A stretch of 64,000 bases of DNA from Suillus spraguei (taxonomy: Eukaryota > Basidiomycota > Agaricomycetes > Boletales > Suillaceae). The position numbers and the translations under genes were made by a program. The notes beneath the pieces were generated by a model, which was not told the origin of the DNA, did not search any database, and saw nothing but the letters and a program-made list of their open reading frames with translations. The stretch covers positions 23,927 to 87,926 of the forward strand of contig JABCPU010000285.1 of NCBI GenBank assembly GCA_016800925.1, given 5' to 3'. Numbering within the stretch: position 1 is the stretch's first letter; every line of letters begins with the position of its first letter. Positions 1-64,000 of this stretch are shown in pieces.

Positions 1-456
1 GTGAACTTAGGCCCTAGTATCCCAGGCCTGTACAGTTTAACTTCGCGTTGATCTGCAAATGAGAGATGCGGCGACCCGATCCCAAAGGTAAGTATAGTCT
101 GCTCTCATTGCATGATCTAAGACACTGAAGATCAGAAATGAAATGTTCTTCGAGCGACGTCCCGTAGTGGATCTTCCGTCCTGCACCAACAATATCGGCT
201 TCCTGCTAGCTGCTTGCATGCACGACGCAGAATGAATGTGTTGCATCACACTCATCTATTAAACTCTGACTGGGTAATGGGTACGTATAGACTATATAGA
301 ACACAAAGCACGATCCACTGTACACATCACATTTAAGATAGTTCTGAGAAGAAATGTCCACAAAGGATCGATCACTAGAACACGATCATCGCAGTACTAA
401 GGTCTGCAAGTGTTGATTTTAGTAAGTGTGAGGAACGGAAATGGCTTTGAAGAGAC
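1..456. other. 3' flank of the NACHT-WD40 gene, no gene seen
   Basis: I see no recognisable coding segment, RNA gene or repeat here. It lies immediately downstream of the stop of the minus-strand NACHT-WD40 gene and would contain its 3' untranslated region. The single 72-codon open frame in it has no recognisable motif. Confidence 0.4.
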
Positions 457-3400
457 TCACTCCTCTCGGCACTGTTGCCAATGCTGTCCATGTGCCATGC
501 AGCTCAAATCAAGCTCTGGACCTCCTCGAGGTATCACTAATGCAATTCTAGGGCTATAAAATGGATGTCGAGAAGCGGGTGGCACCCAGAATAACAGCCG
601 ATGTTTGGGTCCTGCCATCCATCCACTGTCACTATTCAGGAAAAAGGGGGTCGAGTTGCGGTCGTCATGGAATGCTCCCTCTGTCAACTCAGTAGTGTTG
701 CGCAGAGTATGAATGGGGTAGGGTGAGAAGCGAATGAAGTGATTATTCCCGGTGTTCAATGGCATAGTAGCGGTGGCCTCGATCGTGCGATGTTCATACG
801 AGAATGCTGAATGATCTAACGCAGCACACTCTTGCAATGGCTGCCGCATCGCTACATCCCACACCCGAACAGTTCTATCCCAAGAACCAGTGACGATGCG
901 AGTGCCGTCTGGCGATAACGAGACCGAGCTAACTGAATCGGTGTGTCCCCGCAAGGGCTCACCGGCTGCCTTCCCCATTGCTGCATTCCAAATTCGAACA
1001 GTGTTATCCCTTGAACCACTGACAATACAAGTGCCATCCGGCGAGAACAAGACCGAGTTAACTGAATCAGTGTGCCCCCGCAACGGCTCACCGACTGGTT
1101 TCCCCGTCACTACATCCCACAGCCGAATAGTGTTATCCCTTGAACCACTGACGATGCGAGTGCCGTCTGGCGAAAACGATACCGAGAGAATTGAATCAGT
1201 GTGCCCCTGCAAGGACTCACCAACCGGCTCCCCCGTCACCGCATTCCATAGCCGAACAGTGTTATCCGGAGAACCACTGACAATGCGATTGCCATCCGGC
1301 GAGAACGAGACCGAAATAACTGAATAAGTGTGCCCCCGCAAGGGCTCACTGACTGGTTCCCCCATCGCTGCATTCCACAGCCGAACAGTGTCATCTGGAG
1401 AACCAGTGGCGATGCGAGTGCCGTCCGGCGAGAATGAGACTGAGAGAATTGAATCAATGTGGCCCAGCAGGGGCTCCCCGACTGACTCCCCCGTCGCTGC
1501 ATTCCACAGTCGAACAGTATTATCCCTTGAACCAGTGACGATGCGAGTTCCATCCGGTGAAAACGAGACTGAGTTAACCCAATCAGTGTACCCCACAAGG
1601 GTCCACCGATCGACTCTCCCGTCACTGCATCCCACAGCCGAATAGTGTTATCCCTTGAACCAGTGACGATGCGAGTGCCGTCCGGCGAGAACGAAACCGA
1701 GGTAACTGAATCAGTGTGCCCCCGCAAGGGCTCACCGACTGGCTCCCCCGTCGCTGCATCCCACAGTCGAACAGTCTTATCCAAAGATCCAGTAACTATG
1801 CGAATGCCGTCCGGCGAGAATGAAATCGAGTTAACCCAATGAGTGTGCCCCCTGAGCACAGTCTGAACAGCCGGCCAGTTCATATCACGTCCGGATGCCA
1901 CACGAAGAGTATTTGGAAATCGTGCAAAAAACTTCCCCGATAGCGGAGAGTTGGCAGGCAAAAATGGAAGTGCTGATGTATAGAGATGTGGCGTGCTGTG
2001 TAAAATCATCCCGCCGAAGACTTGGATGAACCTCTGTACGTCTATTGCAGTCGATGACACATCTATGAATTTTGGATGACCCTGTAGTTGCCCATGAGCG
2101 CTTTTTCCGACACTTGCTAGTAGTGTGCTCACCTCCAACCACTGGGCAATGGCCGGAAGGGTAGGAACTGCACCGCTGAGCGCATTGATCAGGGCGAGCG
2201 ACTCGAGCCAGAAAAACACTCGCTCGTGATCGAATAACAATTTCACTTCTTTCGCGAGCTCCTTGTCGAAGACTGTCGTTCGTACATGTGAAGTCCAAAA
2301 TCGAGATGAATATGACAGATGTGATGGGATACATTTTTGGACTCCTTCTTGCAGCCCGGGGTCTTTGCTATTAGGTAGATATGACGACTTTAAATCGCAG
2401 ATATTGAACCGAAGACCGTGTTCCATCACTCGGAGTGACGCGAATGCAAGGTCGCGTTCCGCCTTTGACAGGTCGATGAAAAATTCTCCGCTTGATAGTT
2501 CGTCAGTTAAGAAATCGCGGAAGGATGAATGAAGGGGTCGGATTGGGGAATCAGGGTTGGTTGTTCCGCTGAGGAGGGAACCCATGCTTTTTACCACAAG
2601 CTCCACATCGAAATTGTCCTCTCGCGTTGGAAAATGGCATCTCATGGCGTTTAGGGAAGCTAAAGGGAGGGGTTCGGCTGTACCTAGTATTTGTCCCATC
2701 ACTGAGCGAAATCTCGATAGCTTCGCCGAACGCAGTTTCGGCGGATGGGGAGATGTCTTCCCGTGCATGGTATCTGTTAAAATGAGGTCATACATACTGT
2801 ACAACAGCATGCTTCTCTCAGTAGAATCGCGTGACACCACAGCCTCGTAGCAATTCATTCGAGATAGCCCAGCATCAGACATTTTGATATATCCACAAGC
2901 GAGACGCGCCCACTCGAAAAGTCCATCGGCTTTCTCAGCAAGGACTGTGAACTGTCTGTCCTGGAAATCCAATCCTTCCAACTCCGTGGATACGTAAGCA
3001 TGGATGTCGCGCTCTGCGAGTGCTAGTAAAATATCATCCATCGACATCGGTCGAATATGTTGAACACCACGAAACTCGTCTGTGATGTCACCCAGCGGGC
3101 GAGAGGTAACGATGAAGCGGAAGTTGCCTGGGAAGTCTGTAATTTTTGGAACGGCGGGGTTTGGATGTTTGCCAACTAGAATGCGGAGGAGGTCTCTTCG
3201 TGTCTCTACTCCACCGCTCTCATCGAGTGCATCGATCATGATCACGATGGGTTCCCCAGTTGACCCAGACTTCTCCAGTGGTTCGATAAGAAGCTTCTGC
3301 CACTGTTGGATAATATCCGCTGTATTCTTGAGCGAATTCGCGATCTGAACTGCATCTGCTAATGCCCGCCTCATCTCCGGATCACGGTCAGCTAGGTCGC

Positions 3401-4803
3401 GCGCGATCGTGGAAAAGATCTTTTCATGGCGACGATCTGCTTCTCGCTGTCGGTCGAAACAGTAGCACGAACCAAGCCCCCCAATGTCTTCGAGCCACTT
3501 GGCAATAGTGTGGGCGATGGCCGATTTGCCCTTGCCCGCAGGCCCAGATAGCCACAACACACGTGGAACGTTGTCCCCAGTGCTGTTGGCCCATTCCGTG
3601 ATCTGGGAAAGGATTTCCATGCGCGTCCCTTGGAGGCATTGTTTCCTTGTATCTAAACCCGCGCCCGCGGCATAAGTCATGCCACTAAGATCTAGTATTT
3701 CTCCTGAAAAAGTATGAGTATGTGTCAAGTCACAAGCACGCCTGAACCCTTGCCCGTACGGTGCACGTGTATGGCTACAGCGGAAAAACCTCGTCCCGGA
3801 AGTTTTCCATGAGCCTATCGAGCACGTCATTGTACTTTTTAATCGTGTCGTCAGTTTCCGAGACGATGTTCTTTTCAAGTCTGCTCCCTAGGATGATGGT
3901 AGAAAAGTTTAAGACGGTACAGAGTGCAACAGTTTGTAAGACTCACAAAGGTTCTTGGTCTCTGAATAATTTTTGATAAAACGGGCGCATTCACGGGTCT
4001 GCTGAGATGTTGCCAAGGACGATGCGCATCGAGGAGATTTTGCCAAGCGTCTGATCTTGTATTATAAAGTCGTAAACTTGACACAGCTTCTCGATAAGTT
4101 TGAGTATCGCTGTGTCGCGATCCGCTTGAGCTAGAATAATCTGCATGAATAATTGCTGAGAAAAAGTGGGAGAAGAGAAAAAAAAAGAAAACATACTTTG
4201 GCTGCGCAGGATAACGTGCCCAGTGCCATCTTTGCATACGGATGTACCTGTGGAACGGGATTAGTTCGGTTCCGATCGAGAAGAGGGCCTGCATACATTC
4301 GCGATCTTGCCAATGACTTCGTCAAATATTCTGAGGGGTTTGAGATATGTATCCTGGAACTTTCCAGCAGTATCGAGACCCGCTTGTGCGTCTTGGCTAA
4401 CAGAAACCACGGTTGTCACAGGTTCCGAAAGTGGACGCATGTATTTTGCAGGCTCTTGAGCATCCTGCGCAACCACCAGCATTTAAAGAGCACAAAGAAT
4501 GGAGAGAATATGAGAACCTACCTCGGGATGCGGGATCGATGAAGCATGGACATTCGGGGGAACAGGACTACGGCTGCGGGAATTCTTCGAGCGCTTATGG
4601 TAATCTTAGTTGTATTCCAGGAGATTCATTGTGGATGTGCGTGAACTCACAGAGGTCCTTAATTTGTTCACACCGTCCTTGACCTTCCCCAGAAACCGAC
4701 GCACTTTGTTGCGGGGTCGGTGCTGGATGAAGGATGCGTCAATGTCAGTATTTGGAGTGAAGTGAACTAAGTAATCCTCATAAGCTACGTACCGAGCTTT
4801 CAC
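457..4803 (-). pseudogene. NACHT-WD40 STAND (NLR-like) gene with frameshifts
   Basis: Fungal STAND proteins of this type are thought to act in non-self recognition: the NACHT domain binds nucleotide and oligomerises, and the WD40 propeller senses a ligand. Read on the minus strand, the N-terminal exons lie at about 4200-4800 and 3780-4190. The NACHT block lies at about 3000-3700, with Walker A GPAGKGKS and Walker [13 protein letters not shown] helical linker follows, then eight WD40 repeats and a family-typical C-terminus rich in WVPPASR-like motifs. An intron at 3704-3753 seems to use a GC donor, which preserves [12 protein letters not shown] across the junction. Frame breaks are visible at about 4005-4008, about 3778-3783 and about 1590-1606. 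The last is one base short compared with sister repeats. I therefore call it a pseudogene; sequencing error or unrecognised introns could explain some breaks. The exact N-terminus is uncertain. Confidence 0.75.
833..1862 (-). repeat. Array of eight near-identical WD40 repeats, 129-bp unit
   Basis: The repeats recur about every 129 bp (43 residues). Each follows the pattern [29 protein letters not shown]. The nucleotide sequences of neighbouring units are very similar, which is typical of STAND receptors whose repeats are homogenised by concerted evolution. The third repeat carries a one-base deletion. Eight units would slightly exceed one seven-bladed propeller. Confidence 0.85.
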
Positions 4804-5988
4804 GAGCTGTTTCTTGGCTAGATGTGTGAGTTTCTTGAGTCGAATCCCTCGATGAATGGCCTTTCCTCATGATGATCAGGGAAAACCTGCTTTCAAATTG
4901 AGGTCCTGACACCAAAATAGGATTTTCTGTTATGTAATCCATATTTTGCAAGGCTAACTTCAACATCGAATACGAGAATGAAAGATAGGCATTGAGTGAA
5001 TAATCAAAAACTCAAATATCTTTGACGCGACGGACGAGGATGTCTTCGAGTCTGCGATGGATACACCTGTGGTTCCCACGTAAGTTAGTATAACTCCCAT
5101 TGTAGTTTCACTCAACCACTGATTCGCGACGTCGATGCTATGTACGCATTGCACTCGAGCTCCTTTGAGGCTCCACTTTGGCTCAGTTGACCTCCATTTA
5201 CTGACGCTGTTATGAAATAATCTCACGCTTAGCGCTCTGGTTTCAGGTGACCAAGCGCCTGTAACGTCGAACCTAAAACAATTTCCACTACGGCCTGCAT
5301 ATACGCCGAAGTTCAGTGGCTCGCAACCTCTCGCTCTTCGACGCGCTATACTCGGTCTTCGCACCGATGTATTTGCACACGGTCAACTGTACACAGCGCT
5401 ATCGGGAGTCCGGAATCGTCGCGACGTTCGAACGTTGTAGCGAGAATATAAACGACAGGACTGTCCGCAGGCGAGCGCCGGATCGGTTTATCTACATATC
5501 GTAAGGACGGGGCAATTTTCAATTTTCGTGTCGACGCCATGTGCGCGCTCCAGCTGGAGCCCCTTTCATGCACCATTTCAGGTCACTTTGCGTTCTGTGC
5601 GCACTCGTGACTGTAGCGTCTCGGGAATAACTTGAACGGCTACACATTGGCGCTACAGCAGGTCGACGACATTCTGCCACACAGTGGAAACCATCTTGAC
5701 AACAAGCATCTATTCGCCAGAAAGACCGAGTCGGCGAGTAGAACGCTCGATATATTATATACATAAAAGATGAGAAAAATATATATCTGTATGTCTCGAA
5801 TAAACTCTTTGCATTGATGAAGATGGCTTGAGTGTTCCTTCGTCTAAAGCATTGGTTGGGGCGTAGCGGACCTGCTACTACAATATTAAATGTAACGTTC
5901 TATTTGACTACGAGGGCTACTTTTTCCTGTTATCAATTCATCAGCATTGCTCTGGCGGTATATCATCAAACAGGGCGCATACATGTGT
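4804..5988. other. Region upstream of the NACHT gene, possible decayed N-terminal exons
   Basis: No intact gene is visible. On the minus strand, frames at 4960-5364 and 5519-5764 contain two related segments: KWSLKGARVQCVHSID near 5140-5200 and KWCMKGAPAGA near 5540-5590. They look like a diverged duplication of one exon. Agaricomycete NACHT proteins often begin with a C2-like domain, so these may be remains of such exons belonging to the downstream gene. That is inference. Confidence 0.25.
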
Positions 5989-7157
5989 CTATTTCCACTT
6001 GAGACTGGTCTGACTAGCTCCGTTTGCTTTCACCTTAAAGGAAGGTGTTTTGTAGTATGTGCGCATATAAAATTTCACGAAAAGCAATAAATAACTTGTG
6101 AGAACAGCGCCACCAAAGATCGCTGCTGATTCGTTGCCAGGGCAATCGCCAAAGTGCGGAAGTCCGGGGAAATACTTATGGACGTAGTGCTGGTACGCTG
6201 ACCACAAACTGAGCACAGAGAATGAATGAGAAATGGGGCACATACCGGTGAAATAAAATAAGAGGAGGTCGATGATAAATTGGATGATTTGCATTGCGGT
6301 GAGGTATTTCTTCCACTGTTGTGACAGTGAGCAAAAGTTCGTCAGAGCGATATGTAATTACCCATAATTTAGCTCCTCCTGCAGTTGCGTAGTAGTAATA
6401 GTCTTTGGAAAAGTCAGTATCATTTCTGAAAGCCCCATGCCACTTACACATCACAACGTGGACAAGAAGGTTGGTGGCGACAATGATCCAAGACTAAATT
6501 ATGACGCATGAGTAGGTGGCGATATGGAAGTGCAGGATTCGACTCGCTGGGCTCATTTTGGCATTCAACTGAAGAAAAGGCAGGAATGCAACTGAGGCAT
6601 GATGAAAGACGTGCAAAAAGGCTGCCAGTACGGTCTATAGTTGTTTGCAGAGGATGTTAGGCGACGTACTGAGAGGCTTCTTCCTCAAGACCAAAAATAA
6701 TGTGTCGAAGAACTCATAGAACTTGAAGTAGTAATTGACAATGTAGTAGAACTCCAGTCTCTATCACCACATATCGGTGTGCATTGTGAGTATAACCGGA
6801 ACTTTTTACTAGTACTAGGTTACTCACATCAGTCCAAGCCGCTGGTGTGCAGATCGTGTCGAAAGTTCCAACGTTCATCCATACCGAAATCACCTCTTCC
6901 GTTATCAATAACAGAAGAACGAGACTTCCGGTGCTGAGAAATGCATTGTGAAATTTAAAGAGCGTATGTAGTTTGAATGAAGGTAGATCTTTCATGAACT
7001 GGCGTGCCACAAAGATGGAAATGAGATAGGAGGCAATGACAGTTGACACGGTTGGCCAAGTAGAGAAGGGCGAGACGCCTGGAACGTATGATTTGAGATG
7101 AGGGGGGATAGAGTCTGCTGGCACTATCGAAAGCAGGAGGTCAGATAAGGGGGTCAT
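5989..7157 (-). CDS. ELO-family very-long-chain fatty-acid elongase
   Basis: ELO proteins are multi-pass ER membrane condensing enzymes that add a malonyl-CoA unit to acyl-CoA, feeding sphingolipid and VLCFA synthesis. The predicted start is at 7157 (MTPLSDLLLS). Exons, in order, give FHNAFLSTGSLVLLLL, then YYIVNYYFKFYEFFDTLFLV (about 6665-6760), then the histidine box FLHVFHHA (about 6600), then KYLTAMQIIQFIIDLLLF (about 6245-6310). The C-terminus KANGASQTSLKWK ends at 5989. Order and spacing match the family, with hydrophobic segments throughout. The gene is split by roughly six short introns that I placed only approximately. Assembled length is about 300 residues, normal for the family. 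I see no frame break, so the gene is probably functional. It is transcribed in the same direction as the NACHT gene but is unrelated to it. Confidence 0.85.
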
Positions 7158-10138
7158 TTAAGGAGATGATACAGGTTGAAAGGAGAGGGAAGTATGACCA
7201 CCGACGAGGTGCTACAAGATTTAACAGTAGACAGCCTGCCCTTATATCCTAAAAACCTCACTAGACATTCCTGAAATAGACTATAAACACCGTTCGTCAG
7301 CTCTGTAATTGACCAAAGAGATCGAAAAAACTAACGGGATCGGGATAGATTTAAATCGTGCGACCTCCGTAGTTCTGAGTTCGGGACCGATTAGAGTGTA
7401 TGCATCCAGTAGTGCCACCAATAAGACCAGTGCTTCAGCATACCTTGGTGAATTTGAGCTCACTAACATTGTACTGATACTGTTTCAGACATATGTTATG
7501 TTAGAATGATAAAAGTCATATATCACTTGACTTTCTTCTGAGGTACTAGTAGTTGAGAGCCAAGCTCGGTGTCATAACGGGATGTAGTAAGCTAGTGTTG
7601 TCGCAAAGCGAAATGAAGTGGAAATTTGATGACTATAGTAGCAGGGGCCGCCCTAGTAGTAGATTCCGATTAACTGAGGCCGGCCGGGCGGTGAACGCTT
7701 AACTTACGCGTATTACGGACACTTACGGACGCTTACGACTTCAGTAGTGCACTCATGAATTGGTGGAGATGCCCTTCACTGTTATTATTTTATTTCGCCA
7801 TTCTGAACTCACGAGAAATGCAGAACTGAAAGTTTCAACTTGAGTATTGATGTGGAGATTTCCTGTTCCTGGAAGGTTTTCGTACTATAGAGTAGTTACT
7901 TTTTTAACTTTCGGTTGGCGTTTTTGGCAAAGTCCCTCGCTCAATGACATTAATAAGGTTCGACCGAGACTATACCAAACAGGGATCGTTGAACGATGCT
8001 TTCACGACGATTTCAAATGTAGAACAGTGAGACAGCGAATATAAAAAAGAACATCTGATGCCGAATAAAGCGATCACTACAACAAAGCCCGACTGCAAGT
8101 GCCAAGCGCTAAGTTACAGAAGAATATTCAAAATTATGATGCATGTGCATTGTGAAACGAATGGCGACCTTAAATTATACCAGTACTCTGCCCATGAGTG
8201 AACTATCACCGAAATTTCCTCTAAGTCAAATGTCAATTTTGAGGCAAGTCATCTAGATTGCTTCCCCCGCCATGGTCATGACGCAACGAGGTACTACCAC
8301 GTTAATGCACAAAAACGCACATTAGCTGACAAAAGATGAACGCCCATGAGCCATATCTGTAAGGAATGATAAATGCTAGGCAACAGACAAGGAATAGAAA
8401 ATACAAACGTTATACAGGCGGCAGCTTGACCGGTCACAAATCTCGTCCCGGAAGAAAAAGTAACGAATTCCGACCCAAGAACCCATAGAAACGAAAAAAA
8501 AATATTGGAAAAAGACCCCAAGCTCCAAAATGAGGCAAGCGCAAAAGAAAATAGTGGAAGTGCACAAAGCACATAGATACGAGATTCTTCGGGCGCTACA
8601 ATCGGCAGAGTTCATCGTCCTGACGTGCGATCACCATTGATGTCGGCAAAATCCTGCGCATGGACTGTCAGAAGGATGACGAGCGCGCTGCAGGAAAATG
8701 CCTTTATGCTCGTTTCGTCCAGTGAAGATCCCCTTGCTAGAATATAGATCTTGTCAACGAAATACCATCCCTCAGATGGAGAATGACCTACACAGAATCA
8801 GCAAAGAACCGAATTCATACATTATATAACCTCATGCGGCCCACAAATTCTTGAAGACGGGATGATGACTGAGGTGAAAGTCGTCATCGATGACTAGGAA
8901 CACGGTGTAGACCCCACTGTCTATAGTGATGTTTAAGCTAAAAAGTGATGAAAAGCTCAAACAGAAAAATAGGAGTCCCCGGCGTAATGCACGACGATCC
9001 TTCACGCTGATGCGCCCGGACGGCACATGGTTTATTCAAGACATCTTCGTCGGCAGAGTATGATTGAGTAGACACATTGAGTTGAAAGAGATGGAACCAG
9101 AGCCAACAAAAAGCGCAAGACAGGTCTAGCAGATCGTGAAGAGGAGAGACAACAGTTGCAAACATCATCTGCGGCAAAATTTAGCATCGTACAGTAATCA
9201 TTGTCATCGGAATGGATACCACGGGGAAAATGACCGTCTTGAAGTCAGATCTTGTGAAAAGCCAAGCAGTCTCCAAGTAACGCAGCACACGACGCAAAGG
9301 AGTCTCTGTGATGCAGAACATGATTAATGTGGAATCCTTTTGCCTTCCAGCATTATGTAGTTCAAAAGGACGGCCGTATCAAATTTTTGGTTCCGATCAT
9401 TTGATTTTGCATGACCAGTGACCAGGTGGGCATAGATAACGCAGAATTGCAAGAGTTGTATTGCACGCACAGGCTGTGTCTGCAGTCATCCTAACCTTGT
9501 TTGAAGCAATAATTTGAAAGGATACGACATAACGTGTAGAAACTAGAATAATTACAGTAAGTAGCGATATGCGACTGATAACGATAACGCACCCCAGTAT
9601 GTGGAAGAACGTTATTTGTTTTGATCACGCAGATTGGCTAGACAGATTGTTTGGACTCGTCAAGGCACCATGATCACTCTCGGTAAAGTGGTGTATAGTT
9701 GACCGCAGACAAATGTGTTCATTTGGAAATGGGCCCGGGAGTCGTGCATCCAAAATTCTAAAAATACCTAAGAATGGCCGATGTAGTTACCCATGTAATT
9801 ATCATCTTGTGAGGTAAGCACTAGTGCGGAAATACGGATTAGAGACAGGAGTCTCATCTTCTCGCCTGATGGCGCGTCGGGCAGAAATCCAGTTCGCCCC
9901 AATCTATGATAATGTCGGAATTGAAATTGAGAACATGCGCGACCTCGAACTCGACGTTGGTCACACTTCACATACAGCCTAAAGCCTGGTAGGTGAAGTC
10001 AATAGTTGAATCCGAACCAACATAGAACCGTTCGGCCAATACCGAACCGTACTATGGTCCAGTTCTGGCTAATGCCTGGACCGTGGACCGGACTATCAGC
10101 ACTATGTCAGTGATGAGCGCGCGGCCGTGATAACTTCC
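7158..10138. other. Intergenic region, no supported gene
   Basis: About 3 kb without a recognisable protein motif, tRNA or LTR. Open frames are short (at most about 90 codons) and low in recognisable features. The frames at 8294-8615 are hydrophobic but match nothing I know. The first few hundred bases would contain the ELO promoter. Confidence 0.4.
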
Positions 10139-10661
10139 AGCTACTTTCATATCGACAGACCAGATCTTGATTTTGTTCTTTCACCGCTTTTGTTTAGCTG
10201 TACAGACAAAAGGGTCCCCCTCTTGTTACAATATTCGCGCGCGCGAAGTACGCAAAAATGGCCAACTGTCCCAGTAGTAGTACTCTTGAGACTTGCCGCC
10301 GTGCCTGGAAACCGCGGTCCAGCTGTAAAACAGCGTGACATGTCTGCTTACATAACATCTAGTGGCATAGCAGAAGTCAACACACAGGCCACCACAGTGC
10401 CACTTGCATCACTGTAAGGAATCAGCATGGTCAATTGTGAAGATAATAGTGGTATACATGGTAGCACAAGATTATCAATCAATAGTCGTACGCTGCGAGA
10501 GGTGACAGATGCTCATTGTCGCAGCAATAAGATCATGAAGCGAGGGGACTCCGAGCTTGCCATTTCCAGGACACTTCGCGCGCCCAAATATCGCAAGGAC
10601 CCTTTTGTTTGTACAACAAAAGCGGTGAAAGGAACAAAATCAAATCTGGTCGAAAGTAGCT
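10139..10661. repeat. Foldback (inverted repeat) element
   Basis: The left arm at 10139-10263 begins AGCTACTTTC and contains GATTTTGTTCTTTCACCGC. Its imperfect reverse complement lies at 10559-10661, where GCGGTGAAAGGAACAAAATC is followed by GAAAGTAGCT. The arms are about 100-125 bp with small indels, separated by about 300 bp without a convincing ORF. Weaker matches may extend the arms outwards to about 10060 and 10830. The layout resembles a foldback or MITE-like non-autonomous DNA element. I could not identify a target-site duplication, so the outer ends are not fixed. Confidence 0.7.
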
Positions 10662-11852
10662 GTCAAGAGAACCACGAATCTGGGTAGACTCGTGACCAGT
10701 CTGACGCGGACGTACGTCTTTTGACAGGTGACATAGTCAGACTGGTAAGCACGATGTTTGAAACTGTGCAAGTGCCGGGTGTCACGGTGCCGCTTAAAGC
10801 AATAATACTAGTGTCAGTAGCGCCAAACTTGACGACAACTTAAAGATCTTTTGTGGAAAAACAACTGACTAGGGAACTGGCTGATCGGCTCGTTTACTTC
10901 TTGAACAACGTCTCATAACGCTGCACCCTGTTCTTCTCTGCAATTTTTAGCGAAGGACTTTAATACGAACCACATTATAGAAGCAACAGCAAGTAATCCA
11001 GCCTGGTTGGAAAGGACTCGGAGATGTGGCGCCGATACCAAAGAGCAATTGAAGCCGAAGAAAATTCATCCACTATTATACAGTAGATCGAAATGGTGTC
11101 GATAATAAGTGCTTGAAGGAGGATCGCGAGAAGCAAGGAATTGAACTTGAACAAGCTATAGTTGCAAGATATACAAGAAGTTCGTAGGACGGAGAGAAAC
11201 TGATGTCTTCAAAGAATTCGCGAGGGCATTTGAGAGAGTGGCGTAGTCCCGTAAAGGTGATGGAGTGGATATGGAGACGTTGAGGACCAGCGTGGAGAAG
11301 GTTTTGAACAGGGGACGTCGAAGTAGGCATTGAGCTTAACTTCAGCTCAGTCAATGGTCCATGAGCTTCATCGAGTGACGTGCTTGAACGTTTCAACTTG
11401 AAGCGCCTGTCAAAGCTTTTGCTTGAGATGCGTTCCAAAGTCTGGGTGAGGTTACATTTGTTTACACAACTGGAGCCTACCACAAACTTGTAGACACGAA
11501 CGTAAGACATGCATGCACGTAGTTCAAACGTCCAAGTCGATAAAAGAACTGCCACACTTTGCACTCTATTACTAAGCTGTCTCTAAACATTTCCGCGGCA
11601 CGCACAAAACACTATCAATAAATGAGAATAATATTGTTAATAGTAAAAGCTTAAGCTAAGGGGACAAACCAACAAACCAGCAACAAATGCAAATGCCAGG
11701 TAAGGATCGAAGCAAAGGCAGCAAAGGATCAAAATAAGCAGGAACGAAAGTAAGCGAGACGAATAATATACCAACCGTAGACAAAACATAAACGTACGTT
11801 CATAACTAAAAGATGATATGACCGAATAAAATAAAGCGAAACCATCATCAGC
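10662..11852. other. Intergenic region with one unassigned ORF
   Basis: The region contains a 162-codon minus-strand frame at 11076-11564. It has several leucine-rich stretches, such as LTELKLSSMPT and LRHSLKCPREFF, that loosely recall F-box/LRR-type fungal proteins. I see no F-box and no supporting exons, so I do not call it a gene. Nothing else is recognisable. Confidence 0.3.
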
Positions 11853-14049
11853 TCAGTTCTCTTGCTCCATTGTCTCTTTCTCGTATTTCTTCTTTAGGGA
11901 GCTCACTGTGTTTGCCATCAGTAATAGGCATAGGGTATGAATGGGAAAGCGCACCTTCTCGTGATAACTGACCCGAATTCAACCATCCGCTAGGAAATGC
12001 CGCTACGATCTACCACCACCCAATGAGCACTCTCATACCAATCAAAACAGAAAACACACCTTCTGATACAAAATCTTTCTCGACCCTTGTTCACTAACAA
12101 GCGCATTACTCCCATCTAATTCACTATTTAATGCAATCAGCTTCAGCTCACAAGCATTTCAAAATCCCCACAAAAACAATGAAAGAAGGGAAGGAAAGAA
12201 GAAAAGAAGAAGAGGAGAAAGAACTCGTACTCACTTCTTCTCATTCTCAAGCCTACAACACTCATTACTAAGCATCACAAGCTGCCACACAATCGCCTTC
12301 ATCGCCTCTGTCAACCGGTATTTCTGTGCAGGGGGATGTGCGTCTCGCGTTCCGTCCGGTTTGTTTGTTCCTGGGGCATTGTCGTCTGCGCCGGGTCCTC
12401 CACCGTCTGTTCCTGCACCAGCTCCACCATCAGTACCGGCACCGTCGGCGAGGGTTCGGTCGCCGTCAACACGGACGTTATCACCATCAATACCGCTCCC
12501 TGCACCGTCGTCGTGGTGTGCGGCATCTACACTTGCACTGGGCGTCGAGGCTGATGCTGCACCTGCCTCACTTTCGTTCTTGGCTTTTTCTTTGCGACGT
12601 TCTGTGTAAGGCGTTAATGATTAGGCGATAAAGGTGTTGGTGATGAAGTGTTGAATAGTGTGGAAGTGTAGTGTATGAAGCGAACGCGAGTGGTATACAA
12701 GGACAAACGAACGAAAAGAGGGTGTTGAACAAAAAAACACGAAGGTCACGCACCCCAAGCAACAACACTCTTCTCCCATTCCTCCTGCGCCTTTGAAAAC
12801 CCCTCTTTCGTAAGTCCCGCGAGCTGCTGTAGCAACTCGTCCTGTCTATCCGTCAAGATCTTGAGGTGGTCTGCGAATATAGTACGTTTGATGAGTTTCT
12901 GTGCGCCAACCCCATTCATTGAGCGAGCGCATTCAAGGATAGGTGACACAACGTACGGTCATAGTAAAACGGTTATAAGGAAACAGCACCGGCATAAGAT
13001 TAAAGAAGTCTTCATCGTATTCGCCGAGATTGACGGCTTTCAGGGCGACGTCTGCGAGTATGGGTTTGATAGAGGGTGGGAACTTGCCCTTGACATCCCA
13101 TGATTCTATGACAACGTCAGGCCATAAGCTAGGATATGTGGAGGCACGGACCTTTGGAGATGGCAGACTTTAGGTCTTCGATGGCCAATTGAAGTTCAGG
13201 ATGAAAGTCGCGCTGGTGCGAGTGAATACATGAGTGTCAGGTGGACTGGGGCAACGTACGATGTCCACGACTTTCCTCTTCTTCCCATTATCCTCTATGA
13301 CTGTATAGTTCTTGCGTTTCTTATTGACCTTGTCTTCGCCTAGTAGACTGATAGGATGTTCCTTCGTCCCTTCTTCCTTGGCATGAGTCTTGCTAGGTCC
13401 GGCAGTGGCACCCCCTTCAGCAGGAACCTTTTTAGATTTAGGTTTCTTAGGCGTCCTGCTGCGGACACGAAATGAGGATATTTGACATGTAATCACAATG
13501 CACATACCTGTCTTTCAGAAGAGCTACTTCTCCACTAGAGACGTAAAAGCCCTGTTGCTTTGTCTGAGCGAAATGAGTACGGTTATCGATGTTCAACTCA
13601 GAGTCGTCAATGAAAGGGTCATTGACGTCGTAATACTCTGAAGTGGCATGTTTTTTCTGCCGCCTTACTCAGCGTCCATATGGGCATTTATATGAATTGT
13701 GATATTTTACCTTTTTCTTTTTCGGCTCTCCGTCGTCTTCACCTTCGGAGTCTGATGTGTCTGCTTTTGGAGGAGGTGGTGTTGGTTGACGTTGACCTGT
13801 TGTTTTCGCCAAAGTAGCAATATCGACTTCATAATTATCTGGACCACCTAGATTTATTTGTAGTCTGATAGTTTGTAGAGGGGGTGGCGGAGGAGGGGGC
13901 GGAGTTGGAGAAGGAGAACGAGGACGTTGTGCTTTTGATTTCGGTTTTATTGTAGAAGCGGGTTTTGATGAGGAAGATGATGATTTTAATTTCTTTGAAG
14001 GTGGTTGTTGGTCAATGTCAGTATCTTGCATTACTACGTCTTCAGACAT
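11853..14049 (-). CDS. HPC2: Ubinuclein/HPC2-like subunit of the HIR histone chaperone complex
   Basis: HPC2/ubinuclein proteins are nuclear subunits of the HIR/HIRA complex, which deposits H3-H4 independently of replication. The start at 14049 gives an acidic, proline- and lysine-rich N-terminus. At about 13596-13640 is the hallmark Hpc2-related motif EYYDVNDPFIDDSEL. A basic linker follows (13265-13450), and then segments such as WDVKGKFPPSIKPILADV (about 13030-13100) and DRQDELLQQLAGLTKEGF. The conserved ubinuclein middle-domain motif MKAIVWQLVMLSNECCRL lies at 12240-12310. Terminal exons give AFPSGWLNSGQLSRE (about 11965-12020) and a last exon ending KKYEKETMEQEN, with stop at 11853-11855. 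Introns are short GT-AG. No frame break is seen and the gene is probably functional. The family is clear; the symbol is by analogy with yeast. Confidence 0.82.
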
Positions 14050-14171
14050 TTGTGATATGATGAGCGCGTATACGAAGGTGGGTACGAGGAGATGAGGTGG
14101 ATGGTTTCCTAAAAAGGAACCTCTCAGCTCAAGTCCTTTCCACTTTTCTCATCATCTTTTAACCCTCTCAC

Positions 14172-15584
14172 TTGAATTCTCAAAGTGCGAAATACAAAGT
14201 CAACCCATCATACATAGACAACCAAACTAAGATGACAAATCATTTCTCACTCGGCATTTCCCAGCAGTCTGCCTCCTATGTAACAGACCCCTATTATTTT
14301 GTATCTTCAATGGCTACCACAGCACCTCCCTCATATGACACAATCTCAATAAGTCCTATACAAAGCCAAGTATCTCTGATTCCCTTTCGTCACACGAAGC
14401 AGACATGTAATGCTGTCCTATCTCGTATCCGTGAGATCGTCTTATCCTCCAATTTCCCCCCCTCGTCTGTAGCCCCAAGTATCAATGCCTGCGCTGCCGC
14501 TCTCCCAGCTGAAAAATTCTCCAACATCTTGGAATCATGCAATATTGAGGGTCACACAGGCCCTATTGGGCAATCGTGAACAATCAATCAGAAGCTGTCT
14601 CGGCATTGTCCAAGTTCTTTATCGCTACAAGCGTTTCTGATGTTTCATTTTGCGACGCGCGTCTCGCGTGCATGACAACTGGCGATCAATCATTATTTAA
14701 ACAGCTGAATCTTGCATATATCAGTACTCGCAGTATGTGCATTCTAATGCCCACTCAAGAGGTCGTTCATTCATTAATGATCATTAGACGAGCATAGACA
14801 TTTGAGATGCTCTTTATGCTGCCCGTCAGATGAGATTCAGGTACATATATGCGACGAGCCAGAGAATTGCTTCGATGTTGTTGTGCGCATCCCCATGTTC
14901 CAGAAGCGCTTGCGTACCACACAATACATGAATTACGAATTTGTTGCTGCAGGTGTGTGATCACCTCTCTCACTTTTTCCTTACGTTGACGCCACTTGCA
15001 GGACGAATATGGTGGTTGAGATTCAACTTTACGGACGGGGTATGGTGCGCTAACATTGGGCTCTCTCGGCATAGCTATCCAGCCCGTCCAAACGCCGTAC
15101 TTCTTATTGAGGCCCATAAACGCGAAGTTGACTGTAAAGCTTCACTCGAAGCGCTGAAAATTCCACTAAAATTGACAGACAAAAAGCTCGTACCTTGGCT
15201 GTAAGTTAATCTTATCTAGACCAGTTTATGATTCATGATGAAATTGATTATTTATTGCTCTCCCATTGACTACTCTGATCCGGAAGATCCGAGTCTGGAT
15301 ATGGAACTTGGCCCCCTCGCAACACGACTCGCTGCATCTCGAATGAGTTGGGTGATTGGGTGATGTACGAGTAAGTCTTCTCCTCCGAGCGTCTCAGCTT
15401 GATCCGTATTGTATGCAGATGTGTTTGCACTCACTTTACCACCTCAGCCATTTTTTACTCTTCTCCACGAATGAATTAAACCAACTGACACTATCTTTGT
15501 AGAAATACTAAATATGTGGACCACGAGGGCACTTTGCACGCGAAGCTAGAGCTGTCATTATCACTTTTTGAAAATACAGACTAG
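14172..15584 (+). pseudogene. Agaricomycete lineage-specific hypothetical protein, frameshifted
   Basis: I recognise the layout as a polypore-type hypothetical family of unknown function, not a named domain. The first exon (14172-14570) contains SLIPFRHTKQTCNAVLSRIR and INACAAALPAEKFSNILE. Further blocks are SFCDARLACMTTGDQSLFKQ (about 14640-14700), then RIPMFQKRLRTTQY (about 14890-14930), and after an intron RIWWLRFNFTDGVWC (about 15003-15050) and VLLIEAHKRE (about 15100-15130). The last exon, VDHEGTLHAKLELSLSLFE, ends at about 15584. Around 14562-14575 the frame changes: one base appears added and two lost where the block reading WAIVNNQSEAVSAL begins. This is either a pseudogene or a local sequence error. 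No function is assigned. Confidence 0.55.
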
Positions 15585-17336
15585 GTAAAAAGGCCGAGCT
15601 TTGCCACTTTGATCAACAAATAATGTGTACCGCCGTTGTATCTCAATTCTTTTGGGGAAATATAAGGGTATAACAGGTTGTCGTGTTTCAAGCGTCCGGC
15701 GAGGAAGTATACCGGTAAGTCTTATACTGCTGAATACAGATCAGTCTCTCACAACCAGATCATTCACGACTTGCAAAAGTGAGCGACGGAATTGTGCATG
15801 ATCCAATACCACCATCAACAGCCCGATGGCCTACTAGCAGCGAAAAGCTGAGTATCTGGCGCGTGAATCACCCCTCGAATCTTCATGTGCAGGATCAGCC
15901 AAAACCTACCCCAAACGCGTTCCTAGTGTTCAAAATAACTAGTACTGACAGGTGTTTTGAACAGTTGAGAGAAGCACCGGTAGGATGTACATCAAGGTCA
16001 AAGTACTTACCAGTTCCAAATTGATACTATGCAAGTAGCAAGTACTCCAAAAGCACCAGGCCTCGCATGTTCTACACCTGAAAAGAGGCCAGCGGCCACC
16101 AGCCTGCTGTAGCCAAAATAAGAATACACATGCGCTTCGTGGAACATTTTGATTGACAGTGGCTTTGCCTCAAGGACCTTACAGTAGCGAGGTTTGAGAA
16201 AACATGATATTGCCCGGAGTCGGTTTGCGCCTAGTGCCGAATAATTGACCATCGATGCAGTAATTGAGATCATCAAACCTCAGGCCTCTTTTGTGCGAAC
16301 TTGATGTGAGCTTGCAACTCGTACGATATGGCTCACTGCGTCACTCCACTCATGCCAGCCATGTATGCATGATGTTCTCCATCATCACATAGTAAATTTG
16401 CTTCCATTGGTGAAAGTGCACGGAAACTCACGGTCTGGGGTCGCAAGGTCGTGCAAGATCTAGAAGCTTTGCTCGGATACACTTATTTGCGAAACATTGG
16501 TGTCACCCTGAGAGGTCCATCTGCGATGTTGTCAACATACAAGGATCAAGAATGACAAGCACCAATTGAAGCACGACCGGCCTGAGGCTGTTCATTTTGA
16601 GTGATGATAAGTGTGACCTGCAACTTCAATTCGTCGAATAGACGAATCAATAATATTGCCATGAAAATATTACAGCCTCGACCATTAGACTAACTCTTGC
16701 AAATAAATGGTCCTGAGAAATCCATGTGCTACCACTTCATTAATGACCGGGTATTAAGGAAAGGTGCAAGTCTTACCACACGATCATCATTGACCCGGAA
16801 TACAGCTTAACATTGACAATAGATGAAACGACAGTCGCGTCTAGCGCATGCTCAACTTGCCATCCCGACGCCATGCGGTAAAGTTGCGGTAGCCTAACAA
16901 GCGGAGGCTGTCAGGCGATGACTCGTCAACAAGTAAGCCGGCAGGAGCATCGAACAATAGACAATGTGGAGAATTGGTGAGTAGAGTGCGAGTAACAATA
17001 ATTTTGACTTAATGTTCTAAGAAATGCAGATGCTAATTATAAGGCGCTGGTCTGGTGGATTTCATGTTGATTTCAAATAACCCCGTCCGGCCGTATCACA
17101 GACATCTTCGTCTGGCTGAGGTTGTAAGGCTGGTTGTGGGTTCGAAGGGGAATCGTGAAATGAAAGAGCGTGATAAAAGATGAGTGGGAACAGATAGCGG
17201 CAAGCAACGGATTTTCGTAGGTAGGTATGCGAAGGAATAAACTCTTTGAGGCGAGTTACAGGACGGAACGTTTCAAGGACTTTTCTGAGGTGCTTTTGAG
17301 CGGGAATCTTCTTCAAGATTATATCAGAACGGCTTT
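15585..17336. other. Intergenic region, no supported gene
   Basis: The short frames at 15779-16024 (plus), 16007-16276 (minus) and 17062-17367 (minus) show no recognisable motif. Part of this stretch may be decayed downstream sequence of the adjacent FAD monooxygenase relic, but I could not align it to the family. Confidence 0.3.
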
Positions 17337-17954
17337 CTATATAATATTTAGAAGACGGGCGTACCACTTATCGAAACTAACCCCTGTCAAACGGATATCT
17401 CCAGTCACAATCCGGGTATCGTCTCTAGTCTCGCCCAAAAATGTGAGCCCAAGTTGCTTGCGCACGAGGCCTGCAAAGCCACCTTCAGACTCATTTATCC
17501 CGGTGCATTTAACTGCGGCTAACCTTTAGCACCATTAGCTCCGATGATCTACTTGGTATGAAAGTCTCTGCTATGCCGTTCTTTGTTGGAGTAGTGGTGA
17601 CACCCTCATCGGACTGCTCGAATGAGCGCAGTTCAGTGCCCATCCCGACAGAACAAGAGAACTTTTCTAAGTGGCATCACAGAATCACATCTAGGAGCTG
17701 TTGACCCATCAATTTTGAGGTATGCTGAAAAAAACCGAATCAGCATGATCGTTTGATTAGGCGATGGTGATGCGTACGAATGGTATTGCTGGAGTATTAT
17801 CTTTCATAAACGAAACCATCGATGAGAATTTCAGAGGTTCCAACGTTCCTGGCTTGTACAAATGGATAAAACGGGTGTTTTCCCAAACTATTAACTTCTG
17901 CAACGTCCAAAAGGTTGTAGAGTTTGAGGGAGCGCGGCTACATAGAGAATGCAT
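17337..17954 (-). pseudogene. FAD-binding monooxygenase (aromatic hydroxylase type) relic
   Basis: These flavoproteins hydroxylate aromatic substrates using NAD(P)H and O2. Read on the minus strand, family-typical blocks occur in the right order. LYKPGTLEPLKFSSM followed by NTPAIPFVRI lies at about 17770-17880. HLEKFSCSVGMGTELRSFEQ lies at about 17600-17670. The GD-type FAD motif region, reading IIGANGAKG, lies at about 17520-17550. After a roughly 50-nt intron, LVRKQLGLTFLGETRDDTRI and TGDIRLTG lie at 17385-17480. An in-frame TGA precedes the CHLEKF block where an arginine codon is expected. Frames shift between blocks, and neither the N-terminal Rossmann motif nor the C-terminal domain is present. 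It is a truncated pseudogene. Confidence 0.7.
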
Positions 17955-18135
17955 TCAATGAGACCACAGTGATGTGATGAGTGGATGTGTGACAAACCTA
18001 TATTCCAGCACCACGCTGTCCGATGCGAGAGTGAGGGTCTTTATCGATCATATGCGAACTGAGATGCTGTTTTGGAGGAGCGTCAACGCTGCCACCAGAC
18101 CTAGCGCCTAAAGTAACATTGTAGGTAATACAAAC

Positions 18136-19532
18136 CAGTGTTTCTACCGCCAGTGGCGAGCCAACTGAAAGCTGTGCGAAGCCACTGGCTAGCCCCTGGC
18201 TGCCGCCAGTGGCGGTGTTCTGGCGATGGCTGAATACCTAAAATAGAAGGTAGCTCCCATCTGTTTGCAGCCTCTGGAAATCGCCGTAGATAGTGTAGAT
18301 CGGTCTTATCAATGCAATATGAATGTCTGATATCATCTTAACATAACATAAACTCATCCAGTCGTGCCTCACCCATTCCCAGCTTCAAAGATGCCAAAAG
18401 ACTGGTGGTGGGGATTATTTGATACTCACCCAGATCTCGAGAAGAAACTCTCTGTAGCCTATGCAAATGAGAAAGAGAGAAGGCCAAAAGTGATGTGTAG
18501 AGCATGCAAGATTAGCAAAGTGATTGATGAGCAGCAGAAGGATTGTGAGGAGCAGCACCAAGGCCTAAGAAATGATGTGTGATTACATGATCAAATCCTC
18601 ACATATTGTAAGCCTTTCAATACTACTATCAGTTCTTGTTGGTTATTTTTTTCAGTGTGGTCAAGATTGGAAAGTCTGTTCAAGGACCGAAGAAGCGCTG
18701 GAGCAAATGCAACCAGGATGTTTTCCTAGCTGCAGTCATTTTGAATCCAAGATGTATGATGGAATACATTATCAAGATGTTGAGCCAACACCACTGCAGA
18801 AATTTGCTCAGCGAATTTTTTCAATCTGCACAAACTCAGCCTCTTGTGAACGTCTTTTCAGTCTTTTCAGCACAGTACTCACAAAACTTCGTTCGCGTCT
18901 CAGCCTTCAAAGCATGACAGACTTGGCAGAATTGCACTTGCATCTGCGAGATGAGTATATACAGATGGGAGACAAAAAGGGCCATCTGCATTGCACAAGG
19001 AAAATCATACCCGACCCACTGCCTTCACCAGCCATTGTGCCTGTGGACTCTATTCCTAATGATCCATTATCAGAGTCTGCACAACCAGAAAATCAGGACG
19101 AAGATGCTAGTGATGATGAGAACTCACTTGGGCACATCGCATCTGTCCTCGCACAGCGCTCCTTTGAAGATGAGGATCCCACAGATGATATTCCTATGTT
19201 CAATGACATCCCCCTTCAACAATTGTTCAACTTCAAAGATGAGAGCTGGGTAAGATTGACAGAAGTATTTGGGATGAGGTCAATTGACTATGAATTCGAG
19301 TTTTACGAGTTAGTTGACATGGATATGGAAGGTGAAGACGACGAACAAACATTTGATGACATGATGAGTAGTATGATCCAGTAGTTTATCTCCAGCCAAT
19401 GATATTGTGTTCTTCCAGCTTAGTAAGCTTTGTCACTCCTGGGAAAAGCCAACTGTCACCATACTGCCAGTGGCTAAGCCAAACCCATGTCTCAGGCTAG
19501 CCAGGGGCTGGCCCCTGGCGCTAGGAACACTG
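18136..19532 (+). mobile_element. Internally deleted hAT transposon
   Basis: The ends are CAGTGTTTCTACCGCC at the left and the reverse complement of CAGTGTTCCTAGCGCC at the right, an imperfect terminal inverted repeat. The flanks are a perfect 8-bp direct repeat, ATACAAAC, at 18128-18135 and 19533-19540, as expected for hAT. The element is 1397 bp, much shorter than an autonomous hAT. Subterminal copies of GCCAGTGGC occur near both ends. It retains a 5' coding fragment and the C-terminal dimerisation region of transposase but lacks the catalytic core, so it is non-autonomous. Confidence 0.88.
18364..19384 (+). pseudogene. hAT transposase remnants (N-terminal fragment plus C-terminal dimerisation domain)
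   Basis: The 5' fragment (18364-18582) holds a Cys-x2-Cys pair in MCRACKISKV and could be the start of a BED zinc finger. The 3' frame (18572-19384) contains FSICTNSASCERLFSLF and KLRSRLSLQSMTDLAELHLH, the hAT C-terminal dimerisation motif. An acidic tail follows. The intervening RNase H-like catalytic domain is absent. It sits wholly inside the hAT element and is not expected to encode an active transposase. Confidence 0.8.
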
Positions 19533-19540
19533 ATACAAAC

Positions 19541-22117
19541 ATGTGCCATAGGTCATCATCTACTGTGATTAGCACGGCTGAACAGAATTCATAATATGGT
19601 AGTGTTCAAACTGGTACTTGAAAGGATTAGTTGGTTCCAATTGCAAGGCAGCATCAGATCATTATAACATAGGAACCTGTGATCAACCACATCCATTCCA
19701 ATGAAACATAACTGCAAAGGTCATAAACCAAGAACATTCACCGGCTCGGGTGTCTTATATCCTCCCAGGCTATAGTGTCATATTTATGCATAATTATGGC
19801 TGATAAGAGACACCATGGTTATGGATGGTTGATGCTTATCCTCAACCACTGCTGCCTTTATGCATAATGGTGTCAAGATCCTTTGGTAGGTCATTTTGGC
19901 CATTTTGGTCATGGATCTAGCTTCTCAATCTACAAATATGGTCTTATTGGGACAGAACCTTCCAGGCTCCTGTTCCTTCTTGCTCTTCTGCCACCTTTGA
20001 TGGGTTCAAACCATCATGTGCATTCAAACCATCACGTGCTATATTTGCCCAGATTTTTTCTAAGTCCCTTGGCCCCTTCAAACCATCACATGCTTTATAC
20101 TTGCCCAGATTTTTCCTAAGTCTGTTGGCCATGACTTCAAGTGTTCAATATTTCAACATTTAATTAGTTTTGTTCACAAGATCAAGTTGGTCATATGGTT
20201 TCAGAATTCAACATATAGAATCTTTGAATTAGCTTTTTTTTCTCGCAACATCCAGTCCATCATATCCAAGTTGTTTCGGAATAATGATCAAGATTGATTC
20301 TGATTCGTTCCAGTCAGATTGTCTCAATAATTACACAATGTTGCAATAAATGACACTAAATGGGTTGTAACAAAATTAAGTATGAATAATGTATGGACTT
20401 GTCGATGAACTAATCTACTTCTGCCTCCTGCTTGAAACACATGAGACAAGCACAGAGCAGAAAAGAAACAGAAACACACACTTCTTTGTAGGTCCGCTTG
20501 TTCCAGCAGCAGGCCTCGTTTGCTTCATGTTTTGGCCAATGTTATTGGCCTGTGTGAGTCTTGTTGTCTCTATGCGAATGTGCTGACATGCACCAAACTG
20601 GTCTGGTGCATGGCTGACTAAACACTACTGCAGCTGACAAATAGTACCAGGACTATAATAGCTTAGTGTTCCTCTATTCAGAAATCAATCCATGATGCAG
20701 AATCGAAAGTTTCTTTTTGCTCGTAAAAGTTTGCTTATTATTTCTAATTCATTTTTCATGGGTGTGTTTATGTATGTTTGGCTACAGAAACTACTTCATA
20801 AGATTCCCACAGATGTCAGGTGACCCCAGCAAAATAATTACATAGAGTTACCCTGCAGAAAAACTCACGAAACACACTATGATTCACTCGCGTCACCTCT
20901 ATGCATCTACAAAAAGTGCAAATTTATGCTTCAAATATTACATAATTGATATTCCTCCTAGGATAGCCACTAATAGTCACCTGATCTCAAATTTATGCAT
21001 AGCCATTGATATCCCACATGACTTTTTCTCACACCCTTGAGCATATTACAAATCAACTATGACAATATTCAATAAATAGGGTAGGTCAGCACCCCTACAA
21101 AATGTGGGAAAACAGTAGCATAGCCATTCATTTTGTCTATATAATACCCACCTTTTTGTCAATAAGAGAGAGATTTTCTCCCCCTCAAAAATATAACTGA
21201 GAGTGAAGTGTGACCAGCACTATCAGCACACTGTTAAGAACATTGTCAACAACAGTAAGATTGGAAGTCTACACTGTGAGACAGCACTACCTTGAGCTCA
21301 CTGTGTCTGACAACCAGCAAGACAACAATTTTTTTTTCTTTGACAAATTCATTCTAGTTTCTTTCATCATCTTTCTCTCTGTTTTTCTTTCTCTGTTCTC
21401 TGTTTCCTTGCTTCTGTTTCTTTTGAATCTTTCTCTTTTCTTCTTTTTCTTTGATTACTGGTCTCTCTCTCTCTTTTAAAGTTTGTTGGTTCTAAGTGTC
21501 CTTGTGTTTCTAATATTTGTGTTGTCTCTTTAGTCCATCTAAGGCCAGAGTAGCTTAGTGGGAGAGACTTTAGAGGTTGACAGTGACACTTGATCTCACA
21601 CATCTGAGTAGCGATACTGAGTTAAGGTCTTCACTGACTGATAGACTCTAGTTATTGAAAGGGGACTTGGTATTGAAATCCAAGGACGTCCGTTCCTACT
21701 AACTGTTTAATACTCATAGTGAGTTCCTTGGCAGCAGGTTCAATAGTAAGCTAGAAGATCTCTGAAGTAGTGACTAGTCTTGACCAGGGATCCTACCTGC
21801 TTGTCTGAGAAGGTGATTGTTGTAACTTCCCACAAATTGCAGTAGCACAGTTGTTGCAAAACACCTGCATTCCATCAGAGAGAGTGATTTGGCCAGTTAT
21901 TTTTGTTTCTTAGTTTGTTTGACTTCTGTGTTTTTTCTTTGAAGTTTAGTTGTTTCAAGAATCTTTGTCATTGTCCAAGAGTTTGCTGATCTCACAGAAT
22001 TGACTCATTTGCTGACCATAGCCTGGGGAACATAAATAGCCACCTACGTACAACCACATTATCAGTCATTGGTATTTGTCTGAATCACTGACCGTGGAGA
22101 TATTATATTTGGTGTTA
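19541..22117. other. Non-coding AT-rich region with minor repeats
   Basis: No gene is supported. A two-copy tandem repeat of about 54 bp lies at 20023-20132; each unit begins TTCAAACCATCAC and contains TTGCCCAGATTTTT. A pyrimidine-rich tract lies at 21330-21480. At 21540-21565 the sequence GTAGCTTAGTGGGAGAG resembles a tRNA-type box A, but no clear box B or cloverleaf follows. The stretch around 21030-21180 has a TATA-like TATATAATA and could be part of an old LTR, though I find no matching partner in the window. Confidence 0.35.
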
Positions 22118-23734
22118 CAGTGGCTCAAAAAACTGTCCGCATGTTTTGGCATTTTTCACTATCTATAATATTGTGTGAGAACAAACAAATGCCTCAAAAA
22201 CATGCTTATACCACATTGTAGTATGGCTTCAGGGCTTTCATTTGAGCCCTACACCGTGGGAATCGGTGGAGATATGGTGGAGATACAAGGCTCACAAAAT
22301 GGTGACTCATGCAGACAGTTTTTTGACTCAAGTATTTTACAGTAATAACCAGGTATTCTAGTATTTTGTATGACCTCCCTTGGCTTTAATTACTGCCTCT
22401 ATCCTTCTAGGCATACTCTCAATTAATTTCTGGCAATCCTCAGCTGTGATTTTCCCCCATTCCACTGCTACTCTCTCCCAAAGCTCCCATACTCCTTTAG
22501 GGGGGTTTTCATAGGCTTGAAGCTTTTTCTTGAGTGTTCCCCAGAGATGTTCAATGACATTGACATCAGGAGACTGTGCTGGCCAGTCAAGAACATTGAT
22601 GTTATGTTCTTCAAACCATTCCCTAGCTCTTCTGGATGTGTGCTTGGGATCATTATCCTGTTGGAAAATGATATCTTCTTCATCAATCCCTGATTCTGCC
22701 AAGCTAGGCAGCAAGTGGTCATTTAAAATGTCCACATACTGCTCAGCATTCATCTTCCCCTCAACCTCAGCAAGCATTCCCACACCATTCCATCCCATAC
22801 AGCCCAATACCATTAAAGAACCTCCTCCAAACTTGACAGTCCCATTAACCTCTCTGTCTGTTAGGCCATCTCCCTTCTTTTTCCATACATACACCTTCCC
22901 ATCTGACCCAATCCTATTGATTTTGGTCTCATCTGACCATATAACACGCTTCCAGTCCTCTACAGTCCAGTGTTGATGAGCTAAGGCAAAGGCTAGTCTT
23001 CTCTGGCTATGTTTGATGGAGAGAAGAGGCTTTTTCTTCTTTGTTACTGCCTTGAGATGAGCTGCCTTGAGAACATTCCTCACAGTTTGTGAAGAGACAG
23101 GGGTAGTGATGGTGGAATTGATATAATGGGTGGCTTGGACAGCATTATCAGCCTTTCCTGTAGTGATATGTTGGATAATAGCCCTTTTGTCAGTAGAGGT
23201 AAGCTTGGATGGACGTCCTCCACAAGAGTTTTCCTTGTCTGGGTGGCTTTCTTTGATGAACTTGGCCACAGTGGACTTGCATACTCCAGTTCTAGAGGAA
23301 ATTTGGCGAGCAGAGAGGCCAGCATAAGACAGAGAGAGGATATTATCTCTTTGAGCAGAGGAGATGGCTTTCATGGTGATTATGACTATGATACATGAGA
23401 TATTCTGGTTTATATAGTTAGATATAGTCATAAAATAACATAATGACACCACTTTATAATTTATATAATAGTGGCATGATTTTTATGGTGTCATAAATAA
23501 TGATTTATATAGTTTTAATATACACTCAAAAAACTGTCCACATGAGTCATCATTTTATAAGCCTTATATCTCCACCATATCTCCGCCGATTCCCACGGTG
23601 TAGGGCTCAAATAAAAGCCCTGAAGCCATACTACAATGTGGTATAAGTATGTCCTTGAGGAATTTGTTCATTCTCACACAATATCATAGATAGTGAAAAA
23701 TGTCAAAACATGCAGACAGTTTTTTGAGCCACTG
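22118..23734 (-). mobile_element. Tc1-type transposon, copy 1 (minus orientation)
   Basis: The element starts CAGTGGCTCAAAAAACTGTC after a TA at 22116-22117 and ends with the reverse complement before a TA at 23735-23736, the Tc1/mariner TA target duplication. It is 1617 bp with long imperfect terminal inverted repeats of about 210 bp. It appears identical, in opposite orientation, to the copy at 42364-43980, and its transposase is intact. This points to recent movement. Confidence 0.95.
22358..23374 (-). CDS. Tc1-family DD34E transposase, copy 1
   Basis: This protein would cut and paste the surrounding element at TA sites. The start is the Met of MKAISSAQRDNI (338 residues); an earlier in-frame Met 26 codons upstream is less likely because that stretch lies in AT-rich leader sequence. 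The N-terminus has paired helix-turn-helix motifs (LSYAGLSARQISSRTGVCKS) and a GRP-type linker, GGRPSKL. Catalytic residues are visible in VIWSDETKI (first Asp), FQQDNDPKHTS (second Asp) and VNVIEHLWG (Glu), with exactly 34 residues between the second Asp and the Glu. No frame break is present. The protein is identical to that of the second copy. Confidence 0.95.
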   Translation of the reverse strand: MKAISSAQRDNILSLSYAGLSARQISSRTGVCKSTVAKFIKESHPDKENSCGGRPSKLTSTDKRAIIQHITTGKADNAVQATHYINSTITTPVSSQTVRNVLKAAHLKAVTKKKKPLLSIKHSQRRLAFALAHQHWTVEDWKRVIWSDETKINRIGSDGKVYVWKKKGDGLTDREVNGTVKFGGGSLMVLGCMGWNGVGMLAEVEGKMNAEQYVDILNDHLLPSLAESGIDEEDIIFQQDNDPKHTSRRAREWFEEHNINVLDWPAQSPDVNVIEHLWGTLKKKLQAYENPPKGVWELWERVAVEWGKITAEDCQKLIESMPRRIEAVIKAKGGHTKY

Positions 23735-23758
23735 TATAGGTCTTTATCTATAGATCAT

Positions 23759-25725
23759 CTATCTAAGAAGACAGCGCCCAGTCTTCCTCACCACTGGGGG
23801 GACCGCCATGTCAGCAGTGACTGTTTGAGGAGCCACTATATTAGCAACAATCACCGGAGGATCTATTTGAGGAGTTGCCACTGGGTCAGCAACAATTGTT
23901 GGACCGACCGCCAGAGGAGCCACCACATGAGGGACAACCACATCAACAACAATTGCAGCTACAGATTCTGCCGCAGCAGTTTCATTCATCACAGATTCCA
24001 TGCTTAATGGCTCTGTGACGTGTTGTGGGACATCCAAAAAGGAATTGACTGGGGCAGAGATTGGATGGAAGTTGAATTTGGGAGACTCAGAGGTGATAAA
24101 AGGCTGCAGAGAAGGCTGGGTTACATTGGGTGCAACTGTCTGCCATTGAAAGCTTTCGAATGTGTCGCAAGGCTGAAAGTGAGGAGGATAACTGTAATTC
24201 TGTGCCTCCAAATGGTTCCACAAGGGGATTGGCAAAGAGGATGGTGCATCAGTGAGGTATGACCTTAAAGAATATGAGGAAATGGCAGTCGAGGATGAGG
24301 GTTGGACGTTCGAGTTGTCATCATATATATCAAAGGTGGGTAGCTCCATGTAATCACTATTTTTGTATGAACTACTACTGAAGGTCGGTAACTCCATAGT
24401 ATAATCACTGCTTCCATACAAACCAGTAATGTCGTGGGTATCGAAAGAGAGTAGCAAGGAGGTACTTGGGGCAGAAGCAGGGGGCAACACCACATTGCCA
24501 ACAGAGAGACTTCCAGAGGTAATACTAGGTGCAGGAAGTGGCAACAGATCGCTGAACATCTGCATCCCAGACTCAGGAATTTGCTTATCTTCCTGAGAGG
24601 GCATTGGGGGAACATAAGTAAGTGCATGGGCTTCCCTCACGTGTTCCACTTGTTTATTAATCAGCAAGTGATATTAATGGACAAGGGAAGCTGAACTTAT
24701 GGAAAAGACAAAGGTGGTGAATGGCTTAAGGTGCCTTTTGTTGAAATCGGGAGTCGCTTGCATCCAGTTTTGACCTTGTTCGTTGATTCCAGTATGGTAA
24801 CTGAGAAAAAAAAGGTATCAGCAAACATCTGACACAACCGTGCGATTCAACTTCACACCTAATGGCATTGATATCGCTATTGTAATGAGGGTCAGGTCCT
24901 GCACCCATAATTAACCAATGAAACCCCATTAGGTCATGGATTGCTTGTAGGAAGTGTGCGATGGGACCTGTACACTCCTCCAGTGCCCTGTAATATCATT
25001 ATATCAGTAAGTCAAATTTGCAATCACTGTTAAATAACAACTACTTACGTTGCAAGCTCTGAGTTTTTCCTTTCATCTGGTGCACGCTTCTGCTTAATGA
25101 CCTCGCTTGCTTTGGCATCACATTCTGCTTGCACTGCAGCAATGCAAGATGCCTGAACCTCAGGACTAGCACTGATGTAAGCTTCTTTAGCCAATTTTCT
25201 TGCAGTGTTAAGCTTTTCTCCTTTAGACATGATACTGCCGGAATCAATAGCATCTCGCAGCTGATTGTGAATATCAGCACCATGGCTTGATTTGGCAAAT
25301 ATTTCCGCAGGGGTGTGGACTCGAGTTCCCTTCACCTTGTTTCCAAGCATCTTCTGAATGGATTTTGTCATTGCATTGACTGATGCACAACCACCCCTTT
25401 GCGATCAGCAGTTAAACGATGTTCTAATTTGCTGTATGGTAGGTCATTAATGTTTGTGAATTTTAGTCCAAGAGTACAAAATATGCACCTGATGTCTTTT
25501 GTTGATCACAATCCCTAACAATTTATTCTGCTCTTCTGTTAAAGATTCTTGGTCTGGAACACTGGGGTACATGATACTGATTTCGGGCCATTTCTCAAAC
25601 CAGGTGTGATAAACCTCAGTCCAGAAGGCCATCACAGTTGCTTGGAGCTGCACCTTAAGAAAATCAATGTACAATTCCTGCAAGAATGCCTTTTGTTCAG
25701 CTGTTACCCATACTGTCCCCACCAT
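23759..25725 (-). CDS. Multi-exon hypothetical protein, repeat-associated
   Basis: No function is recognised. On the minus strand, a first segment MVGTVWVTAEQKAFLQELYI (25725-25447) begins with a trihelix-like W-x-F pattern. A second (25371-25045) contains KMLGNKVKGTRVHTPAEIFA. Then come GFHWLIMGAGPDPHYNSDIN (24850-24990) and YWNQRTRSKLDASDSRFQ (about 24730-24800). The long final segment (24667-23759) is rich in Pro, Ser, Val and Ala. I have seen similar GFHW-GGPDP blocks in agaricomycete hypothetical proteins that expand with transposons, but I cannot name the family. Exon borders are approximate. The stop lies only 25 bp from the Tc1 end, so the insertion may have shortened the 3' end. The last segment may be a separate gene. 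Confidence 0.5.
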
Positions 25726-25853
25726 CTAGCCATTTGCATTGCCTTGTAAGTAACATTAATAGAACAAAATGACACACAGCTTACAGTTGCGTTTTTGAAA
25801 GTGTTGTGTTGTTGTATGTGAGATTTCAACTGGTCTAAGGTTTGCCGCACTAA

Positions 25854-26842
25854 CTACAAATCATAGCAAAACAACTTCTTGATGTTTGTGGGCCAATCAT
25901 CTCCGAGTGCGAGTAAGCCGCTCAGAAACTGTTCCCACTTCAACAGACTGGATCCTGCAAGTATCGGACAATGGACTACATGATGGGTGGCAGACTGAAA
26001 GGTGTGATAGCAAACAAATGGATACTATATAGTTGAGCAGTATTTCACATTGCAATAATGAACTGAATGAACCAAGATCTAGTCAAAAAATGCATGAATC
26101 TAGAGACGGATATTCTTCTGGTACATCAACTCTCCCATTGAGTGGGCCAGTGTCAACTCCAAAAACCCTTCAATATCCAAATAAAATTGAATATTGTCCA
26201 GATAAGCCAGTATGGTACTTAAGAAATGAGTGACTGATTCAGCAGCACGAGACTGATCTGACACTCCACAGAAATCCCTGATCAGATCCTGCGTGGGAGT
26301 TGCACGGCGGAGTAAGCCTTCAATCTTAGCTTTTGTGGTTTTGACAATCGAGGTGTCACCCTTGCTATACCCATCATCCAACAAGCTTTTGACATACTGC
26401 ATGAGAATGCCCTCTGTAAATGCGCAAGGTTCTTGCACTAATTCCAGCATCTCATCCCTGATGTTTTTGAGAGCGATCAGGCACTCAGGGAGACCTGATC
26501 TGCAGGTTATTAATTATATTTCATTTCACCTATTTATAAAACATGACATTGACATACAAATTGTTCTCATCATCGCTTGTCTTGATCTCGGATGTAGTAG
26601 TGTCATCTTCATCATAGCCCAAGGCTTCAGCAAGGGCCTTTTCAATCTCTTGTATCTCCTGCGATGGCTTGATGATGCGAAGGTCGCACTGCCTTTTCAA
26701 TATAATGTCGCTATTTTCTTCAATTACTGAGTCAGGAACTGATGCTGACACCAGAATTTATAACAAACTTTGCATAATGATGTCTTTCTCGAGATGCTGC
26801 TTGTCTAGCTTCTTCTGTCTTGTAAGTTGGAGGACATGCCAT
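25854..26842 (-). CDS. Multi-exon hypothetical protein, repeat-associated
   Basis: No function is recognised. The start MACPPTYKTEEARQAASRER at 26842 resembles the basic Ala/Arg-rich N-termini of agaricomycete hypothetical proteins. The second exon includes DIILKRQCDLRIIKPSQEIQ and an acidic stretch. The third (26450-26100) is helical, with LRRATPTQDLIRDFCGVSDQ and LAYLDNIQFYLDIEGFLE. A final exon at 25854-25990 reads LLKWEQFLSGLLALGDDWPT and stops at 25854-25856. It faces the opposite way from the KDZ-type gene starting at 27378 and may share its promoter region. It may belong to the same mobile unit, which is inference. Confidence 0.45.
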
Positions 26843-27377
26843 GATGATGGTGTTGGTTGGGAGGTTAGAGAGATTTTGGTTGAAAAGAAGTACAAATCGC
26901 TTAGGTGTTGTCGGATGATAACTCACACATGCACTAGTAGGACAGAATTACTAGTATACATGAATGTTGAGTTGCGATATGTCAAATCCTTTCATGTAAG
27001 GGTCTCAATTGGTGCTTATAGAATATATTTGTGTCAGGAACATTGACTCACTGTATTATGGCTGAATGGTTTAATGTGTTGACTAGTAACTTGAAAGTGC
27101 CTCTTATAAGTGATCAGACAAAAACCCTCGGTCAGACGAAAATGAATGTAGTAGATAGGTACCATATCATCCTTCAAAATTCAAATGGTTTGCATTGATA
27201 CAAGCTGGCTCTCTAAGAATATTCAGTTATTGAGAACTCAATGGCCTGGCATGGGCCTTCACAATGAATTAAGTTAATGTGTGTTTCATTTGACATAAAG
27301 TGGACATCCATTCAATTTGCACATGACCTCAGTGCTCACTGATCATCATCTGACCATACAACTCAAGTCTCACTATC
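26843..27377. other. Divergent intergenic region between two transposon-associated genes
   Basis: About 535 bp separates the minus-strand hypothetical gene from the plus-strand KDZ-type gene. It presumably holds both promoters. I see no repeat, RNA gene or terminal inverted repeat. Confidence 0.3.
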
Positions 27378-27688
27378 ATGGGAAAAAGCCAGCGCACAAA
27401 AGAGCTGGCGAAGCTGCAAAAACAATGGCATGATGTGAATTTTGAGTATCAAGCTAGGCAACAGGCTCAACGACAGCAGGCTGCAAATGCACGCTTGGTT
27501 GAGGAAACAGGCAAGCAAATTCTTTACCACAAACATCAGTTGTATACTATTAAAGGACCTAGTCATCTTTCTACCTCAATGGACTATCTCACCAATACAT
27601 CTGCACCCTTCCAAGTGACTCCAGATGCGATAGAAACCAGCTCAAGTGATCTATTTTTTGATTTCAACGACGATGACAATGCAGCATA

Positions 27689-28162
27689 TGTTACAATCGT
27701 ACGTGCCCCTATTCATTTTCTACTCCATTTATCTTGTATATTACGTAACATGACTCTGACTCACATGCTCAACGCATCTGTACTATAGTTGCCTTCCTTC
27801 TTAGGATACGCACTTACATTCTCACGTGTTGCTTGGTCTGTGCGCACATATTGGCCTATTTAAGCACAGTGTACTTGTAGTAGATTCGCTACTTTAATCT
27901 TACTGGGTTTTACCTGGAATCTCCTTCGCTTAGGTCTCCAACCTAAGTCGTCTTGAATCGTCTCTAAGTCTAAGCACTCCTTAGCCTTAGTCTCTATTCT
28001 CGCGGATACCTCTCGGACTTATCCTTGAGGCTGAACCCTTGATCGTACTCGGAACACGTTCCTTGTACTTTCACCTTGTTCTCTTTTGAACATTGTAAGA
28101 ACTCCCAGCAGACCGTCTGTGTCTTTTCACTGTCGCTGGTGATGCCACCCCAGTTCGTAACA
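27689..28162 (+). repeat. 5' LTR of A1
   Basis: 474 bp, starting TGTTACAATCGTACG and ending GTTCGTAACA. A TATA-like TATTTAAG lies at 27857-27864. A perfect hairpin, CTTAGGT/ACCTAAG with a 5-nt loop, lies at 27929-27947 in the transcribed part. Confidence 0.95.
27857..27901 (+). promoter_or_regulatory. LTR promoter and predicted self-primer 5' end (A1)
   Basis: TATTTAAG at 27857 is followed 34 nt later by ACTTTAATCTT (27891-27901), the exact reverse complement of the primer-binding site after the LTR. The position fits a transcription start about 30 nt past a TATA box. The same spacing occurs in A2 (37955 and 37989) and A3 (47681 and 47715). Confidence 0.65.
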
Positions 28163-28163
28163 A

Positions 28164-28174
28164 AAGATTAAAGT
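28164..28174 (+). promoter_or_regulatory. Primer-binding site, self-priming type (A1)
   Basis: AAGATTAAAGT begins one base after the LTR end. It does not look like a tRNA 3'-end complement such as TGG. It pairs perfectly over 11 nt with the predicted 5' end of the element's own RNA (27891-27901), as in Tf1/Sushi-type elements. Confidence 0.7.
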
Positions 28175-28360
28175 CTATTTTGATCGTCGACTATCCAGTC
28201 TTCGACCCTGAACCCTGATCGCTTAGATCAGCAGACTAGCGTACGTGTACGCTGAGCAGATTGTCAAGAGAAGCCCTCTGACAGAAGAAAGCCCTGACGG
28301 ACAGCAAGACAGCGCGTGTAGGCACCGAGAAAGTATAACTCACCAGAAGAATCATCAACC

Positions 28361-29197
28361 ATGTCGACCAAAGAATTCGAATACAAGATCGGTCAACCGA
28401 TTGGTTTTGATGGAGATCGCGATAACTCTCGCGAGTTTATCCAGTCGTGCAACCTGCACTTTGACATCAATGAAAAGCTTTACACCACCGACAAGCAGAA
28501 GATCATCTACATAACATCTTTTATGACCGAAAAGAATGCCAAGTCTTGGAAGGAACAATTCCTTGAACACGCCCAATCTACCGACACTTCGGGACAAAAA
28601 GTTGGTTATGGGACGATGGTGGATTTTATGAAGAGCTTCAAAGAAGCATTCGAACCAGTGGATACCAGAATGACCGCGCTTACACGCCTTAGAGACCTCA
28701 AGCAAGGAACTGGAGATCTTCACACCTATGTCGCCGACTTTGAGGCACTTGCAGCCAAGGCTCATATCACCGATAATGCGACGAAGATCCAGTTCTTCCA
28801 AGATGGTCTCAACTGGGGTATCCTCACGAAGCTTTTCAATATGGGAGATGTCTCCGAGATATTCAGAGATGTTGTGCTGCAATGCGTTGCTATTGACAAC
28901 GCCCATCATCGGCTTAATGCCATGAGGACACGTCATGTTCCACAACAGAAAAAGAAGAACTACGGGAATGCACGGTATATTCCGAACCGTGATTCCAACG
29001 CAATGGTCGTGGACCGAATCTCCGATATGGAGAGATCCGAATGCATGAAGAAAGGACAATGCTTCGGATGCAGAAAGACAGGACACCGTATCCATAATTG
29101 TCCTGACAGAAAGAAGAAGACTCCACTTAGACAAACTGAAGTCAAAGGAGAAGAAGAAGATGAAGAAACCGTGCGACGGATTGTTGAGGATTTTTGA
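28361..29197 (+). CDS. Gag polyprotein, Gypsy A1
   Basis: A 278-residue Gag forming the virus-like particle. The central retrotransposon-Gag region has MTEKNAKSWKEQFLEH and LHTYVADFEALAAKA. A CCHC nucleic-acid-binding knuckle, CFGCRKTGHRIHNC, lies near residue 230. The acidic tail is EEEDEETVRRIVEDF. The start follows the LTR and leader by about 200 bp. The frame is intact. The stop at 29195-29197 overlaps the beginning of the pol frame, which is shifted by one base. Confidence 0.92.
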   Translation: MSTKEFEYKIGQPIGFDGDRDNSREFIQSCNLHFDINEKLYTTDKQKIIYITSFMTEKNAKSWKEQFLEHAQSTDTSGQKVGYGTMVDFMKSFKEAFEPVDTRMTALTRLRDLKQGTGDLHTYVADFEALAAKAHITDNATKIQFFQDGLNWGILTKLFNMGDVSEIFRDVVLQCVAIDNAHHRLNAMRTRHVPQQKKKNYGNARYIPNRDSNAMVVDRISDMERSECMKKGQCFGCRKTGHRIHNCPDRKKKTPLRQTEVKGEEEDEETVRRIVEDF

Positions 29198-32100
29198 CTT
29201 GGAGAAACAAAGACTCGACGTATGTTTCTCCCAATGTATTACTAAGACTTGTACGCGCTGTAGGTGAAAGAAAAGAACTTCGTGTCCCTATCACCCTCCA
29301 CTCGCGTACTCGCTTAAAATCCGTTGACACCACCGCTGTTATCGACTCAGGAGCAGCAGGCACATTCATCTCAGAAGAGTTTGTGAAACTCCATCAAATC
29401 ACACGACAAAAACTCAAGGAACCATTTCGAGTTACAACGGCAGATGGGACTCTCATAAAAGGAGGACCAATCACGCATTACTGCCTCCTAGTGGTCAAGA
29501 TTGACGATCGAACCATGTATGGAAAATTCAATATCACCAAACTAGGAAGGAGAGATCAAATCCTTCTTGGAATTCCTTGGTTACGAGCAATGAACCCAAT
29601 TATAGATTGGGCTGCTGAAACACTTGTCCTTTCACGAACAGAGAAATCTGATGAAATCGAAATCGATATAGATAAAGACAGACAAAAGAATGGGTTGCCA
29701 CGATTATTCAATCACCATACCAGATGGCAACATTCCCGTCTTCCGAAACCAAGCACCGCTTCTCCTGCTGATGTTCCAGAAGACCCAGAACCAGAAGTAC
29801 GTACTCCACGTACTGCAGAACCCACTCCACGTGTACAACTGCCGCGAGCAGTATCGCCGATTCCCCGCGCAGAGAAGCGCAAGAATGAATCTGAACCTGA
29901 GCATCGGGTCGGACAAGAACCTATTGAGCAACGGCCAATAGAAGAACAGAAACAGGGAAAGAGAAAACCGGAAGAAGAACTCCCAGGGCGAGACACCAAT
30001 ATACCGAAATTATCCAAGTTCTTCGTTCCCCCGAAAACTCCTTCAGCTTCAATAGAAGAAATCCCTGATACAGAAGAACCCGTGCCCTCGTTGATCCCAA
30101 CCGAGGATGATGACCAATTCGATACCATGAATGATGTCTGGCATGCGCCGGAAGTGCGCGAAATTTCCTCTTATGAGCTCGGAGATGGTGAATTTCTCGT
30201 GGAATACGACACTGATGGAGTTAGCATGAGGATCATAGAAGAAGTATCCATGGATACACCATTGACACGTGATGGAACTTCCCAACTCGAACAATCCTCC
30301 AACTACTCCACCATTCCCCTCTCCACTCCGAAATATAGTAACAAAGCTCAGGAATTCGCCACGGATGAGAAGGAAAAGAAAAAGAAATCCTTTGAAGAAT
30401 TGGTCCCGGATTATCTACATGACTTCGCAGACGTCTTTGCTAAAGACGGACTGAACAAACTACCCCCAGAACGCCCTGGTATAGATCATCGGATCGATAC
30501 TAAACCCGGTTTCATTCCTCGAACGTCTAAGGTCTACCCGCTATCGGAAAAAGAACGCACTGCTGTCAAAACGTTTATCGATGAAAACGTTGCGAAAGGA
30601 TTCATCTTGGAATCGAAGTCACCTCAAGCCAGTGGCTTCTTCTTTGTGGGAAAGAAAAGTGGAGAACTGCGCCCCTGTCAAGATTATCGCTACATCAATG
30701 ATTGGACAGTCAAGAACGCATATCCGCTTCCACTTCCTATTTCCCTTGTCGCACGACTTCATAACGCACAGTTCTTTACGAAAATGGATATCCGGTCCGG
30801 TTATAACAATATTCGCATCCATCCTGATGATAGGTGGAAAGCTGCTTTTACCACGGAATTTGGCCTCTTTGAACCGAACATCATGTTCTTCGGCCTCTGC
30901 AATTCCCCAGCAACTTTTCAAGCATACATGAATCGCACCTTTCAGCAAGAAATCAATGAAGGATGGATGGTTATCTATATGGACGATATCCTGATTTTCT
31001 CCACAACAATGGCAGAACACCGTGAACGGACCAGACGAGTTTTGATGAAAATACGAAAAGAACACCTGTTCTTGAAACCGGAGAAATGCACCTTCGATGC
31101 AAAAGAAGTGGAATACCTCGGAATGATAATTCGCCCCGGACAAGTTGCTATGGACACCGCCAAGACCAAGGGAATCTCCGAATGGCCAATCCCGAAATCA
31201 GTAAAAGATGTTCGGTCATTCCTCGGCTTTTGCAACTTCTACCGCACGTTCATTTCCCACTACTCTGACATCGCCAGACCCCTTATCGATTTAACGAAGA
31301 AAGATAAGGCATTTGATTGGTCAACCGAATGTATGGACACCTTCGAAGAATTGAAACGACGCTTCACTTCCCAACCGGTACTCCGTAACCCTGATCCTTC
31401 ACGCCAATTTGCCATTGCTACCGACGCTTCGCTCGTAGCAACCGGCGGAGTTCTCCTGCAGACTGATGAGAATGGTGTTTATCATCCATGTGCATATCTC
31501 TCACAGTCTTTGAACCCTGCGGAACGCAATTACCAGATCTTTGATAGGGAACTCCTTGCCGTGATTCGGGCATTGAACGAATGGCGTCATTATCTCGAAG
31601 GAAACCCACACCCCGTCCTGGTATTCACCGACCATAAGAACCTTCTGTACTTTAGAAGTGCACAGAAGCTTACCCGTCGCCAAGCACGTTGGCAATTGAT
31701 TTTGTCTATTTACGACATCGAATTGCATCACGTTGCAGGTACTAAATTAGCAGTACCTGATGCACTATCTCGCCGGCCTGATTATGACTCTGGCAAAGAT
31801 GATAACGAAGATCAAACCCTCCTCCCTGATGCTCTATTCGTTCGTCTTATCGACACCGACTTGAAGGATGTACTATCATCCTCTGACCCCCTTGACGATC
31901 CTGTCTTCAAGACAGCGTCTGATGCCCTTGATGGAGTGTGCCTTCCTCCTATGAAATCGGCACTCTCCGATTGGAAGATTGAGGAGAACGTCCTCTATTT
32001 TAAAAATCGCGCCTATATTCCGCCGGCGCATCGCTCCGATATCCTGAAGCGGTATCATGATCATCCTACCGCGGGTCATCCCGGTAGATTCAAAACTGAA

Positions 32101-33298
32101 GAACTAGTGAAACGGGAAGCCTGGTGGCCTGCTATGGGCTCTTATATTCGAAAATACGTTGAGGGTTGCGCCCTTTGTCAGCAAATGAAAGCGGATACAC
32201 ATCCTGTTCGCCCCCGCTTACGCCTATTCCCTCTTCGGCTGTTCGCCCGTTCTCTCAGGTCTCTGTCGACCTTATCACTGACCTCCCTGTCTCTGGAGGC
32301 TTTGACAGTATCATGGTCGTGGTAGACCATGGCCTTACGAAGGGGGTAATTATTATCCCTTGTTTGAAAACCATCACCTCAGAAGGCGTTGCTAAGCTAT
32401 TTTTGAAACACGTATACCGACGATTTGGACTCCACGACAAAGTTATCTCGGATCGAGGACCGCAATTCTTATCTCGCTTCTCAAAGGAACTTGCCCGACT
32501 TCTCGACTACGTCATCGCTCCATCCACGGCTTACCACCCACAGACTGATGGTCAAACTGAAAGACTAAATCAAGAACTTGAAACATACCTCCGCATTTAC
32601 TGCCGTAACAACCCCGAAGATTGGGTAGAACACCTACCAATCGCCGAATTCGTCCACAACCACCGAAAACACGATGCAAGAAATGCATCACCCTTCTATT
32701 TGATGATGGGATATGAACCACGCGCTATCCCTCATCTGATCCCCGATTCATCCGTCCCCGCAGCAGAAGATCGAGTATGATCTTTGCAGAAGATAAGAGA
32801 AGAAGCAATCGCCTGTCACAACATTGCCATGCAGACAATGACCGAACGATCCGAGGAGATAAGTACACCCCATGGAAGATCGGAGATAAGGTTTGGCTAT
32901 CCGCCGCTAATCTTAGACTTAAACTCCCATCGAGGAAATTGGCACCGAAACGATACGGACCTTTCCCGATCATCGATGTCTTATCTCCTATCACGTTCAC
33001 GCTCAAACTCCCTCCGCAATGGAAGATCCACCCCACATTCCACGCTTCTGTCTTATCATCCTATAGCGAAACGGACGTACATGGCCCGAACTTCCCTGAA
33101 CCACCCCCTGACATCATCGAAGAAGAAGAAGAATATGAAATCGAAGCGATTCTTTCTCACAAAGGAACCGGCAATCGCCGACGTTATCTTGTTTCATGGA
33201 AAGGATACTCATCGGGAGATAACGAATGGCTCCCAGAAAAGAATTTGAAGAACTCCGCTCAAATCCTAAATGCTTATAAGAAGCAACACGCCCTCTGA
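29194..33298 (+). pseudogene. Pol polyprotein (PR-RT-RNase H-INT-chromodomain), Gypsy A1, broken
   Basis: The polyprotein has an aspartic protease (VIDSGAAGTFISEEF, about residue 50), reverse transcriptase with intact YMDD (about 30980), RNase H (ATDASLVATGGVLL), the integrase zinc region HPTAGHPGRFK to CALCQQMK, the integrase core ([28 protein letters not shown]) and a C-terminal chromodomain (YEIEAILSHKG to SWKGYSSGDNEWLPE). The long frame 29194-32325 ends after a one-base deletion in a C run at about 32213. The frame resumes at 32166-32780, where TGA replaces the arginine codon region seen in A3. A second one-base deletion, also in a C run, lies at about 32850. No ATG is seen at the pol start. 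Without these lesions the length would be normal. Confidence 0.9.
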
Positions 33299-33355
33299 TC
33301 ATTCCCCAGTCAATCAACCGCATTAGCACTTGATCAACTACCAACAAATATCGAA

Positions 33356-34824
33356 ATGTCTTTCCCCACTGCCTACATTGCCCCCGTCACCGTTGCCACC
33401 AATGACTCCGACTCTGAAGCAGAACAATACGGAACCCTTACCACAGAAATCGATAACCAATCCTATATCGAAGCCGCCATACTCTGTGAGGGACATGCCC
33501 TCGAAATTGACAGAATTCTCACCGACAGAGGTGCCTTCCCCGCTCGACTCATCGTTAACATCATCTGCACAGCAGCCCTTATCGAAGCCACCGCTAAAGA
33601 AACTACAGACATCACACTCCGTCACCGTTTCATTCATCTCCAACAACGCATTCGTGCTTACGCTATGCTGTTGCTTCCCGATTCCTTTAAAAATGATGTT
33701 GAAGAAGCTATTCACATCATTGCCGAACGTCGAGCAGGCGTTGCTCGACCTCCCTCTCCGCAACGAGATGCGCCACTTCCTGTCCCAGCACCCACTTCTT
33801 CGCGCATCTATTCTAATCTTGATGCCTTTACTGGCCTATACACTGCTGTGCAAGAAATTGGGCAACTCACCAACACAGTTGTCGACACCATCCAGCAATC
33901 AGTCGCTGAGACTAGAGCAGCCAGAAATCTAGTAGAAGAAGCCATCGCTGACTTACAACAAACGCAAGATGATCTTGCGTCCCCCAGAACGCCATCCCCG
34001 ATAGAACAATCAGTGTCATCACCCCCCGTTACGGCACCCATGACCATCCAGCATGGCTATATGAACCTTGCACAGAGGAACAGTGTAAGGCCGCTAAACT
34101 ATTAGGTATCTCCGCCACTGAGTTGGTAACACTCGGTCCTCGACTTCGCGACCTTCATATCCACCCTCCTATGACTATCCCATCATCATTCGGTCCAATG
34201 GATCCCGTCTCACCGGTCTTAGTAAAAGATTTTGGCATGACTTCTTCATCGTCCTCCAACGAACTTCTTGCGGTTGCTGAACGAGCAGTTACCCCAGACC
34301 TCCCTACATCGGCATACACGTTATCCACCGCCCAACAAGCACAGCTTAAGCGGCAGAACACCCTTGCCTTGAAACGTATGACGAAGAAGAAGGGAAAGAA
34401 GCGCGCTAGATCCACTAGTCCTACGCCCATCATTTCCCCGTCTCCCTTACGCAAAGTTTCTTCTAACCCTGACGAGAACATGAAATGCCGCGTCTGTGGA
34501 TTACTAGGACATCGTCAAAAGAATTGTGCGGAATATCAATGCAAGGTTTGCAGATATTGGTCGCCTACTCATTTATCCCTCTACTGCCCCAACCGAGTTG
34601 GACCTCCCCCCTTCGAGTTAACTTGGAAAGATGAGGGATTCTACGACGCACTTCATGCTTGGGAAAAGCAACTGGACGACGAACGTATTCAAAGAGAAAA
34701 GAAGAAAGATTCTAAGCGTCGCGCTGGTCTTGAAGAAGCCAAGTATATGATGAGCAGATCGGTTGCTGATGAAGACTACGAGTTTAGCGATGATCCCGTT
34801 TACTATGCGAACCAAGATGAGTAA
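33356..34824 (+). pseudogene. Third ORF downstream of integrase with two zinc knuckles (A1), one frameshift
   Basis: About 490 residues of unknown function in the position where other elements carry an extra ORF or env. The N-terminal half is helical (LCEGHALEIDRILTDRGAF, LHRHF-like and AYAMLLLP segments), then a coiled segment VQEIGQLTNTVVDTIQQS, a Pro/Ser-rich linker and a basic patch. Then come two metal-binding knuckles, CRVCGLLGHRQKNC and a following C-x2-C...H-x4-C unit in CKVCRYWSPTHLSLYC. The C-terminus is acidic and ends YYANQDE. A one-base deletion near the C run at 34021-34037 splits it into frames 33356-34105 and 34123-34824. No transmembrane segment or signal peptide is visible, so it is not an envelope protein. 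A second Gag-like or RNA-binding role is inference. Confidence 0.75.
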
Positions 34825-34843
34825 AGTCGGTGACTTTACGTGT

Positions 34844-34856
34844 AAAAGGGGGGTAA
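34844..34856 (+). promoter_or_regulatory. Polypurine tract (A1)
   Basis: AAAAGGGGGGTAA lies directly before the 3' LTR. This is the expected plus-strand priming site. Equivalent tracts precede the 3' LTRs of A2 (about 47260) and A3 (about 54615). Confidence 0.8.
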
Positions 34857-35330
34857 TGTTACAATCGTACGTGCCCCTATTCATTTTCTACTCCATTTAT
34901 CTTGTATATTACGTAACATGACTCTGACTCACATGCTCAACGCATCTGTACTATAGTTGCCTTCCTTCTTAGGATACGCACTTACATTCTCACGTGTTGC
35001 TTGGTCTGTGCGCACATATTGGCCTATTTAAGCACAGTGTACTTGTAGTAGATTCGCTACTTTAATCTTACTGGGTTTTACCTGGAATCTCCTTCGCTTA
35101 GGTCTCCAACCTAAGTCGTCTTGAATCGTCTCTAAGTCTAAGCACTCCTTAGCCTTAGTCTCTATTCTCGCGGATACCTCTCGGACTTATCCTTGAGGCT
35201 GAACCCTTGATCGTACTCGGAACACGTTCCTTGTACTTTCACCTTGTTCTCTTTTGAACATTGTAAGAACTCCCAGCAGACCGTCTGTGTCTTTTCACTG
35301 TCGCTGGTGACGCCACCCCAGTTCGTAACA
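34857..35330 (+). repeat. 3' LTR of A1
   Basis: 474 bp, matching the 5' LTR with one visible difference, a CpG kept here and TpG in the 5' copy. It is followed by the GCATA target repeat. Confidence 0.95.
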
Positions 35331-36240
35331 GCATACACCATCTACAATGAGCATGTGTTTGACACGACAGTGGAGCCTAAAAAGCGCAGACGCACTGCTG
35401 CAGTAAGTCTTACATGGATTACATTTCACCCACCTACTGAGACTCAATCAGGACAATCCTATTGTGCTTTGGGTCAAGGAATGTGAAATTTACCTCCTAG
35501 AACTTCTTCGGTTGGAAGGCCGTGGTGACTATGTATATACCAAATTGCAATTGTGATAGTCCAGATGTTGTTTGCTAACCATGTGATCAACTAGGTATCA
35601 GTCTATTACGCAAACTAAAGGCCACTATACCAGAATGCGATCAACACCAGCATGACTTCCACAAATTAAATGAGATGCTTATCGCCGAGCGTATGGAGGA
35701 GGTAGCAATCTGGATACAAGGAGTTGAGAAGTGGGAAGCGGACATGTCAGCAATGAACCCTTTCAGTCCGACGACAGCAAGTAAGTCATCAATATTTGTT
35801 TCTTAGACTCTACTAACATCTTTTCAGCCATGACCCAGGCATCCGTCAGGTTAACCATCTCTCAGGAAGAAGCTCAAGAGCTCAAGCATGGCATCAACAG
35901 TTCCCTCCACAATGAAATCTCACCGGCTGTCCTTATTTCATCAGGCATTGGGATTGAAGAGGAACAGTAAGTTTTGCAATTTACCCTCTTCAGTTGATTG
36001 TTTACAAACGGCTCCCCAGACACCAACTTCTGCGAGATCTTTCTGTGCTTGGTGACCATGCGACTGATCTTCAATGTTCAAAGCTGCAAGATCGCACAAA
36101 CGTACTGCAGTGCAAAGTTGAGCAGTGGTGTGAGGTTCAAGTCTTGTACATGCCCTCTGTGGCCCCTGTCAGATCTTCCCATAGCTCAAGTAGCAACACA
36201 TCAAAGGAGGAGAAGGCATACAAAATCAGACTATGGCTCC

Positions 36241-36432
36241 CTTCTCAGTGTCACAAGAACACCTTCTTGTGCCCCTACTATCATTTTTCCTCTTATGCAT
36301 TGCCGTTTACACTTGTCCCAACAAGGCCTCTATCCTCGTCCTCTGCTATCTCATCTGGCTTGCCATCATCACTCCTTACCTCACCTACACTCACCTTCTC
36401 CATCATTGCTAACTGTGCACTCTTCCGGTACC
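36241..36432. other. Short unassigned stretch before the Gypsy-B insertion
   Basis: Pyrimidine-rich sequence between the last recognisable KDZ block and the start of the B LTR at 36433. It may be the 3' end of the KDZ remnant. Nothing specific is recognisable. Confidence 0.3.
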
Positions 36433-36747
36433 TGTCATATACCATACTTCTAATCCCAGATCCAACCATATCTGATCAGATCCAATCAATTCCATTTCCA
36501 TCTGGTCCACAGATCCTGTCCGGACCACCCATCCGAATGTGCTCACTTCTTGCACCTTAACTCCTTTGTGTATATCTGCATCTATCTCCTTTCATCATTC
36601 CTCCTGTTTCCGGTATTCCGGCTGTGTATATTTCTGTCCTGTGTCACTGATCTGTTACCTGTGTTCATTTCCGATTCATGCTTACTGATCCGCTGTGCAT
36701 TAACTAATAGACTTCTGTTATACTTCGTACATAGCCCTCGGTCCCGG

Positions 36748-37717
36748 TGTAAAGATACAACCTAGCTTGGGCTGTAGATAAACCACTGCCTAAACTAGTA
36801 TGTTAGTCTTGCGCTCCGTCTAGTCTGCTTCACTTGTAAGAACAAGAGCATTCGACCCTAAAGGGGGATGCCTATTTAGTACGGTCAAGTTTGAGTCTAA
36901 CTTATTTGCAAAACAAGCGTCGAAGTCAGCGGTAAGTTGCCGTGGTCAGCGATGATGCCGCCGGAACTAGCGCTGTGCATAGCGGTGCTACCGTCGTCGA
37001 GATAAAGTCAGTAACAGTTGCATCTAGCGAGCAATGTCGAGCAGTGGTCTCAGCGGTAGCGGTAAGGTTGCGAGCGGTGCAAAGAAACAGTAAGGAAGTC
37101 TGCAGTACTTTCAGCGGTAAAGTAGCGGAGCGTGAGAAGTTCAGTCAAAAGTAACAGTCGAAAGTTCAGCGGTATGCCAGCAGTAACGGAGAACGAGCGT
37201 GATGTATTAACGAGCGATAAGGGAACTTTAAAGACTATGTCCACTACTGGGTTGATCCAGAGCTAGACAATAATCCTGACCTATAGTACGTGCAATGGTG
37301 TAAAATCAGGTACTGTATTGTGTGGGGTATGCGGTGCTTATATCCTAATGTGTATGTACTTGGAATACTCTAGGTGAGATCAGTAGCGCTGGAGTGTAGT
37401 AACCGCCATAAGTATGTATACATAGTGTGAGGCACTGCAGCACGAGGCAACATGTAATAATGCTTGCTGTGGAATCAGTGATAATGAACAGGAAACAAAC
37501 TACGCACCAAATGGAGCTATGCGGATGCGGCAAGGACATGGAAGGACATCGGTTCATGGAACGAGGTGCGGCAGTCGGTATGGTGTGCGGTAAGCGTGGG
37601 ATGCCGCCGGTACTGCTAAACAGGGTAAGACGGTCATGGACAAGTGGTAACTCCTGTAGACGTGAGACGAGTGTCAAAATATGGGGTTTTAAGCCCAGCG
37701 CCAATATGTTCGTTACA
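36748..37717 (+). mobile_element. Non-coding LTR-like element C, copy 1
   Basis: 970 bp, TGTAAAGATACAACC at the left and GTTCGTTACA at the right, with no ORF of note. The solo B LTR shows the uninterrupted target (GTCCCGGACTTG). From it, the insertion duplicated 4 bp, CCGG at 36744-36747 and CTGG at 37718-37721, now with one mismatch. The interior is rich in short GCGGTA-type motifs. TG...CA ends suggest a solo LTR of an otherwise absent retrotransposon; a DNA element is possible. Confidence 0.7.
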
Positions 37718-37785
37718 CTGGACTTGTTGATTATCCGTCTTAGATACTTACAGTATATAAACCACTTGTAGATCTCCGTAGAACC

Positions 37786-38257
37786 TGTTACAGTTGTATG
37801 TACCCCTATTCATTTTCTCGTCTCCTTTACCTTGTATATTACGTAACAAGACTCAGACTCATATGCTTAATGCATCTGTACTATAGTTGCCTTCCTTCTT
37901 TGGATACGTACTAACATTCCCACATCTCTCTTGGTCCGTGCACACATATTTGCTTATTTAAGCACGATGTATTATGCTTGTATACTTTACTTTAATCTTA
38001 CTGGGTTTTACCTGGAATATCCTTCGCTTAGGTCTTCAACCTAAGTCGTCTTGAATTGTCTCTAAGTCTAAGCACTCCTTAGTCTTAGTCTCTATTCTAG
38101 TAGAACCTCTTAGACTTGTCTTCGAGGCCGAACCCCTGATCGTACTCGGAACGCATTCCTTGTACGTCCGTCTTGTCCTTTTGGACATTGAAGAACTTCC
38201 CAGCAGACCGTCTGTGTCTTTTCACTGTCGCTGGAGATGCCATCCCAGTTCATAACA
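37786..38257 (+). repeat. 5' LTR of A2
   Basis: 472 bp, TGTTACAGTTGTATG to GTTCATAACA. TATTTAAG lies at 37955 and the self-primer motif ACTTTAATCTT at 37989-37999, again 34 nt apart. The primer-binding site AAGATTAAAGT lies at 38259-38269. Other positions have diverged clearly from A1 and A3, so the conserved pairing and spacing are notable. Confidence 0.93.
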
Positions 38258-38386
38258 AAAGATTAAAGTCTCCCTGATCGTCGACTACCCAGTCTCCGAC
38301 CCTGAACCCTGAAAAAGCCCTAGTGGACAGCAAGACAGTGCGTGTAGGCACTGAGAAAGTACAAACTCACCAGACGAATCATCATC

Positions 38387-39220
38387 ATGACGACCACTAA
38401 AGAATTTGAATACGGGATCGGTCTTCCAACCGGTTTTGATGGAGATCGCGACAATTCTCGCGAATTCATCCAATCATGCAATCTATGCTTCGATATCAAT
38501 GAGAAGCTTTATACCACCGACAAACAGAAGATCATTTTCCTTACATCCTTCATGACCGAGAAGAATGCCAAATCTTGGAAGGAACAATTCCTCAAATATG
38601 CTCAGTCAACCGATACCTCTGGACAAAAAGTTGGTTATGGGACATTGCAGGATTTTATGAAAAGCTTCAAAGAAGCATTCGAACTGGTGGATACCAAAGG
38701 AACTGCACTCACGAAACTCAGGGACCTCAAACAAGGAAGCGGTGATCTGCATACCTACATCGCTGACTTTGAGGCACTTGCAGCCAAGGCCCGTATCACT
38801 GACGATGCAACCAAGATCCAATTTTTCCAAGACGGCCTAAATTTGGGTATCCTTACCAAGCTTTTCGCACCCGGAGATGTCTCAGAAGTATTCTGCGAAG
38901 TCGTGCTGCAATGCATTTCCATTGACAACTCCCATCATCGTCTTCAAGCAATAAGAACATGTCATGCTCCACAGCAAAAGAAGAAGAACTATGGAAACGC
39001 GCATTACACACCCAATCGTGATTCCAATGCAATGGTCATAGACCAAATCTCCGACATGGAGAGATCCGAATGTATGAAGAAAGGACAATGCTTCGGATGC
39101 AAGAAGACCGGGCATCGTATCCATAACTGTCCTGATAGAAAGAAGAAGACACCGCTTCAACAAACTGAAGTCGCGGAAGAAGAAGACGAAACTGTAAGAT
39201 GGACCATTGAGGATTTTTAA
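38387..39220 (+). CDS. Gag polyprotein, Gypsy A2
   Basis: A 277-residue frame, intact despite decay elsewhere in this copy. It aligns along its length with A1 Gag, with the knuckle CFGCKKTGHRIHNC and the tail ETVRWTIEDF. Substitutions against A1 and A3 include many conservative ones. It ends with TAA at 39218-39220. The pol frame begins just downstream in a different frame without an ATG. Confidence 0.88.
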   Translation: MTTTKEFEYGIGLPTGFDGDRDNSREFIQSCNLCFDINEKLYTTDKQKIIFLTSFMTEKNAKSWKEQFLKYAQSTDTSGQKVGYGTLQDFMKSFKEAFELVDTKGTALTKLRDLKQGSGDLHTYIADFEALAAKARITDDATKIQFFQDGLNLGILTKLFAPGDVSEVFCEVVLQCISIDNSHHRLQAIRTCHAPQQKKKNYGNAHYTPNRDSNAMVIDQISDMERSECMKKGQCFGCKKTGHRIHNCPDRKKKTPLQQTEVAEEEDETVRWTIEDF

Positions 39221-42200
39221 ATTGGAGAAACAAGGATTCGACGTATGTTTCTCCCAATGTATCACTAAGACTTGTACGTGCTGTAGGTGAAAGAAAAGAA
39301 CTTTGTATTCCCATCACCCTTCACTTGCGTACTCATTTAAAATCCATCGACACTACCGCTGTTATCGATTCCGGCGCAGCAGGGACATTCATTTCCGAAG
39401 AGTTTGTGAATCTCCATCAAATCACACAACAAAAACTTAAAACACTGTTTCGAGTTACTACAGCGGACGGAACTCTTATCAAGGGAGGACCAATCACACA
39501 TTATTGTCTCCTAGTGGTGAAAATTGATGAACGAACTATGTATGGAAAGTTTAATATCACTAAACTTGGATGAAGAGATCAAATCCTTCTGGGAATCCCA
39601 TGGTTACGCGCTATGAACCCACACATAGATTGGGCTGCCGAAACACTTTCCCTCCCTCGGACAACGAAGTCTGATGAAATCGAACTCGACCTAGATACAG
39701 ACCAAGAGAAGAATGGACTACCTTCGGCCTTCCATTGTTACCCTAAGAAATGGCAGAATTCACGAGTTCCAAAGCCTCTTGCTGCTTCTTCCATCATCAA
39801 CACCCCTACCGAATTCATAACCGATGATCCCTCCCCACAAGTAAAGCTACCACAATGCCCTCCGTCACCGATTCCCCGCGTAGAAAAACGAAAGAATGAA
39901 TTGGAAGCAGAATTTCGACCATCACCATCACAACCAATTGAACAGCAACCAATAGAGGAGCAATGACAGGGAAAGCGGAAACCTGATGATGACCTTGGAG
40001 GACGTGCTCATACCATTCCAAAGTTAACCAAATACTTTGTACCGCCCAAGTTGTCCACTCCCCCCATCGAAGAAATTCCTGATTGGGATGAACCAATAAC
40101 GTCTACAATACCTACCGAAGATGATGACCAATTCAACACGATGCAGGATGTGTGGCATGCACCGGAAGTACGCGAAATTTCTTCTTACGAGCTCGGAGAT
40201 GGAGAGTTCCTCGTGGAATATGACACCGACGGAGTTAGCATGAGAATCATTGAAGAAGTATCCATGGATACACCCCTCACACATGATGGAACTTCACGAC
40301 TCGAACAACTCCCCAACCACTCCACAACCTCTCCTCCTCCTTCGAAATACAGTAATAAAGCTCAGGAATTTGCCACGGATGAGAAAGAAAAGAAAAAGAA
40401 ATCCTTCGAAGAACTGGTCCCAGAGTATTTGCATGATTTTGCAGACATCTTTGCTAAAGACGGATTAAACAAGTTACCTCCAGAACGTCCAGGCATTGAT
40501 CATCGGATCAATACTAAGCCCAGTTTTATCCCTTGCACGTCTAAAGTTTACCCGCTATTGGAAAAAGAACGCGCTGCCGTCAAAACATTTATCAATGAAA
40601 ATGTTGCGAAAGGTTTCATCTCAGAATCAAAGTCACCCCAAGCCAGTGGCTTCTTCTTTGTCGGGAAGAAGAGTGGGGAATTGTGTCCCTGTCAAGATTA
40701 TCGCTACATCAATGATTGGACAGTCAAAAATGCTTATCCACTCCCACTCCCTATTTCCCTCGTTGCACGACTCCACAATGCACAGTTCTTTACGAAAATG
40801 GATATTCGGTCCAGTTATAATAATATTCGCATCCATCCCGATGATTGCTGGAAAGCTACTTTTACTACAGAATTTGGCCTATTCGAACCGAACATCATGT
40901 TCTTTGGCCTTTGTAATTCTCCGGCAACTTTCCAAGCATACATGAATTGTACCTTCCAGCAGGAGATCAACGAAGGATGGATGGTTATCTACATGGACAA
41001 TATCCTAATTTTCTCCACGACTATGGCAGAACATCGCGAACGGACAAGACGGGTTTTGATGAAGATACGACAGGAACACTTGTTCTTGAAACCGGAGAAA
41101 TGCACCTTCGATGCAGAAGAAGTGGAATACCTCGGAATGATAATTTGGCCTGGACAAGTTGCTATGGACACCACCAAGACCAAAGGAATTGCCAAATGGC
41201 CAATTCTGAAATCTGTAAAAGATGTTCGGTCATTCCTCGGCTTTTGCAACTTCTACTGAATGTTTATTTCCCACTACTCTGACATTGCTCGCCCCCTTAT
41301 TGAACCGACGAAGAAAGATAAGGCCTTTGATTGGTCAACCGAATGTATGGACACCTTCGAAGAACTAAAATGGTGTTTCACATCCCAACCGGTACTCCGT
41401 AACCCCAATCCTTCTAGACAATTTGCCACTGCTACTGATGCTTCACTTGTAGCAACCGGCGGAGTCCTCTTACAGACTGATGAGAATGGTGTTTATCACC
41501 CTTGTGCATATCTCTCACAGTCTTTAAACCCTGCGGAATGCAATTACCAAATCTTTGATTGAGAACTCCTTGCTGTAATTCGGGCATTAAATGAGTGGCA
41601 TCGTTATCTCAAAGGAAACCCGCACCCCGTCCTGGTATTCACCGACCACAAGAATCTTCTATACTTTAGAAGTGCACAGAAGCTCACCCATCGCCAAGCA
41701 CATTGGCAATTGATTTTGTCTATTTTCGACATTGAACTACATCACGTTGCAGGTACCAAATTGGCAGTACCTGATGCGCTATCTCGTCGGCCTGACTATG
41801 ACTCTGGCAAAGACGATAATGAGGACCAGACACTCCTTCCTGATGCTCTATTCGTTCGTCTAATTGACACTGACCTAAAGGATGTTTTGTCATCCTCTGA
41901 CCCCCTCGACGATCCCATCTTCAAAACAGCATCTGACGCCCTTGATGGTGTATGCCTTCCCCCTATGAAATCAGCACTCTCTGACTGGAAGATAGAGGAG
42001 AATGTCCTCTATTTTAAGAATCGTGCCTACATCCCACCGGCACATCGTCCTGACATCTTGAAACGGTACCATGATCATCCTACTGCAGGACATCCCGGTA
42101 GATTTAAAACTGAAGAACTCGTCAAACAGGAAGCCTGGTGGCCTGCTATGGGCTCCTATGTTCGAAAATACGTCGAGGGTTGCGCCCTTTGTCAGCAAAT

Positions 42201-42363
42201 GAAAGCGGATACACATCCTGTCCGCCCTCCCCTTGCGCCAATTCCCTCATCTGCGACTCGCCCCTTTTCTCAGGTCTCCGTTGATCTTATCACTAACCTT
42301 CCTGTCTCTGGCGGTTTTGAGAGTATTATGGTCGTGGTAGACCATGGCCTTATGAAGGGGGTA

Positions 42364-43980
42364 CAGTGGCTCAAAAAACTGTCTGCATGTTTTGACATTT
42401 TTCACTATCTATGATATTGTGTGAGAATGAACAAATTCCTCAAGGACATACTTATACCACATTGTAGTATGGCTTCAGGGCTTTTATTTGAGCCCTACAC
42501 CGTGGGAATCGGCGGAGATATGGTGGAGATATAAGGCTTATAAAATGATGACTCATGTGGACAGTTTTTTGAGTGTATATTAAAACTATATAAATCATTA
42601 TTTATGACACCATAAAAATCATGCCACTATTATATAAATTATAAAGTGGTGTCATTATGTTATTTTATGACTATATCTAACTATATAAACCAGAATATCT
42701 CATGTATCATAGTCATAATCACCATGAAAGCCATCTCCTCTGCTCAAAGAGATAATATCCTCTCTCTGTCTTATGCTGGCCTCTCTGCTCGCCAAATTTC
42801 CTCTAGAACTGGAGTATGCAAGTCCACTGTGGCCAAGTTCATCAAAGAAAGCCACCCAGACAAGGAAAACTCTTGTGGAGGACGTCCATCCAAGCTTACC
42901 TCTACTGACAAAAGGGCTATTATCCAACATATCACTACAGGAAAGGCTGATAATGCTGTCCAAGCCACCCATTATATCAATTCCACCATCACTACCCCTG
43001 TCTCTTCACAAACTGTGAGGAATGTTCTCAAGGCAGCTCATCTCAAGGCAGTAACAAAGAAGAAAAAGCCTCTTCTCTCCATCAAACATAGCCAGAGAAG
43101 ACTAGCCTTTGCCTTAGCTCATCAACACTGGACTGTAGAGGACTGGAAGCGTGTTATATGGTCAGATGAGACCAAAATCAATAGGATTGGGTCAGATGGG
43201 AAGGTGTATGTATGGAAAAAGAAGGGAGATGGCCTAACAGACAGAGAGGTTAATGGGACTGTCAAGTTTGGAGGAGGTTCTTTAATGGTATTGGGCTGTA
43301 TGGGATGGAATGGTGTGGGAATGCTTGCTGAGGTTGAGGGGAAGATGAATGCTGAGCAGTATGTGGACATTTTAAATGACCACTTGCTGCCTAGCTTGGC
43401 AGAATCAGGGATTGATGAAGAAGATATCATTTTCCAACAGGATAATGATCCCAAGCACACATCCAGAAGAGCTAGGGAATGGTTTGAAGAACATAACATC
43501 AATGTTCTTGACTGGCCAGCACAGTCTCCTGATGTCAATGTCATTGAACATCTCTGGGGAACACTCAAGAAAAAGCTTCAAGCCTATGAAAACCCCCCTA
43601 AAGGAGTATGGGAGCTTTGGGAGAGAGTAGCAGTGGAATGGGGGAAAATCACAGCTGAGGATTGCCAGAAATTAATTGAGAGTATGCCTAGAAGGATAGA
43701 GGCAGTAATTAAAGCCAAGGGAGGTCATACAAAATACTAGAATACCTGGTTATTACTGTAAAATACTTGAGTCAAAAAACTGTCTGCATGAGTCACCATT
43801 TTGTGAGCCTTGTATCTCCACCATATCTCCACCGATTCCCACGGTGTAGGGCTCAAATGAAAGCCCTGAAGCCATACTACAATGTGGTATAAGCATGTTT
43901 TTGAGGCATTTGTTTGTTCTCACACAATATTATAGATAGTGAAAAATGCCAAAACATGCGGACAGTTTTTTGAGCCACTG
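42364..43980 (+). mobile_element. Tc1-type transposon, copy 2 (plus orientation)
   Basis: 1617 bp between TA dinucleotides at 42362-42363 and 43981-43982, inserted in the integrase core of A2. Terminal inverted repeats are about 210 bp. Each also contains an inner inverted copy of the outer motif, GACAGTTTTTTGAG at 42560-42573 on the left and its complement at about 43771-43784 on the right. The sequence appears identical to copy 1. Confidence 0.95.
42724..43740 (+). CDS. Tc1-family DD34E transposase, copy 2
   Basis: 338 residues from MKAISSAQRDNI, identical to the protein of the copy at 22358-23374. HTH motifs lie in the first 110 residues. DDE residues are in VIWSDETKI, FQQDNDPKHTS and VNVIEHLWG. 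The frame is uninterrupted, with an AT-rich leader upstream. An intact catalytic triad and two identical copies suggest the family is or was very recently active. Confidence 0.95.
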   Translation: MKAISSAQRDNILSLSYAGLSARQISSRTGVCKSTVAKFIKESHPDKENSCGGRPSKLTSTDKRAIIQHITTGKADNAVQATHYINSTITTPVSSQTVRNVLKAAHLKAVTKKKKPLLSIKHSQRRLAFALAHQHWTVEDWKRVIWSDETKINRIGSDGKVYVWKKKGDGLTDREVNGTVKFGGGSLMVLGCMGWNGVGMLAEVEGKMNAEQYVDILNDHLLPSLAESGIDEEDIIFQQDNDPKHTSRRAREWFEEHNINVLDWPAQSPDVNVIEHLWGTLKKKLQAYENPPKGVWELWERVAVEWGKITAEDCQKLIESMPRRIEAVIKAKGGHTKY

Positions 43981-44964
43981 TAATTATCATCCCTTGTTTG
44001 AAAACCGTAACTTCTGAAGGCATTGCCAAACTTTTCTTTAAACATGTTTACCGCCAATTTGGACTCCATGACAAAGTCATCTCGGATTGAGGTCCGCAAT
44101 TCCTATCTCGCTTCTCCAAGGAGCTTGCCCAACTTCTCGACTATGTCATCGCCCCATCTACGGCTTATCACCCTCAGACTGATGGCCAAACTGAGAGGCT
44201 CAATCAAGAACTAGAAACGTATTTGCACATCTATTGCCGTAATAACCCTGAAGATTGGGTGGAACACTTACCAATCGCCGAATTTGTCCACAATCACCGA
44301 AAACACAATGCAAGGAATGCATCACCCTTCTATCTAATGATGGGATATGAACCACATGCTATCCCTCACCTGATCCCTGACTCATCCGTCCCTGCAGCAG
44401 AAGATCGAGTACGATCCCTGCAGAAAATAAGAGAAGAAGCAATTGCCTGCCATAACATTGCGATGCAAACAATGGCTGAACGATCCCGAGGAGAAAAGTA
44501 TGCTCCATGGAAAATCGGAGATAAGGTCTGGCTATCTGCTACTAATCTTAGACTTAAACTCCCATCACGGAAACTTGCGCCAAAACGATATGGACCTTTC
44601 CCGATCATCGATGTCTTATCACCCATCACATTTATGCTCAAACTTCCCCCACAGTGGAAAATTCATCCCACTTTCCATGCTTCCATCTTATCATCCTATA
44701 GCAAAACAGACGTACACGGCCCGAACTTCACCGAACCACCACCTGACATTATCGAAGAAGAAGAAGAATACGAAGTAGAAGCTATTCTCTCCCACAAGGG
44801 AACCGGTATTCGCCGACGCTATCTTGTTTCCTGGAAAGGATATTCATTGGGAGATAACGAATGGCTCCCAGAAAAGAATTTAGCAAATTCCACGAGGATT
44901 TTGACCGCTTATAAGAAACGACATGCCCTTTGAATTCAAATCAACCTCCCATAAACGATCCAAT

Positions 44965-47239
44965 ATGACCTCTCCTGTAAACGCTTCTTTCCCCACTGCC
45001 TACATTCACCCTGTCACCGAAGAAACTTATACTACCACTGACCACTATGCCGACCTCATCAGAAATATCAACGGAAACTCCTTCGTTGAAGCAGCCCTCC
45101 TTTGTCCTGGACACGCAACAGAGATTGAAAAAATCCTTACCGGCAAGGACGCGTTCGTCACTATCCTCCTTACCAATATCATCCGCACAGCCGCCCTTAT
45201 CGAAACCATTTGCAACGACGTCCACGACGATGCTGTTCGTCAGCAAATCTTACATTGTCAGAAACGCATTTGCTCTTACGGGCTGCTTCTCCTTCCCAAT
45301 TCTTTTAAGGCTGATGTTGAAATGGCTATTCACATCGTGGCCGAGTGTCATAAACCATACTTCTAATCTCAGATCCGACCATATCCAATCAGATCCAATC
45401 TATTCCATATCTGTCCGGTCCACAGATCCTGTCCGGACCACCCATCCGAATGTACTCACTTCTTGCACCTTAACTCCCTTGTGTATATCTGCGTCTATCT
45501 CCTTTCGTCATTCCTCCTGTTTCCGGTATTCCGGCTGTTTATATTTCCGTCCTGTGTTACTGATCCGTTTCCTGTGTTCATTTCTGATTCATGCTTACTG
45601 ATCCGCTGTGCATTAACTAATAGACTTCCGTTACACTTCATACATAGCCCTCGGTCCCGGACTTGCTGATTATCCGTCTTAGATACTTACAGTATATAAA
45701 CCACTTGTAAATCTCCGTAGAACCTTAGTTCAAATATCATCTTAGATTCTACTCATTCTGTTTCCTCCGGACTTAAGCCACTTTCCACTTTAAGTCACCT
45801 TCTGAGACTTAGGATTGATTCCTATAGTCTATATCTCCAACTTTGTCTTCGGATAGTCTACCTCCGTTAGTTTCTAGTTAGGAACTCGTTCCGAAGCTAG
45901 CCTTAATCTCTGTCCTCTTCTTACGTTCCGAACAACCTTTGGACATCTCATATCCGATACCTTCGGACACCCGGATCTGTCAGGCAACTCCTTCCAGGTC
46001 TTTGGACGAATAAACTCCTCCCTGAAATAAGGGGCATTACTCGAGAAAGGGGCACAGTGCACGAACTGAGGCCAAAGCCCTTCGGATCTCTCTCCCCTTG
46101 AGTACGGTCTTAACACCGAGCATCGAGCGGGTGTGGCGAGACCTCCCTCTCCACAAAGAGATCCACTCCCAATTCCTGCTCCTCCCACCTGCGATTCGGG
46201 CACTCGTTCTAATATCGCTGCCCTTACTGGCTTACTCGCTGCTGTTCAGGAAGCCAATAACACAGCTGACGCTATCATCAAAGAGCTTGAGGGAGCAACA
46301 GTTGACTCAAGAGAAGCGAGAGGACTGGTAGCTCGCTTAATTGACGCCATCCACCATTACGAAACACAACCCACACCATCGCCAATCAATGCTACCATCA
46401 TGCTTGATGAGGGCACAGAACCTCCTCATCTGTTCACCGAATGCCACGCCACACATGAAAAAGCAGTCGTAAATAATGCATTACACAATGAGCTTGCTGA
46501 GATTATCGCGCTTGGAAATCATGTAGCTGCCGAAGAACATAACAAGTCCATTGAAGTTGACACGCTTGGTCGACTTTTAAAAGACCTGCATATCCATCCT
46601 CCTATGGTCGTCCCTCACGATCTCAACTCTACCATCCCCATCCTCGTAGAAGCCCTAGGACCCACATTATCCTCAGACCCAAACGAACTGCTAGCTGCAG
46701 CCATCGTAACACCAGCGTCCTCTATTTACACTATTGATGATCATCAAATCGACGACATTCGCTCTAGTAACGAGCGAGCCCTTAGACGTATCACTCGTAA
46801 ACACGGAAAGAAACAAACACGTTCTACAAGCCCTCACCATCGCACTGTCGCCCCAACTCCGCTTCGACAAGCACGCTCCAATCCTGACGAAAACATGAAG
46901 TGCCGCGTCTGCGGATTACTTGGGCATCATCAGAAGAATTGTGCGGAGTACCAGTGCGGAGTCTGTCAATACTGGTCGCCTACTCACTTATCCATTTACT
47001 GTCCTCAACGAGTTGGAACTCCTCCTTTCACTCTAACTTGGAAGGATGATGGGTTCTACGATGCGCTTCGTTCTTGGGAACGACAGCTTGACGATGAACG
47101 AACTCGAGCAGCAGAAAGGCAGGATTCGAAACGACATGCTGGTGCTGAAGAAGCTAAGTACATGAGGAGTGGATCGGTCCTTGATGAGAATTACGAGTAT
47201 AGTGACGATCCTATCTATTATGCTAACCAGAGTGAGTAA
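44965..47239 (+). pseudogene. Third ORF (zinc-knuckle) of A2, interrupted by a solo B LTR
   Basis: The ORF begins MTSPVNASFPTAYIHPVT at 44965 and is clearly diverged from A1 and A3. It runs to the solo LTR at 45346 and resumes at about 46121, continuing through PPSPQRD, coiled and linker segments to CRVCGLLGHHQKNC and CGVCQYWSPTHLSIYC. The end is YYANQSE at 47239. Apart from the insertion, the frame is open across both halves even though Pol of the same copy is full of stops. Conserved cysteine and histidine positions across A1, A2 and A3 support a real protein. Function is unknown. Confidence 0.78.
45346..46115 (+). repeat. Solo LTR of Gypsy B inside A2
   Basis: 770 bp, TGTCATAAACCATAC to GTCTTAACA, flanked by the 5-bp repeat CCGAG (45341-45345 and 46116-46120). 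No internal sequence is left, so it arose by LTR-LTR recombination of a complete B insertion. It gives the uninterrupted reference for the B LTR. TATATAAA at 45693 and AGTTCAAATAT at 45727 are 34 nt apart. Confidence 0.92.
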
Positions 47240-47509
47240 AGTCGGTGACTTTACATGTAAAACGGGGGTAATGTTACAGTCGTATGTACCCCTATTCATT
47301 TTCTCGTCTCCTTTACCTTGTATATTACATAACAAGACTCAGACTCATATGCTTAACGCATCTGTACTATAGTTGCCTTCCTTCTTTGGATACGTACTAA
47401 CATTCCCACATCTCTCTTGGTCCATGCGCACATATTGGCTTATTTAAGCACGATGTATTATGCTTGTATACTTTACTTTAATCTTACTGGGTTTTACCTG
47501 GAATATCCT

Positions 47510-47986
47510 TGTTACAATTGTATGTACCCCTATTCATTTTCTCTTCTGTTCCCTTTCTTGTATATCTTGTCACGTGACTCTGACTCATATGCTCAACGCA
47601 TCTGTACAAACACATGCCTTCCTTATTAGGATACACAGTTACGTTCTCACGGTTACTTGGTCTGTGCGCACATATTGGCCTATTTAAGCACAGTGTACTT
47701 ATAGTAGATTCTTTACTTTAATCTTACTGGGTTTTACCTGGAATCTCCTTCGCTTAGGTCTCCAACCTAAGTCATCTTGAATCGTCTCTAAGTCTAAGCA
47801 CTCCTTAGCCTTAGTCTCTATTCTCGCGGACACCTCTTAGACTTGTCTTTGAGGCTGAACCCTTGATCGTACTCGGAACGCGTTCCTTGTACTTTCACCT
47901 TGTCCTCTTCTGGACATTGTAAGAACTCCCAGCAGACCGTCTGTGTCTTTTCACTGTCGCTGGTGATGCCACCCCAGTTCGTAACA
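47510..47986 (+). repeat. 5' LTR of A3
   Basis: 477 bp, TGTTACAATTGTATG to GTTCGTAACA. It carries the TATA box, self-primer motif and the CTTAGGT/ACCTAAG hairpin. It has lost four CpG sites that the 3' LTR keeps. Confidence 0.94.
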
Positions 47987-48186
47987 AAAGATTAAAGTCC
48001 ATTTTGATCGTCGACTATCTAGTCTTCGACCCCGAACCCTGATCGCTTAAGATCAGCAGACTAGCGTACGCTTACGCTGAGCAGATTGTCAAGAGGAAGC
48101 CCCCTGACAGAAGAAAGCCCTGATGGACAGCAAGACAGTGCGTGTAGGCACCGAGAAAGTATAACTCATCAGAAGAATCATCAACC

Positions 48187-49023
48187 ATGTCGACCAAAGA
48201 ATTCGAATACAAGATCGGTCAACCGATTGGTTTTGATGGAGATCGCGATAACTCTCGCGAGTTTATCCAGTCGTGCAACTTGCACTTTGACATCAATGAA
48301 AAGCTTTACACCACTGACAAGCAGAAGATCATCTACATAACATCCTTTATGACCGAAAGGAATGCCAAATCTTGGAAGGAACAATTCCTTGAACACGCCC
48401 AATCTACCGACACTTCCGGACAAAAAGTTGGTTATGGGACGATGGCGGATTTTATGAAGAGCTTCAAAGAAGCATTCGAACCAGTGGATACCAAAGGAAC
48501 TGCGCTCACTAGACTAAGAGATCTCAAACAAGGAACTGGAGATCTCCACACCTATGTCGCTGACTTTGAGGCACTTGCAGCCAAGGCTCAAATCACCGAC
48601 AATGCAACGAAGATCCAGTTCTTCCAAGACGGCCTTAATTGGGGTATCCTTACAAAGCTTTTCAATACAGGAGATGTCTCCGAAATATTCAGAGAAGTTG
48701 TGTTGCAATGCGTTGCTATTGACAACGCCCATCATCGACTTCAAGCCATGAGGACGCGTCATGTTCCACAACAAAAGAAGAAGAACTATGGGAATGCACG
48801 GTATATTCCGAACCGTGATTCTAACGCAATGGTTGTAGATCGAATCTCCGATACGGAGAGATCCGAATGCATGAAGAAAGGGCAATGCTTCGGATGCAGG
48901 AAGACAGGACACCGCATCCACAACTGTCCTGACAGAAAGAAGAAGACCCCACTCTGACAAACTGAAGTCAAAGGAGAAGAAGAGGATGAAGAAACAGTCA
49001 GACGGATTGTCCAGGATTTTTAA
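48187..49023 (+). pseudogene. Gag polyprotein, Gypsy A3, one nonsense codon
   Basis: Aligns fully with A1 Gag, with knuckle CFGCRKTGHRIHNC. A TGA at 48955-48957 replaces the arginine codon found in A1, cutting the protein to 256 residues just after the knuckle. The original frame would end with TAA at 49021-49023. That stop overlaps the ATG of pol as TAATG, an arrangement suited to reinitiation or a minus-one frame change. The truncated Gag keeps the structural region and the knuckle, so it could still work. Confidence 0.88.
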
Positions 49024-52000
49024 TGTGGAGAAACAAAGATTCGACGTATGTTTCTCCCAATGTAATACTAAGACTTGTACACGCTGTAGGTGAAAGAAAA
49101 GAACTTCGTGTCCCTATCACCCTTCACTCGCGTACTCGCTTGAAATCCGTCGACACCACCACTGTTATCAATTCAGGAGCAGCGGGAACATTCATCTCCA
49201 AGGAGTTTGTGAAACTCCATCAAATCACACGACGAAAACTCAAAACACCATTTCGAGTTACAACGGCGGATGGAACCCTTATAAAAGGAGGACCAATTAC
49301 GCATTACTGTCTTCTTGTGGTCAAGATTGACGAACGAACCATGTATGGAAAATTCAACATTACCAAACTAGGAAGGAGAGATCAAATCCTTCTTGGAATT
49401 CCATGGTTACAAGCAATGAACCCAATTATAGATTGGGCTGCTGAAACACTTATCCTTTCACAAACAGAGAAATCAGATGAAATCGAAATCGATTTGGACG
49501 AAGATCGAAAGAAGAACGGGTTGCCCCGACTCTTCAATCATCACACCAGATGGCAACATCCCCGTCTTCCAAAGCCCTTCATCATTGATGTCCCTGAAAA
49601 CCCTGAACCCGAAGTATGAATGCCACGTACTACAGAACCTACTCCACGTGTACAACTGCCGCGAGCAGTATCACCAATCCCTCGTGCAGAGAAGCGCAAG
49701 AATGAATCTGAACCCGAATATCGGGCTGGACAAGAACCTATTGAGCAACGGCCAATAGAAGAACAGAAACATGGAAAAAGAAAAGCTGAAGAAGAGATCT
49801 CAGGACGGGATACCAACATACCAAAACTATCCAAGTTCTACGTTCCTCCGAAAACTCTTTCAGCTTCAATTGAAGAAACCCCCGATGAAGAAGAACCCGT
49901 GCCCTCGTTGATCCCAACAGAGGATGATGACCAATTCAACACTATGCAAGATGTCTGGCATGCACCAGAAGTACGCGAAATCTCCTCTTATGAGCTTGGA
50001 GATGGAGAATTCCTTGTGGAGTATGATACTGACGGAGTCAGCATGAGGATTATAGAGGAAGTATCCATGGATACACCTTTGACACGTGATGGAACTTCCA
50101 AACTCGAACAATCCTCCAACTACTCCACAGTTCCCCTTCCTCCTCCTAAATACAGCAACAAGGCTCAGGAATTTGCCACGGATGAGAAGGAAAAGAAAAA
50201 GAAATCCTTCGAAGAATTGGTCCCCGATTATTTGCATGACTTCGCAGACGTCTTTGCCAAAGACGGATTGAACAAACTACCCCCTGAGCGCCCTGGTATC
50301 GATCATCGGATTGACACCAAACCAGGTTTTATTCCCCGTACGTCTAAGGTCTACCCGCTATCAGAAAAAGAACGCGCTGCTGTCAAAATGTTTATCGATG
50401 AAAACGTCGCGAAAGGATTCATCTCAGAATCGAAGTCACCTCAAGCTAGTGGCTTCTTCTTTGTGGGAAAGAAAAGTGGAGAATTGCGTCCCTGTCAAGA
50501 TTATCGCTACATTAATGATTGGACAGTCAAGAACGCATACCCGCTCCCGCTCCCTATCTCTCTTGTCGCACGTCTTCACAACGCACAATTCTTTACGAAA
50601 ATGGATATCCGGTCCGGCTATAACAATATTCGCATCCATCCTGATGATAGGTGGAAAGCTGCTTTTACCACGGAATTCGGCCTCTTCGAACCGAACGTTA
50701 TGTTCTTCGGTCTTTGTAATTCTCCAGCAACCTTCCAAGCATACATGAATCGCACCTTTCAACAAGAAATCAATGAAGGATGGATGGTTATCTACATGGA
50801 CAATATCCTAATTTTCTCTACAACAATGGCAGAACACCGCGAAAGGACTAGATGGGTTTTGATGAAGATACGGAAAGAACACCTGTTCTTGAAACCAGAG
50901 AAATGCACCTTCGATGCAGAAGAAGTGGAATACCTCGGAATGATAATTCGCCCCGGACAAATTGCTATGGATACCGCCAAGACCAAGGGAATCTCCGAAT
51001 GGCCAGTCCCGAAATCTGTAAAAGATGTTCGGTCATTCCTCGGTTTTTGCAACTTCTACCGCACGTTCATTTCCCATTATTCTGACATCGCTCGACCCCT
51101 TATCGATTTAACAAAGAAAGATAAGGCCTTTGAATGGACAACTGAATGTATGGACACCTTTGAAGAACTGAAACGACGCTTCACATCTCAACCAGTACTC
51201 CGTAACCCTGATCCTTCCCGACAATTTGCTATTGCTACCGACGCTTCACTCATAGCAACTGGTGGAGTTCTCCTGCAGACTGATGAGAATGGTGTTTATC
51301 ACCCCTGTGCGTACCTCTCGCAGTCGTTAAACCCCGCGGAACGCAACTATCAGATCTTTGATCGGGAACTCCTTGCCGTAATCCGGGCATTGAACGAATG
51401 GCGTCATTATCTCGAAGGAAACTCACACCCTGTCCTGGTATTCACCGACCACAAGAACCTTCTGTACTTTAGAAGTGCACAGAAGCTTACCCGTCGCCAA
51501 GCATGTTGGCAATTGATTTTGTCTATCTATGACATTGAACTGCATCATGTTGCAGGTACTAAATTAGCAGTACCTGATGCGCTTTCTTGCCGACCCGATT
51601 ATGATTCCGGCAAAGACGATAACGAGGACCAGACCCTCCTCCCTGACGCTCTATTTGTTCGTCTTATTGACACCGACTTGAAGGACGTGCTGTCCTCCTC
51701 TGACCCCCTCGACGACCCTGTCTTCAAAACAGCATCTGATGCCCTTGATGGCGTGTGCCTTCCCCCTATGAAATCGGCACTCTCTGACTGGAAGATTGAG
51801 GAGAACGTCCTCTATTTTAAGAATCGCGCCTATGTTCCACCGGCGCATCGCTCCGATATCCTGAAAAGGTATCATGATCATCCTACCGCGGGACATCCCG
51901 GTAGGTTCAAAACTGAAGAACTCGTTAAACGAGAAGCCTGGTGGCCTGCTATGGGCTCTTATATTCGGAAATACATCGAAGGTTGTGCCCTTTGTCAACA

Positions 52001-53117
52001 AATGAAAGCGGATACTCACCCCGTTCGACCCCCGCTTACCCCGATTTCCTCATCTGCGACTCAGCCTTTCTCCCAGGTCTCTGTTGACCTCATCACTGAT
52101 CTCCCTGTCTCTGGAGGCTTTGACAGTATCATGGTCGTGGTAGACCATGGCCTTACGAAGGGGGTAATTATTACCCCTTGTTTGAAAACCATCACTTCAG
52201 AAGGTGTGGCTAAGCTATTTTTAAAACATGTTTACCGACGATTTGGACTCCATGACAAAGTCATCTCGGATCGAGGACCGCAATTCCTATCTCGCTTCTC
52301 AAAGGAACTTGCCAGACTTCTCGACTATGTCATCGCTCCATCCATGGCTTACCACCCACAGACTGATGGCCAAACTGAAAGGCTAAATCAAGAACTTGAA
52401 ACATACCTCCGCATCTACTGCTGTAACAACCCCGAAGATTGGGTAGAACATCTACCAATCGCCGAATTCGTCCACAACCACCAAAAACACGATGCAAGGA
52501 ATGCATCACCCTTTTATCTAATGATGGGATATGAACCACGCGCCATCCCTCATCTTATCCCCGATTCATCAGTCCCTGCAGCAGAAGACCAAGTACGATC
52601 TCTGCAGAAGATAAGAGAAGAAGCAATCGCCTGTCATAACATTGCAATGCAGACAATGGCCGAACGATCCCGAGGAGATAAGTACACCCCATGGAAGATT
52701 GGAGATAAGGTTTGGCTATCTGCTGCCAATCTTAGACTCAAACTTCCATCAAAGAAACTCGCCCCGAAGCGATACGGACCTTTCCCAATCATCGATGTCT
52801 TATCTCCCATCACGTTCATGCTCAAGCTCCCTCCGCAGTGGAAAATCCACCCCACGTTCCATGCTTCTGTCTTATCATCCTATAGCGAAACAGACGTACA
52901 CGGCCCGAACTTCACTGAACCACCACCTGATATCATCGAAGAAGAAGAAGAATATGAAATAGAAGCAATTCTTTCTCACAAAGGAACCAGCATTCGCCGA
53001 CGTTATCTCGTTTCTTGGAAAGGATATTCATCGGGAGATAACGAATGGCTCCCAGAAAAGAACTTGAAGAACTCCGCTCGAATCCTGAATGCTTATAAGA
53101 AGCAGCATGCCCTCTGA
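49023..53117 (+). pseudogene. Pol polyprotein, Gypsy A3, one nonsense codon and a mutated RT motif
   Basis: The first frame, 49023-49619, holds protease, but the motif reads INSGAAGTF, with Asn in place of the catalytic Asp of the DSG triad. It ends in TGA where A1 has an arginine-type codon. The frame then runs uninterrupted for 1165 codons from 49620 through RT, RNase H, the integrase zinc region, the integrase core and the chromodomain (SWKGYSSGDNEWLPE). The RT catalytic motif is YMDN (about 50795), not YMDD. Several arginines are cysteine or histidine-type relative to A1, consistent with CpG decay. Despite its length it is unlikely to make active protease or reverse transcriptase, though the integrase looks complete. 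Confidence 0.9.
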
Positions 53118-53169
53118 TTACCCTCAGTCAATCAACTCGCACTAGCATTTGATCAACTACTATCTTGAA

Positions 53170-54595
53170 ATGTCTTTCCCCACCACCTACATCACACCCG
53201 TCATCGCTGCCACCAATGACTCTGACTCCGAAACTGAACAATACGGAACCCTTACCGCTGAAATCGACAACACCTCTTACATTGAAGCCGCCATTCTCTG
53301 TGAAGGACACGCCCTCGAAATCGAAAGAATCCTCACTGAAAGAGGTGCTTTCCCTGCCCTACTCCTTGTCAACATCATCCGTACTGCAGCCCTTATTGAA
53401 GCCACTGCCAAAGACACAACAGAAGTTACACTCCGTCACCGTTTCCTTCATTTGCAAAAACGCATTCGTGCTTACGCTATGTTGTTGCTTCCCAATTCTT
53501 TTAAGAATGATGTTGAAGAAGCTATTCACATTATCGCCAAACGTCGAGCAGGCGTTGCTCGACCTCCCTCTCCGCAGGAAGATACGCCACTTCCTATCCC
53601 AGCACCGGCTTCTTCACGCATTTATTCTAGTCTTGACGCCTTTACTGGCCTATACACTGCTGTCCAAGAGATCGGACAACTCACCAACACAGTTGTCGAA
53701 ACTATTCAACAGTCAGTCGCTGAAACAAGAGCAGCCAGAAACTTAGTAGAAGAAACTATCACCGACCTCCAGCAAGCGCAAGTTGACCTTGCCTCTCCAC
53801 GAACCCCATCTCCAATTCAACAACCGATCTCATCGCCTTCCGATATCGTCTCTCATGAACATCCTACATGGCTATATGAACCATGCACAAAAGAACAATG
53901 TGAGGCTGCAAAGAGATTGGGGATCCCTACCGCTGAGTTAGTCGTGCTTGGCCCCCAACTTCGCGATCTTTGCATACATCCTCCTATGTCTATCCCGTCT
54001 TCATTTGGCCCTATGGATCCTGTCTCGCCAATCCTAGTAAAAGATTTTGGCGTTACTTCTCCTTCCTCCTCTGACGAATTACTCGTGATTGCCGAACGGG
54101 AAACTACCCCTGACCTTCCCGCGTCGGCATACACTCTTTCATCCTCTCAACAAGCACAACTTAGACGCACCAACACCCTTGCCCACTAGTCCCACACCTA
54201 TCATTTCACCGTCACCCTTATGCAAAGTCCACTCTAACCCCGACGAAAACATGAAGTGTCGTGTCTGCGGACTACTCGGACATCGTCAGAAGAATTGTGC
54301 GGAATATCAGTGCAAGATTTGCAGATATTGGTCGCCTACTCACTTGTCCATTTATTGTCCACGGAGAGTCGGACCCCCTCCCTTCGAGTTAACCTGGAAA
54401 GATGAAGGATTCTACGATGCACTTCACATTTGGGAGAAGCAACTTGATGATGAACGAATTCAAGTAGAAAAGAGAAAGGACTCTAAATGGCGCGCCGGTC
54501 TTGAAGAAGCTGCATATATGAGGAGTGGTTCCATTGCTGATGAAGACTACGACTATAGTGATGATCCCATTTACTATGCGAACCAAGATGAGTAA
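53170..54595 (+). pseudogene. Third ORF (zinc-knuckle) of A3, internally deleted
   Basis: Begins MSFPTTYITPVIAATND at 53170 and aligns with A1 ORF3. At about 54183 some 45 nt are missing relative to A1, removing the basic patch KKKGKKRARS and shifting the frame. The first frame stops at 54189 and the knuckle-bearing half continues to 54595. CRVCGLLGHRQKNC, CKICRYWSPTHLSIYC and the acidic end YYANQDE are conserved. Confidence 0.78.
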
Positions 54596-54627
54596 AATCG
54601 GTGACTTTACTTGTAAAAAGGGGGTAA

Positions 54628-55104
54628 TGTTACAATCGTATGTACCCCTATTCATTTTCTCTTCTGTTCCCTTTCTTGTATATCTTGTCACGTGACTCTG
54701 ACTCATATGCTCAACGCATCTGTACAAACACATGCCTTCCTTATTAGGATACGCAGTTACGTTCTCACGGTTACTTGGTCTGTGCGCACATATTGGCCTA
54801 TTTAAGCACAGTGTACTTATAGTAGATTCTTTACTTTAATCTTACTGGGTTTTACCTGGAATCTCCTTCGCTTAGGTCTCCAACCTAAGTCGTCTTGAAT
54901 CGTCTCTAAGTCTAAGCACTCCTTAGCCTTAGTCTCTATTCTCGCGGACACCTCTTAGACTTGTCTTTGAGGCTGAACCCTTGATCGTACTCGGAACGCG
55001 TTCCTTGTACTTTCACCTTGTCCTCTTCTGGACATTGTAAGAACTCCCAGCAGACCGTCTGTGTCTTTTCACTGTCGCTGGTGACGCCACCCCAGTTCGT
55101 AACA
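54628..55104 (+). repeat. 3' LTR of A3
   Basis: 477 bp, preceded by the polypurine tract AAAAAGGGGGTAA and followed by ATCCT. It keeps CpG at the four positions that differ from the 5' LTR. Confidence 0.94.
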
Positions 55105-55716
55105 ATCCTTCGCTTAGGTCTCCAACCTAAGTCGTCTTGAATTGTCTCTAAGTCTAAGCACTCCTTAGTCTTAGTCTCTATTCTAGTAGAACCTCTTAGA
55201 CTTGTCTTCAAGGCCGAACCCTTGATCATACTCGGAACGCGTTCCTTGTATGTCCATCTTGTCCTTTTGGACATTGAAGAACTTCCCAGCAGACCGTCTG
55301 TGTCTTTTCACTGTCGCTGGAGACGCCATCCCAGTTCGTAACAGAACCTTAGTTCAAATATCATCTTAGATTCTGCTCATTCTGCTTCCTCCAGACTTAA
55401 GCCACTTTCCGCTCTAAGTCATCTTCCGAGACTTGGGATTGATTTTTATAGTCTATATCTCCAACTCTATCTTCAGATAGTCTATCTCTGTTAGTTTCTA
55501 GTTAGGAACTCATTCCAAAGCTAGTCTTAATCTTTGTTCTATTCCTACGTTCCAGATAACCTTCGGATGTCCAGATCCGTCATGCAACTTTTTCTGGATC
55601 TTTGGACATATAACTTCTCCCTGAAATAAGGGGCATTACTCAGGAAAGGGGCACAGTGCACGAACTGAGGCCAAAGCCCTTCGGATCTCTCTACCTTTGA
55701 GTACGGTCTTAACAGT

Positions 55717-55727
55717 ATATTCGAACT
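55717..55727 (+). promoter_or_regulatory. Primer-binding site, self-priming type (family B)
   Basis: ATATTCGAACT starts 2 nt after the LTR end. It pairs with AGTTCAAATAT in the LTR (55351-55361; also 45727-45737 in the solo LTR) at 10 of 11 positions. The one mismatch is the site where a CpG would have become CpA. The LTR motif is 34 nt past the TATA box once the A2 insertion is removed. Confidence 0.55.
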
Positions 55728-55767
55728 CACACCTTTCTGAGTAACATTCTCTACACCATCCCACGTC

Positions 55768-57060
55768 ATGCCTCCCCATAAAACTCAGAACACTCTCCGC
55801 GGAGCCAAACTTGGTCCCATCCAACGAGATCTGACACCCATCATCCAAACATTCACCAGCTTCTCTCAACACCATGCGAGCATGAGCGATATAGGTCAAA
55901 GCATCTCTGCGTGTCAAGCCAGACCGGATCCGGTTACACCAACTCGGAACACGGATGACCCAGACACTAATTCACGCCCGACCATTTGCTTTGATGACGA
56001 GTTGCACAGCAACCCACCAGACAATGGAGGTGATGATCCGGACGACGAGGATCTGGATGATGAAGAAGATCATAACCATCTGAACCCTCAGGACTGGGTC
56101 TTAGCTCAACTATCCATAGCCATTAATCACCTCACTCACAGTAGCTGTCGTACCACCACCATGGACGACAGCAAAGTCAAAATCCATGAACCGGATACCT
56201 TCGACGGATCCAAGCCTTGCAAGCTCCAAGCATTCTTCGTCCAATGTGAGCTCAACTTCCAGAGCAAACCTAACGTGTTCTGTTCTGGACACGCTAAGGT
56301 CAACTTCGCCCAATCTTACCTCAAGGGTATGGCGCTCGAGTGGTTCAAACCAGATCTCCTTTCGGACGGATATAGCAACCATCCAGACTGGATGGATGAC
56401 TACTCTGAGTTCATGCTTGAGCTCCAAACCAACTTCGGACCTCATGATCCCTCCGGAGATGCGGAAATGCAGCTAGAACAGCTCCATATGCGTGACGGAC
56501 AATGCATCAACAAGTACGTTGTAGAATTTCAGCAACTTGCCTCCCAAGTACGAGAATGGGGAGACGGAGCTCTACGACGCCAATTCTACAATGGACTTCC
56601 AGCCCGAAACAAAGATGAGATTAGTCGCATGGGTAAACCCACTACCCTTTCAGAGTTCAAGACTTTCGCCCAGACCATCGACGCTCGCTACTGGGAGCAG
56701 AGGGGCGAAGTCACCTGAGAGAGTAAAGTCACCTCTTCCAATCCTCCTAGGCAGTCAGCATCTGACCAGACAAACTCCAACTCATCCAGATCCGATACGC
56801 CCAAATTCAATAAGCCTACATCCTCTACAACCTCCTCTGCCCCGAAGGCTTCGGATCTTCCTAGCATTGTTGGTATGGATGGGAAGCTAACCCCCCAGGA
56901 GCGTCAGAGACGTATCGACAAAAGGCTCTGTATGTTCTGCGGCAGGCCTGGTCACACTGCCCGAGACTGTACCAAATCCACTTCACATGCTGCCAAAGGC
57001 CGTGCTACCATGCTCACTCCAGAAACTGATCCGGAAGCCTCGGACGAGGCAAAAAATTAG
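55768..57060 (+). pseudogene. Gag polyprotein, Gypsy B, one nonsense codon
   Basis: The frame 55768-56718 encodes a Gag with an acidic N-terminal region (DDEDLDDEEDHN), then the capsid-like block FDGSKPCKLQAFFVQCELNF, MALEWFKPDLLSDG and KYVVEFQQLASQVREWGD. It ends in TGA at 56716-56718. The same coding sequence appears to continue in another segment, 56875-57060, with the CCHC knuckle CMFCGRPGHTARDC. This type of Gag differs from that of family A. The protein is broken before its nucleic-acid-binding part. Confidence 0.85.
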
Positions 57061-57169
57061 TCTGTGACCCTCCTGACTCCGTGCGGGATGAGGGTCACAT
57101 TGGCCCAACCCATACAACAGAGCTTCACTCAATGCTGTAACTCTTCCTGACCCGAACTCTCTATGTCCA

Positions 57170-60100
57170 TATGTTTCTCTTCTGTCCTTCTCCAATATAT
57201 CTGACTTTCCGGCCCTCATAGACTGTGGCTCTTCACACTGCTTCATAGACACTGATTTCGTCCGAAAACATAAAATCCCTACCTATCAGATCCCTCCGCT
57301 TCTGCTCCATTTGTTTGATGGTACATGCAATAACAATATTTTCGAAGCCATAAACCTATCCATTCAATTCTCTTCCAGTGTAGTCACCTCTGACACATTC
57401 TATGTTACCCCTTTGGATTCCTCATGTTATATCGTTCTCGGATATAGCTGGCTCACCCGACACAATCCATTGATTGACTGGGTATTGGGCAGCATCGAGT
57501 TCCGAACGGCTATACAGGGAATGCCATTGACCCCATCTGCATCATCACTGCCTCCGGACACACCATCCGTGGCAGGAAAATCCAATCTGACACCTCCGTT
57601 ACCGCCGGATATTCTATCCAAGGAGGAATCCTCCCTTCCAAAATCTCCGTTGCCTCAGAGCATCCCATCTGTGGTAGAGACTCCTCCTCTGACCAAATCC
57701 GAACCCTCCATTGACACTTCGGTCCCTAACATCTCTCTGATAAATGCAGTGGCCTTTTGCCGTGCCTGCAAGTTAGAAGGATCCACTCAGTTCAGCATCT
57801 ATCTCCGTCCCTCCGGGGTTAATCTCCAATCCGCATCCATATCATCTGAACCTCCAGACCTCTCCAGAGTCCCTTCCGAATACCATGAGTTTGCGGATGT
57901 CTTTGATAAAGGCAAAGCTGGACAGCTACCTCCTCACCGACCCTATGACCTCAAAATTGAGATAGAGGAAGGAGCTAGTCCGCCTCTCAGAACCATATAT
58001 TCTCTCTCTCTGGTCGAGCTTGAGGCCCTCCAGAAGTTCCTCGATGAAAACATCTCATCCAGACTCCTCTGATCCTCGTCCTCTCCTTACAGAGCTCCTG
58101 TCCTGTTTGTGAAAAAGAAGGATGGTTCCCTTTGCCTTTGTGTGGATTTCCGAGGCCTCAACCAGATTACCAAGAAGGACCATTATCCATTACCTCTCAT
58201 TGCCGACCTCCTAGACTCTCCGAGCCACACTAAAGTTTATACCAAAATTGATCTCTGTTCTGCTTACCATCTCGTCTGGATAGCGGAAGGGGACGAGTGG
58301 AAGACTTCCTTCTGAATGCACTATGGTTCCTATGAATGGCTGGTAATGCTGGAAGGCCTTACAAACGCTCCAGCGGCTTTTCAACGCTTTGTTAATAGCG
58401 TGTTTGCCGATATGCTGGATATATGCATTATCGTATATCTGGATGACATCCTTATCTATTCTGAAGACCTTGCGAGTCATAGGAAACACATCTGAGAAGT
58501 ACTACGTCGCCTTCGTAAAAATCAACTCTATGCCAAACCCGAGAAATGCAAATTCCACTCATCCTCTGTCGAGTATCTTGGTTACCTGCTATCTCTGGAC
58601 AGCTTGACAATGTCATCAGAGAAGATCCAGTCTATTGTCAACTGGCCGGAACCTCGGAAGATCAAGGACATTCAATCCTTCCTCAGATTTGCTAATTTCT
58701 ATCGTCGATTTATCTTCAACTACTCAGATATCATAGTTCCCCTCACTCGGCTCACACGCAAAGGAGTTCCTTGGGACTTTTCTGAAGACTGTCAGAAATC
58801 CTTCGGAGCACTCAAAAAAGCCTTCACTTCCGCTCCGGTACTTACCCACTGGATTCCGGACGTTCCTATAGTTGTGGAAACTGATGCCTCTGATTATGCC
58901 ATAGCCGGAATACTGTTCATTGTATGCCCAGACTCAGAGCTTCGTCCGGTTGCCTATTATTCCCGTACTCTGTCCGCTCCGGAACTCAATTATGACACCC
59001 ATGACAAGGAACTCCTAGCCATCCATGAAGCTTTTCGGACCTGGCGACATTACCTAGAAGGCTCGTCCGAACCTATAGATGTTGTTACAGACCACAAAAA
59101 CCTCAAGTACTTCTCCACTACCAAACTCCTCTCCCGCCATCAGGCTCGCTGGTCTGAATTCCTCCATCAGTTCAATCTCATCATCCCTTTCCGTTGTAGC
59201 GACAAAGTCATGCTGACCATGAAAGTGCTGTTTTACACAAGTGTCTCATTACTGTCTACAGCGGCTACCGAGAAAACCCCTATAGCGAGCATTACCCCTT
59301 TTCGCTTCGCCGGTACCGTTTTCGCTCCGTGGATCCTTGCCCCTTACCGAATCTCGCTACCAATGTCCTCCTGTCCATTCCATTTCCATCTAAGATCCAT
59401 TGGTGCGTAGCATATTTGTTTCTGCCGTAACTAAAGCTATGGCAAGACTTACCTTACCTTCCGTGACACCGCTTGCTCGCTGCGTGCCTCTTAGCTAAAT
59501 ATCTCTATCTCGCTACTGTTCTCACCATGTATTCCAGCCATTCACAGTACATGTTAAAAAGGACTCTTCGCACATTCCGGTACTTTTACTTTTCCCTCTA
59601 TGGTACACACAGTACTTAGGAATTGTCACCACTACTGTCTCTAACGGAATAAAGTCTTTCGCTGAAGTCACTGTCTCTTAAGAATTGTTTTACTGCTGCA
59701 TGCACCACCGCTCTCTACCGCTTTCCCACGCTTCACCGCAGTTTTACTGCATGCACTACTGCAGTTTTACCGCACACACTACCGCAGTTTTACCACTTTC
59801 ACTACCGCTTGTCTACCGCTTTCCCGCGCTTACCGCTAGTATTACCGCTAGTTTCCCACGGACCGGAGGTCACCGCTAGCATCTCGCTACCTCCGACAGC
59901 AGTCTTGCACCACAGGTTGGGCATTATTAGACTATACTAACTTAGCATTCCCTTTAGGGTCGAACGTTCTTGCCTTCGCAAGTGAAGCTAGGTAGAGCGC
60001 AAGACTCACATACTAGTTTAGGCCGTGGTTTATCTACAGCCCAGGCTAGATTGTATCTTTACACTGCCCTGGGAAACTTGGAGCCAAACTGGATTCCCTT

Positions 60101-61622
60101 ACTAGACGTTGGGACGTCTACCCCAAAGAGGGGGATAAGGACTACGCTCAAGTCAATCCTCATAATTTCTGCCCAGTATTCACCTCCAATTCTTAGAGCA
60201 GCTGTTCTCATGGATATGGAAAACCTTCGGAAAGATATCCTGACTGAACTTTCAGATGATCTCATTGCACGAACACATCTTCTGTTACCTTCAGATCCGA
60301 GATGGACAGTGGACGATAGTGGATTCCTTCGCTGCGATAACCATATCTACGTTCTGGAAGCCAATGACTTATGACTACGTGTCCTCTGTAACTGCCATGA
60401 TCACCCCCTATCCAGACACTTCGGACAGAATCGTACCCTCGAGCTCGTCTGACATGACTACACCTGGCCCGGGATTCGAGCCTATGTCAAAAAATATGTC
60501 AGATCCTGCACGTCCTGCGCCTGAGCCAAAGTTCCGAGACATAAACCCTACGGATTACTCAAGCAACTCCCTGTCCCAGAGAAACCTTGGAATTCCATCT
60601 CTATAGATTTCATTGAGCAACTTCCGGACTCATCCGGCTATACTGCCATCCTTGTCATCATAGATTGTCTATCCAAGCAAGCCATATTCATCCTGACCCA
60701 CGACACCATTACTTCTCCAGATCTCGCCCACCTATTTCTCCTCCATGTATTCTCCAAGCATGGTGTTCCGCCCCATGTAACCTCAGATCGAGGAACAGAG
60801 TTCATATCCCACTTCTTCCATTCCTTAGGAAAGGCGTTAGACATGGTTCTACACTTCACATCCAGATATCATCCGGAAGGAGATGGACAAACAGAATGTG
60901 CCAACCAAACGCTGGAACAATACCTCCGGATCTACTGCAACTATCAACAGGACAACTGGTCCGAGCTACTGCCCCTCGCAGAGTTTGCATACAATAACAC
61001 TCCGAGTGCCACTACTGGAGTTTCACCTTTCTTCGCCAATAAGGGTTATCATCCGAACATTTACATTCATCCAGAACGCGACCTATCCTCCATCCGTGCC
61101 CAGGAATATGCCATAGACCTTAATGAACTTCACCAGTTTCTTCGAGTAGAGATGTCAGAAGCCCAGAAATGCTATCAAGGACCTGTGGATGCTAAAAGAC
61201 AACCCGCTCCAGATTTCCAGATTGGAGAACAAGTCTTCGTCAAAGCCAAGTACTTCCGTTCCACTCGTCTGTTGAAGAAACTTTCAGAAAAGAATTTAGG
61301 TCCATTTGAAATTATATCCCGTCCGGGCAGTCATTCCTTCGCCATCTGGCTTCCGGATTCCATGCGTTCCGTACATCCTGTATTCCATGTTTTGCAGTTA
61401 GAGCCAGCAGTTCCAAACACCATCCCTAATCGCATTCAGCCTCCTCCACCTCCAGTCGAAGTTGATGGGGAACCGGAGTATGAGATATCTGAAATCCTAG
61501 ACTCTAAACTGGACTGTCGTAGACATCATTGCCAACTCCTATACCTCGTCCGTTGGTCCGGATATGAAGGAACGGATGAAGAAACTTCCTGGTTTCTTGC
61601 CACAGAACTTGGAAATGCATAA
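57170..61622 (+). pseudogene. Pol polyprotein (PR-RT-RH-INT-chromodomain), Gypsy B, multiply broken
   Basis: The protease has ALIDCGSSHCF (about 57212). RT has [18 protein letters not shown] and YLDDIL (about 58432-58450). RNase H has ETDASDYAIAG and TDHKNLKYF. C2 interrupts the sequence just after RNase H, at 59195-60063. The integrase core includes SDRGTEFISHF, YHPEGDGQTECANQ and AEFAYNNTPS. The chromodomain reads YEISEILDSKLDCRR to VRWSGYEGTDEETSW and ends at 61622. TGA codons at 58070, 58313 and about 58493 interrupt the frame, the last two at conserved arginines. A frameshift lies near 60180. It is non-functional. Confidence 0.9.
59195..60063 (-). mobile_element. Non-coding LTR-like element C, copy 2
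   Basis: 869 bp. Read on the minus strand it starts TGTAAAGATACAATC and ends TTTGTCGCTACA, matching C1 at both ends. It is flanked by CCGT (59191-59194) and CTGC (60064-60067). Removing the element and one 4-bp copy makes the conserved post-RNase-H reading FRPGKLGAK continuous, which supports a 4-bp target duplication. The interior has many repeats built on ACCGCAGTTTTAC and ACCGCTAG-like motifs. No ORF. Confidence 0.72.
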
Positions 61623-61736
61623 GATCTTGTAGCGGATTTCCACTCAGCATATCCAGACAAACCTGGTTCCATTGCTTGAAAAGTACATAACGAAATATAA
61701 GTACATTGAGGGCAGTAACGGAAATCCGGATCCGGA

Positions 61737-63205
61737 CTAAGCGCCAGTCTCCATTTCACCTCCGGCACCTCCAGTCTCTTCCCCAGTCCCATCTGCCATC
61801 TCTCCTCCAGTCTCATCCGCCACCTCTTCCCCAATCTCCTCACCAGCGCCATCCTTGTCGGATCCGGCAGAAATGGAAAGCCTAAATCCGGTCCGGATTT
61901 CCTCAATGAGCAGGGCCTGGAACTCCCTCTGTTGCTGGAGGAAGGCCTCCATGGTAGAGCTCATCTGCTCCATGGCAATCCAACTCCCTTCTGCTGCCGC
62001 AATACCATCCTGAAGGAGTCCATTGGTCCACGCCAGTTCTGCAATGATCCCATTAGCAGCGGCCACCCAATGTTACGAACTGGGGTGGCGTCACCAGCGA
62101 CAGTGAAAAGACACAGATGGTCTGCTGGGAAGTTCTACAATGTCCAGAAGAGGACAAGGTGAAAGCACAAGGAATGCATTCCGAGTACTATCAAAGGTTC
62201 AGCCTCAAAGACAAGTCTAAGAGGTTCTACGAGAATAGAGACTAAGGCTAAGGAGTGCTTAGACTTAGAGACGATTCAAGACGACTTAGGTTGGAGACCT
62301 AAGCGAAGGATATTCCAGGTAAAACCCAGTAAGATTAAAGTAAAGTATACAAGCGTACTACAACATGCTTAAATAGGCCAATATGTGCGCACGGACCAAG
62401 AGAGACGTGAGAATGTAAGTGCATATCCAAAGAAGGAAGGCAACTATAGCACAGATGCGTTGCACATATGAGTCAAAGTCTCGTTACGTAATATACAAAG
62501 TAAAGAAGACAGAAAATGAATAGGGGCATGTATGATTGTAACACCCAAGCCTGGTCATCATACTCAACGACATCCTCATCCATACCTTCAATAGTCACTG
62601 GATTGGAGAAGACATCCGCATCCACCACATCCGGAGTAAGGCTCTTCTGATGGTGCTTGCCTTTGCCCTTCGGAGACGGAGTACCAGCACGACGCTGCCT
62701 CTTCCGGCCCTTGGGCCCCTTAACGAATCCGGGCCTTCCAGGACAAGTGGCCTTGTCCTTCCGGCAGACATCACAAGACTTAATCTACAAAAATGTCGAA
62801 ATCAGCGGATCCGAAGGTTGTCAGACGACTCACCAAGGAATTCTTCTCAGCATCACCCCACTGACACATCCGGTCCTTAGTGATGCAATGGGAGCAGTAC
62901 CCATCCTTTGCCCCGGATGCAGGAGCAGCCTTGGCCTTTCCAATCCATTAGGATCCAGATCTAGAAGAGTCCACATCACTCACCCGAGCCTCAATCAGAG
63001 CCCTCCGTCTCTTTTCCTCCATTTCCCTCCGGATCTCCGCCAGCTCAATCTGCTTCAACTCCTCCTGCCTTTTTCGCTCCTCCACCTCTTTCCGCTTCCA
63101 CTCCACCTCAGCTTCCACTGCAGCCTTAGCAGCAGCCAGTTGCTGTTCCAGATCCGCCACAATGTCAGCAGCAGACTTAGGGACATCAGATTTCTTTCCA
63201 GACAT
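61737..63205 (-). pseudogene. Antisense spliced gene in Gypsy B: coiled-coil plus cysteine-cluster protein, split by a solo LTR
   Basis: Transcribed opposite to the retroelement. It starts MSGKKSDVPKSAADIVADLE at 63205, followed by a long charged coiled coil (KRKEVEERKRQEELKQIELA). After a short intron (GTGAGT donor) come cysteine-rich blocks YCSHCITKDRMC (about 62850-62890) and CDVCRKDKATCPGRPGF (about 62730-62785), then a basic stretch and an acidic EGMDEDVVEYDDQAW. A solo A LTR (62071-62543) interrupts here; the reading resumes as AAANGIIAELAWTNGL. It continues with a helical region (SSTMEAFLQQQREFQALLIE) and ends in Gly/Glu-rich repeats at 61737. The layout resembles agaricomycete repeat-associated coiled-coil/zinc-cluster proteins. 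Function is unknown; a DNA- or RNA-binding role is inference. Confidence 0.7.
62071..62543 (-). repeat. Solo LTR of Gypsy A, inverted, inside the antisense gene
   Basis: 473 bp, reverse complement of the A LTR (TGTTACGAACTGG at the left, TGATTGTAACA at the right). It is flanked by the 5-bp repeat CCCAA (62066-62070 and 62544-62548). Removing it with one repeat joins the coding frame DQAW-VAAANG, showing the antisense gene was intact when the LTR arrived. Confidence 0.92.
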
Positions 63206-63399
63206 GTTGTAAAGCAAGTTTTGTTAACAGGGGTATGAAGTGGGGGTAGGAATCACTTCAGACGTCTGACGTCCGTATATCTGTCGGATTACAGACTCAG
63301 CACTACAACCATCAAACTTCCCCATCATCCCGCATTAATCTTGTCCGATCCGGATTGACGCTTCCTGTGCCTCAGGGGTTTGGCCTTAAGGGGGGATAC

Positions 63400-63480
63400 T
63401 GTCATATACCATACTTCTAATCCCAGATCCGACCATATCCGATCAGATCCAATCAATTCCATTTTCGTCTGGTCCACAGA
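63400..63480 (+). repeat. 3' LTR of Gypsy B, truncated
   Basis: Starts TGTCATATACCATAC after the polypurine tract AAGGGGGGAT. It matches the first 80 bp of the 5' LTR, then is cut by the palindrome centre. Confidence 0.88.
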
Positions 63481-63762
63481 GATCCTGTCTGTGGACCAGA
63501 CGAAAATGGAATTGATTGGATCTGATCGGATATGGTCGGATCTGGGATTAGAAGTATGGTATATGACAGTATCCCCCCTTAAGGCCAAACCCCTGAGGCA
63601 CAGGAAGCGTCAATCCGGATCGGACAAGATTAATGCGGGATGATGGGGAAGTTTGATGGTTGTAGTGCTGAGTCTGTAATCCGACAGATATACGGACGTC
63701 AGACGTCTGAAGTGATTCCTACCCCCACTTCATACCCCTGTTAACAAAACTTGCTTTACAAC

Positions 63763-64000
63763 ATGTCTGGAAAGAAATCTGATGTCCCTAAGTCTGCTGC
63801 TGACATTGTGGCGGATCTGGAACAGCAACTGGCTGCTGCTAAGGCTGCAGTGGAAGCTGAGGTGGAGTGGAAGCGGAAAGAGGTGGAGGAGCGAAAAAGG
63901 CAGGAGGAGTTGAAGCAGATTGAGCTGGCGGAGATCCGGAGGGAAATGGAGGAAAAGAGACGGAGGGCTCTGATTGAGGCTCGGGTGAGTGATGTGGACT
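63763..64000 (+). pseudogene. Mirror copy of the antisense coiled-coil gene, partial at the window edge
   Basis: The right palindrome arm repeats the first exon of the antisense gene, starting MSGKKSDVPKSAADIVADLE at 63763 on the plus strand and running off the window in the first intron. It exists only because of the inverted duplication. If the palindrome is artefactual, so is this copy. Confidence 0.8.

Follow-up and report, generated by a model that had tools for sequence, protein, structure and literature searches.

Sequence evidence for probable Tf1-type self-priming in Ty3/Gypsy retrotransposon families of the mushroom-forming fungus Suillus spraguei

The window analysed (64,000 nt; C464:23927–87926 of a Suillus spraguei assembly of 86 Mb in 1256 contigs, which was searched genome-wide) holds three copies, A1, A2 and A3, of a Ty3/Gypsy family (A), A3 being nested inside the 3' LTR of A2, and an element and a solo LTR of another family (B); coordinates and target duplications are collected in Table 1. 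The A2 insertion (37786) lies within a B LTR, between the B TATA box and the B primer, and the A3 insertion (47510) within the A2 3' LTR, 35 nt after the primer start; both nested insertions sit at LTR promoters, two cases that may be chance, and for Tf1 integration at promoters has been described (PMC5741268, excerpts). Other features of the window: two 1622-bp DNA transposons, 100% identical and in opposite orientation (374-aa DDE_3/Tc3-type transposase; inverted terminal repeats of ~211 bp, 92% alike), one of which lies inside A2; a NACHT-WD40 (STAND) gene with ~129-bp tandem repeats, ~80% alike, the best named relatives of its protein being Suillus proteins.

Table 1. Positions of the elements, of the proposed primers and primer binding sites (PBS) and of other features; numbering is that of the window except for the Copia control.
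Feature	Position	Strand	Remarks
A1 target duplication GCATA	27684–27688 and 35331–35335		flanking letters
A1 5' LTR, TGTTAC...GTAACA	27689–28162	+	474 bp; self-BLAST
A1 TATA-like box TATTTAAG	27857–27864	+	
A1 proposed self-primer ACTTTAATCTT	27891–27901	+	exact complement of PBS; predicted pairing 0.70–1.00 per pair
A1 ACTGGG	27902–27907	+	predicted partner CCCAGT, 28149–28154, just before LTR end
A1 TCGTAACAA	28155–28163		bulge beside primer–PBS helix in predicted fold
A1 PBS AAGATTAAAGT	28164–28174	+	1 nt (an A) after LTR
A1 gag with CCHC zinc knuckle CFGCRKTGHRIHNC	28361–29197	+	PF03732/PF19259; first ATG assumed as start
A1 pol frame (protease, RT, RNase H, H2C2)	29188–32325	+	−1 relative to gag; stops before integrase core
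A1 likely polypurine tract AAAAGGGGGG	34844–34853	+	3 nt before 3' LTR; presumptive
A1 3' LTR	34857–35330	+	99.8% identity with 5' LTR (self-BLAST)
A2 5' LTR	37786–38257	+	target duplication GAACC
A2 TATA; primer; PBS	37955; 37989–37999; 38259–38269	+	
A3 5' LTR	47510–47986	+	target duplication ATCCT
A3 TATA; primer; PBS	47681; 47715–47725; 47988–47998	+	
A3 pol frame (RT, RNase H, H2C2, weak rve, SH3_Tf2-1, chromodomain)	49620–53117	+	rve below Pfam cut-off
Primer-sense ACTTTAATCTT sites	27891, 35059, 37989, 47475, 47715, 54833, 62331		last on minus strand
ACTTTAATCTT sites that are PBS	28164, 38259, 47988		
B solo LTR, TGTCAT...TTAACA	45346–46114	+	target duplication CCGAG
B solo LTR: TATATAAA; primer-like AGTTCAAATAT	45693; 45727	+	34 nt apart
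B element	55345–62071		5' LTR split by A2
B 5' LTR, right part	55345–55714	+	
B primer AGTTCAAATAT	55351–55361	+	
B PBS ATATTCGAACT	55717–55727	+	2-nt spacer
B RT/RNase H region	57920–59164	+	41% identity to A1; 3 stops
DNA transposons, 1622 bp	22115–23736 and 42362–43983		opposite orientation
NACHT-WD40 (STAND) gene	457–3887	−	
Copia control L071	G000:C202:65900–72700		LTRs ~336 bp, 100% identical; PBS TGGTAGCAGCAAC

Coding regions: the gag of A1 lies in frame 2 and its pol in frame 1, and no classical slippery heptamer was found at this −1 step; a CCHC gag and a −1 gag/pol step are usual in Tf1/sushi elements outside the fission yeasts (PMC10085805, excerpts). A3 encodes a chromodomain (PF00385, E 1.1e-9) and an SH3_Tf2-1 domain (PF24626, E 5.8e-16), and these Pfam domains fit a Tf1-type chromovirus (Ty3/Gypsy). 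The A1 pol frame ends earlier. B has SH3_Tf2-1 and rve, no chromodomain being found in the scanned frame.

The 11-nt site beside the 5' LTR of A1 is, as the initial annotation had it, the exact complement of a motif within the LTR, and its coordinates were correct to the base; the distance of 34 nt from the start of TATTTAAG to the primer was likewise found in A1, A2 and A3 alike. The statement that the rest of the LTRs had diverged holds only in part: the next ~20 nt (ACTGGGTTTTACCTGGAAT) are as well conserved as the primer, and the ~25 nt that separate TATTTAAG from the primer motif vary most among A1–A3. As to the conservation in three copies, the same layout stands in A1–A3, but it says little by itself, since these copies are of recent common descent; families B and C, described below, are stronger evidence.

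Within the A1 5' LTR ACTTTAATCTT occurs at 27891 only. Ten exact occurrences were found in the window (both strands), seven of them primer-sense, one for each family-A LTR copy (seven copies by self-BLAST); with at most one mismatch there were 11 in the window against 1.59 expected, a number reached by 0/100 shuffles. Of 2000 dinucleotide shuffles of the A1 LTR, 4 contained, at any position, 11 nt complementary to the first 14 nt past the LTR; the constant distance from the TATA box makes a chance match rarer still. Genome-wide the LTR-end pattern of A matched 1194 sites, 715 of them followed by exact spacer and PBS; the block downstream of the primer matched 1793 sites, with the exact primer in 99 of 100 listed. 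A tally by eye of 100 listed LTR-end sites gave: 51 exact PBS; 1 exact PBS without the spacer; 4 changed PBS; 1 doubtful; in the remaining 43, unrelated letters follow, as expected of 3' or solo LTRs. The A copies share descent, so these counts reflect abundance and not repeated selection.

Family C: copies were found in L061–L067 (LTRs of 475 bp, TGTCAC...GTGACA); its LTR gave no match of at least 300 nt in the window, which contains LTRs of both A and B, and L061 shows no match to the A LTR of L069. The primer AGTTCAAACCT and the PBS AGGTTTGAACT form an exact 11-nt pair within each of the single copies L061, L062 and L063; the spacer between LTR and PBS is 2 nt and the primer begins 35 nt after TATATA. 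The primer was exact in 13/14 LTRs examined, the PBS in 79/83 sites, and an 11-nt match somewhere in the C LTR arose in 1/2000 shuffles. Two different C copies, L111 and L112 (G000:C536 and C662), carry the same PBS change opposite primer nt 1; the base at this place might escape re-templating if the first RNA nucleotide were capped or variable. A supposed fourth family (L067, L068–L070) is in fact a further A-subfamily copy that contains nested LTRs.

Family B: the LTRs gave no self-BLAST match with the A LTRs of the window. The consensus is primer AGTTC[G/A]AATAT and PBS ATATT[C/T]GAACT, with a spacer of 2 nt and the primer at TATA + 34; the copy in the window shows one A·C mismatch between primer and PBS. 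PBS forms (52 sites): ATATTCGAACT (C) 43, ATATTTGAACT (T) 9; primer forms (100 listed of 1209 sites): AGTTCGAATAT (G) 83, AGTTCAAATAT (A) 17. The majority forms, G in the primer and C in the PBS, thus pair exactly; as primer and PBS were taken from separate lists of sites, the exact pair is known between majority forms and not per copy. These tallies were counted by eye with patterns that allow two letters at one place and no other change, and they do not measure the number of intact B sites. The similar shares of the variants (17/100 primer A; 9/52 PBS T) could come from matched sub-lineages or from equal CpG decay. B and C have AGTTC[G/A]AA in common in their primers, a string that resembles the core of the tRNA T-arm; it may be shared by accident, inherited from a common ancestor of the two families, or captured from a tRNA.

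Spacers in A, B and C are thus 1, 2 and 2 nt, and TATA-to-primer distances 34, 34 and 35 nt, which is where a TATA-directed transcription start would be expected. A PBS near the 5' LTR that is complementary to the expected 5' end of the RNA, as in Tf1/sushi elements, was found within single copies of A and C; in B the complement is exact between majority forms, with one mismatch in the copy examined.

Within families, copies with a changed PBS were checked for a compensating primer: none was found in eight (four A, four C, one of the latter being the copy in L065), and the standard primer was kept in all eight. The A part comprises the four variant copies among the 100 listed sites, the doubtful C58:168923 being left out. 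A ninth copy (C, L018) has lost one base in both primer and PBS and is still unmatched; among 13 sites with a changed A primer nt 11 neither G000:C122 nor C131 was present, the PBS change of which would need one. C122 and C131 show the same PBS variant, and the offsets of their PBS and B-primer sites are equal within ~6 nt; they are possibly one locus assembled twice, in which case the eight uncompensated copies may be seven. This result counts against self-priming; private mutations after insertion account for it most simply, and primer–PBS covariation is accordingly seen only between families.

The fold-back geometry invoked by the initial annotation finds support in the predicted leader structures (R-U5-PBS), which are dominated by primer–PBS pairing. 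Predicted probability per primer–PBS pair: A1–A3 0.70–1.00; C 0.72–0.97; mismatched B copy 0.59–0.84, and 0 at the mismatch. Separation of primer and PBS: A1 273, A2 270, A3 273, C 128, B 366 nt. Fold z-scores against shuffles: A1 −3.8, A2 −3.8, C −0.2, the C leader being no stabler than its shuffles. Next to the primer, ACUGGG (nt 12–17) is predicted to pair with CCCAGU (8–13 nt before the LTR end) in the MFE and centroid structures of A1 and in the MFE structure of A3; in A2 this pairing is present in the centroid and absent from the MFE structure. In A1 and A3 it would leave the LTR end GUAACA bulged beside the primer–PBS helix. By length the 6-nt match is not significant (218–250/400 shuffles do as well), and a downstream duplex stands out in B only (1/400 shuffles). 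In A the predicted upstream arm is similar to an arm of the pretzel described for Tf1 (PMC10085805, excerpts). Looking for pretzel arms by pairing energy yielded mostly gapped pairings and no consistent result; the central primer–PBS duplex is strongly predicted, and for neither A nor C could the pair of duplexes that flank it in the pretzel be established.

Priming of family A by a host tRNA, through its 3' end or through an internal (half-tRNA) end, was weighed against the tRNA genes of the assembly (at least 50, of which 34, 29 distinct, were tested with CCA added) and against one Copia element of the same genome. That no tRNA-type site is visible, as first noted, was upheld: TGG is absent from the first 24 nt past the LTR in A1–A3, B and C alike. 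Contiguous 3'-anchored pairing with the 34 tRNA genes: A1–A3 at most 1 nt; B at most 1 nt; C at most 2 nt; Copia control 13 nt. Best scattered matches to the last 11 nt of a tRNA: A 5–6; B 7; C 6; Copia 11. The 13 nt of the control are formed by its PBS, TGGTAGCAGCAAC, with two tRNA genes, and no self-complement of at least 8 nt was found in that element. A tRNA-type PBS, i.e., a TGG start together with pairing to a tRNA 3' end, was thus found in none of A1–A3, B and C. Internal matches reach 10 nt between the B PBS region and one tRNA and at most 6 nt in A; the B PBS contains TTCGAA, like the tRNA T-arm, and this was counted, with the internal match, in favour of a tRNA, but the 10-nt match stops short of that end of the PBS which faces the LTR. 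In some Copia lineages half-tRNAs serve as primers (PMC6317226, excerpts). With 34 of at least 50 tRNA genes compared, priming of family A by a tRNA is considered very unlikely.

Another small host RNA carrying the 11-nt sequence might prime instead of the 5' end of the element; this is compatible with the sequence, the transcription start of the element being itself deduced, but it would require a separate host RNA for each family, each matching the TATA + 34 segment of that very element, and we regard it as most improbable. A chance match between LTR and PBS, such as arose somewhere in 4/2000 shuffles of the A1 LTR and 1/2000 of the C LTR, has a negligible probability, as C and the majority forms of B show such a complement too, in other letters, always over 11 nt and at TATA + 34–35.

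RT identities: A1–C 50–53%; A1–B 41%; window B–C 43–45%; RT of the older A2 copy 38% to B and 45–49% to C; a fish RT (P0056, Nothobranchius) 46% to A1 with 99% of the query covered, 44% to window B (51% to a shorter B piece in L065) and 44–47% to C. A, B and C are therefore about as far apart as each is from a fish element. Of the 120 best RT relatives, all that carry an organism name are agaricomycetes, apart from one fish. A quick RT tree (31 rows: 5 sequences of this study, 25 of the 360 proteins retrieved, and Ty3 as the outgroup; without Tf1, marY1 and sushi references) placed A and C on one side (support 99) and B on the other (100), the fish falling between them without a firm place; the long Ty3 branch was flagged, and the tree does not decide membership of the Tf1/sushi clade. 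In viral contigs five stretches matched a pattern, none of which encodes a relative.

In Tf1 the first 11 nt of the RNA are complementary to the PBS beside the 5' LTR; transcription starts at primer nt 1, RNase H cuts after nt 11 and priming proceeds from the freed end (PMC7175516 and PMC10085805, excerpts). Tf1/Tf2 of Schizosaccharomyces pombe and family A share the 11-nt self-complement and, from A3, the chromodomain integrase and the Tf2-type SH3 domain; they differ in the letters of the primer and in the coding region, as gag, which carries a CCHC motif, and pol occupy separate frames a −1 step apart in A1, whereas Tf1/Tf2 consist of a single ORF that lacks CCHC (PMC10085805, excerpts). 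In family A the cleavage and priming steps would be those of Tf1. In Tj1 (S. japonicus), Tosmo1–3 and Tcry1 a self-primer was predicted, as here, from LTR–PBS complementarity, and a pretzel fold was proposed (PMC4600332 and PMC10085805, excerpts); unlike A1, these elements belong to the fission-yeast clade, lack a CCHC gag and have an in-frame stop at gag/pol.

For basidiomycetes, self-priming has already been proposed for Tcn1 of Cryptococcus neoformans, and Tcn2–5 may prime in novel ways (PMC7175516, excerpts); Tcn1 is likened to A by this description and not by sequence comparison. Self-priming was proposed also for most plant elements of the Tcn1 lineage in mosses and clubmosses (PMC6317226, excerpts), and SM-Tcn1 of Selaginella was assigned neither tRNA nor self-priming (PMC2864245, excerpts). 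marY1 of Tricholoma matsutake, like A from an agaricomycete, and sushi-ichi of pufferfish are counted with the Tf1/sushi group (PMC6317226 and PMC10085805, excerpts), and both are likened to A by this membership, without direct sequence comparison; the priming mode of marY1 was not found in the available parts of texts on it. Self-priming is regarded as common to the Tf1/sushi group (PMC10085805, excerpts). The main text on Laccaria elements (PMC3411680) is without PBS, primer, tRNA or self-priming. No description of families A–C was found in the openly available parts of the self-priming/PBS literature on basidiomycetes, subscription papers lying mostly outside this scope. The families would thus be a further case of Tf1/sushi-type self-priming, which is already known, and they themselves seem undescribed, which is no proof of absence.

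The Tf1-like self-priming suggested by the initial annotation draws support, at the level of sequence, from the negative tRNA comparisons, the pairs of families B and C, the predicted fold and the A3 domains. The TATA box TATTTAAG would start the RNA at or very near ACTTTAATCTT, so that ACTTTAATCTT would be the first 11 nt of the A1 RNA and R would begin there; these 11 nt would fold back over ~270 nt onto the PBS lying 1 nt behind the 5' LTR; by analogy with Tf1, the RNase H of the element would nick the RNA after nt 11 and the freed 3' OH would prime minus-strand DNA. Family C, and most likely B, would take the same route with 11-nt pairs of their own and of different letters. Family A is thus very probably a self-priming, Tf1-type chromovirus of a basidiomycete.

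A wider reading, possible rather than probable, is that self-priming is the common mode among the Ty3/Gypsy elements of this genome and that, with the divergence of families, primer and PBS are replaced together, the primer being locked to the transcription start. If this is true, one genome would hold three natural primer/PBS pairs with leaders of 128 to 366 nt, perhaps a fourth in the A-primer and T-PBS forms of B, and every cycle would rewrite the PBS from the RNA primer. Self-priming of these families would in itself extend to high-copy elements of a mushroom-forming fungus a rare mode of priming that was shown in Tf1; the two to three natural pairs would make the matching and the tolerated distance testable, and LTR annotation restricted to tRNA-type PBSs will overlook elements of this kind.
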